Of a DNA stretch of 64,000 nucleotides, positions 1-64,000 are shown piece after piece. Location: positions 247,088-311,087 of the forward strand of contig QKYT01000016.1 of the NCBI GenBank assembly GCA_003550305.1, given 5' to 3'. The notes beneath the pieces were generated by a model. That model saw only the letters and a list, made by a program, of their open reading frames with translations, was not told where the DNA came from and did not search any database. How positions within the stretch are numbered: the first letter of the stretch is position 1; every line of letters starts with the position of its first letter. The position numbers and the translations under genes were made by a program. Source of the DNA: Glomus cerebriforme (taxonomy: Eukaryota; Glomeromycota; Glomeromycetes; Glomerales; Glomeraceae).

Positions 1-195
1 ATTATATATAAATTTACAAAAAGGAGATAATTTTATTAGATTTTTTGTAAAAAAAATACAAATATTTTGTAATATCTAGATATATATATATAAATAATAA
101 AAAATAAAAATATATTTAGAATGTAAAAGAAATAAAGAAAGTATTATTAGTTTTGATATTATTAGTGTGTAAATATAAGTATCGTTAATATTAGG
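1..195. other. A+T-rich flank, no gene seen
   Basis: Low-complexity A+T-rich sequence left of the first transposon end. No open frame, RNA gene or recognised repeat. Confidence 0.6.
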
Positions 196-693
196 TAGTG
201 TTTCAAAAAAAATCCAATCTGATCTGAATCTGCAAATTTGATCCAAAATGGATTCAGATCAGTTTGCAAATTTAAAATTTATGGATCTGATCTGAAGCAA
301 ATAAATCTAATCTGAATCTGATCTGATTGGATCAGATTATAGTACAAAAAAATCTGGATCTGATCTGATCAGATTCAGATTTTCATATATTAAATATGAT
401 AAATAAAAAAAAAGTTTTTTTTTTATTTTTATTTTTTTTAGAGACTTTAGAGATGAAATCTGAACTAGAGGTATGCTCTGAAATCCAATCAATCCAGCAA
501 ATATCTGATTATCTATCTAAAAATTGATCAGATTCAGATTGATCCATTTGTACCACTAGATTGACCGAATGGTTCAACAGATATCCAGTTAATCTGATGA
601 TCTATTTGTATTACCAGATTCATCAAATACAACAGATTTTTTTTTTATAAAAAAAATGGGTGTTTTTTTATTAAAATTTACTAACTTACTATA

Positions 694-1830
694 GGAACAA
701 ACATTTTGGTTCAACTCTTGGAGGTAATTAAAGGTGGATGAATTTTTTTATTAAACTTTAATACAAGAATATTGCTAACATTTTTTTTTCTCTTTTTATA
801 GAAATGAACACTTCAGCTCGACTCCTAATAATTAAAGGGGGGTTTATTAAACTTTAATACAAGAATATTGCTAACATTCTTTTTTTTTCTTTTTTATAAG
901 AACAAACACTTCGGCTTATCACTGGTTAAAAACTGATCTATCTTACAGATATCTTACAGATATCTTATAAATATTGAGTACTAAAATGCAGAAAATCTGC
1001 TATATATTGGGTACCTAATATGTATATTATAGAATTAAAAAATACAATTTATTAATTATCTCATTATCCAGTGATCATAAAAAAATGAAATATAGCTCAT
1101 TCGATTCGCCTTACTAAGACGTATCAAATGGTACTAATTTTGCATTTCTAGGTATGATAGATGCTGAGATATTTGATAAATCATAAAAAAATAAACAAAA
1201 AATGCAATATCATGATATATATCACATCTAGAAATGCAAAATTAGTACCATTTGATACATCTCAGTGAGGCGAATCAAATGAGCTATTTTTCATCTTTTT
1301 ATGATCACTGGATAGCAAGATAATTAATAAATTGTATTTTTTAATTCTATAGTATACATATTAGATACCCAATGTATAGCAGATTTTCTGCATTTTGGGT
1401 ACCCGATATTTATAAGATATCTGTAAGATATCTGTAAGATAGATCAGTTTTTGACCAGTGTGATCAGTAATGGGTAAAAGGGGGCAAGGAGGTATTTCTT
1501 TTTTAATTATTATATAAGAATATTTATTAATATTTTTTTTATTAATTTTTGTAAGAATGAACACTTCGGCTCAGCTTCTAGAGGTAATAGAGTAAAAGGG
1601 GACATAGGAAGGCGTTTCTTTTTTATTTTATTATATAAGAACATTTATTAACATTTTTTTTTATTAATTTTTGTAAGAACAAATACTTTAGCTCAGCTCC
1701 TGAAGATAATGGGATAAAAGAAGAATGTAAAAAATATTTCTTTTTTATTTTATTATACAAAAATATTTATTAATATTCTTTTTTATTAATTTTTATAGAA
1801 ACGAACACTTCAGCTCAGCTTCTGGAAGTA
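694..1830 (+). repeat. Tandem array 1: intron-like units with short exon-like cores
   Basis: At least six repeats of a core resembling GAACGAACACTTCGGCTCAG occur near 694, 801, 899, 1555, 1677 and 1799; the last three are spaced exactly 122 bp. The DNA between cores resembles introns: donor-like GAG/GTAATTA (724) or GAG/GTAATAG (1584), a branch-like GCTAAC or ATTAAC, a long T tract, and an acceptor TATAG or GTAAG directly before the next core. A 547-bp palindrome interrupts the array between the third and fourth cores. Confidence 0.7.
918..1464. repeat. 547-bp near-perfect palindrome (foldback element)
   Basis: The left arm (918 to about 1157) and right arm (about 1217 to 1464) are inverted copies through almost their whole length, separated by a spacer of about 60 bp. 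Matching blocks include AATTAGTACCATTTGATAC, the GAATTAAAAAATACAATT segment and the repeated ATATCTTACAG motif near each end. The outer ends are ATCACTGGTTAAAAACTGAT and its near-complement. It encodes nothing and interrupts array 1. It fits a foldback or MITE-type DNA element; I could not define a target duplication. Confidence 0.75.
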
Positions 1831-2079
1831 GATATTCTGAAAATTCTGTCCCTACAAAAAAAATAAAAAAAATAAAAAAAAATACCAGATTTGACCAGAT
1901 TATCTAATCAATTTAGTTAATCTGGTTATCTGTATAACATCTGATCAATCTGATGTTATCCAACAGATCTATCTGAATTGAAATCCATTTATTCCTTAAT
2001 CCAGATTATTCAATCTGTTCAAAAATGAATGACGGATTGAACAGATTTCACCAGAGCAAACCTTTAACCTAGACAACTG

Positions 2080-2750
2080 AACGAACAGTTCCTAAATGAA
2101 CTAAAGATGAGTTCATTCTTTTTTATTTTTTTTTTAGAAAAAGTAATTAATGTTTTCTTTTCTCTTTTTTTTAGAAAACTGGATGAATGGACAAAGCTGA
2201 ATAAATGGAACTTGAATGAACAAACTAAGTGGTTAGTTCATTCATTTTTTTCATTTTTTTACTTTTAGTAGTTTTAGGGAATGTAATTAATATTTTCCTT
2301 TTCTTTTTTTAAGAATCCAGATAAACTGCTGATGAAGCCAAACAACTGGAATCTTGAACGAACGTAAGTTTATTTTTTTTTTACTTTATTAATTATTAAG
2401 GAAAATAATTAACGTTCCCTTTTAGTTCATTCATTTCTTTCATTTTTTTTTACTTTCAGAGAACATAATTAACATCTCCCTTCTCTTATTTTTAAGAAAC
2501 TAGATGAACAAATGAAGCTGAATGAATGGAATTTGAATGAACAAACTAAAAGGTTAGTTTGTTTATTTCTTTTCATTTTTTTACTTTTAGGGAACGTAAT
2601 TAATGTTTCTCTTCTCTTATTTTTAGAAAACCAGATGAATGGATAAAGTAGAACTTGAATGAACGAACTAAGAGGTTAGTTCATTTATTTCTTTTCATTT
2701 TTTTTACTTTCAGGAAATGTAATTAACATCTCTCTTCTCTTCTTTTTAGA
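2080..2750 (+). repeat. Tandem array 2 (left copy, in the L arm): intron-like units
   Basis: About five degenerate units. Clear examples: exon-like 2497-2552 (56 nt), intron-like 2553-2626 (GTTAGT...ATTAATG...TTTTTAG), exon-like 2627-2674, intron-like 2675-2749 (GTTAGT...ATTAACATC...TTTTTAG). The exon-like cores read as fragments such as KLDEQMKLNEWNLNEQTK, with variants and some stops. The inverted homologous array lies at 9690-10735. Confidence 0.7.
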
Positions 2751-2930
2751 AAACTGAATAAACAATTAGATTCAGATCAGTTCAATTTTGGATCTGAATT
2801 GGTTTCAGTTCAGTTCAGTTTTAGATTAATTAGATCCAGATCAGTTCAATTCAAATCTGGATCAGTTTCAGATCAGTTCAGATCAGATCTAGTTAGATTT
2901 AGATCTGTTTAGATCTGTTTCAAATCAGAT

Positions 2931-3209
2931 TCAAATCATTATCAAAACATCACTGAACCTCAAACTCTGTTCTAATAATGCAAGTTTAGCCTTAAGTTCT
3001 CTGACACTAAACTTGAATTCAGCATTCTTAGAATCATATCTTGTATTCTCTTCAATAATTTGCTTTAGCTTTATATTCTTAGTCTCAACCTCAGCAAATC
3101 TTAGTAATTTCTCTCTAAGTTCAGGAATCTTAATATTCTCTTTCCTAAGTTTAGCGATCTTAGCTAAAAGCTTGGTATTTAATTCTCTTAATGAATCAGT
3201 AGATTGCAT
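2931..3209 (-). pseudogene. Truncated coiled-coil protein gene
   Basis: Reading from the internal ATG at 3209 (MQSTDSLRELNTKLLAKIAK...), the frame encodes a lysine/glutamate/leucine-rich, heptad-like coiled coil of about 90 residues. The opening (S-L-R-E-L-N-T-K-L-L-A) resembles the N-terminal coiled coil of a highly repeated Rhizophagus protein family; that link is from memory. The last dozen codons (below about 2955) come from element L, so the gene was cut by the insertion and its original C-terminal part is missing. An upstream in-frame ATG at 3248 exists, but its extra residues do not look like the family. The function of the family is unknown to me. Confidence 0.5.
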
Positions 3210-3672
3210 GTTCAATAATAATTTTTTATATGAGATGGAATAATTCAAAAGTTTATTAGCATAAATAAAAAATGAGGTAATATTCTCATCAAAATTACTG
3301 ATTTATTGATGTAAAAAATAAGTTACAAGATTTGGTAATATATAAACTTATTTTATAAAGTGAAATAAAGTTTTTATGCTAATCTTGTGATGTTTCTTTC
3401 ATCTAAGCTATCTATATATTAACACAATGTCTCAACATTAACTTTAATCCAATTTTATTTATCCTAATATTAATATTCTGGATAGAATAAAATGGTTGTC
3501 AGTTATGCAGAGTCAGAAATAAATTAACAATATTGATCCTAGTAAGACTCACTAAAAGTTTATGTTCTCTGCTTAATAAGATCCTCAAAATTTCTGAACA
3601 AAAAAATAGATTAGCTTTGCAAGCTTTGGAATTGCTTTGCAAAATAATATTTATACAGTTGAATATTATTCT

Positions 3673-4104
3673 GCACGTCTGAAATCTGTGCCAGGTTTGT
3701 GGCACAGTAATTTTTAAAAAAATACATAACAATTTTTTTTTTGTCATAAAACTTTTAAATTTTTACTGTAAATGTAATTTAGACTGCTCTATAAGATTAC
3801 TTATATGTTGGAAGAAGGTTTAAAATGCTATTTTTGACTTTACATATAAATGATTGATTTTACCGTCTTTACTGATCATTTCCAAAAATGGATTTAATGA
3901 AAATAAAATTTTTGTCAAATAAATCAATAATGATATTTTATATAACTGCTTTTAACACTTTAAGTAAACTTGTAAAGTAGCTGAAATTAAGTATATTTAG
4001 TAATTTTTAAAGGCATGTTAATATAAAAAATTTTCTTTTTATGATTTTTTATTGCGTCACATCAGTTAGCTGTGCCACAAATCTGGCACAGATTTTAGAC
4101 ATGC
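3673..4104. mobile_element. 432-bp inverted-repeat element (MITE-like)
   Basis: Terminal inverted repeats of about 32 bp: the left end contains GTCTGAAATCTGTGCCAGG then TTTGTGGCACAG, and the right end has the complement with three or four mismatches (CTGTGCCACAAATCTGG...). The interior is A+T-rich and has no coding potential. No convincing target duplication was found, so the family is not assigned. Confidence 0.6.
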
Positions 4105-4429
4105 CATTATTTTTTGAGGATCAGTATTCTCATATGACATTGTAACATAAGGCTGATTTTTAACTGATAAAATTATTTTTGATTTGATCTTATTAAGAGG
4201 TTAAAATTTGGCACATAACCAAAATATCTTGTCAAACTATCTTTTACCAACTTGGGTACAAACTCTTTCATCATTCTAGAAATAAACAAAAATTAAGAAA
4301 ATTTCTCCACCTGCTAGGCATTTAATATATTTGAAAAGGTCTTTCTTTATTTGTATTTTACCAAAAAAATAATTTTCTCAAATCTTGTTTTTAACTCCTG
4401 ATTTTTGTTCTTACAAATATATTATCGAA

Positions 4430-6290
4430 ATGTCATTATTTTTTGTTGTTTTAGCTAATCCTCTTTCTAATACTTCTCAGATCAACATTGCTGAAGTAAA
4501 TAATGTTAATGAAACAACTACTGTCAATAAAGTAGATCTCAATACTTTACATTTCAAAGAAATGATATGGAATATAGAAAAGAAATTTTTTGACTTATAT
4601 AATCATAATAGCTTTAAGGATCTAATGTTATAGAAGGTTTTAAATGATCTTCACAAAAAAACTAATGAGTGTACAGAAACTGACATAAAAAGCTTTGAAT
4701 ATATAAAATTATTACTGACTGGTAAATTTTCAAAGGATTTTCAAGATGTTCCAAGTAATTGCATCCATATTCTTATGAAACTACCTTTGCTCACCATTAC
4801 TGGTAAGTGTCCAATAGTTTACCTCTCGAACAGGAAATTTATGTTATTTCATATCTTATATTTTTTCTTATTTAATCAGGAGTCACTAGTAAAGCACTTT
4901 CTATTCTAATAAAATGACAAACTGAATTCCAAGTTTATAATCATGAACCTGTTTCTTCTTGTGAAAGAGATTTTTGGAATGAGCTTCCTAAAGCTCAAAT
5001 TATTTTTAAATTGCCTGATAATACAGACAATATTAAATATATATCAAAACTATTTTCTAAATATATGAAAGTTGAAGGAAATAAGATTGTGCTGGATAAT
5101 AATGTAATACTAAATTCACAAAATAAGTTAATTTTTTGCAATGATGTTCCCATGATAGAATCAGGAGAAAGGATTAAATGAATTTTGTTAAATTTTTACA
5201 CCTTTGTAAGTCACCAAATGAAATAGTGTATGGAATATCAACTAATAAAGAAGTCGTACTTATAAATGATTGAAAAGATCAAATTTGATCATTAAACTGA
5301 AGGAAAAAAAGGATGTATTATAATCAGATCACCCAGCATTAGAAAAATGTATTTTTCATTATATTTGGCTTTCTATATAAATCATCGATATAATTCAAAT
5401 GATATCATGTATGAATAGTCATTTCAAAAAAACTCACGTATTCTTCATATCAAATCAAATAAGGCTGTAATGAAAATTTTAGATCCAATGCTTGAAAATC
5501 CAAAAGATTACTTTTACATCGCCAATTCTACCATTTCTGCTCCATAGAATACAAAATATATATTTGTAGTTACAGTTCCAAAGTATAGATTATGGCATAA
5601 TTTTATAAAAATACATCCTAGAAAATATTATGCCTCGATTTGGTCAAAGGAAAAAATCTGGCATGTTTGGAATTAGAATGATCAGTATAAGGATAAAGTA
5701 TATGAGACTCGAGTAAAGAAATTAATTGAGAAGTAGGGTTGCATTCCACAACGAGTCTTTGTTGAATATAATGATAAACTGGATCTTAATTATATAGTCA
5801 CTCAGTATAATATATATAAATACCTTAAAAATAATGGGAGAATTTAGATGATGGCTACTCTGGAAAAATCATACATATTATACCTAATGCAGATTTTACA
5901 AATAAAACTTATGTTTTCATCTTGGCAGAAATATATGAGGCTTTGTACAGATATTATGAAAATCATACAAAAGATACAATTATTAATATTATCAGAAGTT
6001 TTGCAGAAGATGCTGGAGGTACTTTAGCTATAAATTTTTTTAAAATGTTAGCACATGATATCTTGCAAAAAGGTGGCAAGTTTAAGATATGATACTTAAC
6101 TGATGATAATAGTAACTGTAACTTAAATGGTACAATAATGTTCAAGAAATAAATTCTGGATATTATAATTTTTCCAAAATTACAAATTTTGAGTTTGTTG
6201 ATGCCATTGCATTTCAGTGTAATGGAATTTATCATTTATATTAAATAACAACTGCAGGAAATATGATACTAAGGTAAATATAAGTTACAT
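4430..6290 (+). pseudogene. Crinkler (CRN)-type effector pseudogene
   Basis: From the ATG at 4430 the frame reads MSLFFVVLANPLSNTSQINI, which matches the start of CRN-type N-terminal ubiquitin-like domains. It ends around 4800 with NCIHILMKLPLLTITG, similar to the HIHIIV..P segment that closes this domain. Later pieces in shifting frames (4920-5190, 5330-5840, 5880-6290) include LAINFFKMLAHDILQKGGKF and NFEFVDAIAFQCNGIYHLY. These resemble the C-terminal nuclease-like half of CRN/RHS-type proteins (AG..FE...H..L..GG.F..R and F.SVDA). In-frame stops (for example 4631, 5179, 6091) and frameshifts show decay. An intron may separate the two halves near 4803-4880. In mycorrhizal fungi, CRN proteins are candidate host-directed effectors; this copy is dead. 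The hAT element Y lies directly downstream. Confidence 0.6.
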
Positions 6291-6759
6291 ATTAGCATTA
6301 TATCTATTATTATATACTAAATATATTTACAGTATACTATGTAGGTAAATAGTCTTAATAAATTAAAAAGCCATCTGGAAGGAAATCTACTAATTTATCT
6401 ATATTTTGTTATTTCAGATATAAATCATATTTTTGATAATTTTTATTTTCAGAACTATGTTATAACTAAGCCTGGTTCTGAAACTGAAATATTTCAGATT
6501 TGCCAAAATTCTGAAACCAAAATCTGAAAATCTGAAATCTGAAATTCATGCCAAAATCCAAAATTGATACCAAAATGCTGAATTAAAATTAGCCAATTAA
6601 AATTAAGTAATTAAATATATAAATAGTTTCATTTATATTGTACAAAATGTACAGTTTATCAATTTTCTTTTTTTTTTATCCTATTATGACTAGATAAAAT
6701 TCTAAAGGTAAAAGCGATTGCAAATAGAATGAAGTCTGAAAATATTTCGTGTAAGTTCT

Positions 6760-9182
6760 ATTAAAGTTTTCAGGCCATTTTTCTGAAAAATGCAAGTTAT
6801 GTCATAAAAAATGGTCATGCACATATGTAAATATGTTACAATCTTATCTTGCTAACGAGTGTGCTGACTGTCCTGAAGATATTCAAAACTACTGGCTTGG
6901 ATATCTCACTGCAAAGGACTCCTTAGAAGATAAAATGGCTTCTATCACCTCACAAGAATCAAGTTAATCAATAATTTCTAATAAGAGAAGAAGAAGTTCT
7001 AATGGTATGATTAATTATATTAATTATTAATTGTATGATTGTATCTATATTTTAACTTTTTAAGTTAATTATTTTTTTCAATTATTTTATTAAGTTCAAT
7101 CTGAGATTGAAGATTATTATGAGAATCATTGTGGAATACCATTTGCTGTAATCAATAGTCCATTTTTCGTGAATTGTTATATCAATTACATTCAAATTAT
7201 TATTCTCTTTCGCAAAAGGTACTTTTAGAGTTTCTTCTTAATTAAGAAACTTCACAAGTTAATTAAGCTATTAATAAAGAATTAGAGCATTCCAAAAACT
7301 TAACACTTGGTAATTATTTTAACTTTTCATTATATAAATCCACTAGCATTATAATAATAAATTTATTATTATTTATTAGCTTTAAATGGTTAGACTAGTG
7401 CAAGTACTCTTTTCATATATAATTTTATCGTATTAACTCCTTCCAATTAGCAATATCTTTATTGTCTTCAGGATTTTTCTTCATCTCATTATATTGGAGA
7501 ATTCCTCACGTTTGAAATAAAAAAGATTATAGAAAAGATTGGGGCAAAAAAATTTAGTGCAGTTGTCACTGACAATGCATTAAATGTTCGATTAGCTTAA
7601 GAAATTATTTCTAAGGAGTATCCCTTGATATTAAATTTAAGATGTATCGCTCATTTTATAAATCTAATCACGAAGTCAATCTTGGGTAATATTTTATTAA
7701 TTTTTCTTTTAATTAGTTAATTCTTTATCTCTTAGCGTCACAATGAAAGAATTCATTATATTAAATAATATATTAATTTTAATAGATCATGAAACAGCTT
7801 TTAAAATTTTAGTTGCTTGTAATAGTATTACCAATTATTTTAAAGCATCACATATTTGCAACAATTTATTAACTGAATCTGCAAAGATTCTAAAAATTGA
7901 ANGTNNTGGATTGAAAACTTTTATTAAAACAAGATGGACATCCATGTATGAGGCAACTCATTCAATTGTTAGAATGAGATGGGCTTTTGATGAAGTAATA
8001 CTTATTATATTTTTAATTTATTTAAGATATATATTTAACTAAGTATTAACTTTATTATTTAGGTAATAACTAATCATTCTGAGNAAATTACNAATTCTAN
8101 TGTTAAAAAAATTCTTAAAAGAACTGATTTTTATGATAAAGTTAATACTTTAGCTAAACTACTCTAACCTATCAAAAATGCAATATTAATACTTGAAGGA
8201 AACTAAACTAATTTGGCCGATGCATTTATCCAATTCATTTGGCTTATGAAATTAAAAATTTCAATTCAAGTAATTTAGTATCATTTTAGAAATATGCAAT
8301 ACAGGCGTTTAACAAAAAATGGGAGGAATTCAATGTTACTTTATATTTGTTAGCTTACTTTTTACATCCAAGATTTCAAGGTATATAAAATATATATATA
8401 TATATATTTTTTATTTATGTAATAACAAATAACAGCTAATAATGATAATTATTTTCATAGCACAAGGGTTATGAAGTGAAAAATATTCTTTAATTGCTTC
8501 AGCCACTGGTAATATTTGGAAAAAGATGAGAAATAACCAAAAATCATGCAAGAAGCTTCTCTCTCAAATGCGTAAATATAAATTTAGACTAGAACTTTAT
8601 AATGAAATAATTAGAGATTCAGATGAAACTCCTATATTATGGTGACTTGCTATTAATAATATTAGCAATTATTTGCAAGAACTTGCTCTTTATGTTTTAT
8701 CCATTGTACCTCATAGCACTAGTTGTGAGAAAGTATTCTCAATTTTCAGATGGTTCTATGACAAGAAAAGACTTAGCTTACAAACATCAAAAGTTGAATC
8801 TATGACTAAGATTCAATCATATTATGTTTCAAAAGCAAATAATGAATTAAAATATGCAAGTTCAAAATATTCTAAAGATGAATTAAAAGTTATGATTGAT
8901 GAATCTTTGGATAACCTTAAGAGGGATTTTGAGGATAGCGAACCTAAAAGAATATTAGTAAAGCCTGATGAAATTCCAAATCACACAGTGTCAGTATTAA
9001 TATTAGAGGAGATATTTAATGTAGATGAAGTTCCATTTATCAGAGATCCAGAAGATAGTGATGATAAAGAAGACAATAATGATATTGATAATAATGATGA
9101 TAATAATAATGATGATGTTCCTAAAGAAGAACCAGTAGAGGATTATGATGTCTCAAAACTTGCATCAAGATTTCTTGATTAA
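6760..9182 (+). pseudogene. hAT-family transposase pseudogene
   Basis: Multi-exon relic with many stops. The order matches hAT transposases: a BED-type zinc finger (6762 onward, HFSEKCKLCHKKWSCTY), then the RNase-H-like core with GAKKFSAVVTDNALNV (7540-7590; D of TDN is a candidate catalytic Asp) and LNLRCIAHFINLITK (7635-7675), a central segment with TRWTSMYEATHSIVRMRW (7930-7983), and the C-terminal dimerisation region ELALYVLSIVPHSTSCEKVF...RRFY-like (8670-8800). An acidic tail rich in D and N follows (9040-9180), ending at a TAA. Introns are likely at about 7683-7735, 7995-8060 and 8380-8460. Ambiguous bases occur at 7902-7906 and 8084-8100. It was the source enzyme of element Y but is not functional here. 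Confidence 0.8.
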
Positions 9183-9478
9183 TTAATGTACCATAAATTT
9201 TTAAATTGTCTATTATTCCTAAATTAGTATAATATACTAAATGTCATGACTGGAATGATAATCAAAATTTTCAATCCATTTTCAATCCATTTTCAATCTG
9301 TTTTCAAAATATTCAAATTTTTATTAGTAATTAATATAAAAATTATTGATTTTTGTTCAATCTAAACTCAATCCAATTTCAATCCAATAATTTGTCACAT
9401 ACTCACATCTGTTATTATTAGATTTTATTATACAATCATTACAAAATTATTACTTATTAGTTAATTACTCATTAGTTG

Positions 9479-11011
9479 TAGTGCTTCGAACAGATCAGAT
9501 CAGATTTGATTTAAATCTGATCTGATCTGAATCTGGTTTGAAACAATCTGAACTGATCTGAATCTGACTAGATCTGTTCTGAACCGATCTGAAACTGATT
9601 TAGATTTGAATCTAATTAATCTGAAACTGAACTGAACTGAAACCAATTCAGATCTGAAACTGAACTGATCTGAACATAAAGGGAAGTTAATTACTTTCCC
9701 TAATAATTAATAAAGTAAAAAAAAATAAACTTACGTTCGTCCAAGATCCCAGTCGTTCAGCTTCGTCTGTTTGTCCAATTTCCTAAAAAAAGAGAAGGGA
9801 AACGTTAATTACGTTTCCTGAAAGTAAAAAAAAATGAAAGAAATGAATGAACTAATCTCTTAGTTCGTTCGTTCAAGTTCTGTTCATTCAGCTTCATCCG
9901 TTCATCCAGTTTCCTAAAAAAAAAGAGAAAAGGAAAGTTAATTACTTTCTCTAATAATTAATAAAGTAAAAAAAATGAACTTATGTTCATCCAAGATTCC
10001 AGTCATTCAGCTTCATCCATTCATCTAGTTTCCTAAAAAAGAGAAGAGAAACGTTAATTACATTCCCTAAAAGTAAAAAAATAAAAGAAACAAATGAACT
10101 AATCTCTTAGTTCGTTCATTCAAGTTCTGTTCGTTCAGTTTTATCCGTTCGTCTGGTTTCCTAAAAAAAAATTAATAAAGTAAAAAAAATGAACTTACGT
10201 TTGTCCAAGATCCTAGTCATTCAGCTTTGTCTGTTCGTCCAGTTTCCTAAAAAAAAGAGAAGGGAAACGTTAATTACATTCCCTGAAAGTAAAAAAATGA
10301 AAGAAACAAATGAACTAACCTCTTAGTTCATTCGTTCAAATTCTGTTCGTTCAGCTTCGTCCATTCATCCAGTTTCTTAAGACGTTAATTAGGTTTCCTG
10401 AAAGTAAAAAAAATGAAAGAAATGAACGAACTAAGCACTTTGTTCATTTGTTCAAATTCCGTTCATTTGGCTTCGTCCGTTCATCCAGTTTCCTAAAAAT
10501 AAGAGAAGGGAGACGTTAATTACGTTCCTTGAAAGTAAAAAAATGAAAAGAAATGAATGAACTAACCACTTAGTTCATTCGTTCAAGTTCTGTTCGTTCA
10601 GCTTCATCCGTTTGTCTAGTTTTCTAAAAAAAAAAAAAGAAAAGGGAACGTTAATTACTTTCCCTAAAAAAAATAAAGTAAAAAAAGAATGAACTCACTT
10701 TTAGTTCATTCAGGAACTGTTCGTTCAGTCGTCCAGGTTCTGTCTCTAAAGTCTCTAAAAAAAAAAGATAAAAATAAAAAAAAAAAAAAATTTTTTTTTT
10801 TATTTATCATATTTAATATATGAAGATCCGAATCTGATCAGATCAGATCTGGATTTTTTTGTACCATGATTTAATCTGATCAGATCAGATTCAGATCAGA
10901 TTTATTTGCTTTCGGATCAGATCTATAGATCTTAAATTGCAAAACTAATCTGAATCCGTTTCAAATCAAATCTGCGGATTCAGATCGAATCAGATTTTTT
11001 TAGGAGCACTA
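9479..11011. mobile_element. Element R: non-autonomous hAT element with perfect 8-bp target duplication
   Basis: Ends TAGTGCTTCGAACAGATCAG (left) and TAGTGCTCCTAAAAAAATCT (right, read in reverse), flanked by identical 8-mers ATTAGTTG at 9471-9478 and 11012-11019. The 190 bp inside the left end and 270 bp inside the right end are rich in GATCTGA words. The middle (9690-10735) is a tandem array of intron-like units in minus orientation. The right 270 bp is the inverted match of the left 270 bp of element L. There is no coding gene. It sits inside element Y, so it is younger than Y. Confidence 0.85.
9690..10735 (-). repeat. Tandem array 2 (copy in R): intron-like units
   Basis: About nine units of roughly 90-125 bp. 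On the minus strand each runs: exon-like AAACTGGATGAACGGAC-type core, donor-like GTTAGTTC or GTAAGTTC, short T-rich stretch with CATTTTTTTTACTTTCAG, then GGAAACGTAATTAACGTTTC (branch-like ATTAACG), a pyrimidine tract TTCTCTTTTTTTTAG, and the next core. Inverted homolog of 2080-2750. Lengths vary, which suggests repeated unequal exchange. Confidence 0.75.
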
Positions 11012-11170
11012 ATTAGTTGATTACTCATTTGATTAATTGCATTAGTAGTTTGAATATGATTCATTTATTCATAATTGTGTAAGTGCAAATTCGATATGAG
11101 AATTATAAGATAAAATATCTAAAATATTTCAAAATTTTTTTTCAATTTTTTCAGAATAATAAATAATATA

Positions 11171-11780
11171 ATGCCTCGTGTCCAAATTTCTCAATTTTGT
11201 ACAGTAAATTACTATAATCGAATTAGAATAATTTGGATAGATGAATAGTGCGAATATTTGCTTGACCAAAGAATGAGCAGAAATGATGAATTTTGGAACT
11301 TAGTAAGTTGAAATCAAGCTGAATTTTAAAGGAATATTATGAAGAAAATTAATGAATATTTTGACACTAGATACATGGGATCGCAAATGAAAACGAAGTG
11401 GAAGAATTTATTATGAGAGCATTTGGTAAATATATCTGTATTATTTTAATACATTATTATTTATGTATTAATATTTTTTTAGGACCAAGTAGTGTATANG
11501 TTNGNNGATAATAAAGNTCNNGATNCANNAAANNGAAAATTATACTTTGAATTATTTGAGAAAGGGCCATGGAAAAGACCAGGTAGTAAGAACTAATTTA
11601 CATTTATTTACCAAATAATTTTATTTTAAAAATAATAATTCATACAAAATAAAAATTAAATATTATACTTTTTTAGTTACGATTGATGAAAAAATCCATA
11701 GCGAATATATGAATATTTGANAANNAGAAAGAANAAATAATTTANAAAGAGAAANAAGNTNATATCTCTTTCTTAAATTN
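11171..11780 (+). pseudogene. Myb/SANT-like (trihelix) accessory gene relic of element Y
   Basis: The frame from the ATG at 11171 reads IRIIWIDE, an in-frame TAG, then LLDQRMSRNDEFWNLVS and, after a further stop, INEYFDTRYMGSQMKTKWKNLL. This spacing of W..E, R...N..FW and G.Q...KWKNL matches the Myb/SANT-like domain that several DNA transposons carry as a second gene. A donor GTAAATAT follows near 11426. The next exon region (11490-11580) holds KLYFELFEKGPWKRPGS but is full of ambiguous bases (11499-11536, 11720-11780). Non-functional. The transposase and this relic flank the later insertion R. Confidence 0.55.
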
Positions 11781-12235
11781 TTTATGTATTAATTATTAAA
11801 CTAATTTTATATATTTAATTTTTTCTTATATATTACAGATAATTTTTTATTTCAAGAAGCTTTAAAATCAATTTTTTATATATTTAATTTATAATTTTTT
11901 TTGGCACTTAAATCTTTTTTTTTCTTGATTTTTTTTTTTCTAATCCTAAAGAGATCACATTTACTGTATCTTATGATAATTATCAAATATTTGCTTACAT
12001 CATATCTTTATTTTTTATTTCTTATATAAGAAATATGTAATTTTACATAAATTTAAAATAAATGAGAAAATTATTGTAAATTTTGGGAATTTTTACCTAA
12101 TTTAAATTTTGACATTAAGTTTATAATTTGGCATCTATTTCAGATTTTGGCATACATTTTGGCATACTGAAATAATTTCAGATTTCAGTTTTAGAATTTC
12201 AGATTTTAGGTGAACTAATTTTGGTGCTAGGCTTA

Positions 12236-13695
12236 GTTATGACAGATAGCAAAAAATATAAAAAATGGAATGCAAGTACTAATTGGATTTTTAATAATAT
12301 AATTATAAAAAAAAAAAAGAAAAAATATTACTGTTATTTAATCATAAATCCAAATATTTTTTAACTATTCTGATATTATACCTTCATCTTCTTATATTCT
12401 TTTTTTAATTTTTTCTAATATCACATGATGTCATCTTAAGAGAACTAAAAAAGACATTATTATATTGTAAAACAAATAATTATATATGAAATAATAAGAG
12501 AACTAATTACAAAATAATGATTAGTTATAGATCAAATAATCAAATATCTTTTATTTTCTTAGGATTTAGTAAAAAAAAATATAAAAAATAAAAGACCAAT
12601 ATAGTTATTAATTTAAAATTAAATATATATCTGAGATTTTGTATACTTTATATAATATAAGATACTATTTAAAAGATTTTGAAAAAATATAAAATGAAAT
12701 TATAATTAAGAAAAATAATATCAAATTCGCATTTTTTAGAAAAACTCTCTTCTTTCACTTTTACTTCCATCTTTTTGTATTTATAAAAATCTAAAATAAA
12801 AAAATCATAGTTTTTCCTATAAAATTTTCTTAATCTTTATTTCTTTTGATTTTACCTGCTTAATGGTTAAAATAAAAATATTTTCTGAAAACTTAATATA
12901 ACCAAATATATTAATACAAAAGAAAATAAGTTATTATCCAAAAAAAAGTAAAAGTTATGAATATATTTCATAAAAAATTAAAGTAAATGACTTAAATTAA
13001 TAAAGTTATATGTAAAATAAAGGTAAAAGCATCTTTACTTAGATCTCTAAAGCTTTCTACTATTTAGAAAAATTTTAAATTATATTATTATTTTTTCAAA
13101 AAAATAGTCAAAAAATTATGGATCTTATTTAATTATTTTATAAATTAATTAGTATTATTATTATATATTTATTTAATTATACTGTATATACTAAATATAC
13201 ATTACTTAAACAAAAGTAACAGATTTCTAATTTTAATTAATTTAATACTCAAAAATATATATAATAAGATTAAAAATTTATAAAATTATATATTTATTTT
13301 CCAAAATAATAGCTTATAAAATTTAAATATTTTTATTATATATAATTTTAAGAAAATATAAAAAATTATAAAATTTTTGTAATACAATTTTTTATGATTA
13401 TTATAGTAATATAAAAGCTAAAAAAAAATTAATATACAGTATAGATTTATTAGATTTAATACAATTATATATTAAAATTTAATTATTAGTATATATGGAT
13501 TTAAGAAATTAAAAAATACTTTATTTTTATCCAGATAGTATATATTTATACTAAAATTTATTATTTAATAAAAAAAGTAAATATTATTAATAAACTTATT
13601 ATAATTTATTTAAAATCTGAAATGAAAAAAAAATTTAGACAAAATTTTGGATAAGTATTTAAAATAATAAGTAGTAAAAAAGTTGTTAGTAAATA
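12236..13695. other. A+T-rich intergenic stretch, no gene seen
   Basis: Very A+T-rich sequence with no sustained open frame. Begins with the right target duplication of element Y. Nothing else recognised. Confidence 0.6.
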
Positions 13696-14131
13696 CAGTC
13701 AGACCTCCGTATAGTCACCTAATCGGTTCCCTCAAAATTGGTGATTGTATAGAAATGTGCTTATATAAAGATATTGAAATTAAAAATTTCTTAATTTCGG
13801 CTGAAATTAGTAAATTATAATTCAGAAATTTCCATTTTTGACGATAGCCGTTCAATAAAAAATGTAATATTTATTCTTAAAAAGGAAATTCTAATCACGT
13901 GATATGGTAATTCTGGCTGAAATTATTTTATGACTAAAATTACGGTGACTATGTAGAGGTTTATTTATTAATAAAAATAATATGTACGTTTAAAATTATG
14001 AGGTGATAGTGACTATAATTGATTTGTGATTGTATAGGGGTAATTTAATATGATTTAAAACTGTTTTTCAAAATCGGGTGCTTATAAAGAGTTGTGACTA
14101 TATAGGAGGTGACTATATAGAGGTCTGACTG
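13696..14131. mobile_element. Pogo/Tc1-type MITE, 436 bp
   Basis: Terminal inverted repeats CAGTCAGACCTCCGTATAGT and, read from the other end, CAGTCAGACCTCTATATAGT, followed by CACC on both sides. TA dinucleotides flank it at 13694-13695 and 14132-14133. The interior is non-coding and contains AATTTCGGCTGAAATT-type short palindromes. The ends resemble those of the larger element at 33230-36318. Confidence 0.85.
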
Positions 14132-14133
14132 TA

Positions 14134-14541
14134 GTTTAGTAAAATAATTCTTAATTAATAGTTTTTAATAAAATATACCATATATTATTAGTATTAGAGT
14201 AATAATTATTTAATATATTTAATATATATAAAAGATAAATATTTCTTTATAGAGAAAGATATAATAAAAGTTTTATTTAGTACAAATAATTTTTTTTTTT
14301 TGATATAATATACTGATTACTGATATATAATTAATATTTTCATAATATCATCCTAGGTTTGATCTTTTTTTCATTAACATACAAATATATAATAAAATAT
14401 AATTAATTATTATTAAAAAAAAAAATTCAAAAAGGTCTATTTATATTAAAAAAGAAAAAGGAGAAATTTGTTATTTTTCTAATAAAACTGAGTAATTATA
14501 AAGTAATATATGACTAATTATAATAATAAAGTATATAAAAA
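14134..14541. other. A+T-rich spacer, no gene seen
   Basis: Low-complexity sequence downstream of the ORF that ends at 14542. A T run at 14290-14300 and AATAAA-like words are present, but nothing decisive. Confidence 0.5.
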
Positions 14542-15132
14542 TTATTTATTGGGATGATATTTTTCTTTTAATAAATGATTTTCATTTGGATTCAGAAAGA
14601 TTAAGAAGTAAAGGAGTCTCTTTTCTTTACGTGTTTGGAAGAACTCCTTTAATTCTTCCAATTCCAAATTTTCCTTTCCTGATCCATGACATATTCGATT
14701 TCTTTCTTGTTTAATGTCATACATAAGATTATTAAGTTTTTCGATTGATTCAAAACATCTTGAGATATTTTCAGCTAAAACTGGATCTACCTTACATTCG
14801 CTTTTTAATAATTCCTTCATACTACAGTTATAATGCTTCTTAAGTTGTATATGAATCTCATCAATCATTTCAGCAACAATTATTTTTTTAATAATTTCAT
14901 CTTTATTATATTTGTATATGTCCATTCTATTTACTTGAGTGAACCAAGTTGAATGAAAGTTTTTCAAATATATTTTTTTAATGCCACAATTGTATACAGA
15001 TAAATTATTAGATTGGGTAAAGGAAACATTGCATAATAATTGTCTTGGCAGGTTTACTTTGAAAATATTTGTTTTAAAAAATTTTGAAAAAAACATTTTT
15101 TGTTTTTTTTTTACCGATTTTTTTATTCTCAT
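14542..15132 (-). CDS. Hypothetical protein, 196 aa, possible HEPN-like domain
   Basis: Single-exon ORF from an ATG at 15132. The first 60 residues are basic and aromatic, rich in F, K and N. From about residue 70 (MDIYKYNKDEIIKK...) the sequence becomes helix-forming with mixed charge. Near residues 143-149 it has ERNRICHG, an R-x4-H pattern after a leucine-rich helix (KLNNLMYDIKQERNR). HEPN-fold RNases and their relatives carry R-x4-6-H in a four-helix bundle, so the last 110 residues could be a small HEPN-like domain; this is inference from one motif. Codon use and length favour a real gene. The first 70 codons may be a mis-called start, because M71 would also fit. No neighbour suggests a role. 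Confidence 0.5.
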   Translation of the reverse strand: MRIKKSVKKKQKMFFSKFFKTNIFKVNLPRQLLCNVSFTQSNNLSVYNCGIKKIYLKNFHSTWFTQVNRMDIYKYNKDEIIKKIIVAEMIDEIHIQLKKHYNCSMKELLKSECKVDPVLAENISRCFESIEKLNNLMYDIKQERNRICHGSGKENLELEELKEFFQTRKEKRLLYFLIFLNPNENHLLKEKYHPNK

Positions 15133-18100
15133 ATATAAAAAATTTTTAGTTTACACAATTATGTGATATTTCATTAAAATATTTAAATATTAACATTGTT
15201 AAAATTTGAAATTATTTGAAAGGTTCAATGATATTTATTACGGATGCAACATTAGCCGTAAGGGTTAATAATTAAATATATTGAGGGGTGTAAACAAGAA
15301 AATTTAATTTTGGATGCCGAAAATTACGGTCTAATTGATGTTATTTGAAATTCGGTTCAGAAGTTTAGACAATAAAATGAAAATGTGTTAAATTAGACAG
15401 TAAATCAATTTGTTCTTATTTAACGCGTTTTATTCAAAAAAATTGCTTAGGATTTATAAAATTGTATCAGGACAAAATTAAAAGCTCATTTTAGAAATTA
15501 CAGTACAATCTAATCGATGTAACAAATTCAGATCGGAAATTCAAATCACATTAAAAAAATCAGAACTTCACTTTTTTTTTTAAATTTATAAAATTAATCG
15601 CCAATGATTTAACTTCCTTGGCCCATGCTTCAAAGTTTTAACAATAAAAAAAAATTCTCAGATTCACTCCAATGATAAAAATAACAATCCAATCTCATCA
15701 ATTCCATAATTATCATATTTTCATTATCTGTGAGATTGTTCCTTACAATTTCATAATAATTGTATTTTATTCGTGACGCCAAAAGATGTACTCCTAATAT
15801 TTTCTCATTAAGTATGACATTGTATTGTCCAACTATATACTGTGAAATAATAATTACTTTGTTAGCTGAAGAAGTTGAACTTTGTACCAATAGATTTTAT
15901 GAACATTTCATTGCAGGATGCACATCACGTGAATAATGCGCATTTTTGCTCGTCTATTTTTTAATAAAGTTTATTTAAACTAAATATTTTGATTGTTTTG
16001 CATGATCGACCTAAATTTGAATGTTTACTTTGGTTAGAAAGTAATTCCATCAAACGCATATAATCTTTCAACGCTTAATTCACTTTGGAATAAAGCATTT
16101 GATAAAACAAGCAAATATGACGAACTAATCAAATTTTTAGTTTCAGCAACATATATAACTAATAATGAAAATGTAAATATTGTATTCGGATATTACATAT
16201 AGGAAATAATAACATGATTCTTTCTTGAGAAATTAGCTATTATATAATCTTTTAAATTTTAAATATTATATTACTTTTGGTTAAAAATTAATTTTCTTTA
16301 TGTATTGAATAAAAATTTAATTTATGTCTACAGTAGCAGATTATAATTTTATTACAATGCATAAAAGAATTGATTAGAAAAAAATAATTGATTGATTCTA
16401 ATTAGCAATTTTAGATTATGTCCAAAATTTATCATGTTTCAAACCAGATTTTAAATATTTAATATCTAGATATAAGAATTTCTCAAGTTTGGATTTCCCA
16501 AGTTTGAAATATGGAAAAAGAATTATAAAAATAAATCCTTTGGTTTTAAATAAATGATACTGTAAAATTAATATTAATTGTTTTTGGTAATTAGAAAATT
16601 CCTCTTTAAAGAGACTGGCTGATTAATTCAATAGAAAATAGAGTAGTATAAATATCCATTAAATCATCTGGCCAAAATGCTTTAAATTAAAAAAAAAAAT
16701 CTTCTTTATAATATTTTATATTTAATTAAAGAATTAATTTAACAGTCATCAGAGGTTAATTTAAAAATAATTCGCCAGAAGGTTAATTTTACTTCTATTT
16801 ATTATTAAACATTTTTTCTATTATTTTGTAAGTAATAGCAGTATTGTGCTATTGTTTTTTAATGTCTTATAAGTAATATATTTATTAGTTTTTCTATGTA
16901 ATAGTATTTCTTTTTTTAAACTCTAACCTTTAACAATTTTAAATTCTGAAATTTAAACTCTAATGCATCAAACTTTAACTTTAATAATTCAAACTCAAAA
17001 CTTAACATGAATTCTAATTCCAAACTCTAACATTTCAAATTCTAATACTTTAACAACTTCACTTGATATTTTTAATAAATTTCAAACTCTAATATAATTT
17101 CTAAGTTTTAACTTTTAATAATTTGAAACTTCAACATTTCAACTCCAATACTTTAATGACTTTAACTATCTATAATTTTAAATTCTGGTATTTAAACTTT
17201 GATATAGTAGGTTATTTTTTTTATATTTAAAATATTTATTAAACAAAATAAGAAACATTTTTATAATAAAATCTTGTATATATTTTCATAAAATTTACCA
17301 AAATTTGTTTTACTAAAAATTAATAATATAAAATTATGTAATAAAAATCCTTTGGTAAGGATAATATCACAACTAGCCAGTTAAAGTTATAATATTGCAG
17401 TTGTAATATTGCAAATATTGCAAACTTTATAACTTGAATTTATAATTCCAGTTAAAATTAATATAATTTTAGTTAAAATATATTAAATATTTTATTAAAA
17501 CATATTTCTATTAATATTAATAATAAAAGATAAATTTAACATCATTTGAATCATCTTATTGAAATGAATTGAATGGTATAAAATTTAGCAAAATACAATT
17601 ACTAAATAATATTTCAATATTAATAAAACAAAGTAATTGGTATAAAATTTATCAAAATCTAATTATTAAATAATATATTTTTAATTTTATATAATATTAA
17701 TAAGTAAATACAGTACCAAATATAGATATATAATTATATATATTAAATACTTTTAAGTAAATATTTTTTATTATAATACTGTACATATATATAAGAAGGT
17801 TATTCTAAATACATATCATTAAATAATTCTAGTTTTTAAGAATCAATTTAATTTGTATTATTTTAATATAATTACTATAATTATTATTTAATTAAAGGAA
17901 TTTTATAATATTTTTTTTTATTTTTCTATAACTTTAATTTTCTTAATCAATTAAAAATTTTCTCCTACTGAATCAAAATAGTATGAAAAATTATTCTAAA
18001 GGCATAAATATAATCTATCATAAAAGCAACAAATATTACATATATTTTGTATTTGGACTTCTTGCATTATTGTAAATTTCATAATCAAATCTAATAATGC

Positions 18101-18976
18101 ATTAGTCATCCAAGCAAAGATTTCAATTCAAATTTACTAAATAAACTTGAATAACACTTAGAAAGTGAAACTAAAAGAACTGTTTGACTGTTTGATTGGT
18201 ATAAAAAGTTTATAATGAAGGATAATAATCACGTTTCTCAACTAGAAAATTTGACTAAGAAATCAAAAAACATAATTATTAATTATTTGGTTTTGCTATC
18301 ACACCTTCCTAATTTGTATTATTATTACCTAGAAATTAAATAATTTAATATGGATTTGTAATAATTTCGGATGTAAGGCTTAAAAAGGATTAAAAGATCG
18401 ACAAAAAAGCTATTGTTGCCGAGTAATTGTTACAAAGGATTCTATAACATTTTACACATCATTGCAAAAATGTTTGATTCATTTCAGAAAACCATCTCTC
18501 CCTTTATTGCAATCTCTAACAATTTAGATCTACTTTATTCACTACTTGAAATTCTTTATGATTGTTTCCTTATTCTCATGAACAAAAAAAGAAATTTATG
18601 TACACATGGTGCATAATAATTAACGAATTTTCGCAAAGAAAAGTGATTCTCATTAGTAAATCATTGCGCCAAAAAATTTCTCGTAATAAAAAAGTAATTT
18701 AACGTCGCACAGATCCTAACAATAAACGGGTTCATTCATTTTAATATTTACAAAAAAAAACAAAAAAATAAAAACTTTCATGCACTGCGCCGACTTATTG
18801 TAAATGTTGCACAGCATAAGTTACTACATTCGGATCTTGTTAAACGAAAAAAAGCGGTAGTCTTTGATAATAAACTTTATGGAATTTTTTTTTTCCGGGT
18901 CTCTTCTTTTTTATTATTTATTTATTTATTTATTTAAAATATTGACTCGTTCTTTCTTAATATTTCAAATTTCATA
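15133..18976. other. Long A+T-rich intergenic region with no convincing gene
   Basis: An 86-codon minus-strand frame at 15630-15890 has no ATG at its start (TTG) and is not counted as a gene, though its composition (ENMIIMELMRLDCYFYHW) is protein-like and it could be an exon or relic. 16915-17200 is a degenerate, cytosine-dotted low-complexity stretch. 18900-18960 holds an (ATTT)n run just before BTB gene A. Confidence 0.55.
16915..17200. repeat. Low-complexity AACTCTAAC/ACTTTAAC-like stretch
   Basis: Dozens of degenerate words of the type AAACTCTAA, AACTTTAAC and TTCAAACTC with irregular spacing. It looks like an old decayed satellite. Not perfect enough to call a telomere repeat. Confidence 0.5.
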
Positions 18977-21469
18977 ATGTGCCCTGTTTTAACTTGTTTA
19001 CTACTTGATTTGAATCCAGAGTTTAGAATATGTTTTAGTAATTCAAGCGTAGAACCTGAATCGGCTATTCTTCACGATGCTTCTGACTTATTATCATCCG
19101 TTACGTTAAACAATCCATCTCATGGGTTATTTAATGATAAATATCCGCTTCATGTTATTCCACATCCCGAAAAACAGAACACATTTATGAATAGAATATC
19201 TTATGATACACAAAGTAACTCGTATTACGAAAACGGAATCGTTGATAAAAAATATCTTGAATTTTGGGATAAAGGAGTTTTGTATTATGAAAATTTAAAA
19301 TACGCAACTGAATATTCTTATGATAGGTAAAAACATACCATTATTTTAAATATTCATTTATGATTTATTAATAAATTATTATTACTTATTATTATTATTT
19401 TTATTATTATTTTTATTATTATTATTTTTTTTTTTATTGATTAATTATGATTAATTAGGACAATTTCAAGAGATACAATGGCTTTATTCCCGGATTATGA
19501 TGATTTTTCTTCATCAATTATTTATAAATTCGATTATTCTCCATATGAAAATTTGGGAATTTCTTCATTGGCTTTAAAATTAAACTGTTTTAACGAGAAT
19601 ACAAATTATAATTGGGTAATCTCTATTTCAACTAATTCAGATATAACTACATCAAATTCTATCTATCCTTCAAATTTAGATATCGATTTAAAGAATCGTA
19701 AATGGAAAAAGATCAAAGAAACTAACAATTATACAGATAAAAATAATTATTATGAAAGATTAAATCTTGAAAATTTGACACATTATGTGAGAAATAAAAA
19801 ATTTTTTTATATAAAAGCAGAAATTTTTAGAGATAGATTTTATTATGGAAAAAATATACAACTTTTCCCTCAAACAAAACGTTGTTCCCTTGAAAATAAT
19901 ATTAAAGAAAATTTTACGTTAGACGTTATTGTAGAATTATCACCATTGACATCAAATAATTTAACGAAATCATTAAAAATAAATATTGAATCCATGGATA
20001 AACTTCTTAAATTAAAAAATCAGATTGAAAAAGGAGAATCTTCAACTTCGAATGAAAATGCGTTAATCTTTGGAGGATTATTTAATGATAAATATAGATG
20101 TAATGTTTTACCAAGTGAAGAAAAAAAAGATATTTATACTCATAGAATTTCATATAATGCTATTACAAATGCTTATTATGAGAATGGTATTAATCATATC
20201 AAATATTTGAAAAGATGGGATCGTGGAACTTTTAAATATAGTAATATTTATTATTATCCAGAATTTTTATCGGATATAAAAATGTAAGTGAAATAAATCT
20301 TTATAATCTCTTTTTTTTTTTCTAATATGAACAACGATAATGAATTATTTATTTTTGATATATCTAGTTATAGAACTCTTAGTCATGATAAAAAGAATAT
20401 TCCAGCTTATATTACATGGAAATTTGATTATCGACCTGGAAATTTGTATCTTTCCTCTTTAAAACTTAAATTAAAATTTTTTAATTTATCCGATAGAGAA
20501 AAGATCAAATGGTCAATTCAATTATTACCTACTCGAAAGAATCCCGATCCTAAATTCAAATCAATCATGTTTCCTTTAAATGAAGAAAATTTTAATAATT
20601 TAGATTATACCATAGATCTAACTGAAATGGTTAAAGGTGAATATGGATTTATCTTAAAAGCGTACTTGAATGGTGTTGAAACTCATCAATTATTTAGACA
20701 GTATGTAAAAGAATATCCAAGATCATTATTAGGTTATGATGATTATAATATTGATGATGATGATGATGAGAATTTTAGTATGGATATTAAGATGGAATTG
20801 AGACCAAATATGTTATGTGACTCAATTCAAGAAGAAAAGAAAATTATTAAGAATAATAAAGCAATTAATGAGAATTTATTATTTAATGATAAAAATACAA
20901 GTGATTTCATCATTAAATTAGAACTTCCAAGAGAAGATTATTGTGAAGATATTACAGAGAAAATTTTTTATTTGCATACGAAGGTCCTCTCTTCCGGATC
21001 AGATTATTTTCAGGCATTATTGAATTCACATATGTTAGAATCACAAAATAGATGCCTTAAACTTACTGATGTTTCTTATTTCATTCTTGAAAAATTACTT
21101 TTATTTATTTATACTAATAATCTTGAAAATATTAATGAACTTGAAGATTGGATCGATTTATTATACGCCGCTTCAAGATTTTTATTACCAAAATTAATTC
21201 AAGTTTGCGAATTATCTATTAGAAAATTAGTTAATTTTGATAATGTGGAGAATATTGAAATGGCCGCTTATGAGTGTTGTTCTATGCAATTGGTTAAATA
21301 TTGTGAAATGTTTGAAATTAAAAATAATGAAAAAAATGAGAATAAAATATTTAAGAAAGAAATCATTGAAATACCAAAATATGTAAATAAACGTGATAGT
21401 GTAGTTAAGAAATTTAAAAGTTTGATCAAAAATTTAACGCAAAGAAAGAGGGAAGAAATGATCTTGTAA
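18977..21469 (+). CDS. Gene A: two-module MATH-like/BTB protein, 756 aa
   Basis: Three exons: 18977-19326, 19459-20283, 20374-21469. Both introns are phase 2, with donors AG/GTAAAA and AT/GTAAGTG and acceptors ATTAG and TATAG; joining them gives an uninterrupted frame. Order: unique N-terminus; first GLFNDKY module (about residues 50-117, ending RISYDT...YYENGI..KYLEFWDKG); a beta-rich MATH-like segment (from about 130, IIYKFDYSP); a second GLFNDKY module (322-391); a second MATH-like segment (from about 405, YITWKFDYRPG); and a BTB/POZ domain (about 563-680, NDKNTSDFIIKLEL...LLYAASRFLLPKLIQVCE). A basic tail follows. MATH-BTB proteins usually act as substrate adaptors for cullin-3 ubiquitin ligases; that role is inferred. 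The last TAA overlaps an AATAAA. Gene C is a close paralog; gene B lies tail-to-tail 113 bp away. Confidence 0.85.
19379..19438. repeat. (ATT)n microsatellite in intron 1 of gene A
   Basis: Irregular ATT/TTTATT tandem tract of about 60 bp inside the first intron of gene A, ending in a T run before the acceptor region. Confidence 0.8.
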
Positions 21470-21473
21470 TAAA
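21468..21473 (+). terminator. Candidate poly(A) signal of gene A
   Basis: AATAAA begins within the TAA stop of gene A. The gap to the convergent gene B is only 113 bp, so both genes must end transcription in a short shared A+T-rich spacer. Confidence 0.4.
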
Positions 21474-21582
21474 ATTTATTAATTTTTAAATAATTTTAGA
21501 TATATAATTTGTTTTTTTTTTAAGAGAATGTATAATTTTTTATTTTAATAAAAATATATTTGAGTACAATATATATAAATAT

Positions 21583-23769
21583 TTAAATCTTTAATAAATA
21601 TAAAGCATCGCTATTTTCGGTTTCTAACATTTGACAATATCTAAATAATTGTTCTGCACCACAATCATTAGCAATTCCCTCAATTTCTTCTACATTATCA
21701 TTATTAACGTATTTTGAAATGGATTTTTCGCATTCTTGAATTAAAATTGGAATTATAAATCTCGAAGCTCCATAAAGTAAATCTGTCCATTGTTCCAAAT
21801 CATTTAAATCATCTTTAACTTGTCCTGTATACATAAAATTTAAAATATTTTCAAATGAATGAACGGAAATTTCTGAAAGTGTTAGTGTCTTATCTGTTGC
21901 TTCTCTCATTTGTGAACTAAATAATCCCTTAAAATATTCCGAATAATATTCTAAAATAAATTTATGAACATGATAAGCAACTTGATTTTCTTTCGAATCA
22001 TTTAATATAATAGTAAAATCACTTGTGTTTTGATCATTTAAAACAATTTCTTTTTCATTAAAAATATTTTTAGGTAATTCTTTACAAATAATATTAGGTT
22101 CAAGCTCAACTCTTACATCCATTCCAAAACTTTCATCATCATCGATTAAAGGTTCTGCTTTATCCATCTCTTGTCTAAATAATTGAAGTCTATCCCAAGA
22201 TAAATTTCCTAATAATTGAACTCTTAAAATAAATCCATATTCACCTTTAACAAATGATGAAAGGTCTAATATTGAATCTGATTTATTATAAGACCAATAA
22301 AGTGATAAACCAGAAGTAAAATCACATGAAATTGGTTTCCAACTAAGCAACATTGCATTTTGTCTTGTTGCTAAAGGAATTATTGATATTTTAATATTTT
22401 CAATAATCGTATCATCATGCCATGCATATTGAATTAATTTTAATGATAATGATTTAATTATGAAATTTCCGGGTCTATAATCAAACTTCCATTTTATATA
22501 TCCTTTTTTCCTATTTTCATATTCATCACGATCAACTTGTTCTTTAGATAAATATACTCTAAAATGAAAAAAAAAATTTAAAGTTAATTAAAAGATTAAA
22601 ATAATTAAAATAATTATTTTAAAATTATTATATTGTACTTACTTTTTCCAATTATGTTCAGCATTATAAGCGATATTGTAAAAATCCAAGGTTCCACGAT
22701 CCCACCTTTTTAAATATTTTTTGGTCGTGATCCCATTTTCATAATAAGCATCAGTTCTCGTATTATATGAAATTCTATGATTAAACAAATTTTCCTTTTC
22801 TTTATTTGGTAATACATTAAATTTATATTTATCATTGAATAATCCAAAACTAATGTTTTTTTTAATATCGTTATCGTTAACTTTAAATCTCAAATTATCA
22901 TTTAATAAATTATTAGAATCTTTTTGACTTTGAATTAACTTAACTCTAATATCCATACTAAATATTCTTTCATTATCCTTTAATTTTCTACTTTTATACA
23001 TCCTTTGATTAAATAAATGAGCCATTCCTTTATACAATTCAGCTTTTAACATAAATCCTGATTTTCCTTTAACGAAATCACTTAAATCTAATATTTCTTT
23101 ACATAATAGATGCGAAGAACCTTTTGGAATTTTTCCCCAATTTAACTCTAAAGTATTGGTATTATTATTATTTTTTGTTAAAGGTGCGATAAACCATTGA
23201 ACTGAATTCCATTTTGCATCATCTAATTCTAATGATAAAGAAAAAATTGTAAATTCTTGTTGTTGTTGATGAGAATCACTATAATCAAACTTCCAAACAA
23301 TATGACCTAATTTATTTGAATCATATCTAGTTAAAAATATTCTAATTTTTTTTAAAAAAAAAAAAAAATTAATCATCACAATTAACGTAAAAAATAATAA
23401 TAATAATAAATAATAAAGTATTTATAATTACCTATCAGCTCCATATTCAGGTACATAAGCAATATTATCATATTCATAAGCACCTTTATCCCAAAATTCG
23501 AGATATTTATTTTTTATAATTCCATTTTCATAATAAGAATCATCTTCAGTATTATAAGAAATTCTATTTTCAAAAATCGGAAATTTTTTTTCAACTTCAT
23601 TAGTTTTTATTAAATGAAGAAAATATTTGTCATTAAATAAACCATGTGTAATTGAATTATTGACGTTCACTTCTGAGGAAAGATATTTTATAATACAAAT
23701 AGCTGTTTCTTCATCTTGTGATGAAGGACAAATTATCTTCTTAAATTGATTTAATGAAGTATAATCCAT
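21583..23769 (-). CDS. Gene B: two-module MATH-like/BTB protein, 670 aa
   Basis: Exons on the minus strand: 23769-23432, 23341-22643, 22558-21583. Both introns are phase 2 (donors AG/GTAATT and AA/GTAAGT, acceptors ATTAG and TTTTAG), giving one open frame. Layout as in gene A: first GLFNDKY module (from about residue 43), MATH-like segment (HIVWKFDYSD), second module (FGLFNDKYKFNVLP...YYENGI..KKYLKRWDRG), second MATH-like segment (YIKWKFDYRPGN), then BTB (about 520-635). The BTB core YHVHKFILEYYSEYFKGLFS matches the canonical vHk.vL...S.yF pattern more clearly than A or C. It diverges from A and C along its whole length, so it is the older paralog. An adaptor role in ubiquitin ligation is inferred from the BTB family. 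Confidence 0.85.
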
Positions 23770-24639
23770 GAAAAAATTTCGCGAATTATTAGGAGAAAAA
23801 AAAATAAATGATAAATAAATGATACAAATTTCCGGATTAGTTAATATATCAAAAAGGCAATCAATTTTGTGTATAAATAATTGCTGATCATATAGCTTTT
23901 ATAGCTTTTTGTAAACTCGTCCTACGCGTAACAACAAATACAAATACAGTATTCTTTTTACGTCAGTTGAGAATACTTGATTTCTCCAAATTTTCATTTT
24001 GCAAAGTGTTAGTTTAAATATTCCCACTTACGGTTATTTACGAATCCTGCTTCCTCTTTCTCCTGAGGTTTCTTCTTATTTTACCCTCTAAACTCTAAAG
24101 TAACGATTAGTATTATCTATATGTACAGTACCTTTCCAAGTACTTTGCGCAGCAAAAGTGAACTAGTAATTAGACTGGTGCAATAATTAAAATTAATTTG
24201 TTATTACGGTTAATAGTTTTATTCAAGTTAGTCAAAGAAAAAGAAAAGAAAAAACCGCATAAATGCATAAATTAATGCGCGTGTTTTATTAAGTTAAACA
24301 AAAGAAAATTCAAAATATGCTTTATTTGAATCATTCATTTGCCAATAATTGAATTATAATAATAAAAAGATTCGCCCTTTTCAAAAAGATTATGAGGATT
24401 TAATACGTTACTGCACTAGATTATGCGTGACGAGTTTAAGGCGCAGTAAAAGTCAAATTCGGTTTGCATTCAATGATTATTTAAAAGTAAGTTGATACAT
24501 TATACTGTACATTATCATTTCATTTATTGGTTATCTTCCGGTACGAAATAAAAGGCAAACATAGAAAGTCTTATTCATGTCTATTGTTATTTGTTTTATA
24601 GCAAAAATATGTAAATGTGCTTTTAAATACAGTATGTTG
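23770..24639. other. Intergenic region upstream of gene B, no gene seen
   Basis: Promoter side of gene B. A+T-rich, no open frame of note and no recognised repeat. CACGT-poor, with scattered TGCGC words (for example 24148, 24277). Confidence 0.45.
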
Positions 24640-25169
24640 TGTTCCAACCGGGTTTTCAGACAATTCGGGTCAACAACGAATGTAACCACCAGTTGGTGTG
24701 AGTAATTCTGGCCAGAATTATGATCCCGCCCAGAATCATGAAGATTTCCAAATAAGGAAATTAGGTATTACGACGTAATTCGGGGCTGGCTCGAATTACG
24801 AAAATTTTCTAATAAAGAAGAGACCTTTTTTCATAATTGCGTGATGATTAATAGAGTTAATAGAGTTAGCATTTACTCCTCGAATTATGTAAATTTATTA
24901 TAATTTTTATAATTTCTCTCATGATAATAATTTCAATAATTTCTCATGATTTCTCAATAATTATTCATAATTTATCATAATTCCTCGTGATTTCTCAATA
25001 ATCATCATATTTCCACAATAATTTCTAAATTCTATAATTATTCATAATAATAATGTTTAATTTCTCATAATTTAATAGTTCATCAATAATTTCTCTAGTA
25101 TTTGGCCTGAATTACGGTAATTACACAGGAAATTTTCATAATTCGGATGTGCAACCGGTTCTAACCTCT
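24640..25169. mobile_element. MULE-like MITE, 530 bp, with 9-bp target duplication
   Basis: Identical 9-mers AGTATGTTG flank the segment at 24631-24639 and 25170-25178. The ends are imperfect inverted repeats: TGTTCCAACCGGGTT...AATTCGG on the left, and AGAGGTTAGAACCGGTT...CGAATT read from the right. The interior contains TCTGGCCAGAATTA and GGCCTGAATTACGG words also seen in decayed form at 29930-30100. Nine-bp duplications point to a Mutator-type element. Non-coding. Confidence 0.65.
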
Positions 25170-27171
25170 AGTATGTTGATATTATGTACATTGTTACATG
25201 ACAAAAAAAAAAAAAAGATTTTTTTCCACAAATATCTCATTCCATTTATCTCGATTTCAAAAAAATTTACGCGTAATAACTACGCGTTACATAATAATTG
25301 ATATATTTGATACGTAAAATGATGAAAATTGCAAATTATAATGGAGGATAATTTAATAAATTTACTTTAAAATTCTAAAGTTTGAAATAAAGGAGTAATA
25401 TATATTATATATTACAGTATTATAAATAATAAATATTTTGATCATTATACTGTTTAAAATTACTTGCTAAAAATCATATGAAATGATATATTTATCATGT
25501 AAGATCAATAAATACAGTAACAAGATTGACTTTTCACATTTCTATCAAAGATAGATGATGATCAAGTAAACACAAATATAGAGAAATAATATATATATAT
25601 ATATTTGTAGTTCTCTCATAGAAATACAGTAAATAGATAAAAGATCGAGCACCAATTAAAACTATTAAAAACCAAAATTATTTTCATAGTGACGATGTGA
25701 CAATTTGATGCTTGGAATTTTCGAACTACATAATAAATTATTAATACAGTACTGCACTGCCCTGTATCATTTACATGATTTACACGAGGTAATACCAGTG
25801 TAATACCTACCTAAACGAAATGGGCGCAGATAAATGAAATCACGGCAAATTCCGGGACAATATTGTGGATCATGAGATTTTTTTTTTTTAAAAAAAAAGT
25901 TAAAAATAAACATAAAATTATATTTACAAAAGATCAATCATCAGATTGATAATAAATTAATTAAGGTGATTTCTTAAATTATCAAGATATTATTTTCAAT
26001 ATTATGAAGGTCATGACTATATACAGTATATAAAGATTTAAATAATGAATTAATAGAATTTATTTTACAATCACACATTCAATTTTGTTAACTCTTTAAA
26101 ATATAAATATGAGATTGAAAATTTTCCGGGAAAAGAACAATGATTCGTTAGAATCTCACTTTATGTGATTAATAATATAAAAACCAATCATATAATCCAG
26201 AATTATTGATTATTAACTTTAATCGGAAAAAAGAAATCGGAATCAAAAAGAGAGAAACTTTTTGTTTAATTGTTTGTCTGATCAACAAATTTATTAGCTT
26301 TACCGAATTTTAATGAAAATCATAAACAAATTTTAAATTCACGTTGTTATTTATAATTAAAAAACAATTGCACCATTCATATTTAACGAAGAAAAAATCT
26401 TGGCAAAAATAAATTGTTATATTTTTATTTTTCTCTATTGTTTTAAAATAAATAAAAAACTATTATTCTTGAAAATAATCATCTTTTTTTTAAATGAGAC
26501 ATAAACTTGAAGTATAATGTAGTAATTGCACGCGTTTTATTTTACAAATAATATTCAAAAAACTCTTTGTAGAAAATCGTAAATAAAACATTGGTAAATA
26601 AATAAAAAAAGTTCACATTCATGATTAAAAATTAGTGGATATCAAATTTATTATTACATATTAGCATATCAATTATTAATATTAATTTTTAGGAACATTA
26701 TTAAATTCATAAGGAAAATAATTATATTTCCCAAATCTCAAATCATTGGAATGTGAGAATAAATTAAATGCATGAATTTAAATAATGAACTTTTGATACC
26801 GAATAAGGTATTTAAAAGTTCAGGAGTTAAATGACGTAAAATCGGCAAAATTTAATATATTATATATATATTATACTAAATGATCATCTGAAATACGGAG
26901 TAAAAAGAAATCATTTGATATATGTTTTTGATTTAACCTGCATAATGTACATCTAAATTTTTTTTTAACCTATTTTTAGGTTAGAAACAATTGCTGTAAT
27001 AAAATATCCTGATTCTAAACTGGTACTTATTATGGCTAATACTATAAATATTTTATTACACAGCCCAAATTTAGTAGAAGGCTTTACTTTAGGATTTTTG
27101 CCGCGCCCTAAGAAAATACGAATTTGGTACGATTTGATTTCGTCATAATGAATAATATGTTGTACTTAATT

Positions 27172-27204
<33 letters not shown>

Positions 27205-27500
27205 AGCAAATCGTGTAAAAAAAAAATTGTAAGATTTTTATAAATCGATAAAAGAATTCTTTAGATTTCCATGAAAGAACTTTTTTAAAAAAAATATTGT
27301 TATTTAAAATCATATTTTGTTACCCAATCGATGGTAAATATTTAAATGTTAAGACCTTTTTATGATGTATATGATCGCGCGGATGTAAGTAACATGCAGT
27401 GCGACAAATGCAACACATTGACGTACGTACCCCTCCGTCTTTTCCTTTATCAGCTACAAATGTTTCCAAAAATAAAATACATTTTATTTTAAAAATCATT
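25170..27500. other. Intergenic region with no gene seen
   Basis: A+T-rich; contains CAGTA words, an (AT) run near 25592-25602, and a 30-bp T homopolymer at 27174-27203. It probably holds the promoter of the metalloprotease gene in its last few hundred bases, where the sequence is richer in C and G (27370-27450). Confidence 0.5.
27174..27203. repeat. Poly(T) run of 30 bp
   Basis: Uninterrupted T homopolymer about 460 bp upstream of the metalloprotease start. Such tracts disfavour nucleosomes and often mark promoters in fungi; that role here is inference. Confidence 0.85.
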
Positions 27501-27667
27501 CAATGATATTATCTCGATTGTTTTCAAATAATTTCTTTATTTGGTTAAAAAAATTTTTTCATCAAAAAAAATTTTTCGAATTAAAATATATAAATGTCCT
27601 TATTTTCTTGGCTATTTTTTTTTTTTTTTTAAAAAAAAAACCAAAATATTTCCCTTTTTTTTCTAAG

Positions 27668-29095
27668 ATGGCTTCTATTAGATTAAAACATAATATATTC
27701 ATATTTTTCATTTTTTTGACATTTTTCAATCTACTAGTTTTTTCTTATTGTATAGATTATTTTGATGCGACAGATCATAATGTAAAAAGACAAGTTAATT
27801 GTCCTCTCGTAACAGATGATTCATCAAAATATTCTAAAAGAAAATTTGCTTATGAAAATAATGAACCAAAATTACAAATAGTAGATTTTCATTGTGATGC
27901 ATCCAAAGAAATTTGTTCTAATGTTGAAAATACTTTTCTTAAGGCTGGAAATATCATTTCAGAAATTATTCTATTAAAAAACCCTTTACTAGTATCTGTT
28001 AATTATACTAATATATGCTTATCTGAACCTAAACTATGTAATATACAAGGAAAAATTGCCATAATAGGTAAAGTTTAAACTATAAATAAATTATTTTATA
28101 AATAATATTATTTAAATAATTTTTCTTTTTTGTAGGTGCTGCTCATTCGGCAAGAAATATGTTGTTTTTGGATGATGATGGATTAACTCGATTTTATCCT
28201 CAATCATTAGTGAAACAATATGAACTTGATAATCATCCTGAATTTGCACCTTTCGATATTATTGCAACATTTAATTCTTTAGTTAATTGGAAATTTCCAT
28301 CAGATTATGATACTCCAATTCAACCAAAACAAATTGATATGCTTTATATCGTTTTACATGAATTAATGCATGGTTTAGGTTTCGGTTCAAGTTGGGAAAA
28401 TTGGTTTTTAACTGATAATCCAAATCAAATTTTTATCACTTCTCAACCTGATTTTATTGCTTCTAATACTGAAACTATTTTTAATGGTTTTAAAGAAACT
28501 GCTTTTGATAGACAATTAATTTTTAATAATGATTATACTCATTTAACTGATATTACTATAAAATTAAATCAATTTGCTAAACCTAATACAAAATTTAAAA
28601 ATAATACTGACTTGATTGTAAATTTTATTAATTCTAAACAAGTCGTATTATCAGAATATATGAATAAGATTTCTACTACTCCTAATACTATTTCTTCTTA
28701 CCCAAAATCTTGTAATGCTCCGGATAGAGCTATTTTAGAAACTACTATTGAACCTTTTCGAAATGGTGCAAGTATTTCTCATTTTGATCAATCTTATATT
28801 ACTACTCCTGATTTTTTAATGACTACTCTTCAAGTTCCTGGTAAAACGTTATACGATTTAGTAAGACAATCTGGTGGTATACATCCTATTGGTCCAAAAT
28901 TACAATCTATTCTGGAATGTATAGGGTATGAAAATTTTTTTTTTTTCATGTATTACGAAAAAAGAATGTTTCAAATTATGCATTTATTAATCATTAACTT
29001 TATTTATTTTCATTCATCCTTTTTTTTTTTTAAAAAAAAACAGATATGAAACAAAGAGAAATCCTACACCATATCGTCCAAAATTATATCCCTAA
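27668..29095 (+). CDS. Secreted zinc metalloprotease, metzincin-like, 413 aa
   Basis: Exons 27668-28067, 28136-28925 and 29044-29095. The donors are G/GTAAAG and GG/GTATGA; the acceptors are TTTGTAG and AACAG. The joined frame ends PYRPKLYP. The start at 27668 is chosen because it opens directly on a basic residue and hydrophobic signal peptide (MASIRLKHNIFIFFIFLTFF, cleavage probably near SYC); an in-frame ATG at 27503 would add a low-complexity leader encoded by T and A runs. Residues 208-216 read HELMHGLGF, an HExxHxxG zinc site with catalytic Glu. At metzincin position 11, usually the third His or Asp, there is Ser. A later ISHFD (about 347-351) could supply the third ligand, and PDFLM (about 358-362) fits a Met-turn. 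This gives an extracellular protease, substrate unknown. An AATAAA follows at 29143. Confidence 0.8.
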
Positions 29096-29142
29096 TTATT
29101 CCGCTGAGCGGAGATTTTGTTACACTGTACTCACTATTTAAC

Positions 29143-29148
29143 AATAAA
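29143..29148 (+). terminator. Candidate poly(A) signal of the metalloprotease gene
   Basis: AATAAA 48 bp after the stop codon, followed by a T-rich stretch, in the expected position for a fungal 3 prime end. Confidence 0.55.
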
Positions 29149-31710
29149 ATCTTTTAAGAATTATTGTTCTTTTTATATATATATACATGATTAGTTTATA
29201 TAAAAATATTTATGAACTTTATTTAAATTAGATTATAATTTGTAACAATGTAAAATTTATCTTTTTATCAATAGAACTCAATTAATTTCATTTAATTATT
29301 TATTTTAAATAAAAAAAAAATCATACGTGAAAAAAAAATAATAATATGTCCAAAATTAGAAAGTTAGCATTAAAATTTACAGTATTAAATCTGTTCGAAA
29401 GTCCGCATTATTTTAAGGATAAACCGAATGGGTCGATCCGTTCACGTAACACGAAACTTTTAAATCATTTCTCTAACCAAAGTTGTACGATGAGAATGTC
29501 AACATCCCAATTTTTGTAAATTGAAATAATTAAAAAAAGTTTGGATTACATGCTTATAGTTATTACCGATTATCTAACAGAATCTTTTTATTTGTCAAAA
29601 TATGATAACATTGCATTGAGGAAAATTTAGGGATGCCAACATAACTCGTCCTATGCAATAACTTCATTAGTATTACGTCACGTCACTTTTTACTTTTTAC
29701 TTTTGTCATCCCGTTCTCAGGATTACATCCTGAATATTATATTACGTCATTATGTATGCACCCTAGTCTACTGGTGGAGAAATCAAAGGGAACCTCACAA
29801 GTTGTACTTTACTTTTATTACAATAAAAAAATAAGAAGCCAAAAGAGTTATTTTTTATTGGAGGATTAAATATTGTGTTAACTCGATTCAAAATTAAAGT
29901 GTGGGCCAGAAAAATATTCGTAATTTTACTAATCATAGTGTCGGCCTGGATTACAGACGTGATCCAGGTTGGTGGCATAACGGAACTGTAATTATCATTA
30001 GTTTTGGCCGGAATTAAAGTTAATTTACTGATTCATTGAACGCTAAAAAATTATGGCAAATTAAGAAATTTTTTCTAATTTCGACCTAAATTATATGTTC
30101 ATAAAAATCACATGCTTAACTTACAAAAAATACTCTGATTTTATTAAGTTTGGATCTGACATTATCTGTTATAGTTAGAAGAACTATATCCCATGTCATA
30201 GTTAATAACTAGACAAGAGTTGATTGAGTCTTACATATGAAACTTTTAACCATAAATTAGATTTATTAGGTTTAAAACCTGAAATCTGTATTGTGATATT
30301 ATAAATACAAATTAAAATTTAATTTGTCAATCAAATATTTTCAATATAAGGTGTAAGTAATTATTTATCTTAAAATTTCTTTTATAAATTTATATACATA
30401 TATGTATATAAAATAAATTCTTAAAATAATAATAATATATTTTTTATTAGATAGTTCTTTAAAAATATACTCTTAAAATATAAAAAAATTTTATATATTT
30501 CTTTTTTTTTAAAAGATAGGCAGATGTGTAATTTTATTTATCAAGAAAAATATTTAAATTCTAAAATACATATTACAATTCTCCATCTAGTATTATAATC
30601 TATTAATCCATCAATCTGTTAATTTTTGAATTTATCTGATTCAAATTCCATTCAGATTATTCAGATGAATTACAAATGAATAACAGATGATCTGATGGAT
30701 AATTCAGATGATCTGTTATTTTATTTATTTTTTTTTTTTGAAAAAATTTAAATGAAAAAAAAATTCTGAAAAAAAAATCAGATTAAACATTTGAAATCAA
30801 TATATTTAGATGACATTTTATATCTGGATACATCCAGATGATAATTGGATGAATCTGTAAATCTATTTTAAATATTTAGATCATTATGAATAAGGATAAT
30901 ATCATAATACCCTAATTGCAATTTGTAGTATTATGAAACATTGCAGATTTTAAAGTCTAAATATCCACAATTCTATAATTTACAATAATCTTCATAATTA
31001 ATCTGCAATGTTGTAATTAATCTGCAATATCATAATTAGTTAAATTAGTTTATAATATTTGTAATACCATAAATTGGCATAATTTATAAATATATTATAC
31101 CTTTATTACCTTATAGACTTATACAGGATGCCAAATAATATATGAATAGGTGGTAGGATTTGAGTTTGCTTATTGAACATAAAAAATTTTTACGCCTAGT
31201 AAGATTTTTTTTGCTTATTTAAAGAGTTAAATTTAAAATAGTCAGTATTTTATATGTATAGCAGGACATATAAATTTGATAACTCAGTAATGTGTTTATT
31301 TGCATAGCAGAAACTTATTTTAGAATATATTATATGACATTAAATATTTTAAAAATATATTCCTTAAAATTAAAGACATGTAAATAAAATTAATATGTAA
31401 ATTTAATACGTGACAGTGTAACAAAATCTAATCTATTTTTATATGTGATAATATAACAAAATTTAATCTATTTTTATATATGATCATGCAATGAAATTAT
31501 ATATGATTACATAAAAAATATATACGCGTTCGCATAATACCAAAATGATATATAGAAGTTGAAAATAGAGGAAATAAGTGTAATTTTTCTTTTTCCAAAT
31601 TTTTGTTTTTACAATACCATTTCTGCATCAATTATTAAAAGTTGTATATATTTTATTTAGTAACTTTTTTACAATTTTTGATACTTTTTTATAGTAAAAT
31701 TTGATATTTT
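29149..31710. other. Intergenic repeats remnants, no gene seen
   Basis: 29600-30100 holds GGCCAGAA and CGGCCTGGATTAC words related to the MITE at 24640. 30590-30870 holds CAGATGATCTG and GATTCAAATTCCATTCAGATT words that recall the ends of elements Z and L. 30900-31080 is rich in AATATTGCAGAT-like words. 31390-31640 resembles 35800-36120. None has a sustained frame. Confidence 0.45.
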
Positions 31711-32175
31711 TTAACTGTTATATACTTTTAAAATCTGAATATTATATGCAATTTTATTTGCTCTACAACTTTATTTAATCTCAAAAAATAAGTTATTAAT
31801 GCCGATTTTGAGTTTAATATAAAAAAACTGTTAAAATGCAAAATTGGACAGAATACAAAAGTTAATTGTGAGTCTTAACTATTTGTTATATACTTTTGAA
31901 ATTTAAGTATTATATGTAATTTTATTTGCTTTACAACTTTACTTAATCTCAAAAAGTAAGTTATGAATACCGATTTTGAGTTTAATATAGAAAAACTGCT
32001 AAAAATGCAAAATCAGAGTATGAAAGTTAATCATGAGCCTTAATTATCGTTATATACTTTTAAAATTTGAAAATTATATGTAATTTTATTTGCTCTACAA
32101 CTTTACTTAATCTCATAAAGTAGATTTTGAATGCCAATTTTGAGTTTAATATAAAGAAACTACAAATTTTACTTA
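31711..32175. repeat. 165-bp tandem repeat, about 2.8 copies
   Basis: Units start at 31711, 31875 and 32040 (spacing 164 and 165). Shared landmarks in each: TTATATACTTTT, GCAATTTTATTTGCT, CTACAACTTTA, TAATCTCA and CCGATTTTGAGTTTAATAT. Non-coding. A fragment with the same GTTATGAATACC.CTTTTGA word occurs in the MULE-like MITE at 43373. Confidence 0.8.
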
Positions 32176-32756
32176 ATATATATGTCACAAAACAGTTTGC
32201 TTAACAAAGCCAAATTTTCTTAAGTCATAATGAGAGTTTGCTTAGCAGAGTTGAAAATAATTTGCTTATTGATCATAGTAAATTTTGAAATTTTTATCTG
32301 ACCTATACATAAATTATTCAAGGTCCTTTCTTCATTTAGAGTATTAGTAGCATAGGTTGTATATAAATTACCAAATAAACTTATATAAGATAAAAGCTCA
32401 ATTAATTTAGTTTCCTCTTCTGCTGATGTCACTTAATCAAAAAAAATATATAAACTTAGTTGGTTATTAGTACTAAGAATTTTTAATATATTATTTAAAA
32501 TTTGTTATTTTATATGGACAGTCTAACTAAACTGTGATTTCATATTTATATCTAACAGTTTTTTTATCTATAATTTTATCAAAATTTTAAAAGATCAAAA
32601 ATTAGTAATACAAAAATTATTTGGTTTTTGGTAAATTGGTAACATTATAAATTGAGAAATAAAAAACTAATAAATATTTAAAACAGCTAAAATATACATT
32701 CATATGTTAAATTTATATATTGTTATTCTTCCTTTTTTCATTTATTCTATAGGTAT

Positions 32757-33224
32757 TTTTACAAAATGCATGATTGAAATTAGATTAGGATTGAGATTAT
32801 AATTAGTTTGAGATTAAAATTAGTATTTCAATCTTAATTTACAAAAATCAGATTAAGATTATATTAATGTTAGCCAAATATTAATTTGGGCCAAAATTTT
32901 GTATAATATTAAATAAAATTTTTTACTTTTTTGATTTTAAGATAATACAAAATGCATACCAATATATTTCTTATATATATATTTATAAGTAAAAATCCAA
33001 TTAAAATTCTTCTATCATAAATATATGTATACTTATGCATATTTATGCATAATTTTCTTTTAGGATAACATGTTAAACTTTGTGATTTTGATCCACCTAA
33101 TGGTTTACTTGGTTTTTAGTTTCTAATTTTACATAATAAGTAAAATTGAAATTTCATATGAAAATTTAATCATAATTAGTTTAAGATTAAGCTTAATCTC
33201 AATCATGCATTTTGTAAAGATATT
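32757..33224. mobile_element. Inverted-repeat element (MITE-like), about 470 bp
   Basis: The left arm contains TTTACAAAATGCATGATTGA followed by GATTAGGATTGAGATT. The right arm ends with the complement (TTAATCTCAATCATGCATTT then TGTAAA). Arms of about 60 bp, A+T-rich non-coding centre. It abuts the pogo-type element that starts at 33230. The border bases and target duplication are uncertain. Confidence 0.5.
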
Positions 33225-33276
33225 TTATACAGTCATTCCCCTCTATAGTCACCCCCTTATATAAGCACAATCTCTA

Positions 33277-34280
33277 TTTTTTTTTTTTAATTTAACGATG
33301 TGATCTTGCGCAATAAGTTTATTAAAATATGCAACAAACCAAAAAGAAACACCACATAAATCTAAACTAATAAACGCTACCCCTCGCTTAGCAAAAAAGA
33401 GTCAACTGTCACCATATGAAGAATCTACGAGAACTGAACAATATTCACAAGGCTAAAGACCTTCCCACTTTATAACAAACCAATTTTATTGAACTATATA
33501 AAAAAAAATTTCAACTGACTTACTCAATCCCAGACCATGATGACTGAAGCCACCTTTGCTTAGTACTGAAGTACGTATCTGAAACTGATCAGTACGCATG
33601 TGACCATCTATGACACATCCTCAGAAAATCCAAAAATCATCACGTTACCCCCTTTAGAATAAACAACTCCTTTAGGGCCAAACAAACAACAAGTTACACC
33701 AAACCAGCCTTAGACGATCATTTTTTTCAATACCCCCATCCTCCAAAAGAAATGACCAAGAAACAAAAAAAAATATATATATTTTATAAAAAACTAACAC
33801 AAAGAAAATAAAATTAGGAAAAATAACTATATCTAACCGCAAAAAACCTAAAGTAAAATAAGAAAAACACCAAACTACACTCCAAAAGAAAGTTCTTCCT
33901 CTCTAAGCCCTTTACAAACAGTTCGTTCACAAGAATTCATAATTAAGAAAAAATTATTCTCTTCCCTACAAAACTTTTTATTACTTCCTTTTTTTGTACT
34001 CCAAAGAGATAAAACTTGTGCAAGACTGGTAAGCTGAGAATATCAAGCGCTTTCAGAGGTATCGTTAAAGGTCATTATCCAAAAGTAGTAAAACGAAAAT
34101 TATGGGTATATTTAAAAATAATAAAACGCAAATAACCTAAACTATTTTATTAAACGTTAAATAACAAGAGGAGCATTTTTTCTTAAGACCTGAAGGCTAT
34201 CACCATAGTGAATGAAATCTTCAAGTTGTGTTTTTGCTTCATAAAAAATTTGTTCAGAATTTTTCGAGAAAGAGTGGCCT
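33277..34280 (-). mobile_element. Retrocopy 1: poly(A)-tailed, 5-prime-truncated insertion
   Basis: Read on the minus strand it begins with a short coding end (34280-34157; ...EQIFYEAKTQLEDFIHYGD then SLQVLRKNAPLVI and TAA). About 0.85 kb of 3-prime-UTR-like sequence follows, then AATAAA (complement at 33318-33323), and it ends in an A run (T run at 33277-33288). Near-identical 15-mers AAGCACAATCTCTAT and AAGCATAATCTCTAT flank it (33263-33277 and 34281-34295). Poly(A) tail plus long target duplication is the signature of LINE-type target-primed insertion, either a truncated LINE or a retroposed mRNA end. Confidence 0.65.
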
Positions 34281-34294
34281 AAGCATAATCTCTA

Positions 34295-35483
34295 TTTTTT
34301 TTTTATTTTTAACGATACGATCTTGCGTAGATAAGTTTATTATAGATATGCCACAAACTAAATAAAATAAAGAACACAATATATAACAACAAAACTAACT
34401 ACACTATCCTTCGCTAAGCAAAAAAAGGCTGACCTGTCACCGATTGGAGAATCTGCAGAAGCTGAACAAAATTCACTAGGCTAAAAATGCTCCACACTAA
34501 TATAAACCTCTTCAACATCCACCTACTCCCCAACGATCACTCATCTTACCACTACCCGTTAAAAATTCAACCGATATTGCATGTCTCGAAGCAAATTTTC
34601 CTAACAGAGGTCAATAGCGAAACTCTTCTGATTAGCTTACAGGCATTCTTTTATGTTCCCTAGAAGATACCTTTATTGTCTCAGTTGTGACTTATGTCAA
34701 CTAAAAACTTAATAAAAAACATTTGCAACAATAATTAATCAGTTTCACGTGACCATCTGTGACGTATCATCAGAAAACCCAATGATCATCATGTCACCCT
34801 CCTTAAAAATAAACAACTCCTTTAGGGCCAAACAAACATCAAGTTACATCAAACTAGTCTTTTGACGATCATTTTTTCCAGTACCNNCCATTCCCCAAAA
34901 GAAATGAAAAAATACTAACAAAAAATAATCAAAGACTATGCCAAAAAAATAAAAATAAAATAAAACAAAACAAAAACAAAAAGGAAATAAAATTAGGAAA
35001 AACAACTATATCTAGTCACAAAAAACCTAAAGTAAAGTACACTGGGAAAAAACACTAAACAACACACCAATAGAAAAAATTCTCACCCTCCAAACCCTTT
35101 ACAAACAGTTTGTCCACAAAAATCCAGAGTTAAGAAAAATCGTTCTCTTCCCTACAAAACTTTCTATTACTTCCCTTTTCTGATTCTGAAGAGATAAAAC
35201 TTGTGCAAGACTGGCAAGCTGAGAATACCAAGCGCTTCCAGAGGTATTGTTAAAGGTCATTATCCAAGAGTTGTAAAATGAAAATTGTGGGTATATTTAA
35301 AAATAATAAAATGCAAACAACCTAAACTATTTTATTAAACGATAAATAACAAGAGGAGCATTATTTTTTTAAGATCCTGAAGGCTGTCACCATAGTGAAT
35401 GAAGCCTTCAGGTTGTGTTTTTGTTTTGTAAAAAATTTGGAAAAAATTTTTTGGGAAAGATTGGCCCTTAAGCATAACCTCCT
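34295..35483 (-). mobile_element. Retrocopy 2: diverged copy of the same poly(A)-tailed sequence
   Basis: Same order as retrocopy 1 with about 15-20 percent differences by eye: decayed coding end (35465-35350), UTR-like body sharing ACTCCTTTAGGGCCAAACAA and GTGCAAGACTGG words, AATAAA (complement at 34336), T run at 34295-34304. Flanked by AAGCATAATCTCTAT on the left and AAGCACAATCTCTAT (35484-35498) on the right. It contains about 150 bp not present in retrocopy 1 (34490-34740). Ambiguous NN at 34886. Confidence 0.65.
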
Positions 35484-36420
35484 AAGCACAATCTCTATAT
35501 AATCATATCAGTTTTAGTCCTAAATTTTTATATAGTAAAATACCTCCTTTGTAGTCACAAATTGATTATAGTCACTATTACAGCAATTATTGATTCCAAT
35601 ATAATAGTTAATATATAAAAATTTTTCTTTTTATAGTCACATCAATAGAACTTTAGATATTATATACTCATTAAATTTAACATGAAATTATTAAAATTTA
35701 ATATAAGCATTTTAACAAATTGATACTATTTTTAGAATTATATTTATTCCTTAATTTACTTTAATTAAGAAGTATAAATAAAAATAACATATAAATACGT
35801 AAAAAGTCTTGTGTAATTCTTTTTACATATTTGTATATGTGACTGAAATAAAATTTACATATCTTTACGTGCATAATAAAACTATTTATAGTTATGTAAT
35901 TTTATTACATATTCATATATATGACTGAAATAAACATTTTATATTTGTGTAATTTTTTTTACGTAATTGTATAACAAAGATTACATGTTTGTGTAATCTT
36001 AAAAACTATATAATAAAGCTGCAGCCAGCAGGTAGATAGAAGGAAAATAAAGTTTTTTTTAGAAATTTTTTGTTTTTACACTAATATTTTTGTATTAAAC
36101 AATAAAAATTATAAGTTATTTTACTTAAGATTTTTTTAAAAAAAAATTTTTTTTATTATAATATTATTTTTAGCTATTTTTNNTTTAATATAATCACACC
36201 AATATAAAAATTTATTATATATGTGATTATATAGTAAAAACCCTTTTTATAAGAACATCTCACTATAATTATAGTATTTAGTGGTCCCGAAGGATGTGAT
36301 TATAGAGGGGAACGACTGTATTTTCTTAAAAATATCAAATTATTAAACTATAAAAAGATAGATGAAGAAATAACTTCTTATCAAATTAGTTAGATATATA
36401 AATATAAATATATGCAAGTA

Positions 36421-37718
36421 CACTGTTGGTCTACAAAAAGTATTGGGATTTTTATCACATGAATTTGCATTTCTGTATTACAATCAGCAATTTTTCCCTA
36501 TCATACATATAAATAAAGGAGATAACAAAATATTTTTTTTCACTTTTCTTTCTAGTTTTAAATACGTAAAAATGAACTTTCAAAAATCTAACAGGAATGA
36601 ATTATTGGTACATATCTTAATGGTACTAAGCAAATAATTATTTCTACTTAGCTTGGTATTTCCACTAGTTCTGTGAATAATATTATTAAAAAGTATAAAG
36701 AAACAAATTCTGCAAAATCTAAGAAATGCTCTGGATAATCAAAAATACTTAATGAATGTGATACACAACTGAAGCTTTAAAATGTATTATCCAAACTGAC
36801 TGATTTTTTCCTTTAAGTAAAGTAACAGACAAACTAAATACTAGTCTTAATACAACTTTACATTGTAATACAATTAGAAGTTACCTTCATGATGAAGGTC
36901 TTTGGAGTTATGTTGCAAAAAAAAAGCCAATTTAACTGTTAAATATCAAACTGATCGCTTGAGATGATGCAAAGAAAAAAAAAACTAGGCAAATAAATAG
37001 AAACAAGTGATATAGTCAGATGAGTTAAGATTTGCCTTTTTTTAATCAGATGATTGAGCAAGAGTATGGAGAAGTCAAGAAGAAGCATATAATAAAGATT
37101 GTATTTAACCTATAATTAAGTTTGAGGAAGGATCAGTAATGTTTTAGAGGTGTTTTGGTTGGTATAAGATCAGACCTTTGGTAGTAGTGGATGGAAATAT
37201 GGATTCTACTGATTACATTAATATTCTAGCCAATCATATTGAAAATTACCCCAGCTCTATTTTTCAGCAAAATGGAGCATCATATCATACTTTAACTTAC
37301 AGTACTTGGTGGATAAGAACACACAATATTTCTATTTTAGACTGGGTAATGCAAAGTCCTGATCTCAACCTGATCGAAAACTTGTGAAACTATTTGGATT
37401 ACCAGGTCTGAAAAGGAAGTCTATACCCAAATTAAAACAGAAGTTAATTAAAGTAATACAAGAGGAATGGCAAAAAATCACTATTGAAAAATTATATGAC
37501 TTAATTTTGAGTTTACCTAATTGAGTTAAAGCAGTAATTAAAGCTAAAGACGGGCATACTAAATATTGATTTTTTGACTTCATATTTTTTGAATAATAAA
37601 CTATATATTTAACAATTAATAAGTATAAAGAATTTTTTTATATATACATAAAAATATGAATTTTTACATATAAATTTTATAAATAAAAAAAAATTCTAAT
37701 ACTTTTTGTAGGCCAGTA
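36421..37718 (+). mobile_element. Tc1-like transposon, 1.3 kb, inactive
   Basis: Inverted ends CACTGTTGGTCTACAAAAAG on the left and TACTGGCCTACAAAAAGTAT on the right (read in reverse), flanked by TA at 36419-36420 and 37719-37720. Length and ends match Tc1/mariner elements. Contains one decayed transposase gene. Confidence 0.8.
36570..37570 (+). pseudogene. Tc1-type transposase pseudogene
   Basis: Pieces in order: helix-turn-helix part (about 36655-36750, LGISTSSVNNIIKKYKETN); first catalytic region (about 37015-37060, SDELRFAFF-like followed by ARVWRS); GNMDSTDYINILANHI (37190-37240); second catalytic region (37266 onward, FQQNGASYHT, where the usual Asp of QQDGA is Asn); and the third region (WVMQSPDLNLIENL, 37346-37384), directly followed by a TGA where the family has a Trp. 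Several other stops occur. Both the Asp-to-Asn change and the stops make it inactive. Confidence 0.75.
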
Positions 37719-37720
37719 TA

Positions 37721-38287
37721 TATACTTGCAAATTATACTATGTATAATAACCTATTTGTTTATTAATATTTGCAAATCATCTAATTGCAATGACATGTAT
37801 AAGTATTCAATAAGATTTTTTTAAATTTATAAGATTCTAAAATATTTAAAGGTAACTAATATTTTGGTATAAAAGTACTTTTAATTTTAGCATTTTTTTG
37901 TTTTCTAGAGATATATGATAAAGAATATCTGAACACATCAGATTTATCAGCAGAAGAAGTAGTTGATATATTGTATGATTTGCATTTAAATATTTGTTTT
38001 ATTAATAATAAAAAATAAAATCAAATAAACAAAACAAATACTATATAAGTAAAACAGTAAAATCAACAAAAAAAAAGATTTTTTTTTATGGAAATTGGCT
38101 TAAAGTAACTTTATTTATATATAATAATAATAAGTGCAATAATTACATAATAGCATAAATAATATTCACAGTATCACGTGATAAATAATTATATTCATAT
38201 AGAGAAATGATTTATGATGTTTTAAATTTGAGATATTAGATAGGTTTAAGATAATATCGGTACTATATAATTTTACTTGCTTGATTT
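37721..38287. other. Spacer; possible lone exon near 37907
   Basis: After a good acceptor (TTTTTGTTTTCTAG, ending at 37907) the plus strand reads EIYDKEYLNTSDLSAEEVVD then ILYDL before a stop at about 38018. The protein-like composition suggests a stray exon of an unidentified gene. The rest is A+T-rich. Confidence 0.3.
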
Positions 38288-38529
38288 TAAGATTGTTTGA
38301 TAAAACTAAAAGGTTTAGCAAATAGGCAAAATGATAAAATATAATAATTTAATGAAACTATATTAAAGTCATATTAAAAAGTTAGCAAAACTTGATGAAA
38401 GATAAAATATATCAAAACTTATTATAAATCTCAAAACTGATGAAATTTCACAAAATTATAATAAAATTATAGTAAAAATTTAGCAAAATTAAGTATAAGA
38501 TTTTAGAAGAGTTTAGATAAGTAATCTTA
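38288..38529. mobile_element. hAT-type MITE, copy 1 (242 bp)
   Basis: Ends TAAGATTGTTTGATAAAACT and TAAGATTACTTATCTAAACT (read in reverse). The interior is rich in GCAAAACT and TGAAACT words and matches 57224-57467 along its length. No exact target duplication at this copy. Confidence 0.6.
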
Positions 38530-39114
38530 TTTAATTTTGTTTATTTCTATTTTTACAAATATCTTGTATATATTTCTTACCTTCTGGATTTTTTCACACA
38601 AATTTATTTCTGTAATACCTAAAAGATGCTAAGTAATTTTATGGTATACTTAACTCCTAGCTATTAGATCAATAACTAATAAATTTTGAGATCTAATATT
38701 TCTAATCCTATTTTCAAATTTTTTAGTATATTTATTTATACTAATATAAAATTTCATCTTGATTTACCTTTGTAATATATAATTCTACACAAGTTGTTTT
38801 TTGATATAATCAGGCTAAATTTATGATGCAGATCTATCAGCATTCTTCTTAACATCATTAATATTTTTAACTTTCTCTCCCTTGGTAAACATAGATAACT
38901 CTTGTAGCAGAACCTGAAATTTTTCTTGTTTACAAGTAATTTTTGAAGAGATACATCTTAAAGACTGCTTTGAAGGATTTCTTTCTATTTGAAATTTATT
39001 TTCTTGCATACTAGTATCCTAATATTCATTTTAACCTAAGTTGTCCTATATATTGGTGGTGTAGTTTAATGCTTTTGATATTTTTTTATCATAATTATTA
39101 TCAGAAGCATCATC
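38530..39114. other. Spacer with one weak minus-strand frame
   Basis: A 62-codon minus frame at 39009-38821 (MQENKFQIERNPSKQSLRCI...) has an ATG and protein-like composition, but no recognisable domain and no supporting neighbours. I do not call it a gene. Confidence 0.35.
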
Positions 39115-39289
39115 TATTATAGTTTTGCAGAGTTTCATCAGTTTTACCATTTATAATAGGGTTTGATATGTTTCACCTTTTATCAAATTTTACTAACTTT
39201 TTAATAAGACTTTAATATAGTTTTGCCAAATTACTACTTTTTATCATTTCACCTATTTGTTAAACCCTTAGTTTTGCTAAGCAATCTTA
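39115..39289. mobile_element. hAT-type MITE, copy 2, end-truncated (inverted)
   Basis: Minus-orientation relative of the MITEs at 38288 and 57224. The right end is intact (TAAGATTGCTTAGCAAAACT read in reverse), but the left end starts inside the family sequence (TATTATAGTTTTGCAGAG...). Even so, identical 8-mers GCATCATC flank it at 39107-39114 and 39290-39297. Confidence 0.5.
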
Positions 39290-39681
39290 GCATCATCCTC
39301 AAATATAATTTAATTATTAAACAAATAAATTGATTGTAAAATAAATGCTTGAATAATAAAAATTAATAATTGAATTTTATTTGAAAATAAAAAAATTATT
39401 TCAAAATAAATGCTGGATTTTTTATGAAATAATAAAATAAATAAATGAATTTTTCTTAATTTATGCTTAATTTGTCAATTAAATAAATTTGAAAAAAATA
39501 GAAAGATGACTAAAATTCTCAAATAAACACAAATTATAGTTATATTCTAAATCATAAAAATACATATAACTTATTAAAAAATACTCATAGAAATTATATT
39601 AGTAAATAAAACAGTTTGAATATCAATTTGATTAGAAAATGGTAACTATTAAAATATTTAAAACAAGGGTTTTCAAATATA

Positions 39682-40612
39682 CAGTGGATGAAAAAAGTAA
39701 ACGGAATTGCAAAAAATACAATAATTAAATAACCAATGATTAGAATTTTATGAAATTTTGCATATTTATTGTTAAATATGCAATTAAGTTTTATATAAAA
39801 TTTCAAGATTTTATCTTAGTTCCTTGCCTTACAATCATCATTTTAGTTTAAAAAAAAGTTAAAATTTTAAGCTATAAAAAATACAAAAATTCAAATGTAG
39901 CATGCAAATCAGAGCTTATTAAAAAACTAGACTATCAAAATTGAAGTTTTATATCATACTAAATTATTAAAAAAAAATTTAACATTTAATACTTTGATGG
40001 TTGTTAAAAAAATTAAAATTAAAGTTTAATCATCAATATGAATTTTATCAAATTTTAGTCTTTAATACTGATTGAAAAAACTAAAATTCAAATTAAAGCT
40101 AAACAACAATAACAATTGTAAATTATTATAAAATCTATTAAATATTGGATTAATAATGTACAAATATGAATAAAAAAAATTACCTCTAAATGTTTTAAAG
40201 ATGTGTTGATATTCATCTATTATTTTTAATTTTAAATCATTTTTGAGCCAACTTTAAATTTAATTTACTAGATAACTAACTAATTAAATTATAAAAAATT
40301 TTTTTTATTAAACCAATAAAAGGATATATTTTATGTTTATAAAATTTTTATATGAATATACATCTAAACAATAAGGTTTAGGTGTAGTATTAAACTTTGT
40401 TAAAATTTTTTTCTTACTTTAAATTTTGATAATTTCTTTTTTTTAAATTAAAATAATGATTGTAAAACAAGAAACTAAGTTAAAATCTTGAAATTTTATA
40501 TGAAACTTATTTGCATATTTAATAATAAATATGCAAAATTTCATACAATTCTAATCATTGGTTATTTAATTATTGCATTTTTTGCAATTCTGATTACTTT
40601 TTTCATCCACTG
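39682..40612. mobile_element. Tc1/mariner-type MITE, 931 bp, long inverted repeats
   Basis: Ends CAGTGGATGAAAAAAGTAAA and CAGTGGATGAAAAAAGTAAT (read in reverse), TA on both sides (39680-39681, 40613-40614). The arms match for about 180 bp, including CAATGATTAGAATTTTATGA and AATATGCAAATAAG-like words. The centre is non-coding. It ends 18 bp downstream of the stop codon of BTB gene C. Confidence 0.85.
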
Positions 40613-40630
40613 TACAATACTTATTTTACA

Positions 40631-42920
40631 TTACACTTGATTAAGCAATTTGATTGGTTTTATATGTGCTATTTTTTTTTTGCTTTTCTTTTTCATATAA
40701 GTTTTTTGTGTACTTTTAGATTTCTTAACTATGCTAATTGGCTTATTTTCTTTCTCATGTATATCATCCTCACCTTGTTCATTATTTTTAATTTCAAACA
40801 TTTCACAATATTTAATCAATTGCATAGAACAACACTCATGGGCAACTATTTCAATATCCTTCACATTATCAAAATTAACTAATTTTCTAATAGATAATTC
40901 ACAAACTTGAATTAATTTAGATAATAAAAATCTTGAAGCAGCATATAATAAATCAATCCAATCTTCAAGTTCATTAATATTTTCAATATTATTAGTATAA
41001 ATAAATAAAAGTATTTTTTCAAGAATGAAATAAGAAATATCAGTAAGTTTAAGGCATCTATTTTGTGATTCTAACATATGTGAATTCAATAATGCCTGAA
41101 AATAATCTGATCCAGAAGAAAGGACCTTCATATGCATATAAAAAATCCCCTCTGTAATATCTTCACAATAATCTTCTCCTGAAAGTTCTAATTTAATGAT
41201 GAAATCACTTGTATTTTTATCATTAAATGATAAATTCTCATTGATTTTTTCATTATTCTCAATGCATTTCATTTTCTCTTGGATTAAGTCACAAATAATA
41301 TTCGGTTTCAATTCCACTTTGATGTCCATACTAAAATTCTCATTACTGTCAATATCATAATCCGATTCATATTGTTTAAATAAGTGATGATTTTCCGCCA
41401 AGTATGCTTTTAAAATAAACCCATATTCATCCTTAACCATTTCAGTTAGATCTATGGTATAATTTTTTAAATAAAAAATTTCAGGAAACATGATTGGTTT
41501 GAATTCAGGATCGGGATTTTTTCGAGTAGGTAATAATTGAATTGACCATTTGATATTTTCTCTGTCGGATAAATTAAAAAATTTTAATTCAAGCTTTAAA
41601 GAGGAAAGATAAAAATTTCCAAGTCGATAGTCAAATTTCCATGTAATATAAGCTGGATTATTCCTTTTATCATGACTAAGAGTCCTGGAAACGTGTGTTC
41701 TATAAAAAAAAAAAGGAAATTATTAATTATTTATGTACAGTAAGTATAAGTTAAAGAATTTTTTTTTCACTTACCTTCTTTTTTTTAGCGAGTATTCAGG
41801 AAAATAATAAAGATTGTTATATGTAAAAGCTCCTCGATCCCACTTTTTTAAATATTTAATATGAGATATACCATTTTCATAGTAAGCATTTTTAATGTTA
41901 CTATATGATATTCTGTGTGTATAAATATTTTCCTTTTCCTCAATTGGTAAAACATTACACCTATATTTATCATTAAATAATCCTCCATAAATACTTTTAT
42001 TCGATTTTGCAAATGATTTTTCAATTGTTTCATTTAAATTAGGTATTTTACTTCTAGGTTTAACACATAAGTTTAATACTTTTTTTAATAATGTCAATGG
42101 GGAAAATTCTACAATAATATCCAATTCAAAATTTTCTCCAATATTGTTTTCAAGCTTATCATGAAAATGTTTGGTTCGAGAGAAAAGCTGTATATCTCCA
42201 TAACCAATTTCAGCTTGAATATAAAAAATTTTCTTGTTTCTTATAAAATTTTCAAGATTCATTCTTACATAATTATTTTCATCATTCTCAGTCATTTCTT
42301 TAATTTTTTCCCATTTACGGTTTTTTAAATCGGAAGTAGCATCTAAATAATTATTTGTTGAATTAGTCGAAATATAGAATATCCAATTATTATTTGCATT
42401 TTTATCAAAGCAATTTATCTTTAAATCAAATGAAGAAATTTCCAAGTTTTTATAAGTGGAATAATCGAATTTATAAATAATTGACGAAGTATGATTTTGA
42501 TGTTCCGGAAATAAGGCCGTCACATCTTTTAGATTTATTCTAAAATAGGAATTCAAAAAAAATTTTATTATACATTTTTATTTATAATTAATAAAAATTA
42601 ATAAATTTAAATTACCTGTCATAAGAAAATATAGTTTTCTGAATCAAATTTTCATAAAAGAAAACTCCTTTATCCCAAAATTCAATATATTTTTTATCTA
42701 TAATTCCATTTTCGTAGTATGAATCACTTTGTGTATCATATGATACTCTATTCATATAGATATTATGTTTTTCAGGATGTGGAATTACGTGAAGTGGGTA
42801 TTTATCATTAAATAATCCATAATGTTTATCACCTAATGAAACAGACGATAAAAGATCGGAATCATTATTAAATACGGCTGATTCCGGATCTTCGATCGAA
42901 CATTTTGAATTCACTTCCAT
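40631..42920 (-). CDS. Gene C: two-module MATH-like/BTB protein, 712 aa, close paralog of gene A
   Basis: Exons on the minus strand: 42920-42616, 42539-41775, 41699-40631. The introns are phase 2 with donors AG/GTAATT and AG/GTAAGTG and acceptors TTTTAG and TTATAG; the joined frame is open throughout. Order: first GLFNDKY module (from about residue 35), MATH-like segment (IIYKFDYST), second module (from about 287), second MATH-like segment (YITWKFDYRLGN), BTB (about 516-640), and a basic tail ending KKKSKKKIAHIKPIKLLNQV. Exon 3 is nearly the same as in gene A over long stretches (TRKNPDP.FK.IMFP; VLSSGSDYFQALLNSHMLES), so A and C are a recent duplicate pair lying 19 kb apart in opposite orientation. 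C is shorter at the N-terminus and between the second MATH-like segment and BTB. A MITE has replaced its 3 prime flank. Confidence 0.85.
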
Positions 42921-43372
42921 TTTAAAATTTTTCTTCTTTTTTTTTTCTTTTCTACTTTTTAATGATGTTTTTTAAGAAAGAATAATTTTTTTAATTGCCG
43001 TAATACAATTTTTCCTATATATCATTGATTCGGGAAAAAAAAATTCCGTACATTAATTTATATTCTTTCAATAAATTTCCTCTTATACATTTCATTGACA
43101 TTCAGACCATTCATTAATATTCATTGATTATTTCATAAAAAATTTAGAGTACCCAGCACTGTGATACTCAAACCACAGTATATAGTTTAGTCGAATGTAT
43201 TCTTTAAATGGCCGATCTTCTTTAAAAAATTAGTTGTGCACCTTGTAAATTTCGTTTACATCCTATAAAGTATTCTTCATCGTGTATAATAATATCCTAA
43301 TTACTAAAAGCAATGTTGCTTTGCAACACAAATATCTTATATGAAAAAAACTGAATAATTGCCAAAAATAGA
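42921..43372. other. Promoter side of gene C, no gene seen
   Basis: Directly upstream on the minus strand there is a pyrimidine/purine-rich tract, and then TTCTTTCTTAA, which is also present 15-25 bp upstream of gene A. That small match suggests the duplication included some promoter sequence. Nothing else is recognised. Confidence 0.45.
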
Positions 43373-43791
43373 GGACGTCTAAAGCGGGGGCAAATCACGT
43401 GACTTCGGAAAAAATTTGCTTGTCCAAATAAAAGTTTCCCCTACTTATATAACTTCCCAAAATACATATTGTAGGTGTATTTTAGCCTGCTCTGCAAGTT
43501 TACTTANAGCGCAAAATGAGGTTATGAATACCACTTTTGATTTATTTGACTTATTTCATTTTCGTCAAAATTAATTTATCCATTTTTGGATATGATCGGC
43601 AAAGTTCGTTCATCCATATGTAAAGTCAAAACCAGTATTTTTAACCTACTTTATTTCCTTAAGTAAACTTACAGAGCAGGCTAAAATACACTTACTCCAA
43701 AATTTTTAAGTTTATATTATGATTAGTTTCAAAAATAATTTATAAATTTGTATTTTTGTAAATCACGTGATTTGCCCGCTTTAGACGATCC
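43373..43791. mobile_element. MULE-like MITE, 419 bp, with 11-bp target duplication
   Basis: Identical 11-mers CCAAAAATAGA flank it at 43362-43372 and 43792-43802. Terminal inverted repeats begin GGACGTCTAAAGCGGGGGCA (left) and GGATCGTCTAAAGCGGGCAA (right, in reverse) and both run on into ATCACGTGA. Further in, a second inverted match (TATTTTAGCCTGCTCTG.AAG and its complement at 43671-43690) extends the foldback. 11-bp duplications are at the long end for Mutator-type elements. Non-coding; one ambiguous base at 43507. Confidence 0.8.
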
Positions 43792-44120
43792 CCAAAAATA
43801 GAAAGGGATAATTACAACTTTATTTAACCTATATGCTGACCGCCTCAAAATCAGTTTTTTCTTTCTTTTTTCTTCATCATAAATTTTTCTATTTACTGTA
43901 ACAAGTCAACAAAATAAAATTTGTAAAGGATGTCATGTCTTTCGAAACTATGAAGAATTTCTGATTATAAAAGCGTGTAGTTTTACGCTACTAAGATAAA
44001 AATCAAATTTGCTCATTCATTAAAAGAAAAAAAAAACAAGCCACAGCCAGGCACAATTATTAGCTATTTGGACATTACTGGAACGATATACAAATTCTTT
44101 AAGTTCTCTAAATAAAATTA

Positions 44121-44400
44121 ATGAATTTTTATGAAGGAGAAAATGAAGGGTTAAATTTGATTTTAAATATTGAATTATCATCATCTCATGATGCTATTCT
44201 AGAAGCCATTGAATTTAATAAAGAAACTATTGAACTCAAAATTGGTCATATAATAAATTTCATTTCAGAAGGCGATGGCTATTGGATTATTATAAGAAAA
44301 TTTCAAAGACAAGATTCTTTTAATATACTACTGTAATTGCCGAATCGAACTTGGAAATGAAAAGTTAAGCATCCTATTTTTTGCAGGTTTGGATTTAATT
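44121..44400 (+). pseudogene. Relic of a repeat-encoded protein (DNA-binding-like N-terminal part)
   Basis: The frame from 44121 reads NEGLNLILNIELSSSHDAI..., then TIELKIGHIINFISEGDGYW and RKFQRQDSF. After a frameshift near 44322 it continues YYCNCRIELGNEK. The order (an alternating polar segment, a GYW..RK..RQD stretch, then a CxCR motif) recalls a multi-copy Rhizophagus transposon-associated family with a CNCR zinc-binding segment. The match is from memory and short. The region is broken and lacks the rest of such a protein. Sequence up to about 45030 has no further convincing frame. Confidence 0.35.
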
Positions 44401-45130
44401 AATGTTATATTTCTCGCAAAAGCTAAACTACATTCACAATCAAGGCATGACAAGACAACACTTGGCATCAAGAATCTTATTAGATAGTCTTAATTATTTT
44501 GTTTCTAAACTTTTTGCCAATTTCAAGAAAATAAAATTAATGGAGAAACTGATTTTAAAACATATTTACAAGGAATATTCATAAGGTATACATGAAACAT
44601 TATATATTCAAAATTGTGATTTAATTTTTTTATTGATGTAAATATTTAATTTTTAGATCAAAGAATTATTAGAAGAGTCATATAACAAGCCAAGACGGAT
44701 TTATGGTTAAAAAATGTTCATTCAAATTTCAAACCAATGAAAAAAAAATGAATAATGACATTATAACACCAAAGATCTTTGAAAGATTTTAAGAATACAA
44801 ATGTATTGGATTATTAATATTAAACATATGATTAAGATAAAAAATAAATGCTGCACGTATCTCTCTCTTGAAACAATAGATATAATGAAATTTTAAATTC
44901 TGAAACAATTTTTTTTTTAACAATACGAATAATGTAAAAAAGAGTTGTGTTATGATGAAAGTACCGAAAACCATTATCCGAAGTCACATATAACCGGCAT
45001 ATAAATCCGGCTTTCGAGTGACTGTTGCGCCACAATTCATATGACGTTATGATATATTGATTCTTTTTTTTACAATGTTTGACTCGTCTTATCTAAGAAT
45101 AAAAATCAGGTTGACTTATTTATTTCTGTC

Positions 45131-47129
45131 CTTTTTAGAGTGACTCCAAGTCTCATTTGTATCGTCGGGCGGTCGGGGAACCCATCACAACCTATCCTTC
45201 CCAAAACGGTAACTTTCACGTGTTCTACAAATGGATGATTTGTTCAAGGAAACGCAATTGCTCAAGCTTTTCCCTTAAGGATCAATAGAAATGAAAGTAT
45301 TGGTCAGCTCAAGAAATTCATTAAGGCGAAAAAGGTGCCTGAGTTTAGTTTCTGCGATGCAGATAGGCTTAGGTTATGGAAGGTTCAAGTTCGCGTTGAT
45401 AATGATAAGGAGCTAAATGAACTTACACTCCATGACAAAGATCAACTTCTCACATGGAGTACTATCAGTAGTTACTTCACTGACAAACCACTCGATAAGC
45501 ACATTCACATCGTTGTCAAACCATCTAATCTGATTCATTTTAGTCTTGAACTTGCACTTAAGGCGGGACTTTTCAATGGAGGGGGTAGAATATCTAGGCA
45601 AAGATTGTATTTATCAAGTAACGTTATGTGAAGATTGTCTTTGTACCAAAGATGGAAATCGTTCGTTTATAGAATTTATACGAGTAGCAAGAGGATTAAA
45701 ACCAGATGAAATGCCTACACCTTATGATTTTCACAGCCTAAAATCAACGGTATGACTTATTGGGAAGTTCGCGATAACATCTATAAATTTGTTTCTTATA
45801 AAAATGAAGATATTCTTTTCATCGATCATTTTTCAATCCCTTTGGGTGATGATCTTGAGAAACGCCTCCGCCAGCTGTATGCGAAGGAAGACATCGTGGA
45901 CATACAGTATTCTGGGGTCGAAGTCTCAAAGAAGACGATAAAACTTGGCGTGTCTACGTGGTTTCTCGCAATATTTCTTACCTACGCAAAAGGACAGAGA
46001 ATGTCATGGAAGATCAAATGATTCGTTTCATAACAGAAGAAGAAGGATTTGCTAACTCCGAAATTCGACGACAAAGTCCCCATGATCCGCTGCCAACCTT
46101 GAAAAAGATCCCAAAAAGTTTGCAGAAGGCTTTTGATGAAGCCTTAGACATTGAACTGGGACCATCATTCCGTGAAATGCATTATAATCTGGTCGGCATG
46201 AGCACTGGTTATAAGCGAACTCAAGGGAAATTTACTGAAGTCCCTGCTATTATATTATATGTTCGCTAGAAGGGCATTCTGCGCCGTGGGTGTGACAAAT
46301 TTCCGGATAAGATTCGTGGGTATCCAGTAGATATTGTCGAGGCTTGTGCTGCAACTCCTTATGGTTTTGGTGTTAGTGCTTGTCAAGCTTATCAGGTAGA
46401 TGTTAAGTTAATCTCAGGGAACATCTGGAACCCTCAGTGCTATCGTGCGTGATATAAACTCAAAACAGATGGGCATCCTCTCATGTGAACATGTATGCAG
46501 GTTTAGCGAATCAAGTACTGGAACGGGTGTTATAATCCACCAGCCTTCGCATAAAGATCTAGATAATTTGATACAGTCGTTTGTTTGTATTTTCACAAAC
46601 AAAAATCGTACATTATGTCCGAATAGATTTTCAATTTCCCAAGAATACTTTGAAAAAGCAAATCTTCCTAGAAACACCTGTCTAAATGGCTTTTATATAT
46701 ATGACGAATTTAATATGGATTTGATGTCTTTAAAGTAGGAAAAGATACAACCCTTGGAAAATTTCTTCCTATTGACGCTGCTATTTCCATTGATCTAACA
46801 AACGAAAGCATCAAATTCGCAAAAGAGCAAGGCGAAATTCCCCCCATAGTAACAATGATGGCAAAGAAATGTTCATCGGATACATGAAGACACCGTTGAT
46901 CCAAGAAGTCAATAAAAAGCGTCAACAATGTTATCTTACTGTGTGGTTTGATCGACAATTGGTATTTGAATTCAATATGGAGACTTTGAACCCGGAGACT
47001 CGGGAGCAAGTGTTGTGGACAAAAAAGGGTATTCTTCATGCGGCATGGATAACGGAAAATTTCAGATACGCCATTGCCTCTCCTTACTTTGCTGTTTTTG
47101 AAGCGCTGAACGTAGAACCACAGCTATAG
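45131..47129 (+). pseudogene. Crinkler-type effector pseudogene with trypsin-fold protease-like C-terminal part
   Basis: The N-terminal ubiquitin-like CRN domain runs from about 45206 (TVTFTCSTNG, in-frame TGA at 45236, then GNAIAQAFPL) through SIGQLKKFIKAKKVPEF, DADRLRLWKVQV and DKHIHIVVKP (ending near 45530). The downstream part is spread over at least five shifting frames (45546-45755, 45752-45930, 45990-46269, 46300-46420, 46424-46740, 46869-47129). It includes GILSCEHVCRF (candidate catalytic His at 46490-46492) and, in a frame different from its neighbours, EPGDSGASVVD with a GDSG serine motif at 46994-47005. It ends ILHAAWITENFRYAIASPYF. His followed much later by GDSG fits a chymotrypsin/NAL1-type protease fold; this is inference. 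G+C here is visibly higher than in the surroundings. Confidence 0.6.
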
Positions 47130-47340
47130 TGCTTTACATTAGCATGTATAACTAAAGTGATTCACATGAAGTCGTGACCTCGGGTTACATTCTATATAAT
47201 AAAGTTTGCCCAACGAAAACATTATTTGACTAAATCTCATCACATTGTATCAATTATAGCTACCTATGGTATCTAATAAATAAAATCTGTAAAGGTTTTT
47301 TGCTTACTTAACCACCTACCTCTTTATGAATTGTATAAGA
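47130..47340. other. Spacer after the Crinkler pseudogene
   Basis: No frame or repeat recognised. AATAAA words occur near 47278. Confidence 0.4.
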
Positions 47341-47341
47341 A

Positions 47342-47393
47342 ATGTATTAGCATTTGCAGCTAACTTTAAAGTTAGCTGCAAATGCTAATACAT
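47342..47393. repeat. 52-bp perfect palindrome
   Basis: The left arm 47342-47367 (ATGTATTAGCATTTGCAGCT then AACTTT) is exactly complementary to the right arm 47368-47393, with no spacer. Followed by a short direct repeat of CACTAAAGCCACTAA words (47398-47426). A transcript would form a 26-bp blunt hairpin. Confidence 0.95.
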
Positions 47394-47752
47394 CTCTAAC
47401 ACTAAAGCCACTAACACTAAAGCCAATTTGAAAAATTTCAATGATGAGCTATTATCTAAAAATAATTGTAGCTTAAACATCATACTTATAAATAAATATT
47501 ATGTTTTAAAGAAAAATTTGAAATATTTTTCAGAAGAATAATTTATATGTAAAATTATTTTATCATACAAGTACAGTTATATAGATAATTTGCAAAATTT
47601 TATTTATTATATCATATATTATTTAACATGAATCAGAAATATATTTATTTTTGTCACACATATGAAAATTCTATTAAATTTTTTATTAAGATAATATTCT
47701 AAATAAAAAATAGGAATTTTAAATTGTTTGTTAGCAAATCATATGTACAGTA

Positions 47753-47870
47753 GGTTACAAAAAGTGACTAACCACCTAAAAATCAAATAAACACACATTT
47801 CAGCAATTTTGATATTATATAATGGATTTTGACTTTTGACAACAGGCCAAACAGATTTTGGCAAGTAACA
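47753..47870. mobile_element. Possible lone Tc1-type end
   Basis: TA followed by CAGTAGGTTACAAAAAGTGA and CTAACCACC resembles a Tc1-type terminal sequence (compare CACTG...CTACAAAAAGT at 36421). No matching opposite end was found in the window. Confidence 0.3.
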
Positions 47871-50640
47871 TCAATAATAAAAAATCATAATAGATAAGAT
47901 CAAAAAAAATATTTTTAATACATTAACACAACTTAATTTAGAATAAAACTTCTGATTTATATTTTTAAATAAATTACAAGTATTATCGAATATATATTTT
48001 TTGGAAATTGGGAAAGTATTATTATATGTGAAATAAAGAATTCTGTTTTCATAATAAAGAAGTTCTTTGATTGATAATATCCTATTTTTACATTTTCCTC
48101 TATCTTTTAATGTCTTACAGAAGAAATATGATACATGTTGATAGTTCTTTTTTTTTACCACAACACAAGAAAAAGCTTTTAATTCCCATTTTTTATTATT
48201 TCTTATCATATCTGCTATATGACAAACCAAAACATGTATATAGGAAGTAATCTCACTTGGAAGGTACAATCCTAAAATAATTTCTTTACCTATCATCCAG
48301 TTTCTCTTCGAAGGTAACAAGAAAAGAGCCAACTACTCTTTTGCAGATTTTTAAAAATCATTAGGATTTGTATTATCATTATGCAAGTCATTATATAAGT
48401 CAGCAAATTTGTTCTATAATTTTCTAATTTTATTTGCACGTGAAGGTGACAAAAGCAATTCAAAATTAAATTCTTTCAATATTTTCATTTTATTCTCGCT
48501 CATAAGTGATATATAATTCCAACTTTTAGGTTCTTTTTCTTTTTCTTTCCAAAATTGAAATTTAACTTTAATGCAATTCATTTCCTTAATAATAACATCA
48601 CATGCTAGATCATCAAATAAATCTATTTTTCGTAATTTATTTAACATTAAATTTCAAAGATGATCTGTAATTCTTAACATAATATGGAGTTTATCAATAA
48701 GCCAATTATCTAAAAAAATCATATTAAAAAGTAATATTTGTTAATGACTTTTATAAGCTGTATAATTAGAATTCAATTGTTCTATTGTTTTTGTTATTTT
48801 CCAATTAGTTTTCAAATTGCCTCTTTCATCTTTAAAAATTTCACACTAAGAACAGAAATATTTTGAATTTGCACTATTAAAACTAAAACAAATGCATAGA
48901 AATTTCCAATCAGATAAAAAAAAAAATTAATTTGCCAAATAGTATTATTAATTTTTAATTCAAGTTCTTTTAATTTATGTAATTCTTTCAAAAATAATGC
49001 CATAGCATTTTTTAATAACTTATAATTTTCATTACCAGGATATAAGACAATTGTAAAATATTTATCTGGAAAATATAAATTTTTCTTATCATCAAGAATT
49101 GCATATGTAATCATAACTTGTTTTACTTTTCTATTCACATTTCTTTTATCTTCTAATACTCTTTAGAATATGTGGTATTTAAAATACCATCATTAATAAG
49201 CTTGGATACTAATATCTTTAATACTTTTATATCCTGCTTTTTCAATTGCATTAACAACTTGATTAATTATTTTTTCATTAATAATATCTGGTTCTTCATT
49301 AAAACCAATATCTGTTCTTGTGGTTTGTATATTAATTAATTTAATAGGAACTAAAACTTCTATTTCTTTATTTTAGTTATTTAAATTCTTTCAAATGAAA
49401 TCAGGTATTCATGAGCTAAATTATGTTTAATAGTGGCTAAATTTTGGTATGCTTTACGTAATATTAAACTTTAATCAATTGCCTGAACAATTGCTTTTTT
49501 TTTGTCTTTTGCTGTCTTTATCTTAACTTTCAAAATTAATTTCGTATGATTTGATATTGATATAGTGCATACAACCTAGTCCCAACAAAAAAATTTTTAA
49601 GTGGCCAAATTTTTTATATTATGTAATATTTAAACTCATAATTTTATTGGTCAGATTTATATAATTTAAGTTATAATTCTTAATTCTAGCCAAATTTATA
49701 CATAATTCTAGCCAAATTTATATAGTTAATAACTAAATAAAAGTAATTTTGGCCAGATTTATGTATAATTCTGGTCAGAATAAAAATGGCCAAATATTTA
49801 ATTTAATAGTAAAATATTCCAACTTTGAATTACTACTATTTTATTAAAAAATATTTTACAGGAAATTTAAAAACATAGGTTTATTAAGCTTAATCTATTA
49901 TATTATTATATGTTTATACTTTATGTTTATCTTTTTTTTTGAGTAAGTAGTAGTGATTTAACTTTTATCAAATTTTGTTGCTGGGACTAGGTTGTATGCA
50001 CTGTAGAAAATTTAATGATTTAAGATTAAGAATATCATTTTAATTGTAATAATCTTTACTTTAGTCTTAAAAGTAATTATGCATTTGTATTAACAAATTT
50101 CTAGCATGTTTAATAAGAGTAGAGTTGCTTACTTCATTGATTGGTTTTAAAGTACTTCTGGGATGTTTATTAAGAATATAATTAACATTCCTATAATATT
50201 TTTATTCACAATTTCTCATAACACAACATACAGTAACTGTAGTCTAAATAAAAGAATCCTTGAAGTTCAAGATATTTTATTGGAAGTAATAACCTAATAA
50301 TAAAATACATATTAATTTTAATATTAATTAGCAAAATAGCTTTATTTTTTACTTACTTCATATAGTAATATTGTAGCATTGGAAGCAGTCTTATCTGATT
50401 TCACTTGATTTTCAAAATTTTGACCAAAATACACATAAAATGTTGGTTTATTATTTATATAATCAATTTTACACTTTACAGTTTTCTGATTTTCATTTTT
50501 ATTCCAAATAGTTTGGACTTCATATTTGCTAGAAATCTTATATTGATAGCCTGAAGTATACTTTATATTGAAATCAAAAGGGTTTACTCCTTTTTGAAGT
50601 ATAGTATAATAAAAGTTATGTTTTTTTTCTTTGTACAAAA
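47871..50640 (-). pseudogene. Large repeat-encoded protein, copy 1 (decayed, interrupted by a MITE)
   Basis: Minus-strand pieces in order: 50638-50342 (YQYKISSKYEVQTIWNKNEN...NKTASNATILLYEV-like); 49560-49390 (TKLILKVKIKTAKD, then AYQNLATIKHNLAHEYLI); 49140-48812 (MNRKVKQVMITYAILDDKKN...); 48710-48420 (DNWLIDKLHIMLRITDHL, LSPSRANKIRKL); and 48310-48060 (LPSEITSYIHVLVCHIADMI...VVKKKNYQHVSYFFCKTLKD). The same landmarks occur in the same order in copy 2 (53310-55975). The family is common in Rhizophagus and looks like the main protein of a large DNA transposon; I cannot assign a superfamily. Stops and frameshifts throughout. A 441-bp MITE sits in it. Confidence 0.55.
49563..50003. mobile_element. 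Tc1/mariner-type MITE, 441 bp, inside copy 1
   Basis: Ends TAGTGCATACAACCTAGTCC (left) and CAGTGCATACAACCTAGTCC (right, in reverse), flanked by TA at 49561-49562 and 50004-50005. The interior has repeated AATTCTGGCCAGAATT-like words, shared with the MITEs at 13696 and 24640. It interrupts the reading of copy 1, so it is younger than that gene. Confidence 0.85.
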
Positions 50641-51870
50641 TGGTTAGCTCTTAAGGATATTTAGTAATTTCTTGAGAATATTTTGCCATTTTATAAATAG
50701 ATATATTTGGAAAAAAAATATAAATAGTGATAGGAGAATAAGCAAACAAAAATGTAAAAATATTTGAACAATTAAAAAAAAATATGTGATGAAAAAAACA
50801 AAAAAAAACAATGATAAAAAAATGTATGAAATATATACAAGCAATGAAAAAATATATGGAAAATATATACAATGTGGTAAAATAAAAGAATAGTGAAAAG
50901 AAAAATATAGCGAAAAAAAATAAGCAAAAAAAAATAAACGAAAAAAAAATATAGTGATAGAAACAATAAATATAAAATTTCTATTTCCATTTACAATATC
51001 AATATAAATAATTTATTTAAACAGGAAAAAACTAGTTTTTTTTATTTCAAATTTAGCAGTTTCCATGATGTCATTTTTATTTTGATTATTTATAAAAATA
51101 GTTCAATCATTTTCAAACAGGAATATAATAGTCATTTTTATTTATTTATACTAACTATTTATAAAATAATTCTTTTTTTAAAAAAAAATTGGTTAGAGAA
51201 TAAAAAAATTTTTTAAACAAAAAAAAGTTAGAATTTTTTATAATAATATTTGTTTTTGTAGATTTTTTTTATTTTATTAATAATTATTGACATAGTTAAT
51301 ATTCTTTTCTTTTTTTTTATAGAAAATGATTTGGTAAATATTAATGTACTTTTGTTGGTTTGTTTGCAATTTATAATATATAATACTAACATTTCTTCTC
51401 TTTAACTTTTATTCAGTTGTTTATTAAAATCAAACCAACTGTTAGTAAGTTATTGTAATAAAAGATTTATATTTTTTATTTTCATGCTAACATTAATTTT
51501 TTTTCTTTTAGAAGTAGCTTTGGCTCTAATTTATAGAAACGTAAAGAGTATGAACAGAAATTATTAAGATTTATTATTTAAGAGATTCTTTTAACTTTAT
51601 TTTCTTTTTTTTTTTAGTTTGAATTTAAATAATCACGTTGGAGATAGACACCTCTTACGGGTCTTATTAAGAAAAATTACTGCAATATTATTCTATAAGT
51701 AAAGCTCTGCACTTTTCAATTGAACTAAGCCATGTAAATTAAAAAAAAATTACTATTATAGTAAATAAAGCATCGATCATATGACTTACCAATCTGACTT
51801 CCTGATCTGATTTACCGATCAATCATTTTTTTTAAAAAATATATTTTTTTATAATTTTCTTTTTCTTTAG
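50641..51870. other. A-rich low-complexity region, no gene
   Basis: 50700-50990 is a run of AAAAAAATAT and GATGAAAAAAACAAAAAA words that opens long hydrophobic frames on the opposite strand; these are compositional artefacts. 51000-51860 is A+T-rich, with T tracts ending in TAG (51320, 51510, 51618) that resemble isolated intron ends. Confidence 0.55.
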
Positions 51871-52330
51871 ACGTAATAGAATTTGAATTTTGACCTGGAA
51901 CTCTGAAATGGTAAGTTGCGAGGAAAGACTTAGTATTTTTTTATTATGGGAACATTACTAACGTTCCTTTTTATTTTTTTACTTTAGAGATAGCTTTTGA
52001 ATTTGAAATTCAGTCTGAAACACTGGAATGGTAAGTTAAGAGAAGAGACTTGGTATTTTTTTATTATGGGAACATTACTAATATTTTTTTTTTATTTTTT
52101 CACTTTAGGGACAGCTCCTGTACTTGAAATTCAGTCTAAAACTCTGGAATGGTAAGTTGAGAGAGGAAATTTGTTATTTTTTTTTATTATAGAAATGTTA
52201 CTAATATTCCTTTTTATTTTTTTTACTTTAGGAACAGCTTCTGAACTTGAAATTCAATCTGGAACTCTAGAATAGTAAATTGAAAGAGGGACTTCAGTAA
52301 TTTTTTTTATTATAGAAATGTTACTAATAT
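51871..52330 (+). repeat. Tandem array 3: regular 43-nt exon-like / 77-80-nt intron-like units
   Basis: Intron-like segments 51911-51987, 52031-52108 and 52152-52231 each begin GTAAGTT, carry TTACTAAC or TTACTAAT about 30 nt before the end, then a T tract and CTTTAG. The exon-like segments between them (51988-52030, 52109-52151, 52232-52274) are all exactly 43 nt and share CTGAACTTGAAATTCAGTCT and ACTCTGGAATG. A fourth donor (GTAAATT, 52275) follows. The unit period is about 120 bp. It lies left of the zinc-finger relic and may be the left subterminal repeat of a large element. Confidence 0.8.
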
Positions 52331-52519
52331 TCCTTTTTTATCTTTTTTTATGGCTTTTGGACTTGGATTTCAGCCTGAAACTTCATCATATGGGCTAATT
52401 TTGCTCATCTCTGATTCTGTCACATGTGATAACTATATGCAAATATATTGCATATTATAGTGATTTTACTGTATAATCAATTACTGATCAAATTTTTTCA
52501 CATCTAAACTATAACAGTA

Positions 52520-53290
52520 ATGGCAAACTAGTTATCCATTTGCTGTAAGCTTTGCTTTAAGGCTTATACAACTCGTCAAAAATTACTTGCTTATGAAAGA
52601 AATAAACATTTGCATAATAAATTAATATCCTATTTTTATTTCCTAACCCAACCTTCTTTAGAACAAATGTCTTATTATATCAATTCATTTATAGTTTTTA
52701 TTAAGAAAAAACTTGGTTTTTTTAGACATGCTATTGGGAAAAAATGTTTTTCTATTGAAACTTTTCCAAAAAATGTATTTGTATATCTTTTTAAGAATGA
52801 AGAAATGTTTAAATACAGTCCTGCTCAACACAAGTATCAATGTTATTTTAGAGGATCTATGGGAGAAACTAGACTTAAGCAAATATTACATTATGATTAA
52901 TGAAGTTTTCGTCAACATCCAGCAACTAATACTAAAGGTTATGTCTTACTTGAAGATTACGAAAATACATATCAAGTTAAATTTACATAGAGTCAAACGG
53001 TATTATCAAAGAATAATAGAGAATTCATATTAGGAAGAATGATATGCAATTTTATTGCTGATTTTGGTGAATTTCAAGAAAAGCAAGTATATTGTAAGAT
53101 CTATTTTTTATTTTTTTTATAAAACACAATTTAACTTTTTTTTATTAGTGATGAAAACCAAATATTTACATCAAACTTACAAACTTCAACAACTCAAGAG
53201 GATTTAATATTATCTAACCATTTAAAACAACCTGTTAAAAAAAAGTACTGTTATATTTTACCACAACCACTGCTTTAAAATATGAACCAA
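52520..53290 (+). pseudogene. Zinc-finger-containing companion gene relic
   Basis: From an ATG at 52520 the frame meets a TAG at its fourth codon and then reads ICCKLCFKAYTTRQKLLAYE and RNKHLHNK. This is a decayed C2H2-type finger: both Cys and the last His are kept, and the middle His is replaced by Tyr. Next come KKKLGFFRHAIGKKCFSIET, then YSPAQHKYQCYFRGSMGETR. A frameshift near 52898 leads to FRQHPATNTKGYVLLEDYEN, with a TAG where Trp is expected (52988), and then ILGRMICNFIADFGEF. An intron is likely at 53096-53148, followed by an exon ending near 53276. It converges on copy 2 of the large protein and is probably the second gene of the same mobile element. Confidence 0.5.
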
Positions 53291-53309
53291 GGTAATTTAA
53301 TTTACCTTT

Positions 53310-55975
53310 CATTCTTTATTTTCTTTGTCTTTTACATTAATATGTCGCATCTGGATTTCTTGTGGAGTGTTATTTATTAAATAATATAACTGACAGTTTT
53401 CAAATTCCATAATGTCATATACTACAGGTTTTTCTTTAATTCCACCACCTATAGTTATTCCACAAAAAAATAATCTAACCTAAAATTAAAAATATTTAGA
53501 TTATTAGTATTTGATAATGATTTTTTTTTGTTTTAAAAAAAAAAGTAAATGTAGCATACCTGATTATGGTTTTTCTTTTCAATGCTTGACGCAGAAAAAT
53601 ATCTTAATTCTAAATTTTTTTGCTTTAAGTTTCGCAAAAATTCTGGAATATGCTGAGAAAAAACATGCATATATGGCNNNANATCATTTTTTCTATATAA
53701 GCCTNGTATTTGTGATGCTGAATTTATTTGACCTTGGCTTGGACGACAAAATAATTGAATCCACTNTTTGACTTTTATTTCAAAATTATCAATTTCAGAA
53801 TTTGTTAGATTAGATTTTCTTAAAATTATATAAAGATCATAAAAATCANGCCAAAGTTTCTGAATATCTTCACTACGTTTTCCTGAAATAAAATTAGAAA
53901 CAGAAAAATATTGTAAAACCTTTTTCTTATTGGGTCCCATTAATGAAGTTCAATCCCACTTGCCGTTGTGTGATCTTGATTTAAAAAATTCAAAATGAAC
54001 TTTAATTGATTTTATGGTACTGTATGTTCAATTTGATTTTTAATTTCTCGTTCAAACTCCTTTTTTTTGAATAAGTCATTAAAAAAGCATTTCATTAATA
54101 TATTCGATATATGCAATAACAGATGTAATTCATCTGGAATGAAGTTTTCTTGTTTAATGGTAGGAAATAGTGATGGCTTTTTTTGACCTAATTATTTAAA
54201 TTTTAAATTAGTTTAGATTTTAAGTTAACTTAATCAAAATTGTTTTTAATAAATTTACAATATTTACATTTTGTATTTTTATTAATTGGCCAATGTAAAT
54301 CCATATTCCAATGATCACTTGCTTCACAATCGCAATATAAACAGAAATATTTTGAATTTGGGACGTTTAATCTTATGATATTATACATGAATTTCCAATC
54401 ACCAGAAAAAAAACAACTCGACTGGCCAATGTACACCATTATTATCATGAATTCTATTTTCTTGAAGATCTTGAAGTTGATACTTAAATAGATATCCAAC
54501 TTTAGCTAATGTTTCATATTTTTCCTTTTCTATATAAAGACAAATACTATTTTTTACTATTTAATAACTGTTATAAAAAAAAGTTATAAAAAATTAATAC
54601 TACCTGTACTGATGATCTGGTTTTAATACATTATCTTTTTCATTTAGTAGATAAGCAATTATCATCATATAATTTTGTTTACAATCCACGTTTCATCCAT
54701 CTTCACCAAGTTTTAAATTAATTGTATCTCCTGATTGAAGAATTGGTGGATTTGATTTATTCCAAATAGGAATAAGTATTTTAAGAAGAGTTCTAATTGA
54801 TCGATAAGCACCATTACCAATTTCCTGTTCATTAACCAAAATTCCATTAGAATTATCATGAAATTCTTCATCATCAAGTATAAGTTGTTGATCAAGTTCT
54901 TTATCAAGATTAATTATTCCAATTGGAATTTGTTCATTAATTAACTTCGTAATTTCTATTCTCCTTTATGCAACCTGATATTCACGTATCAATCGCGCTT
55001 TTATAGCAGCAAGTCTTCGATATCTATCACAACCTAATAAAGCTTTGTTACAGGCACGTACATAGGCATCTAATTTTGTATGATCTAATGATAAGTTGTA
55101 TTTTATATTAATAATATGATCCTCATATTCCAATTCCATATTACACAAATGAACTGGATCTTCAGATTCTGAAAGCATCTGATGTTGTAAAATAAGTTGT
55201 TTAATTTTATTATGAGCATCTCTTCCAAATGATGCAAATCGTTTATTTTGCTGTGATACTGATTGTACCTCATTAAGTGGTCTCTTTCTTTTATCAATAA
55301 TAATGGGTTTTTCTATGGATAATTTTCCAATTCGTGCTTGATGTAATATTTTAATATCAAATCTAAAGACATGTATCCCAGACAGTCTAAAATTTTTTCG
55401 GTCAATTCTCTATAAAAATAAAACAAAATATCATTTTTTAATATTTTTAGAAATTATAGTTAAATATAAGAACATAAATTATTTTTAAATTTACCTTTAA
55501 AAAAGCATTTATCACCCCACTTGCTGATTGTTCACTAGATATTGAATATTCTGCCTGATCCTCTTTCCATGTAATAGTGTATAAAACCTTGTACAAATTT
55601 AACTTCACATTAATAAATAAATAAAAGATTGCACTTATTAGTTTAAGATCATCACTCACCTTATTTACCAGAATGTATTTCATTTCACAACGTACATTTT
55701 TACTTGCAGCTTCTGTTTTTACAATATATCTATCTGGAATTTGATATTGAATGGCACTCCTACTTTTTTGCGTATATTTAACATTTTGTAAATAATGTCC
55801 AAGTGTTATTATTTTATATCTTGAGTGAATATTTCCGCTAGTATATAAAGCATCTATATAAGGATTATTAGGATAATCATGATAAAAATCTCTTGTGGTC
55901 TATATAAATTATAAATGTTTAATAGAAAAAATTAACAATAATTATATTATTGCTTGCTGAAATCCGCTTACCATA
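53310..55975 (-). pseudogene. Large repeat-encoded protein, copy 2 (decayed)
   Basis: Minus-strand order: RDFYHDYPNNPYIDALYTSG (about 55890); SRSAIQYQIPDRYIVKTEAA; YTITWKEDQAEYSISSEQSA; a clean intron 55494-55411 (GTAAAT...TTTATAG); RIDRKNFRLSGIHVFRFDIK; DHTKLDAYVRACNKALLG then RYRRLAAIKARLIREYQVA; NPPILQSGDTINLKLGEDG with a stop right after; CFFSGDWKFMYNIIRLNVPN and SKYFCLYCDCEASDHWNMDL (54430-54280), with a C-x2-C-x-C cluster; and PYMHVFSQHIPEFLRNLKQK (53670-53600). It matches copy 1 point by point. The Cys cluster and mobile context suggest a transposase-like or DNA-binding role; unproven. Ambiguous bases at 53678-53850. Confidence 0.6.
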
Positions 55976-56339
55976 GTGTAATTCTTTTACAAAATGTGAC
56001 TAAACTTTGTTTTAAGAGCAACTAACCATAAAGGTTCGAATAAGACTACTTTTTATAATATTTCTTGATTTTGCTAATCTTGTAATAAAGCTTTACTGAA
56101 CTGATCTAAAACTGATCTAAAACTCACGATTTCAATAGCGAAAAGTTTATGACCTGTGCGGTTATTGGATTTTAATTTTTTATCATACATTTTTGATACC
56201 TTTTTGGTGGGAAGTTTTTTATTACATATTTTTGGTTGTACAACTCATAAACTTGAATGGTATAACTCATAAACATCACATAAGCTTACTTAGTGAGACG
56301 AGCATGATCAGCCCATATGTTAATGTAAGTTAAGTAGAA

Positions 56340-56670
56340 CTTTGCTATTCTTTTTTATTATAAAAATGTTACTAATGTTCCCTTTGTTTTGTAAGATCTA
56401 TTTGAACACTTCAGAATGGACTTTAGAATGAACTTTAGAATGGACTTTGGAAAGTAATTAAAGGATGAGAATTATTTTACTATTGTAGGATCATTAGTAG
56501 ATGTTATTGACATTCCTTTTTCTTTTTTTTTTATAGGAACATTCTTGGATGCTATAGAATGACCTCGCAAGGTAATTTAAGGAAAGAGGATTTTTTTTAT
56601 TAAAGGTATGTTATTAAAATATTACTAACTTTTCTTTTGTTTATTTTTCAATAGGAAACCTTTAAGCCAG
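56340..56670 (+). repeat. Tandem array 4: intron-like units
   Basis: Three unequal units. Donor-like GTAATTAAAGG (56452) leads through ATTGACATTCC to TTTTTTTTATAG (56537). An exon-like segment ends AAG/GTAATTTAAGG (about 56570), and the following intron-like segment has ATATTACTAACTTTTC and ends CAATAG (56654). The preceding unit has GTTACTAATGTTCCC. Same orientation as array 3, on the other side of the two convergent relics. 56681-57215 after it has no recognised feature. Confidence 0.6.
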
Positions 56671-57223
56671 CTTGGCTTGAATCAGAATTTTTATGGCTTA
56701 GGCCATTCTGAGAATTTTTTTTTTTGGTTCATACAGAGCACTATCTGTAAGTGAATTTGTATATGACACATGGAGTATCTAACTATTTATTGAGAATTGT
56801 TTATCGATTATAAGAAGACATCTTGTATTAATGAAGAATTTTTTAAATTTTAGATGGAAAAAATTGGATAAAAATTTTTTGTCAACCTATTATAAGTCAG
56901 ATTAATTCTGCATCAAAATTTTGAAAGGCTAACATTAAAATTATTTTTACAAGCAGTATTGAAAAAAAAATCCTAATTAAATGAATATCTTTATAGGTTA
57001 CTATTGCATTCAATATCAAATTTCTAAGATTTTTTTAAAAAATTCAGAAATGTAAAATAGATTTTGGAGATTATTGTTCGTTTATTGAAATTGATTGGTA
57101 GATCAAGATAAAATTGGAAAAAATTGCTTTTTTAGATTAAAATTCTCTTTAAATAGAAAAAAAGCAAAAGTTTTATTAAGATAAAAAATTATTGAAAGAT
57201 AAAGTAGGGTAAGCTGGTAAGAG

Positions 57224-57467
57224 TAAGGTTGCTTGTCAAAACCTAAGGGTTTAGGCAAGATGGTGTTTTGCTGAAAAGCAAAATTCTGCCAAAACTATAT
57301 TAAAGTTATATTAAAAAACTGGCGAAACTCTGGAGAAAAGCAAAATTGCTGAAACCTATTATAATTGCTGAAACTGCCAAAACTCTGCTGAAACTATAAT
57401 AAATCTATAGTAAAATTTTGACAAAACTAATCGTAGGATTTTGAAGAAATTTAGGCAGGCAACCTTA
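57224..57467. mobile_element. hAT-type MITE, copy 3 (244 bp) with perfect 8-bp target duplication
   Basis: Ends TAAGGTTGCTTGTCAAAACC and TAAGGTTGCCTGCCTAAATT (read in reverse), flanked by GGTAAGAG at 57216-57223 and 57468-57475. The interior shares GCAAAATT, GAAACTATAATAAA and AAACTCTG words with 38288-38529 and 39115-39289. This copy defines the family borders. Confidence 0.85.
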
Positions 57468-57475
57468 GGTAAGAG

Positions 57476-58470
57476 ATTATATAAAAATATTATTATATAT
57501 AATATAGTAGTTAAAATATTTATTTATACTATTTTAAATAAATTATATTACATTTATATGTAAAACAAATATCAATAATCAAAATTTTTTTTGCAAAATG
57601 TAAATTACAATAATATATTACATAATTTTTTTTATTATATCTAATAAATCATTATAAGTTCTTTTTAGATTTAAACCATTTCCTTTTTTCATCTTTTTTA
57701 CTATTTCTCCATTCCTTTTTTTTGCCATATCTTTATTATTCATTTCTCAAGATCACAGTCCTAAACTAAAAGAAAACTTTAGATTAATCATGTTTTTAAA
57801 TAAAGCAATAATTGCTTCATTTTTATTTATCTTCTGTATCTAATTTTCCTAAAAATTGCAAAGTAATAGGTCTTAAAGACATATTCTTTAAAATATGAAT
57901 TTAATTCATTGGCCATTATCTGTTCTTCATTTTCTTTGATAGCTGCTTTAATTTTATATATTAGATGTCTTGAATAATATGTTTCTTAGAATAAAAAGAA
58001 TAAAAGACTGCCTAAAAAAAAAAAAAAAAAAATAGTTAATAATCAATTTATTGAAAAAAACTTCAAAAAATCAATATCTGAAATTTACTTACTTCCTAAA
58101 CTATTTTTTAGTGATCCTTAAAAAATCCAAATAAAATAATTTCTTTAAAAAACTTATTTTTAATTTTTTCATTTTATACTTAAAAGTAAAGGTCTTAAAT
58201 AATATATTTCTAAAAAAAATGAAAAAAAATAGTTTAAAATCGTTTATTTAAAAAAAAACTTAAAAAAACAATATTCCAAAATTTATTTCTTCGTAAATCT
58301 CATTACTAGTAATTCTTCAAAAAATCCACTTACTTTTAACTTGATTTTTTATTTTATACTTAAATGATGTCTTATATTATTTCTTACTTGAATTTTTATG
58401 TCTAAAAGAATAAAGCTTTTATTATAAAAGGATGTTAAAATATCTTCAAATTACAATTCAAGAGTAAAAT
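57476..58470. other. A+T-rich region, no gene seen
   Basis: No sustained frame; several A runs (58014-58031) and repeated AAAAAATCCA/CTTTTAA words. Confidence 0.5.
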
Positions 58471-58479
58471 ATTTTTACT

Positions 58480-58845
58480 ATAAATCTATCCTGATAGACA
58501 TTTCCTTTAGCATCAGTATCTTTTTTTTTGCTTCCATTTAACTGTAACCTTACTATAAAAATATCTTTGTTTTTGAAAATGTATTTTTAATAAGATTGCC
58601 TTTTGCTGGCGAAGTTTAATTAATGGATTTTCTTCTCACAGCTGATTATATGATGACAAATGAATATATGTTTATTATCCTTGCAAATAGTGTTTAACTT
58701 CCCAATTTGTATTATTTAATATATTGGCTAATTCTTGATAACTAGTTAAATCACGAAAAATACATTTCAAGACTCCAGTTCTTTTTATAAAGCAGTGGAT
58801 ATAATTTTTAAAAATTTCTGAAGGTAAACTATATTTTCTTTAAAT
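58480..58845 (-). pseudogene. Decayed gene fragment of unknown family
   Basis: One minus frame stays protein-like over about 120 codons with only a few stops: RKYSLPSEIFKNYIHCFIKR, then TGVLKCIFRDLTSYQELANI, NTNWEVKHYLQG, two stops, TYIHLSSYNQL, a stop, and NPLIKLRQQKAI. The mix of W, H, C and charged residues is unlike the surrounding low-complexity sequence, which argues for a former exon. I do not recognise the family. The neighbourhood gives no clue to function. Confidence 0.35.
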
Positions 58846-59344
58846 TTATCAATCAAGAAATTAGGTATTTTTTCTTGTTCAGGTATTTTATTATATTTAT
58901 AGACTATACTCTTGTGACGAGAAAGACTACGTTTTATTTTTCATATACTGTGTACTTAAACTCATTTGTTATAGGCAAAGGGCTGAGTGGAGATATCATG
59001 TTCATTTTAGAGAAATTTTTTTTGAAAAAAAACTGTAAAAAAATAAATATTGGTTATATTTAATAAACTCAAATAAAAAATAAATGCTAAATATGCTTAA
59101 AAATTCTCAGTTTACTTATCCAAAAAGTGATCAGAAAAATTGATTAAAAACTGATTAAGTTTTTGTATGTGTATTTTTATTGTTTTCAAAATAAAAATCT
59201 CGCAAATTCTCTTAATTTATGATTGGTCTATATTGAATAATTTATGTAATACAAATTTGATCGACTATAAAATATGATTTTTTTAAAAAAATTTAAAAAT
59301 ACTTCAGTTTTAATAATTTAGGTCAATTCCAAGGATCAGTGGAT

Positions 59345-59515
59345 ATGCAAACTTGTTTGTATAACTTACATAATTTGCAAAACTTATTTGTGCAATTTTG
59401 TAAACTTACTTATGCAACTTACAAACTTGTTTATGCAACTTGCAAACTTATTACTTATATAACTTATGAATTTATTTATGCAACTTGCAAATATTACTTA
59501 TGCAATTTGAGAAGT
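59345..59515. repeat. Minisatellite of ACTTATTTATGCAACTTGCAA-like units
   Basis: About seven imperfect units of 21-30 bp built from AACTT(A/G)TTTATGCAACTTGC and AAACTTACTT words. The frame running through it is a product of the repeat, not a gene. Confidence 0.7.
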
Positions 59516-59639
59516 AACTGTTTATCTATGAAAAAAAAATACTCTGCCTATTCAATCATTTTTAATATAAATTTACTATCTTTTGGAATCTTTTTGTAAT
59601 TCATCTTTTAGTAAAAATAATCAGAGAGTATATCTGCTC

Positions 59640-60480
59640 ATATTTACATAATTCTGATAAACCCTATGGTTAATTTTGTATGTCTGGTTGTATTTGAAAA
59701 ATTTTCCCTGATAATGTTCCTTACTCAACAGATTTAGACTATATAAACCTTGTGTATAGATCCATGTATTCTCTATGGAAAGGAGAAAGCAATTTTAATT
59801 CATTTTTAAAACTAGAAGATTAGTTTGAGATGAATGTTTAGGCTTATTTAGTAGATCCTGTTTTTCATAGGATAGAAATTAAGTTGGTATGGAGAGAAGG
59901 GTAGAGTTTATCATCAATCAATAGAAAGAATATTGATAGGACTGTAAACGACCGAAAAAAAATTGGAAAAAAAGGGGACGGGATTTTTAGGTTACGTAAT
60001 AATTACCTTGAATTTGGTGCGATTAAAGCTGGGAGAAACTGGGAGGAATCAAAAGGAATCAAGTTCCTAACAGATTTCTTAAAAATATGTAAATTTCTTA
60101 AAGACATGTTAAATGAACTTGCAAGTGAATGCAATATGAAAGAAGATATTATAAGGAAGCTACAAACAGCTGGGATTCTCCAAGGAGCCAATATGATACA
60201 AGTAATTATTACTGATCTTCTAATGGGATATGTTACTCATATTTGTCATCAAAAATTTTATGAAGTTTCTAGTCATTTAAATAATTATCAATCACTTGCG
60301 TTCATTATAATGGAAGTTTTAGCCTTAAAATCTATAATTAAGCAAACATTTAACTTAGTAAATGAGTCAATAGATTTTGAACAGTTTCTCAAGAGCTATT
60401 ATGAAAATGATGAGCCTAGATACCCCCGAAATAGTGTATCTCTTACATCATCTACTCATATGACCCCTAAAAAAAATGAG
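59640..60480 (+). pseudogene. Relic of a multi-copy fungal protein, possibly nuclease-like
   Basis: One frame carries, with at least three stops (59821, 59840, 59901): PDNVPYSTDLDYINLVYRSM, AYLVDPVFHRIEIKLVWREG, NRKNIDRTVNDRKKIGKKGD, GIFRLRNNYLEFGAIKAGRN, then an intact stretch KFLKDMLNELASECNMKEDI...ITDLLMGYVTHICHQKFYEV...LALKSIIKQTF and an acidic/Pro tail (NDEPRYPRN). The open part from 60106 is only the last third. Asp in GDGIF and Glu in LEFG, spaced as D-x(9)-E, are reminiscent of PD-(D/E)XK nucleases; that is a weak inference. I remember similar proteins as an expanded Rhizophagus family, function unknown. The copy is not functional. Confidence 0.5.
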
Positions 60481-61662
60481 TTAAAGATCTTTAAGATACT
60501 ATTCAAGATAGTAATAATAAAATTGAATATTAACATAGTTCTATTTTTTTTCAATGGATGGTTAAGTTGTAGTTGAAAAGCATGATATTTGAAAAAAAAA
60601 GTTATATCTTGCACTAACTGATAATTTTTTTCACATGTGATGGTGATCTATCTAATAGCATTTTTTATAGGCAAAAAATAATAAAGCATTTATTGTTTGT
60701 ATCAGAAAAATAAAATATTTGATATGTCATTTAATGATCTCTGATAGGTGTAATTAGAAAAAGTAAAACATTACGCTATTATAGATCATAATCCTAAAAC
60801 TTATTAACTCCGGATCAAAATTTCTAGTATCTGGCATCTTGTATCATTTCTTAGTTCATGCAACGTATAATCAAATGTGATATTCTATTTCATTTAAACT
60901 TCACCAATTTTAGTATAATTTGATTATATTTTTCCATATAATGACATCTGAATAATTCATCCTCCATTCTCAAGAACTCAGGATCTTCCATATAATACTT
61001 TCTGAAATGAAAAATCAGCCGTATATAATATTTTGAGTCTATTATTCATTTTTATGTATCACATAGACTGTAATATTATTCACATCACAAAGTATTTTGC
61101 ATTGATCAAATACTAAATGATATACTGTATGTACTGTATGTATTGCTTCGTCTTGTGAAAGAAAAATCGCATGACTCGATCATTCCCTGAGGGAACAGTT
61201 TTTCATAACCTATAATTTATACCTAAAATTTATCATGAATGTGTGAATGGGCAAGGCTTTTGTTAAGAAAAACAATTTTTTTTTGTATATATTCTAAAAT
61301 CTGTGATTGAGGGAACTATGGATCGAAAAAAACTGCGCCCACAAAGTTGTCTGACACCCGTAACATTACCAATTGCATATGTTTCAGACATTGGGATAAA
61401 ATTACATGTGATTATAAGGTAGAAATAAATGATCAGGTTAGATATGAACTTATTATTCTGCTCCAATATAATAAAGAAACATTTGGCCGATTCATGTAAA
61501 ATCTGTTTAGGAACGAATTAAGACAAATAATCAACTGCGCCATGAAATTAATAAAATGATCTATTGGCAAATCTGTAACTCATTTAACTGGCTGATCATC
61601 TCATGATTTATAGAAACTTGCCAGCTCTCCTAGAACTTTTGAGAAACTAGCAAACTACCCTA

Positions 61663-61739
61663 GCGTCACCCTTAAGTGCATATTCTGCTATTTTTTTACT
61701 ATAGTCCCAAGGGGGATGGCACTTAGGGAAATGTCACTG
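61663..61739. mobile_element. Tiny Tc1/pogo-type MITE or solo inverted repeat, 77 bp
   Basis: TA at 61661-61662 then GCGTCACCCTTAAGTGCAT; at the other end ATGGCACTTAGGGAAATGTC ACTG then TA (61740-61741). The ends are imperfectly complementary (AGTGACATTTCCCTAAGTGC against GCGTCACCCTTAAGTGC). Very short for such an element. Confidence 0.4.
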
Positions 61740-62768
61740 TAATAATTAAATACCTAATCTTTTTTTATTTATTTATAATATTTGATCTATTATTTTAATT
61801 ATTTTTACATATATACAGTATATTTAAATTAAAGTTCCAAATGAGTTGGTTCAGTAAAGTTATTTAATCCAAGTTCTATTAAATATTAAAGTTCAATTTT
61901 GCAAAAAAAGGAGATAATAAGTACTTTAATAATTCATATCTAATAATTTTACTTTATTATTATTGAGTAAATAATACAAAAATTAAAAAATTATTATAAG
62001 AATGTTCAACCTAAAATCAGAAGGATCATGTTAATCAATACATTTTTACGTGTCACTACATAAATCCTTAATGCCGGCTACAAAGTTTGAAAGTTAAATT
62101 ACGTTACTGATTTATATCAGTGTTTCATAACAAATATACCAGTAATATGCTTTACACATTTTTTGGCTAATACATAATCTATTATGATTTAAATAACTAA
62201 ACATGTAATAGTAGTAGTTACATATAATAAAATCATAAAATCTTTAACAAAGTCATGATCATAATTTGTTCATTATATGTACTTGTATATTATATGTATA
62301 TTTAATAATGAAAATATTGTACTGTACTGTGTATGCTATAACTATTATATACAAAATCATATTTGACCGTCAATCAAGAGAAATTTATTTGACAACGAAA
62401 TTAACCAATTAAAAGGTTACACATGATTTCACCAATACAATTCTCAAAAAGTATCACAAAATATTATTCCCGTTTTTTTTTAAAAAGATAATCCGATTTA
62501 CGGTAATAATATGTAATGCATCACGTGTAACAAAATAAAATTACGATCAATAATAATAATGTATAAATTATTAAATATTTATTATTTATGCATATAACAA
62601 TTCCCGTTTTTTATTTTCTATAGTAATAATATGTTAAACCTAATAATTATACTAATCACAACGTTTTATTTTAAATACGCACTAACTTATATTTATATTA
62701 TACTAAATATTAAATAATACATCAACCGTAGTTTTTAATTAAAGTGATTTACAGTAAATCTCTAAACT

Positions 62769-62788
62769 GGGGGGGGTGGGGACTGGGG
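62769..62788 (+). other. G-quadruplex-capable tract
   Basis: G8-T-G4-ACT-G4. The 8-G run can supply two G tracts, so four runs of at least three G are available with loops of 1-3 nt. It stands out in a strongly A+T-rich flank. Confidence 0.6.
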
Positions 62789-63800
62789 AATTAATGGTTA
62801 AATTGTTAATACGGGTTTACTAAACTTAAAATTTTGCGTAATGATAGCACGGGGTAACACAGATGATGATATCATAATTTGACATTTTATAAAACCAAGT
62901 ACAAAAAAAATAGACTTTATCCTAAAACGTGTAATACGATATCTTTTTTTAAAAAATGGCGTAAAAAAGATTAAACTATTACAAAATTAAAATAGCAAGA
63001 AATCTTTGATACTTATATTCTTAGTAAAAAAGACCATAAATTTACGAATCTCACCATTTGCTTTCACCGCCTTTGCAGATTCCAAATTCCGAGATATGAC
63101 GCCTTTGATAACGTATTTTCATATGTACATATGAAGTTGGTCTTAATATAATTACATCATGATGTATTAGATAACCTTTTTATATATAATTGAAAATTTT
63201 TCACATACTATAAAATCTAGGATTGTTTTTTTTTTTAACCTAAACGAATGATCGAAACCAAAAAAAGAAATGATTCAATTCGTGAGAAAAAATTAACTGA
63301 TGATTCTTTTAATCATTGATTGGATATTATTGTTATCTTTCATGGTCATGTTGGCTAGATCGAAGATAAATTATAGGAGAATATGATCACTATTGCTGTA
63401 TTTTTGGGACAATTATTTTTTTTTTCGTTTTGTCTCAACTGAATCAAAGAAATTGAGAATACATCCTATGTTATTTTTAGACAATTACCGGTATGCAATT
63501 CGTTGGCTAAATCATATGATTTTTTTTTTCTTAAAGTAAAAAATTCAATTTTTCATATGTAAAAAAAATTACAAATTAGCTTAATTTAATCAACATATAA
63601 TAAAAATTGCCTCACATAGAGAATAAAATTAGTAATATAGAATTTTAAATCAATACAAAAAAGTCTAGTTTTTAAAATGTCGCAACAAGGCGTAATTTTA
63701 GGTGTTTGTAACTTTAACAAAAAAATTATTTTAATATACACGTGATGTTCCTTGGCTAAATTTGTGAAACACATCACTAAATGAAACTTTCAAAAAAAAA

Positions 63801-63826
63801 GAAAAAGAAAGAAAGAAAGAAAGAAA
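63801..63826. repeat. (GAAA)n microsatellite
   Basis: Five consecutive GAAA-type units next to longer A runs (63793-63827). Confidence 0.85.
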
Positions 63827-64000
63827 AAAATCCCCAAATTTTCATTTATTTGAATATGTTTAAACTTAATTTGGATCATTGGTACAAGAAAAAAAAAAAA
63901 AAGTAAATGATCAATGTGAAAATAACCTTTTTATCGATCGAACCGGTTTAATTTCCTGTTAGAATTTTTCTTTACAATTTGTAAATCAAAAAAAAAAAAA

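Follow-up and report, generated by a model that had tools for sequence, protein, structure and literature searches.

Several described systems come close to the arrays that we report here. Introners are non-autonomous and carry splice signals; many of them have terminal inverted repeats or target site duplications, several families can occur in one genome, and each insertion brings in one intron (passages of PMC9860276). The terms "Tandem", "Rhizophagus" and "hAT" do not occur in the main text of that paper, and "intron" and "splic" do not occur in the main text of the R. irregularis transposon curation (PMC11075540). The stwintrons of the Hypoxylaceae, as partial accounts present them, are nested introns. 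Introns or stalled splicing can also decide the silencing of mobile elements, as indicated by parts of two further papers. In human cells, in work on HUSH, introns protect foreign transcripts and this protection needs no splicing (PMC8770142), and in Cryptococcus stalled spliceosomes can trigger siRNA production (PMC6643885, citing Dumesic 2013). These are human and basidiomycete systems, unlike the fungus studied here.

In the arbuscular mycorrhizal fungus Glomus (Rhizophagus) cerebriforme, we observed elements that are, as read from their sequence, non-autonomous hAT-type DNA transposons with a tandem array of U2-type introns and microexons (~20-57 nt) inside. They share with introners the presence of multiple copies with complete or partial splice signals. 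However, an introner insertion is a single intron, whereas here several introns and microexons stand together, the first acceptor is unpaired, and exons would be left in the RNA. Like stwintrons (in the same partial accounts) they are fungal, multiplied and sequence-similar intron units, but they form tandem intron-exon rows inside transposons rather than nested introns. With non-autonomous hAT elements they share short inverted ends, 8-bp target duplications and the lack of a transposase inside the elements seen; they differ in their interior, which consists of intron-exon units, at a size of 1.4-2.6 kb. A search of titles and the beginnings of abstracts, with most subscription journals outside its scope, returned no earlier account of tandem intron-exon arrays inside transposons. 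By this limited literature search, these arrays represent intron-carrying DNA transposons of an apparently undescribed form.

The array that led to this work lies in a window of 64,000 nt (the whole stretch of DNA analysed; contig QKYT01000016.1 of assembly GCA_003550305.1, positions 247,088 to 311,087 of the forward strand). Its cores and introns were read directly, and introns 1 to 3 were also recovered by a pattern match, at the contig positions given:

51741-51870, plus strand: array leader, a CATATGACTTACC / CTGATCTGATTTACCGATC-rich stretch followed by a T/A tract up to CTTTAG
51871-51910, plus strand: exon-like core 1, 40 nt
51911-51987, plus strand: intron unit 1, 77 nt, GTAAGTT...TTACTAAC...CTTTAG (C258:298998-299074)
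51988-52030, plus strand: exon-like core 2, 43 nt
52031-52108, plus strand: intron unit 2, 78 nt (C258:299118-299195)
52109-52151, plus strand: exon-like core 3, 43 nt
52152-52231, plus strand: intron unit 3, 80 nt (C258:299239-299318)
52232-52274, plus strand: exon-like core 4, 43 nt
52275-52383, plus strand: decayed intron 4 and the remnant of a further core

Introns 1 to 3 begin with GTAAGTT, carry the branch motif TTACTAAC or TTACTAAT (TTACTAAY) and a T tract, and end in CTTTAG. With a GT donor, a branch motif, a pyrimidine tract and an AG acceptor in this order, the array units have the predicted make-up of U2 spliceosomal introns. The initial annotation had described tandem units of an exon-like core plus complete intron signals, and this was borne out at 51871-52274, where the introns measure 77, 78 and 80 nt and lie on one strand only. 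It had also given the cores as 43 nt, which is correct for three of them; the first one (51871-51910) has 40 nt. The further statement that core length is strictly kept does not hold in general, as the cores of relatives measure 22, 32-35 and 41-43 nt (relatives in family A') or 35 and 28 nt (family D).

Intron 4, which starts at 52275, has a GTAAATT donor and retains the branch motif, while its acceptor AG is gone. The right edge of the array, at about 52383, is the start of a different repeat, and the other genomic matches begin at query position 53-59 or further in. This copy seems to be cut off on its right side. The CTTTAG of the leader is the first acceptor, and there is no donor ahead of it (by eye). 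The leader (51741-51870) matches a locus on another contig (L041, G000:C751), and it resembles the leaders of L039, L042 and L044 (by eye). Locus L041 (G000:C751:5500-9700) is a relative of the leader and first core; its adjoining ORFs are MULE-type transposase-like and lie on the opposite strand (by eye). We looked for inverted ends and a target duplication round 51871-52330, and found no convincing inverted ends.

We searched the genome (112.5 Mb, 1117 contigs) with a donor-gap-branch-gap-acceptor pattern. This gave 233 matches (100 forward and 133 reverse), as against 1 for the pattern read backwards, so that the signals are beyond chance. A second match was present within 1 kb of 70 out of 100 matches that were listed, and among the remaining 30 there may be chance hits and ordinary introns. 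The 460 bases of the array, used as a genome query, gave at least 75 matches (40 of 115 candidates scored). When the matches from this query, the intron pattern and the family D search were merged, at least 100 loci were obtained, some of them with a single match. We also evaluated a random sample of 122,370 bases (positions 20001-30000 of randomly drawn contigs, 13 of 20 draws giving a stretch), in which an array was present in 1 of the 13 stretches (L011). About ten array types, divided by eye, fill non-autonomous DNA transposons.

The suspected link to transposons was supported for related arrays, which sit inside such elements. Three element types (D, A' and B) have inverted ends and 8-bp target duplications, which we take to be hAT traits. 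The ends are TAAGGTTGCTTGCC in family D, AGGAAATAATAATTTTA in family A' and TAGTGCTTCGAA in element B. Element B lies in the window, which also contains two further arrays:

660-1830, plus strand: array of period ~122 whose intron-like units are weaker, GTAAT...TTATTAAC... (the tandem repeat finder gave 1467-1830, and 660-900 was read by eye)
2130-2760, plus strand: array of period ~131, its units similar to element B units (tandem repeat finder for 2422-2754, the rest by eye)
9471-9478, no strand: left copy of the 8-bp target site duplication ATTAGTTG of element B
9479-11011, minus strand: element B, hAT-like and non-autonomous, with ends TAGTGCTTCGAA and, inverted, TAGTGCTCC
11012-11019, no strand: right copy of the 8-bp target site duplication ATTAGTTG of element B

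The interior of element B holds an array of exon-intron units at about 9680-10750, read on the minus strand. Two weaker unit-like intron stretches lie on the plus strand at 56322-56389 and 56564-56659 (E 1e-4 and 8e-6, respectively).

Some other features of the window were also seen. An inverted-repeat element at 926-1460 (CACTGGT.AAAAACTGATCTATCTTACAG ends) was apparently inserted into the 660-1830 array (by eye). The unit-like stretches in 56322-56659 are near ACTTTAGAATGG tandem repeats. A 244-bp element at 57224-57467 shares the ends TAAGGTTGCTTG with family D, and its target duplication, GGTAAGAG, matches in 8/8 positions. ORF clusters at 18977-23769 and 40631-42556 are BTB- and TLD-type-like (by eye), and BTB was confirmed at 20327-21469.

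Family D was found at no fewer than 34 loci with at least 79% identity, and at least 6 more with 73-75% (40 of 280 candidates scored). Twelve D loci contained 5-12 units each and 101 in total, some of these loci being cut by the ends of the sequence stretch. Most D units have 109-111 nt with a 35-nt core; the first core had 28 nt in three of the four parsed loci, and the last core also deviates. Locus L042 was chosen by its two ends, which both match D, outside the D array matches, and its interior is made of introns and microexons of mostly other sequence. L044, which was chosen by its left end, opens like L042 and then enters a masked stretch. Target duplications were complete (8/8) at L030 (AGTATACT) and L042 (GTATTAAT) and matched in 7/8 positions at L025, and at L031 all 4 of the 4 available flank bases matched. 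The flanks of another D copy, L024, matched in 0/8 positions.

The family A' set consisted of L004-L008, L022 and L023, where L004 and L008 repeat L022 and L023. The A' elements with both ends (L022, L023 and L006) span about 2.0-2.6 kb, their target duplications are 8/8 (with the boundaries AGG.../...CC placed by eye), and the arms of the terminal inverted repeats are 77-83% complementary. A relaxed parser recovered 48 introns (8+9+10+11+10) from one strand of five A' arrays and a single one from the other strand.

To relate the unit families, we used two profiles. The profile made from D units only matched the array at 51871 (E 1e-5), A', D2, G, H and one L042 unit. The profile seeded with A' and the introns of the array matched D, G and H, and weakly F and B; as it contains the array's own introns, its match to the array is no evidence. 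Neither profile matched anything in the same sequences reversed. Families E, C and most of L042 were not linked by either of them. (This second profile was seeded with 52 units that had been chosen for intact signals, and its column table was not used for rates.) By these matches, a single broad superfamily of units exists beside other ones, and the elements that house them differ in their ends. Since several families share homologous units, their recurrence is not fully independent.

We also used as a protein query the peptide from the joined exon consensus of a related A' array. Predicted proteins resembling the joined A' exons were present in Rhizophagus clarus (E 2.4e-9), Glomus cerebriforme (E 3.3e-7) and Funneliformis geosporum (E 3.3e-3). 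In these three, some microexons are joined across predicted introns and others are read through, and each protein is at least partly read-through intron (by eye). Related units are therefore probably present in other Glomeraceae, given the predicted proteins of R. clarus and F. geosporum.

We further estimated how the splice signals decay in family D. Among 962 changes from consensus in the D units, 704 (73%) were G to A or C to T. A/T positions of the signals had changed in 3 of 999 cells and other A/T positions in 201 of 6029, and 41 of the 62 other A/T columns never changed. Conservation of the donor, branch site and T tract within copies, which the initial annotation had read as selection, is no sign of it on its own, since changes at A/T positions are rare throughout the units. 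When the splice G's were compared with other G's in the same context (the p-values are rough, as the units are related by descent), donor G1 was mutated in 8/100 as against 36/361 other G's after T (p 0.70, omitting column 44, which has a mixed consensus; with this column, 67/456, p 0.10), donor G5 in 9/100 as against 24/201 other G's after A (p 0.56), and the acceptor G in 3/100 as against the same 24/201 (p 0.01). Slower change at the splice bases than in the rest of the unit was thus seen for the acceptor G, and not for the donor G's, which behave like context-matched ones. At the level of copies, the equal rates that the initial annotation had named as grounds for refuting its reading were therefore largely observed. 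Without context matching, the three splice G's look protected (20/300 vs 347/1691, p 5e-10, again roughly), and the simple conservation test is misleading unless the context is matched. In both A' and D most of the decay consists of G to A and C to T changes, also outside CpG, and it is deamination- or RIP-like.

As the donor bases in D are no better kept than context-matched bases, the copies are not selected to splice. Individual D copies decay nearly neutrally, so that any selection would be on source elements that are active. It remains to be explained why the intron architecture is complete across families whose exons and intron interiors differ strongly. The case for function lies in the recurrence of this whole architecture across families that differ in their exons and in their element ends.

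An inverted repeat round the branch site was evaluated in one example intron per family, with A' outside the pattern used. In intron 1 of the array it had -6.0 kcal/mol, and a fraction of 0.013 of 300 shuffles was as low. The repeat was also strong in D (0/300 shuffles as low), D2 (0.003), E (0.010) and B (0.04). Little or no such repeat was present in H (0.10), F (0.16), G (0.38), J and C (both 1.0), or in introns 2 (0.40) and 3 (0.67) of the array. The paired columns of the A' units vary independently, i.e. without covariation. A conserved RNA structure at the branch site was rejected as a general feature, given the weak or absent repeat in H, F, G, J and C and the lack of A' covariation. 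The family E introns of L036 (G000:C180:3000-6500) often begin GTAAGTTTC....GAAACTTA(C/T), where the donor could lie in a hairpin formed by an inverted repeat (by eye). For comparison with host introns, four small stretches were read by eye, three of them with the weaker donors GTAAAG, GTATGT and GTAAAA and the fourth ambiguous, which are too few to count.

Taken together, the interpretation in the initial annotation is partly supported, and the question becomes why these arrays are there. We give about an even chance to the explanation that splicing-competent source elements spread better because their transcripts look like host RNA. A sense transcript across an intact element, from its own or a host promoter, would be spliced at every unit, and splicing would shorten the array by 58% (the array at 51871) to 68% (a unit of family D). 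Such transcripts would pass for the intron-rich RNA that the host itself makes and would be spared the silencing or harm to which unspliced or intronless foreign RNA is exposed, and source elements that keep splice competence would spread better. An inserted copy would then decay, with G to A and C to T as its main changes, and arrays would grow or shrink among the inner units while the first and last units remain distinct. The genomic excess of the intron pattern over its reverse (233 vs 1), the strand bias in A' (48 vs 1), the differing unit numbers between copies and the occurrence of arrays in elements whose ends are of three or more kinds all speak for this explanation. However, exons remain in the product, so the array cannot render an insertion silent, a DNA transposon without genes has no obvious need of a transcript, and the unmatched flanks of L024 also count against it. 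A bolder form of the idea is that multi-intron cassettes in Glomeraceae transposons are molecular camouflage against RNA-based silencing of intronless or badly spliced foreign transcripts, the cassette having moved among element types that differ in their ends, with several renewals of its sequence; this we regard as speculative and distinctly unlikely.

Passive copying of an old exon-intron repeat comes as a close second, possible though on balance unlikely. Here an ancient element would have carried an exon-intron piece of a gene, which was amplified in tandem and then passively copied, and the signals would look preserved because they are mostly A/T. The predominance of G to A and C to T among the D changes fits this well, as do the rarely varying A/T columns, the donor G's that decay like context-matched G's, and the homologous units across families. 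It accounts less easily for the complete intron architecture, which survives strong divergence of exons and intron interiors (by eye), for the recurrence of arrays in elements with different ends (including L042, which was chosen by its ends), and for the somewhat slower acceptor G (p 0.01, rough as above). An improbable reading is that the array is a gene-trap or non-coding RNA cassette, where the orphan left acceptor would capture an upstream host donor, the microexons would be joined and the transcript would end in the terminal segment, so that a sense insertion would rewire host transcripts. Across 13 loci (the 12 D loci and L042), an acceptor 232-301 nt in, with no donor-like site before it, was seen in 8/8 readable leaders, and the terminal segments of 10/10 readable right ends had no donor-like site and 2-4 AATAAA, as such a cassette would have; but AATAAA is common in AT-rich DNA and is shared by the copies through descent.

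Two explanations involve a protein. We consider it very improbable that the arrays are a transposase gene's 5' leader with its many introns, which deletion derivatives have retained. hAT families regularly give rise to derivatives by internal deletion, and the D arrays examined all run in one direction from one end, as this would predict. One ORF at 8673-9182, 297 bp from element B, had no Pfam match at E 0.001 as a whole, and part of it matched hATC (hAT C-terminal dimerisation) at E 7e-4, under the curated cut-off; this weak match was missed by the genome hATC listing, and the ORF lies outside element B (9479-11011) on the opposite strand. Scoring 150 of 265 candidates gave at least 148 hATC matches in the genome. 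One of these, at a D2 locus (C280), was at most 2 kb from one of 100 array loci, as against 0.53 expected, and 2 were within 4 kb, as against 1.05 expected. No autonomous element with matching ends was found, nor any long D-type element among the scored matches to either end (40 of 95 and 40 of 101 candidates scored). With the listed hATC matches near arrays about as frequent as expected, the transposase-leader reading was unsupported. That the arrays encode a repetitive protein through a series of repeated short exons, if only in source elements, is scarcely credible. The initial annotation had thought selection on a peptide unlikely, and the D copies indeed lack coding constraint, while the D consensus exon is open in three frames: joined to itself it has no stop in any frame, as do 2542 of 20000 shuffles (12.7%). 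The three predicted proteins resembling joined A' exons would also favour coding, but these are in part read-through intron (by eye). With cores of 35, 28, 43 and 33 nt, the reading frame does not stay the same between units. The actual D copies have no open frame across their joined exons, as those of 12/12 loci, of which L025 and L029 each include one long segment with an unparsed intron, have a stop in each frame; the joined 35-nt exons hold 98 stops as against 107 (s.d. 9) predicted by mutation alone. A search with the D peptide found no homologue. For the family D copies, we therefore set the coding repeat aside as unsupported, given the stops in all 12 loci and the missing peptide homologue.

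These observations have some practical bearing. With A/T nearly fixed and G/C decaying, "conserved" splice signals are easily over-read in AT-rich repeats. The arrays also seem to surface as predicted proteins, which is a warning for gene annotation in arbuscular mycorrhizal fungi. For the host, the arrays could supply genes with new introns and microexons. Several families built of intron rows offer a natural test of why mobile elements keep splice signals, be it to be tolerated in genes, to evade RNA surveillance, or to no purpose at all, and they could help to test how cells handle foreign transcripts that are rich in introns.
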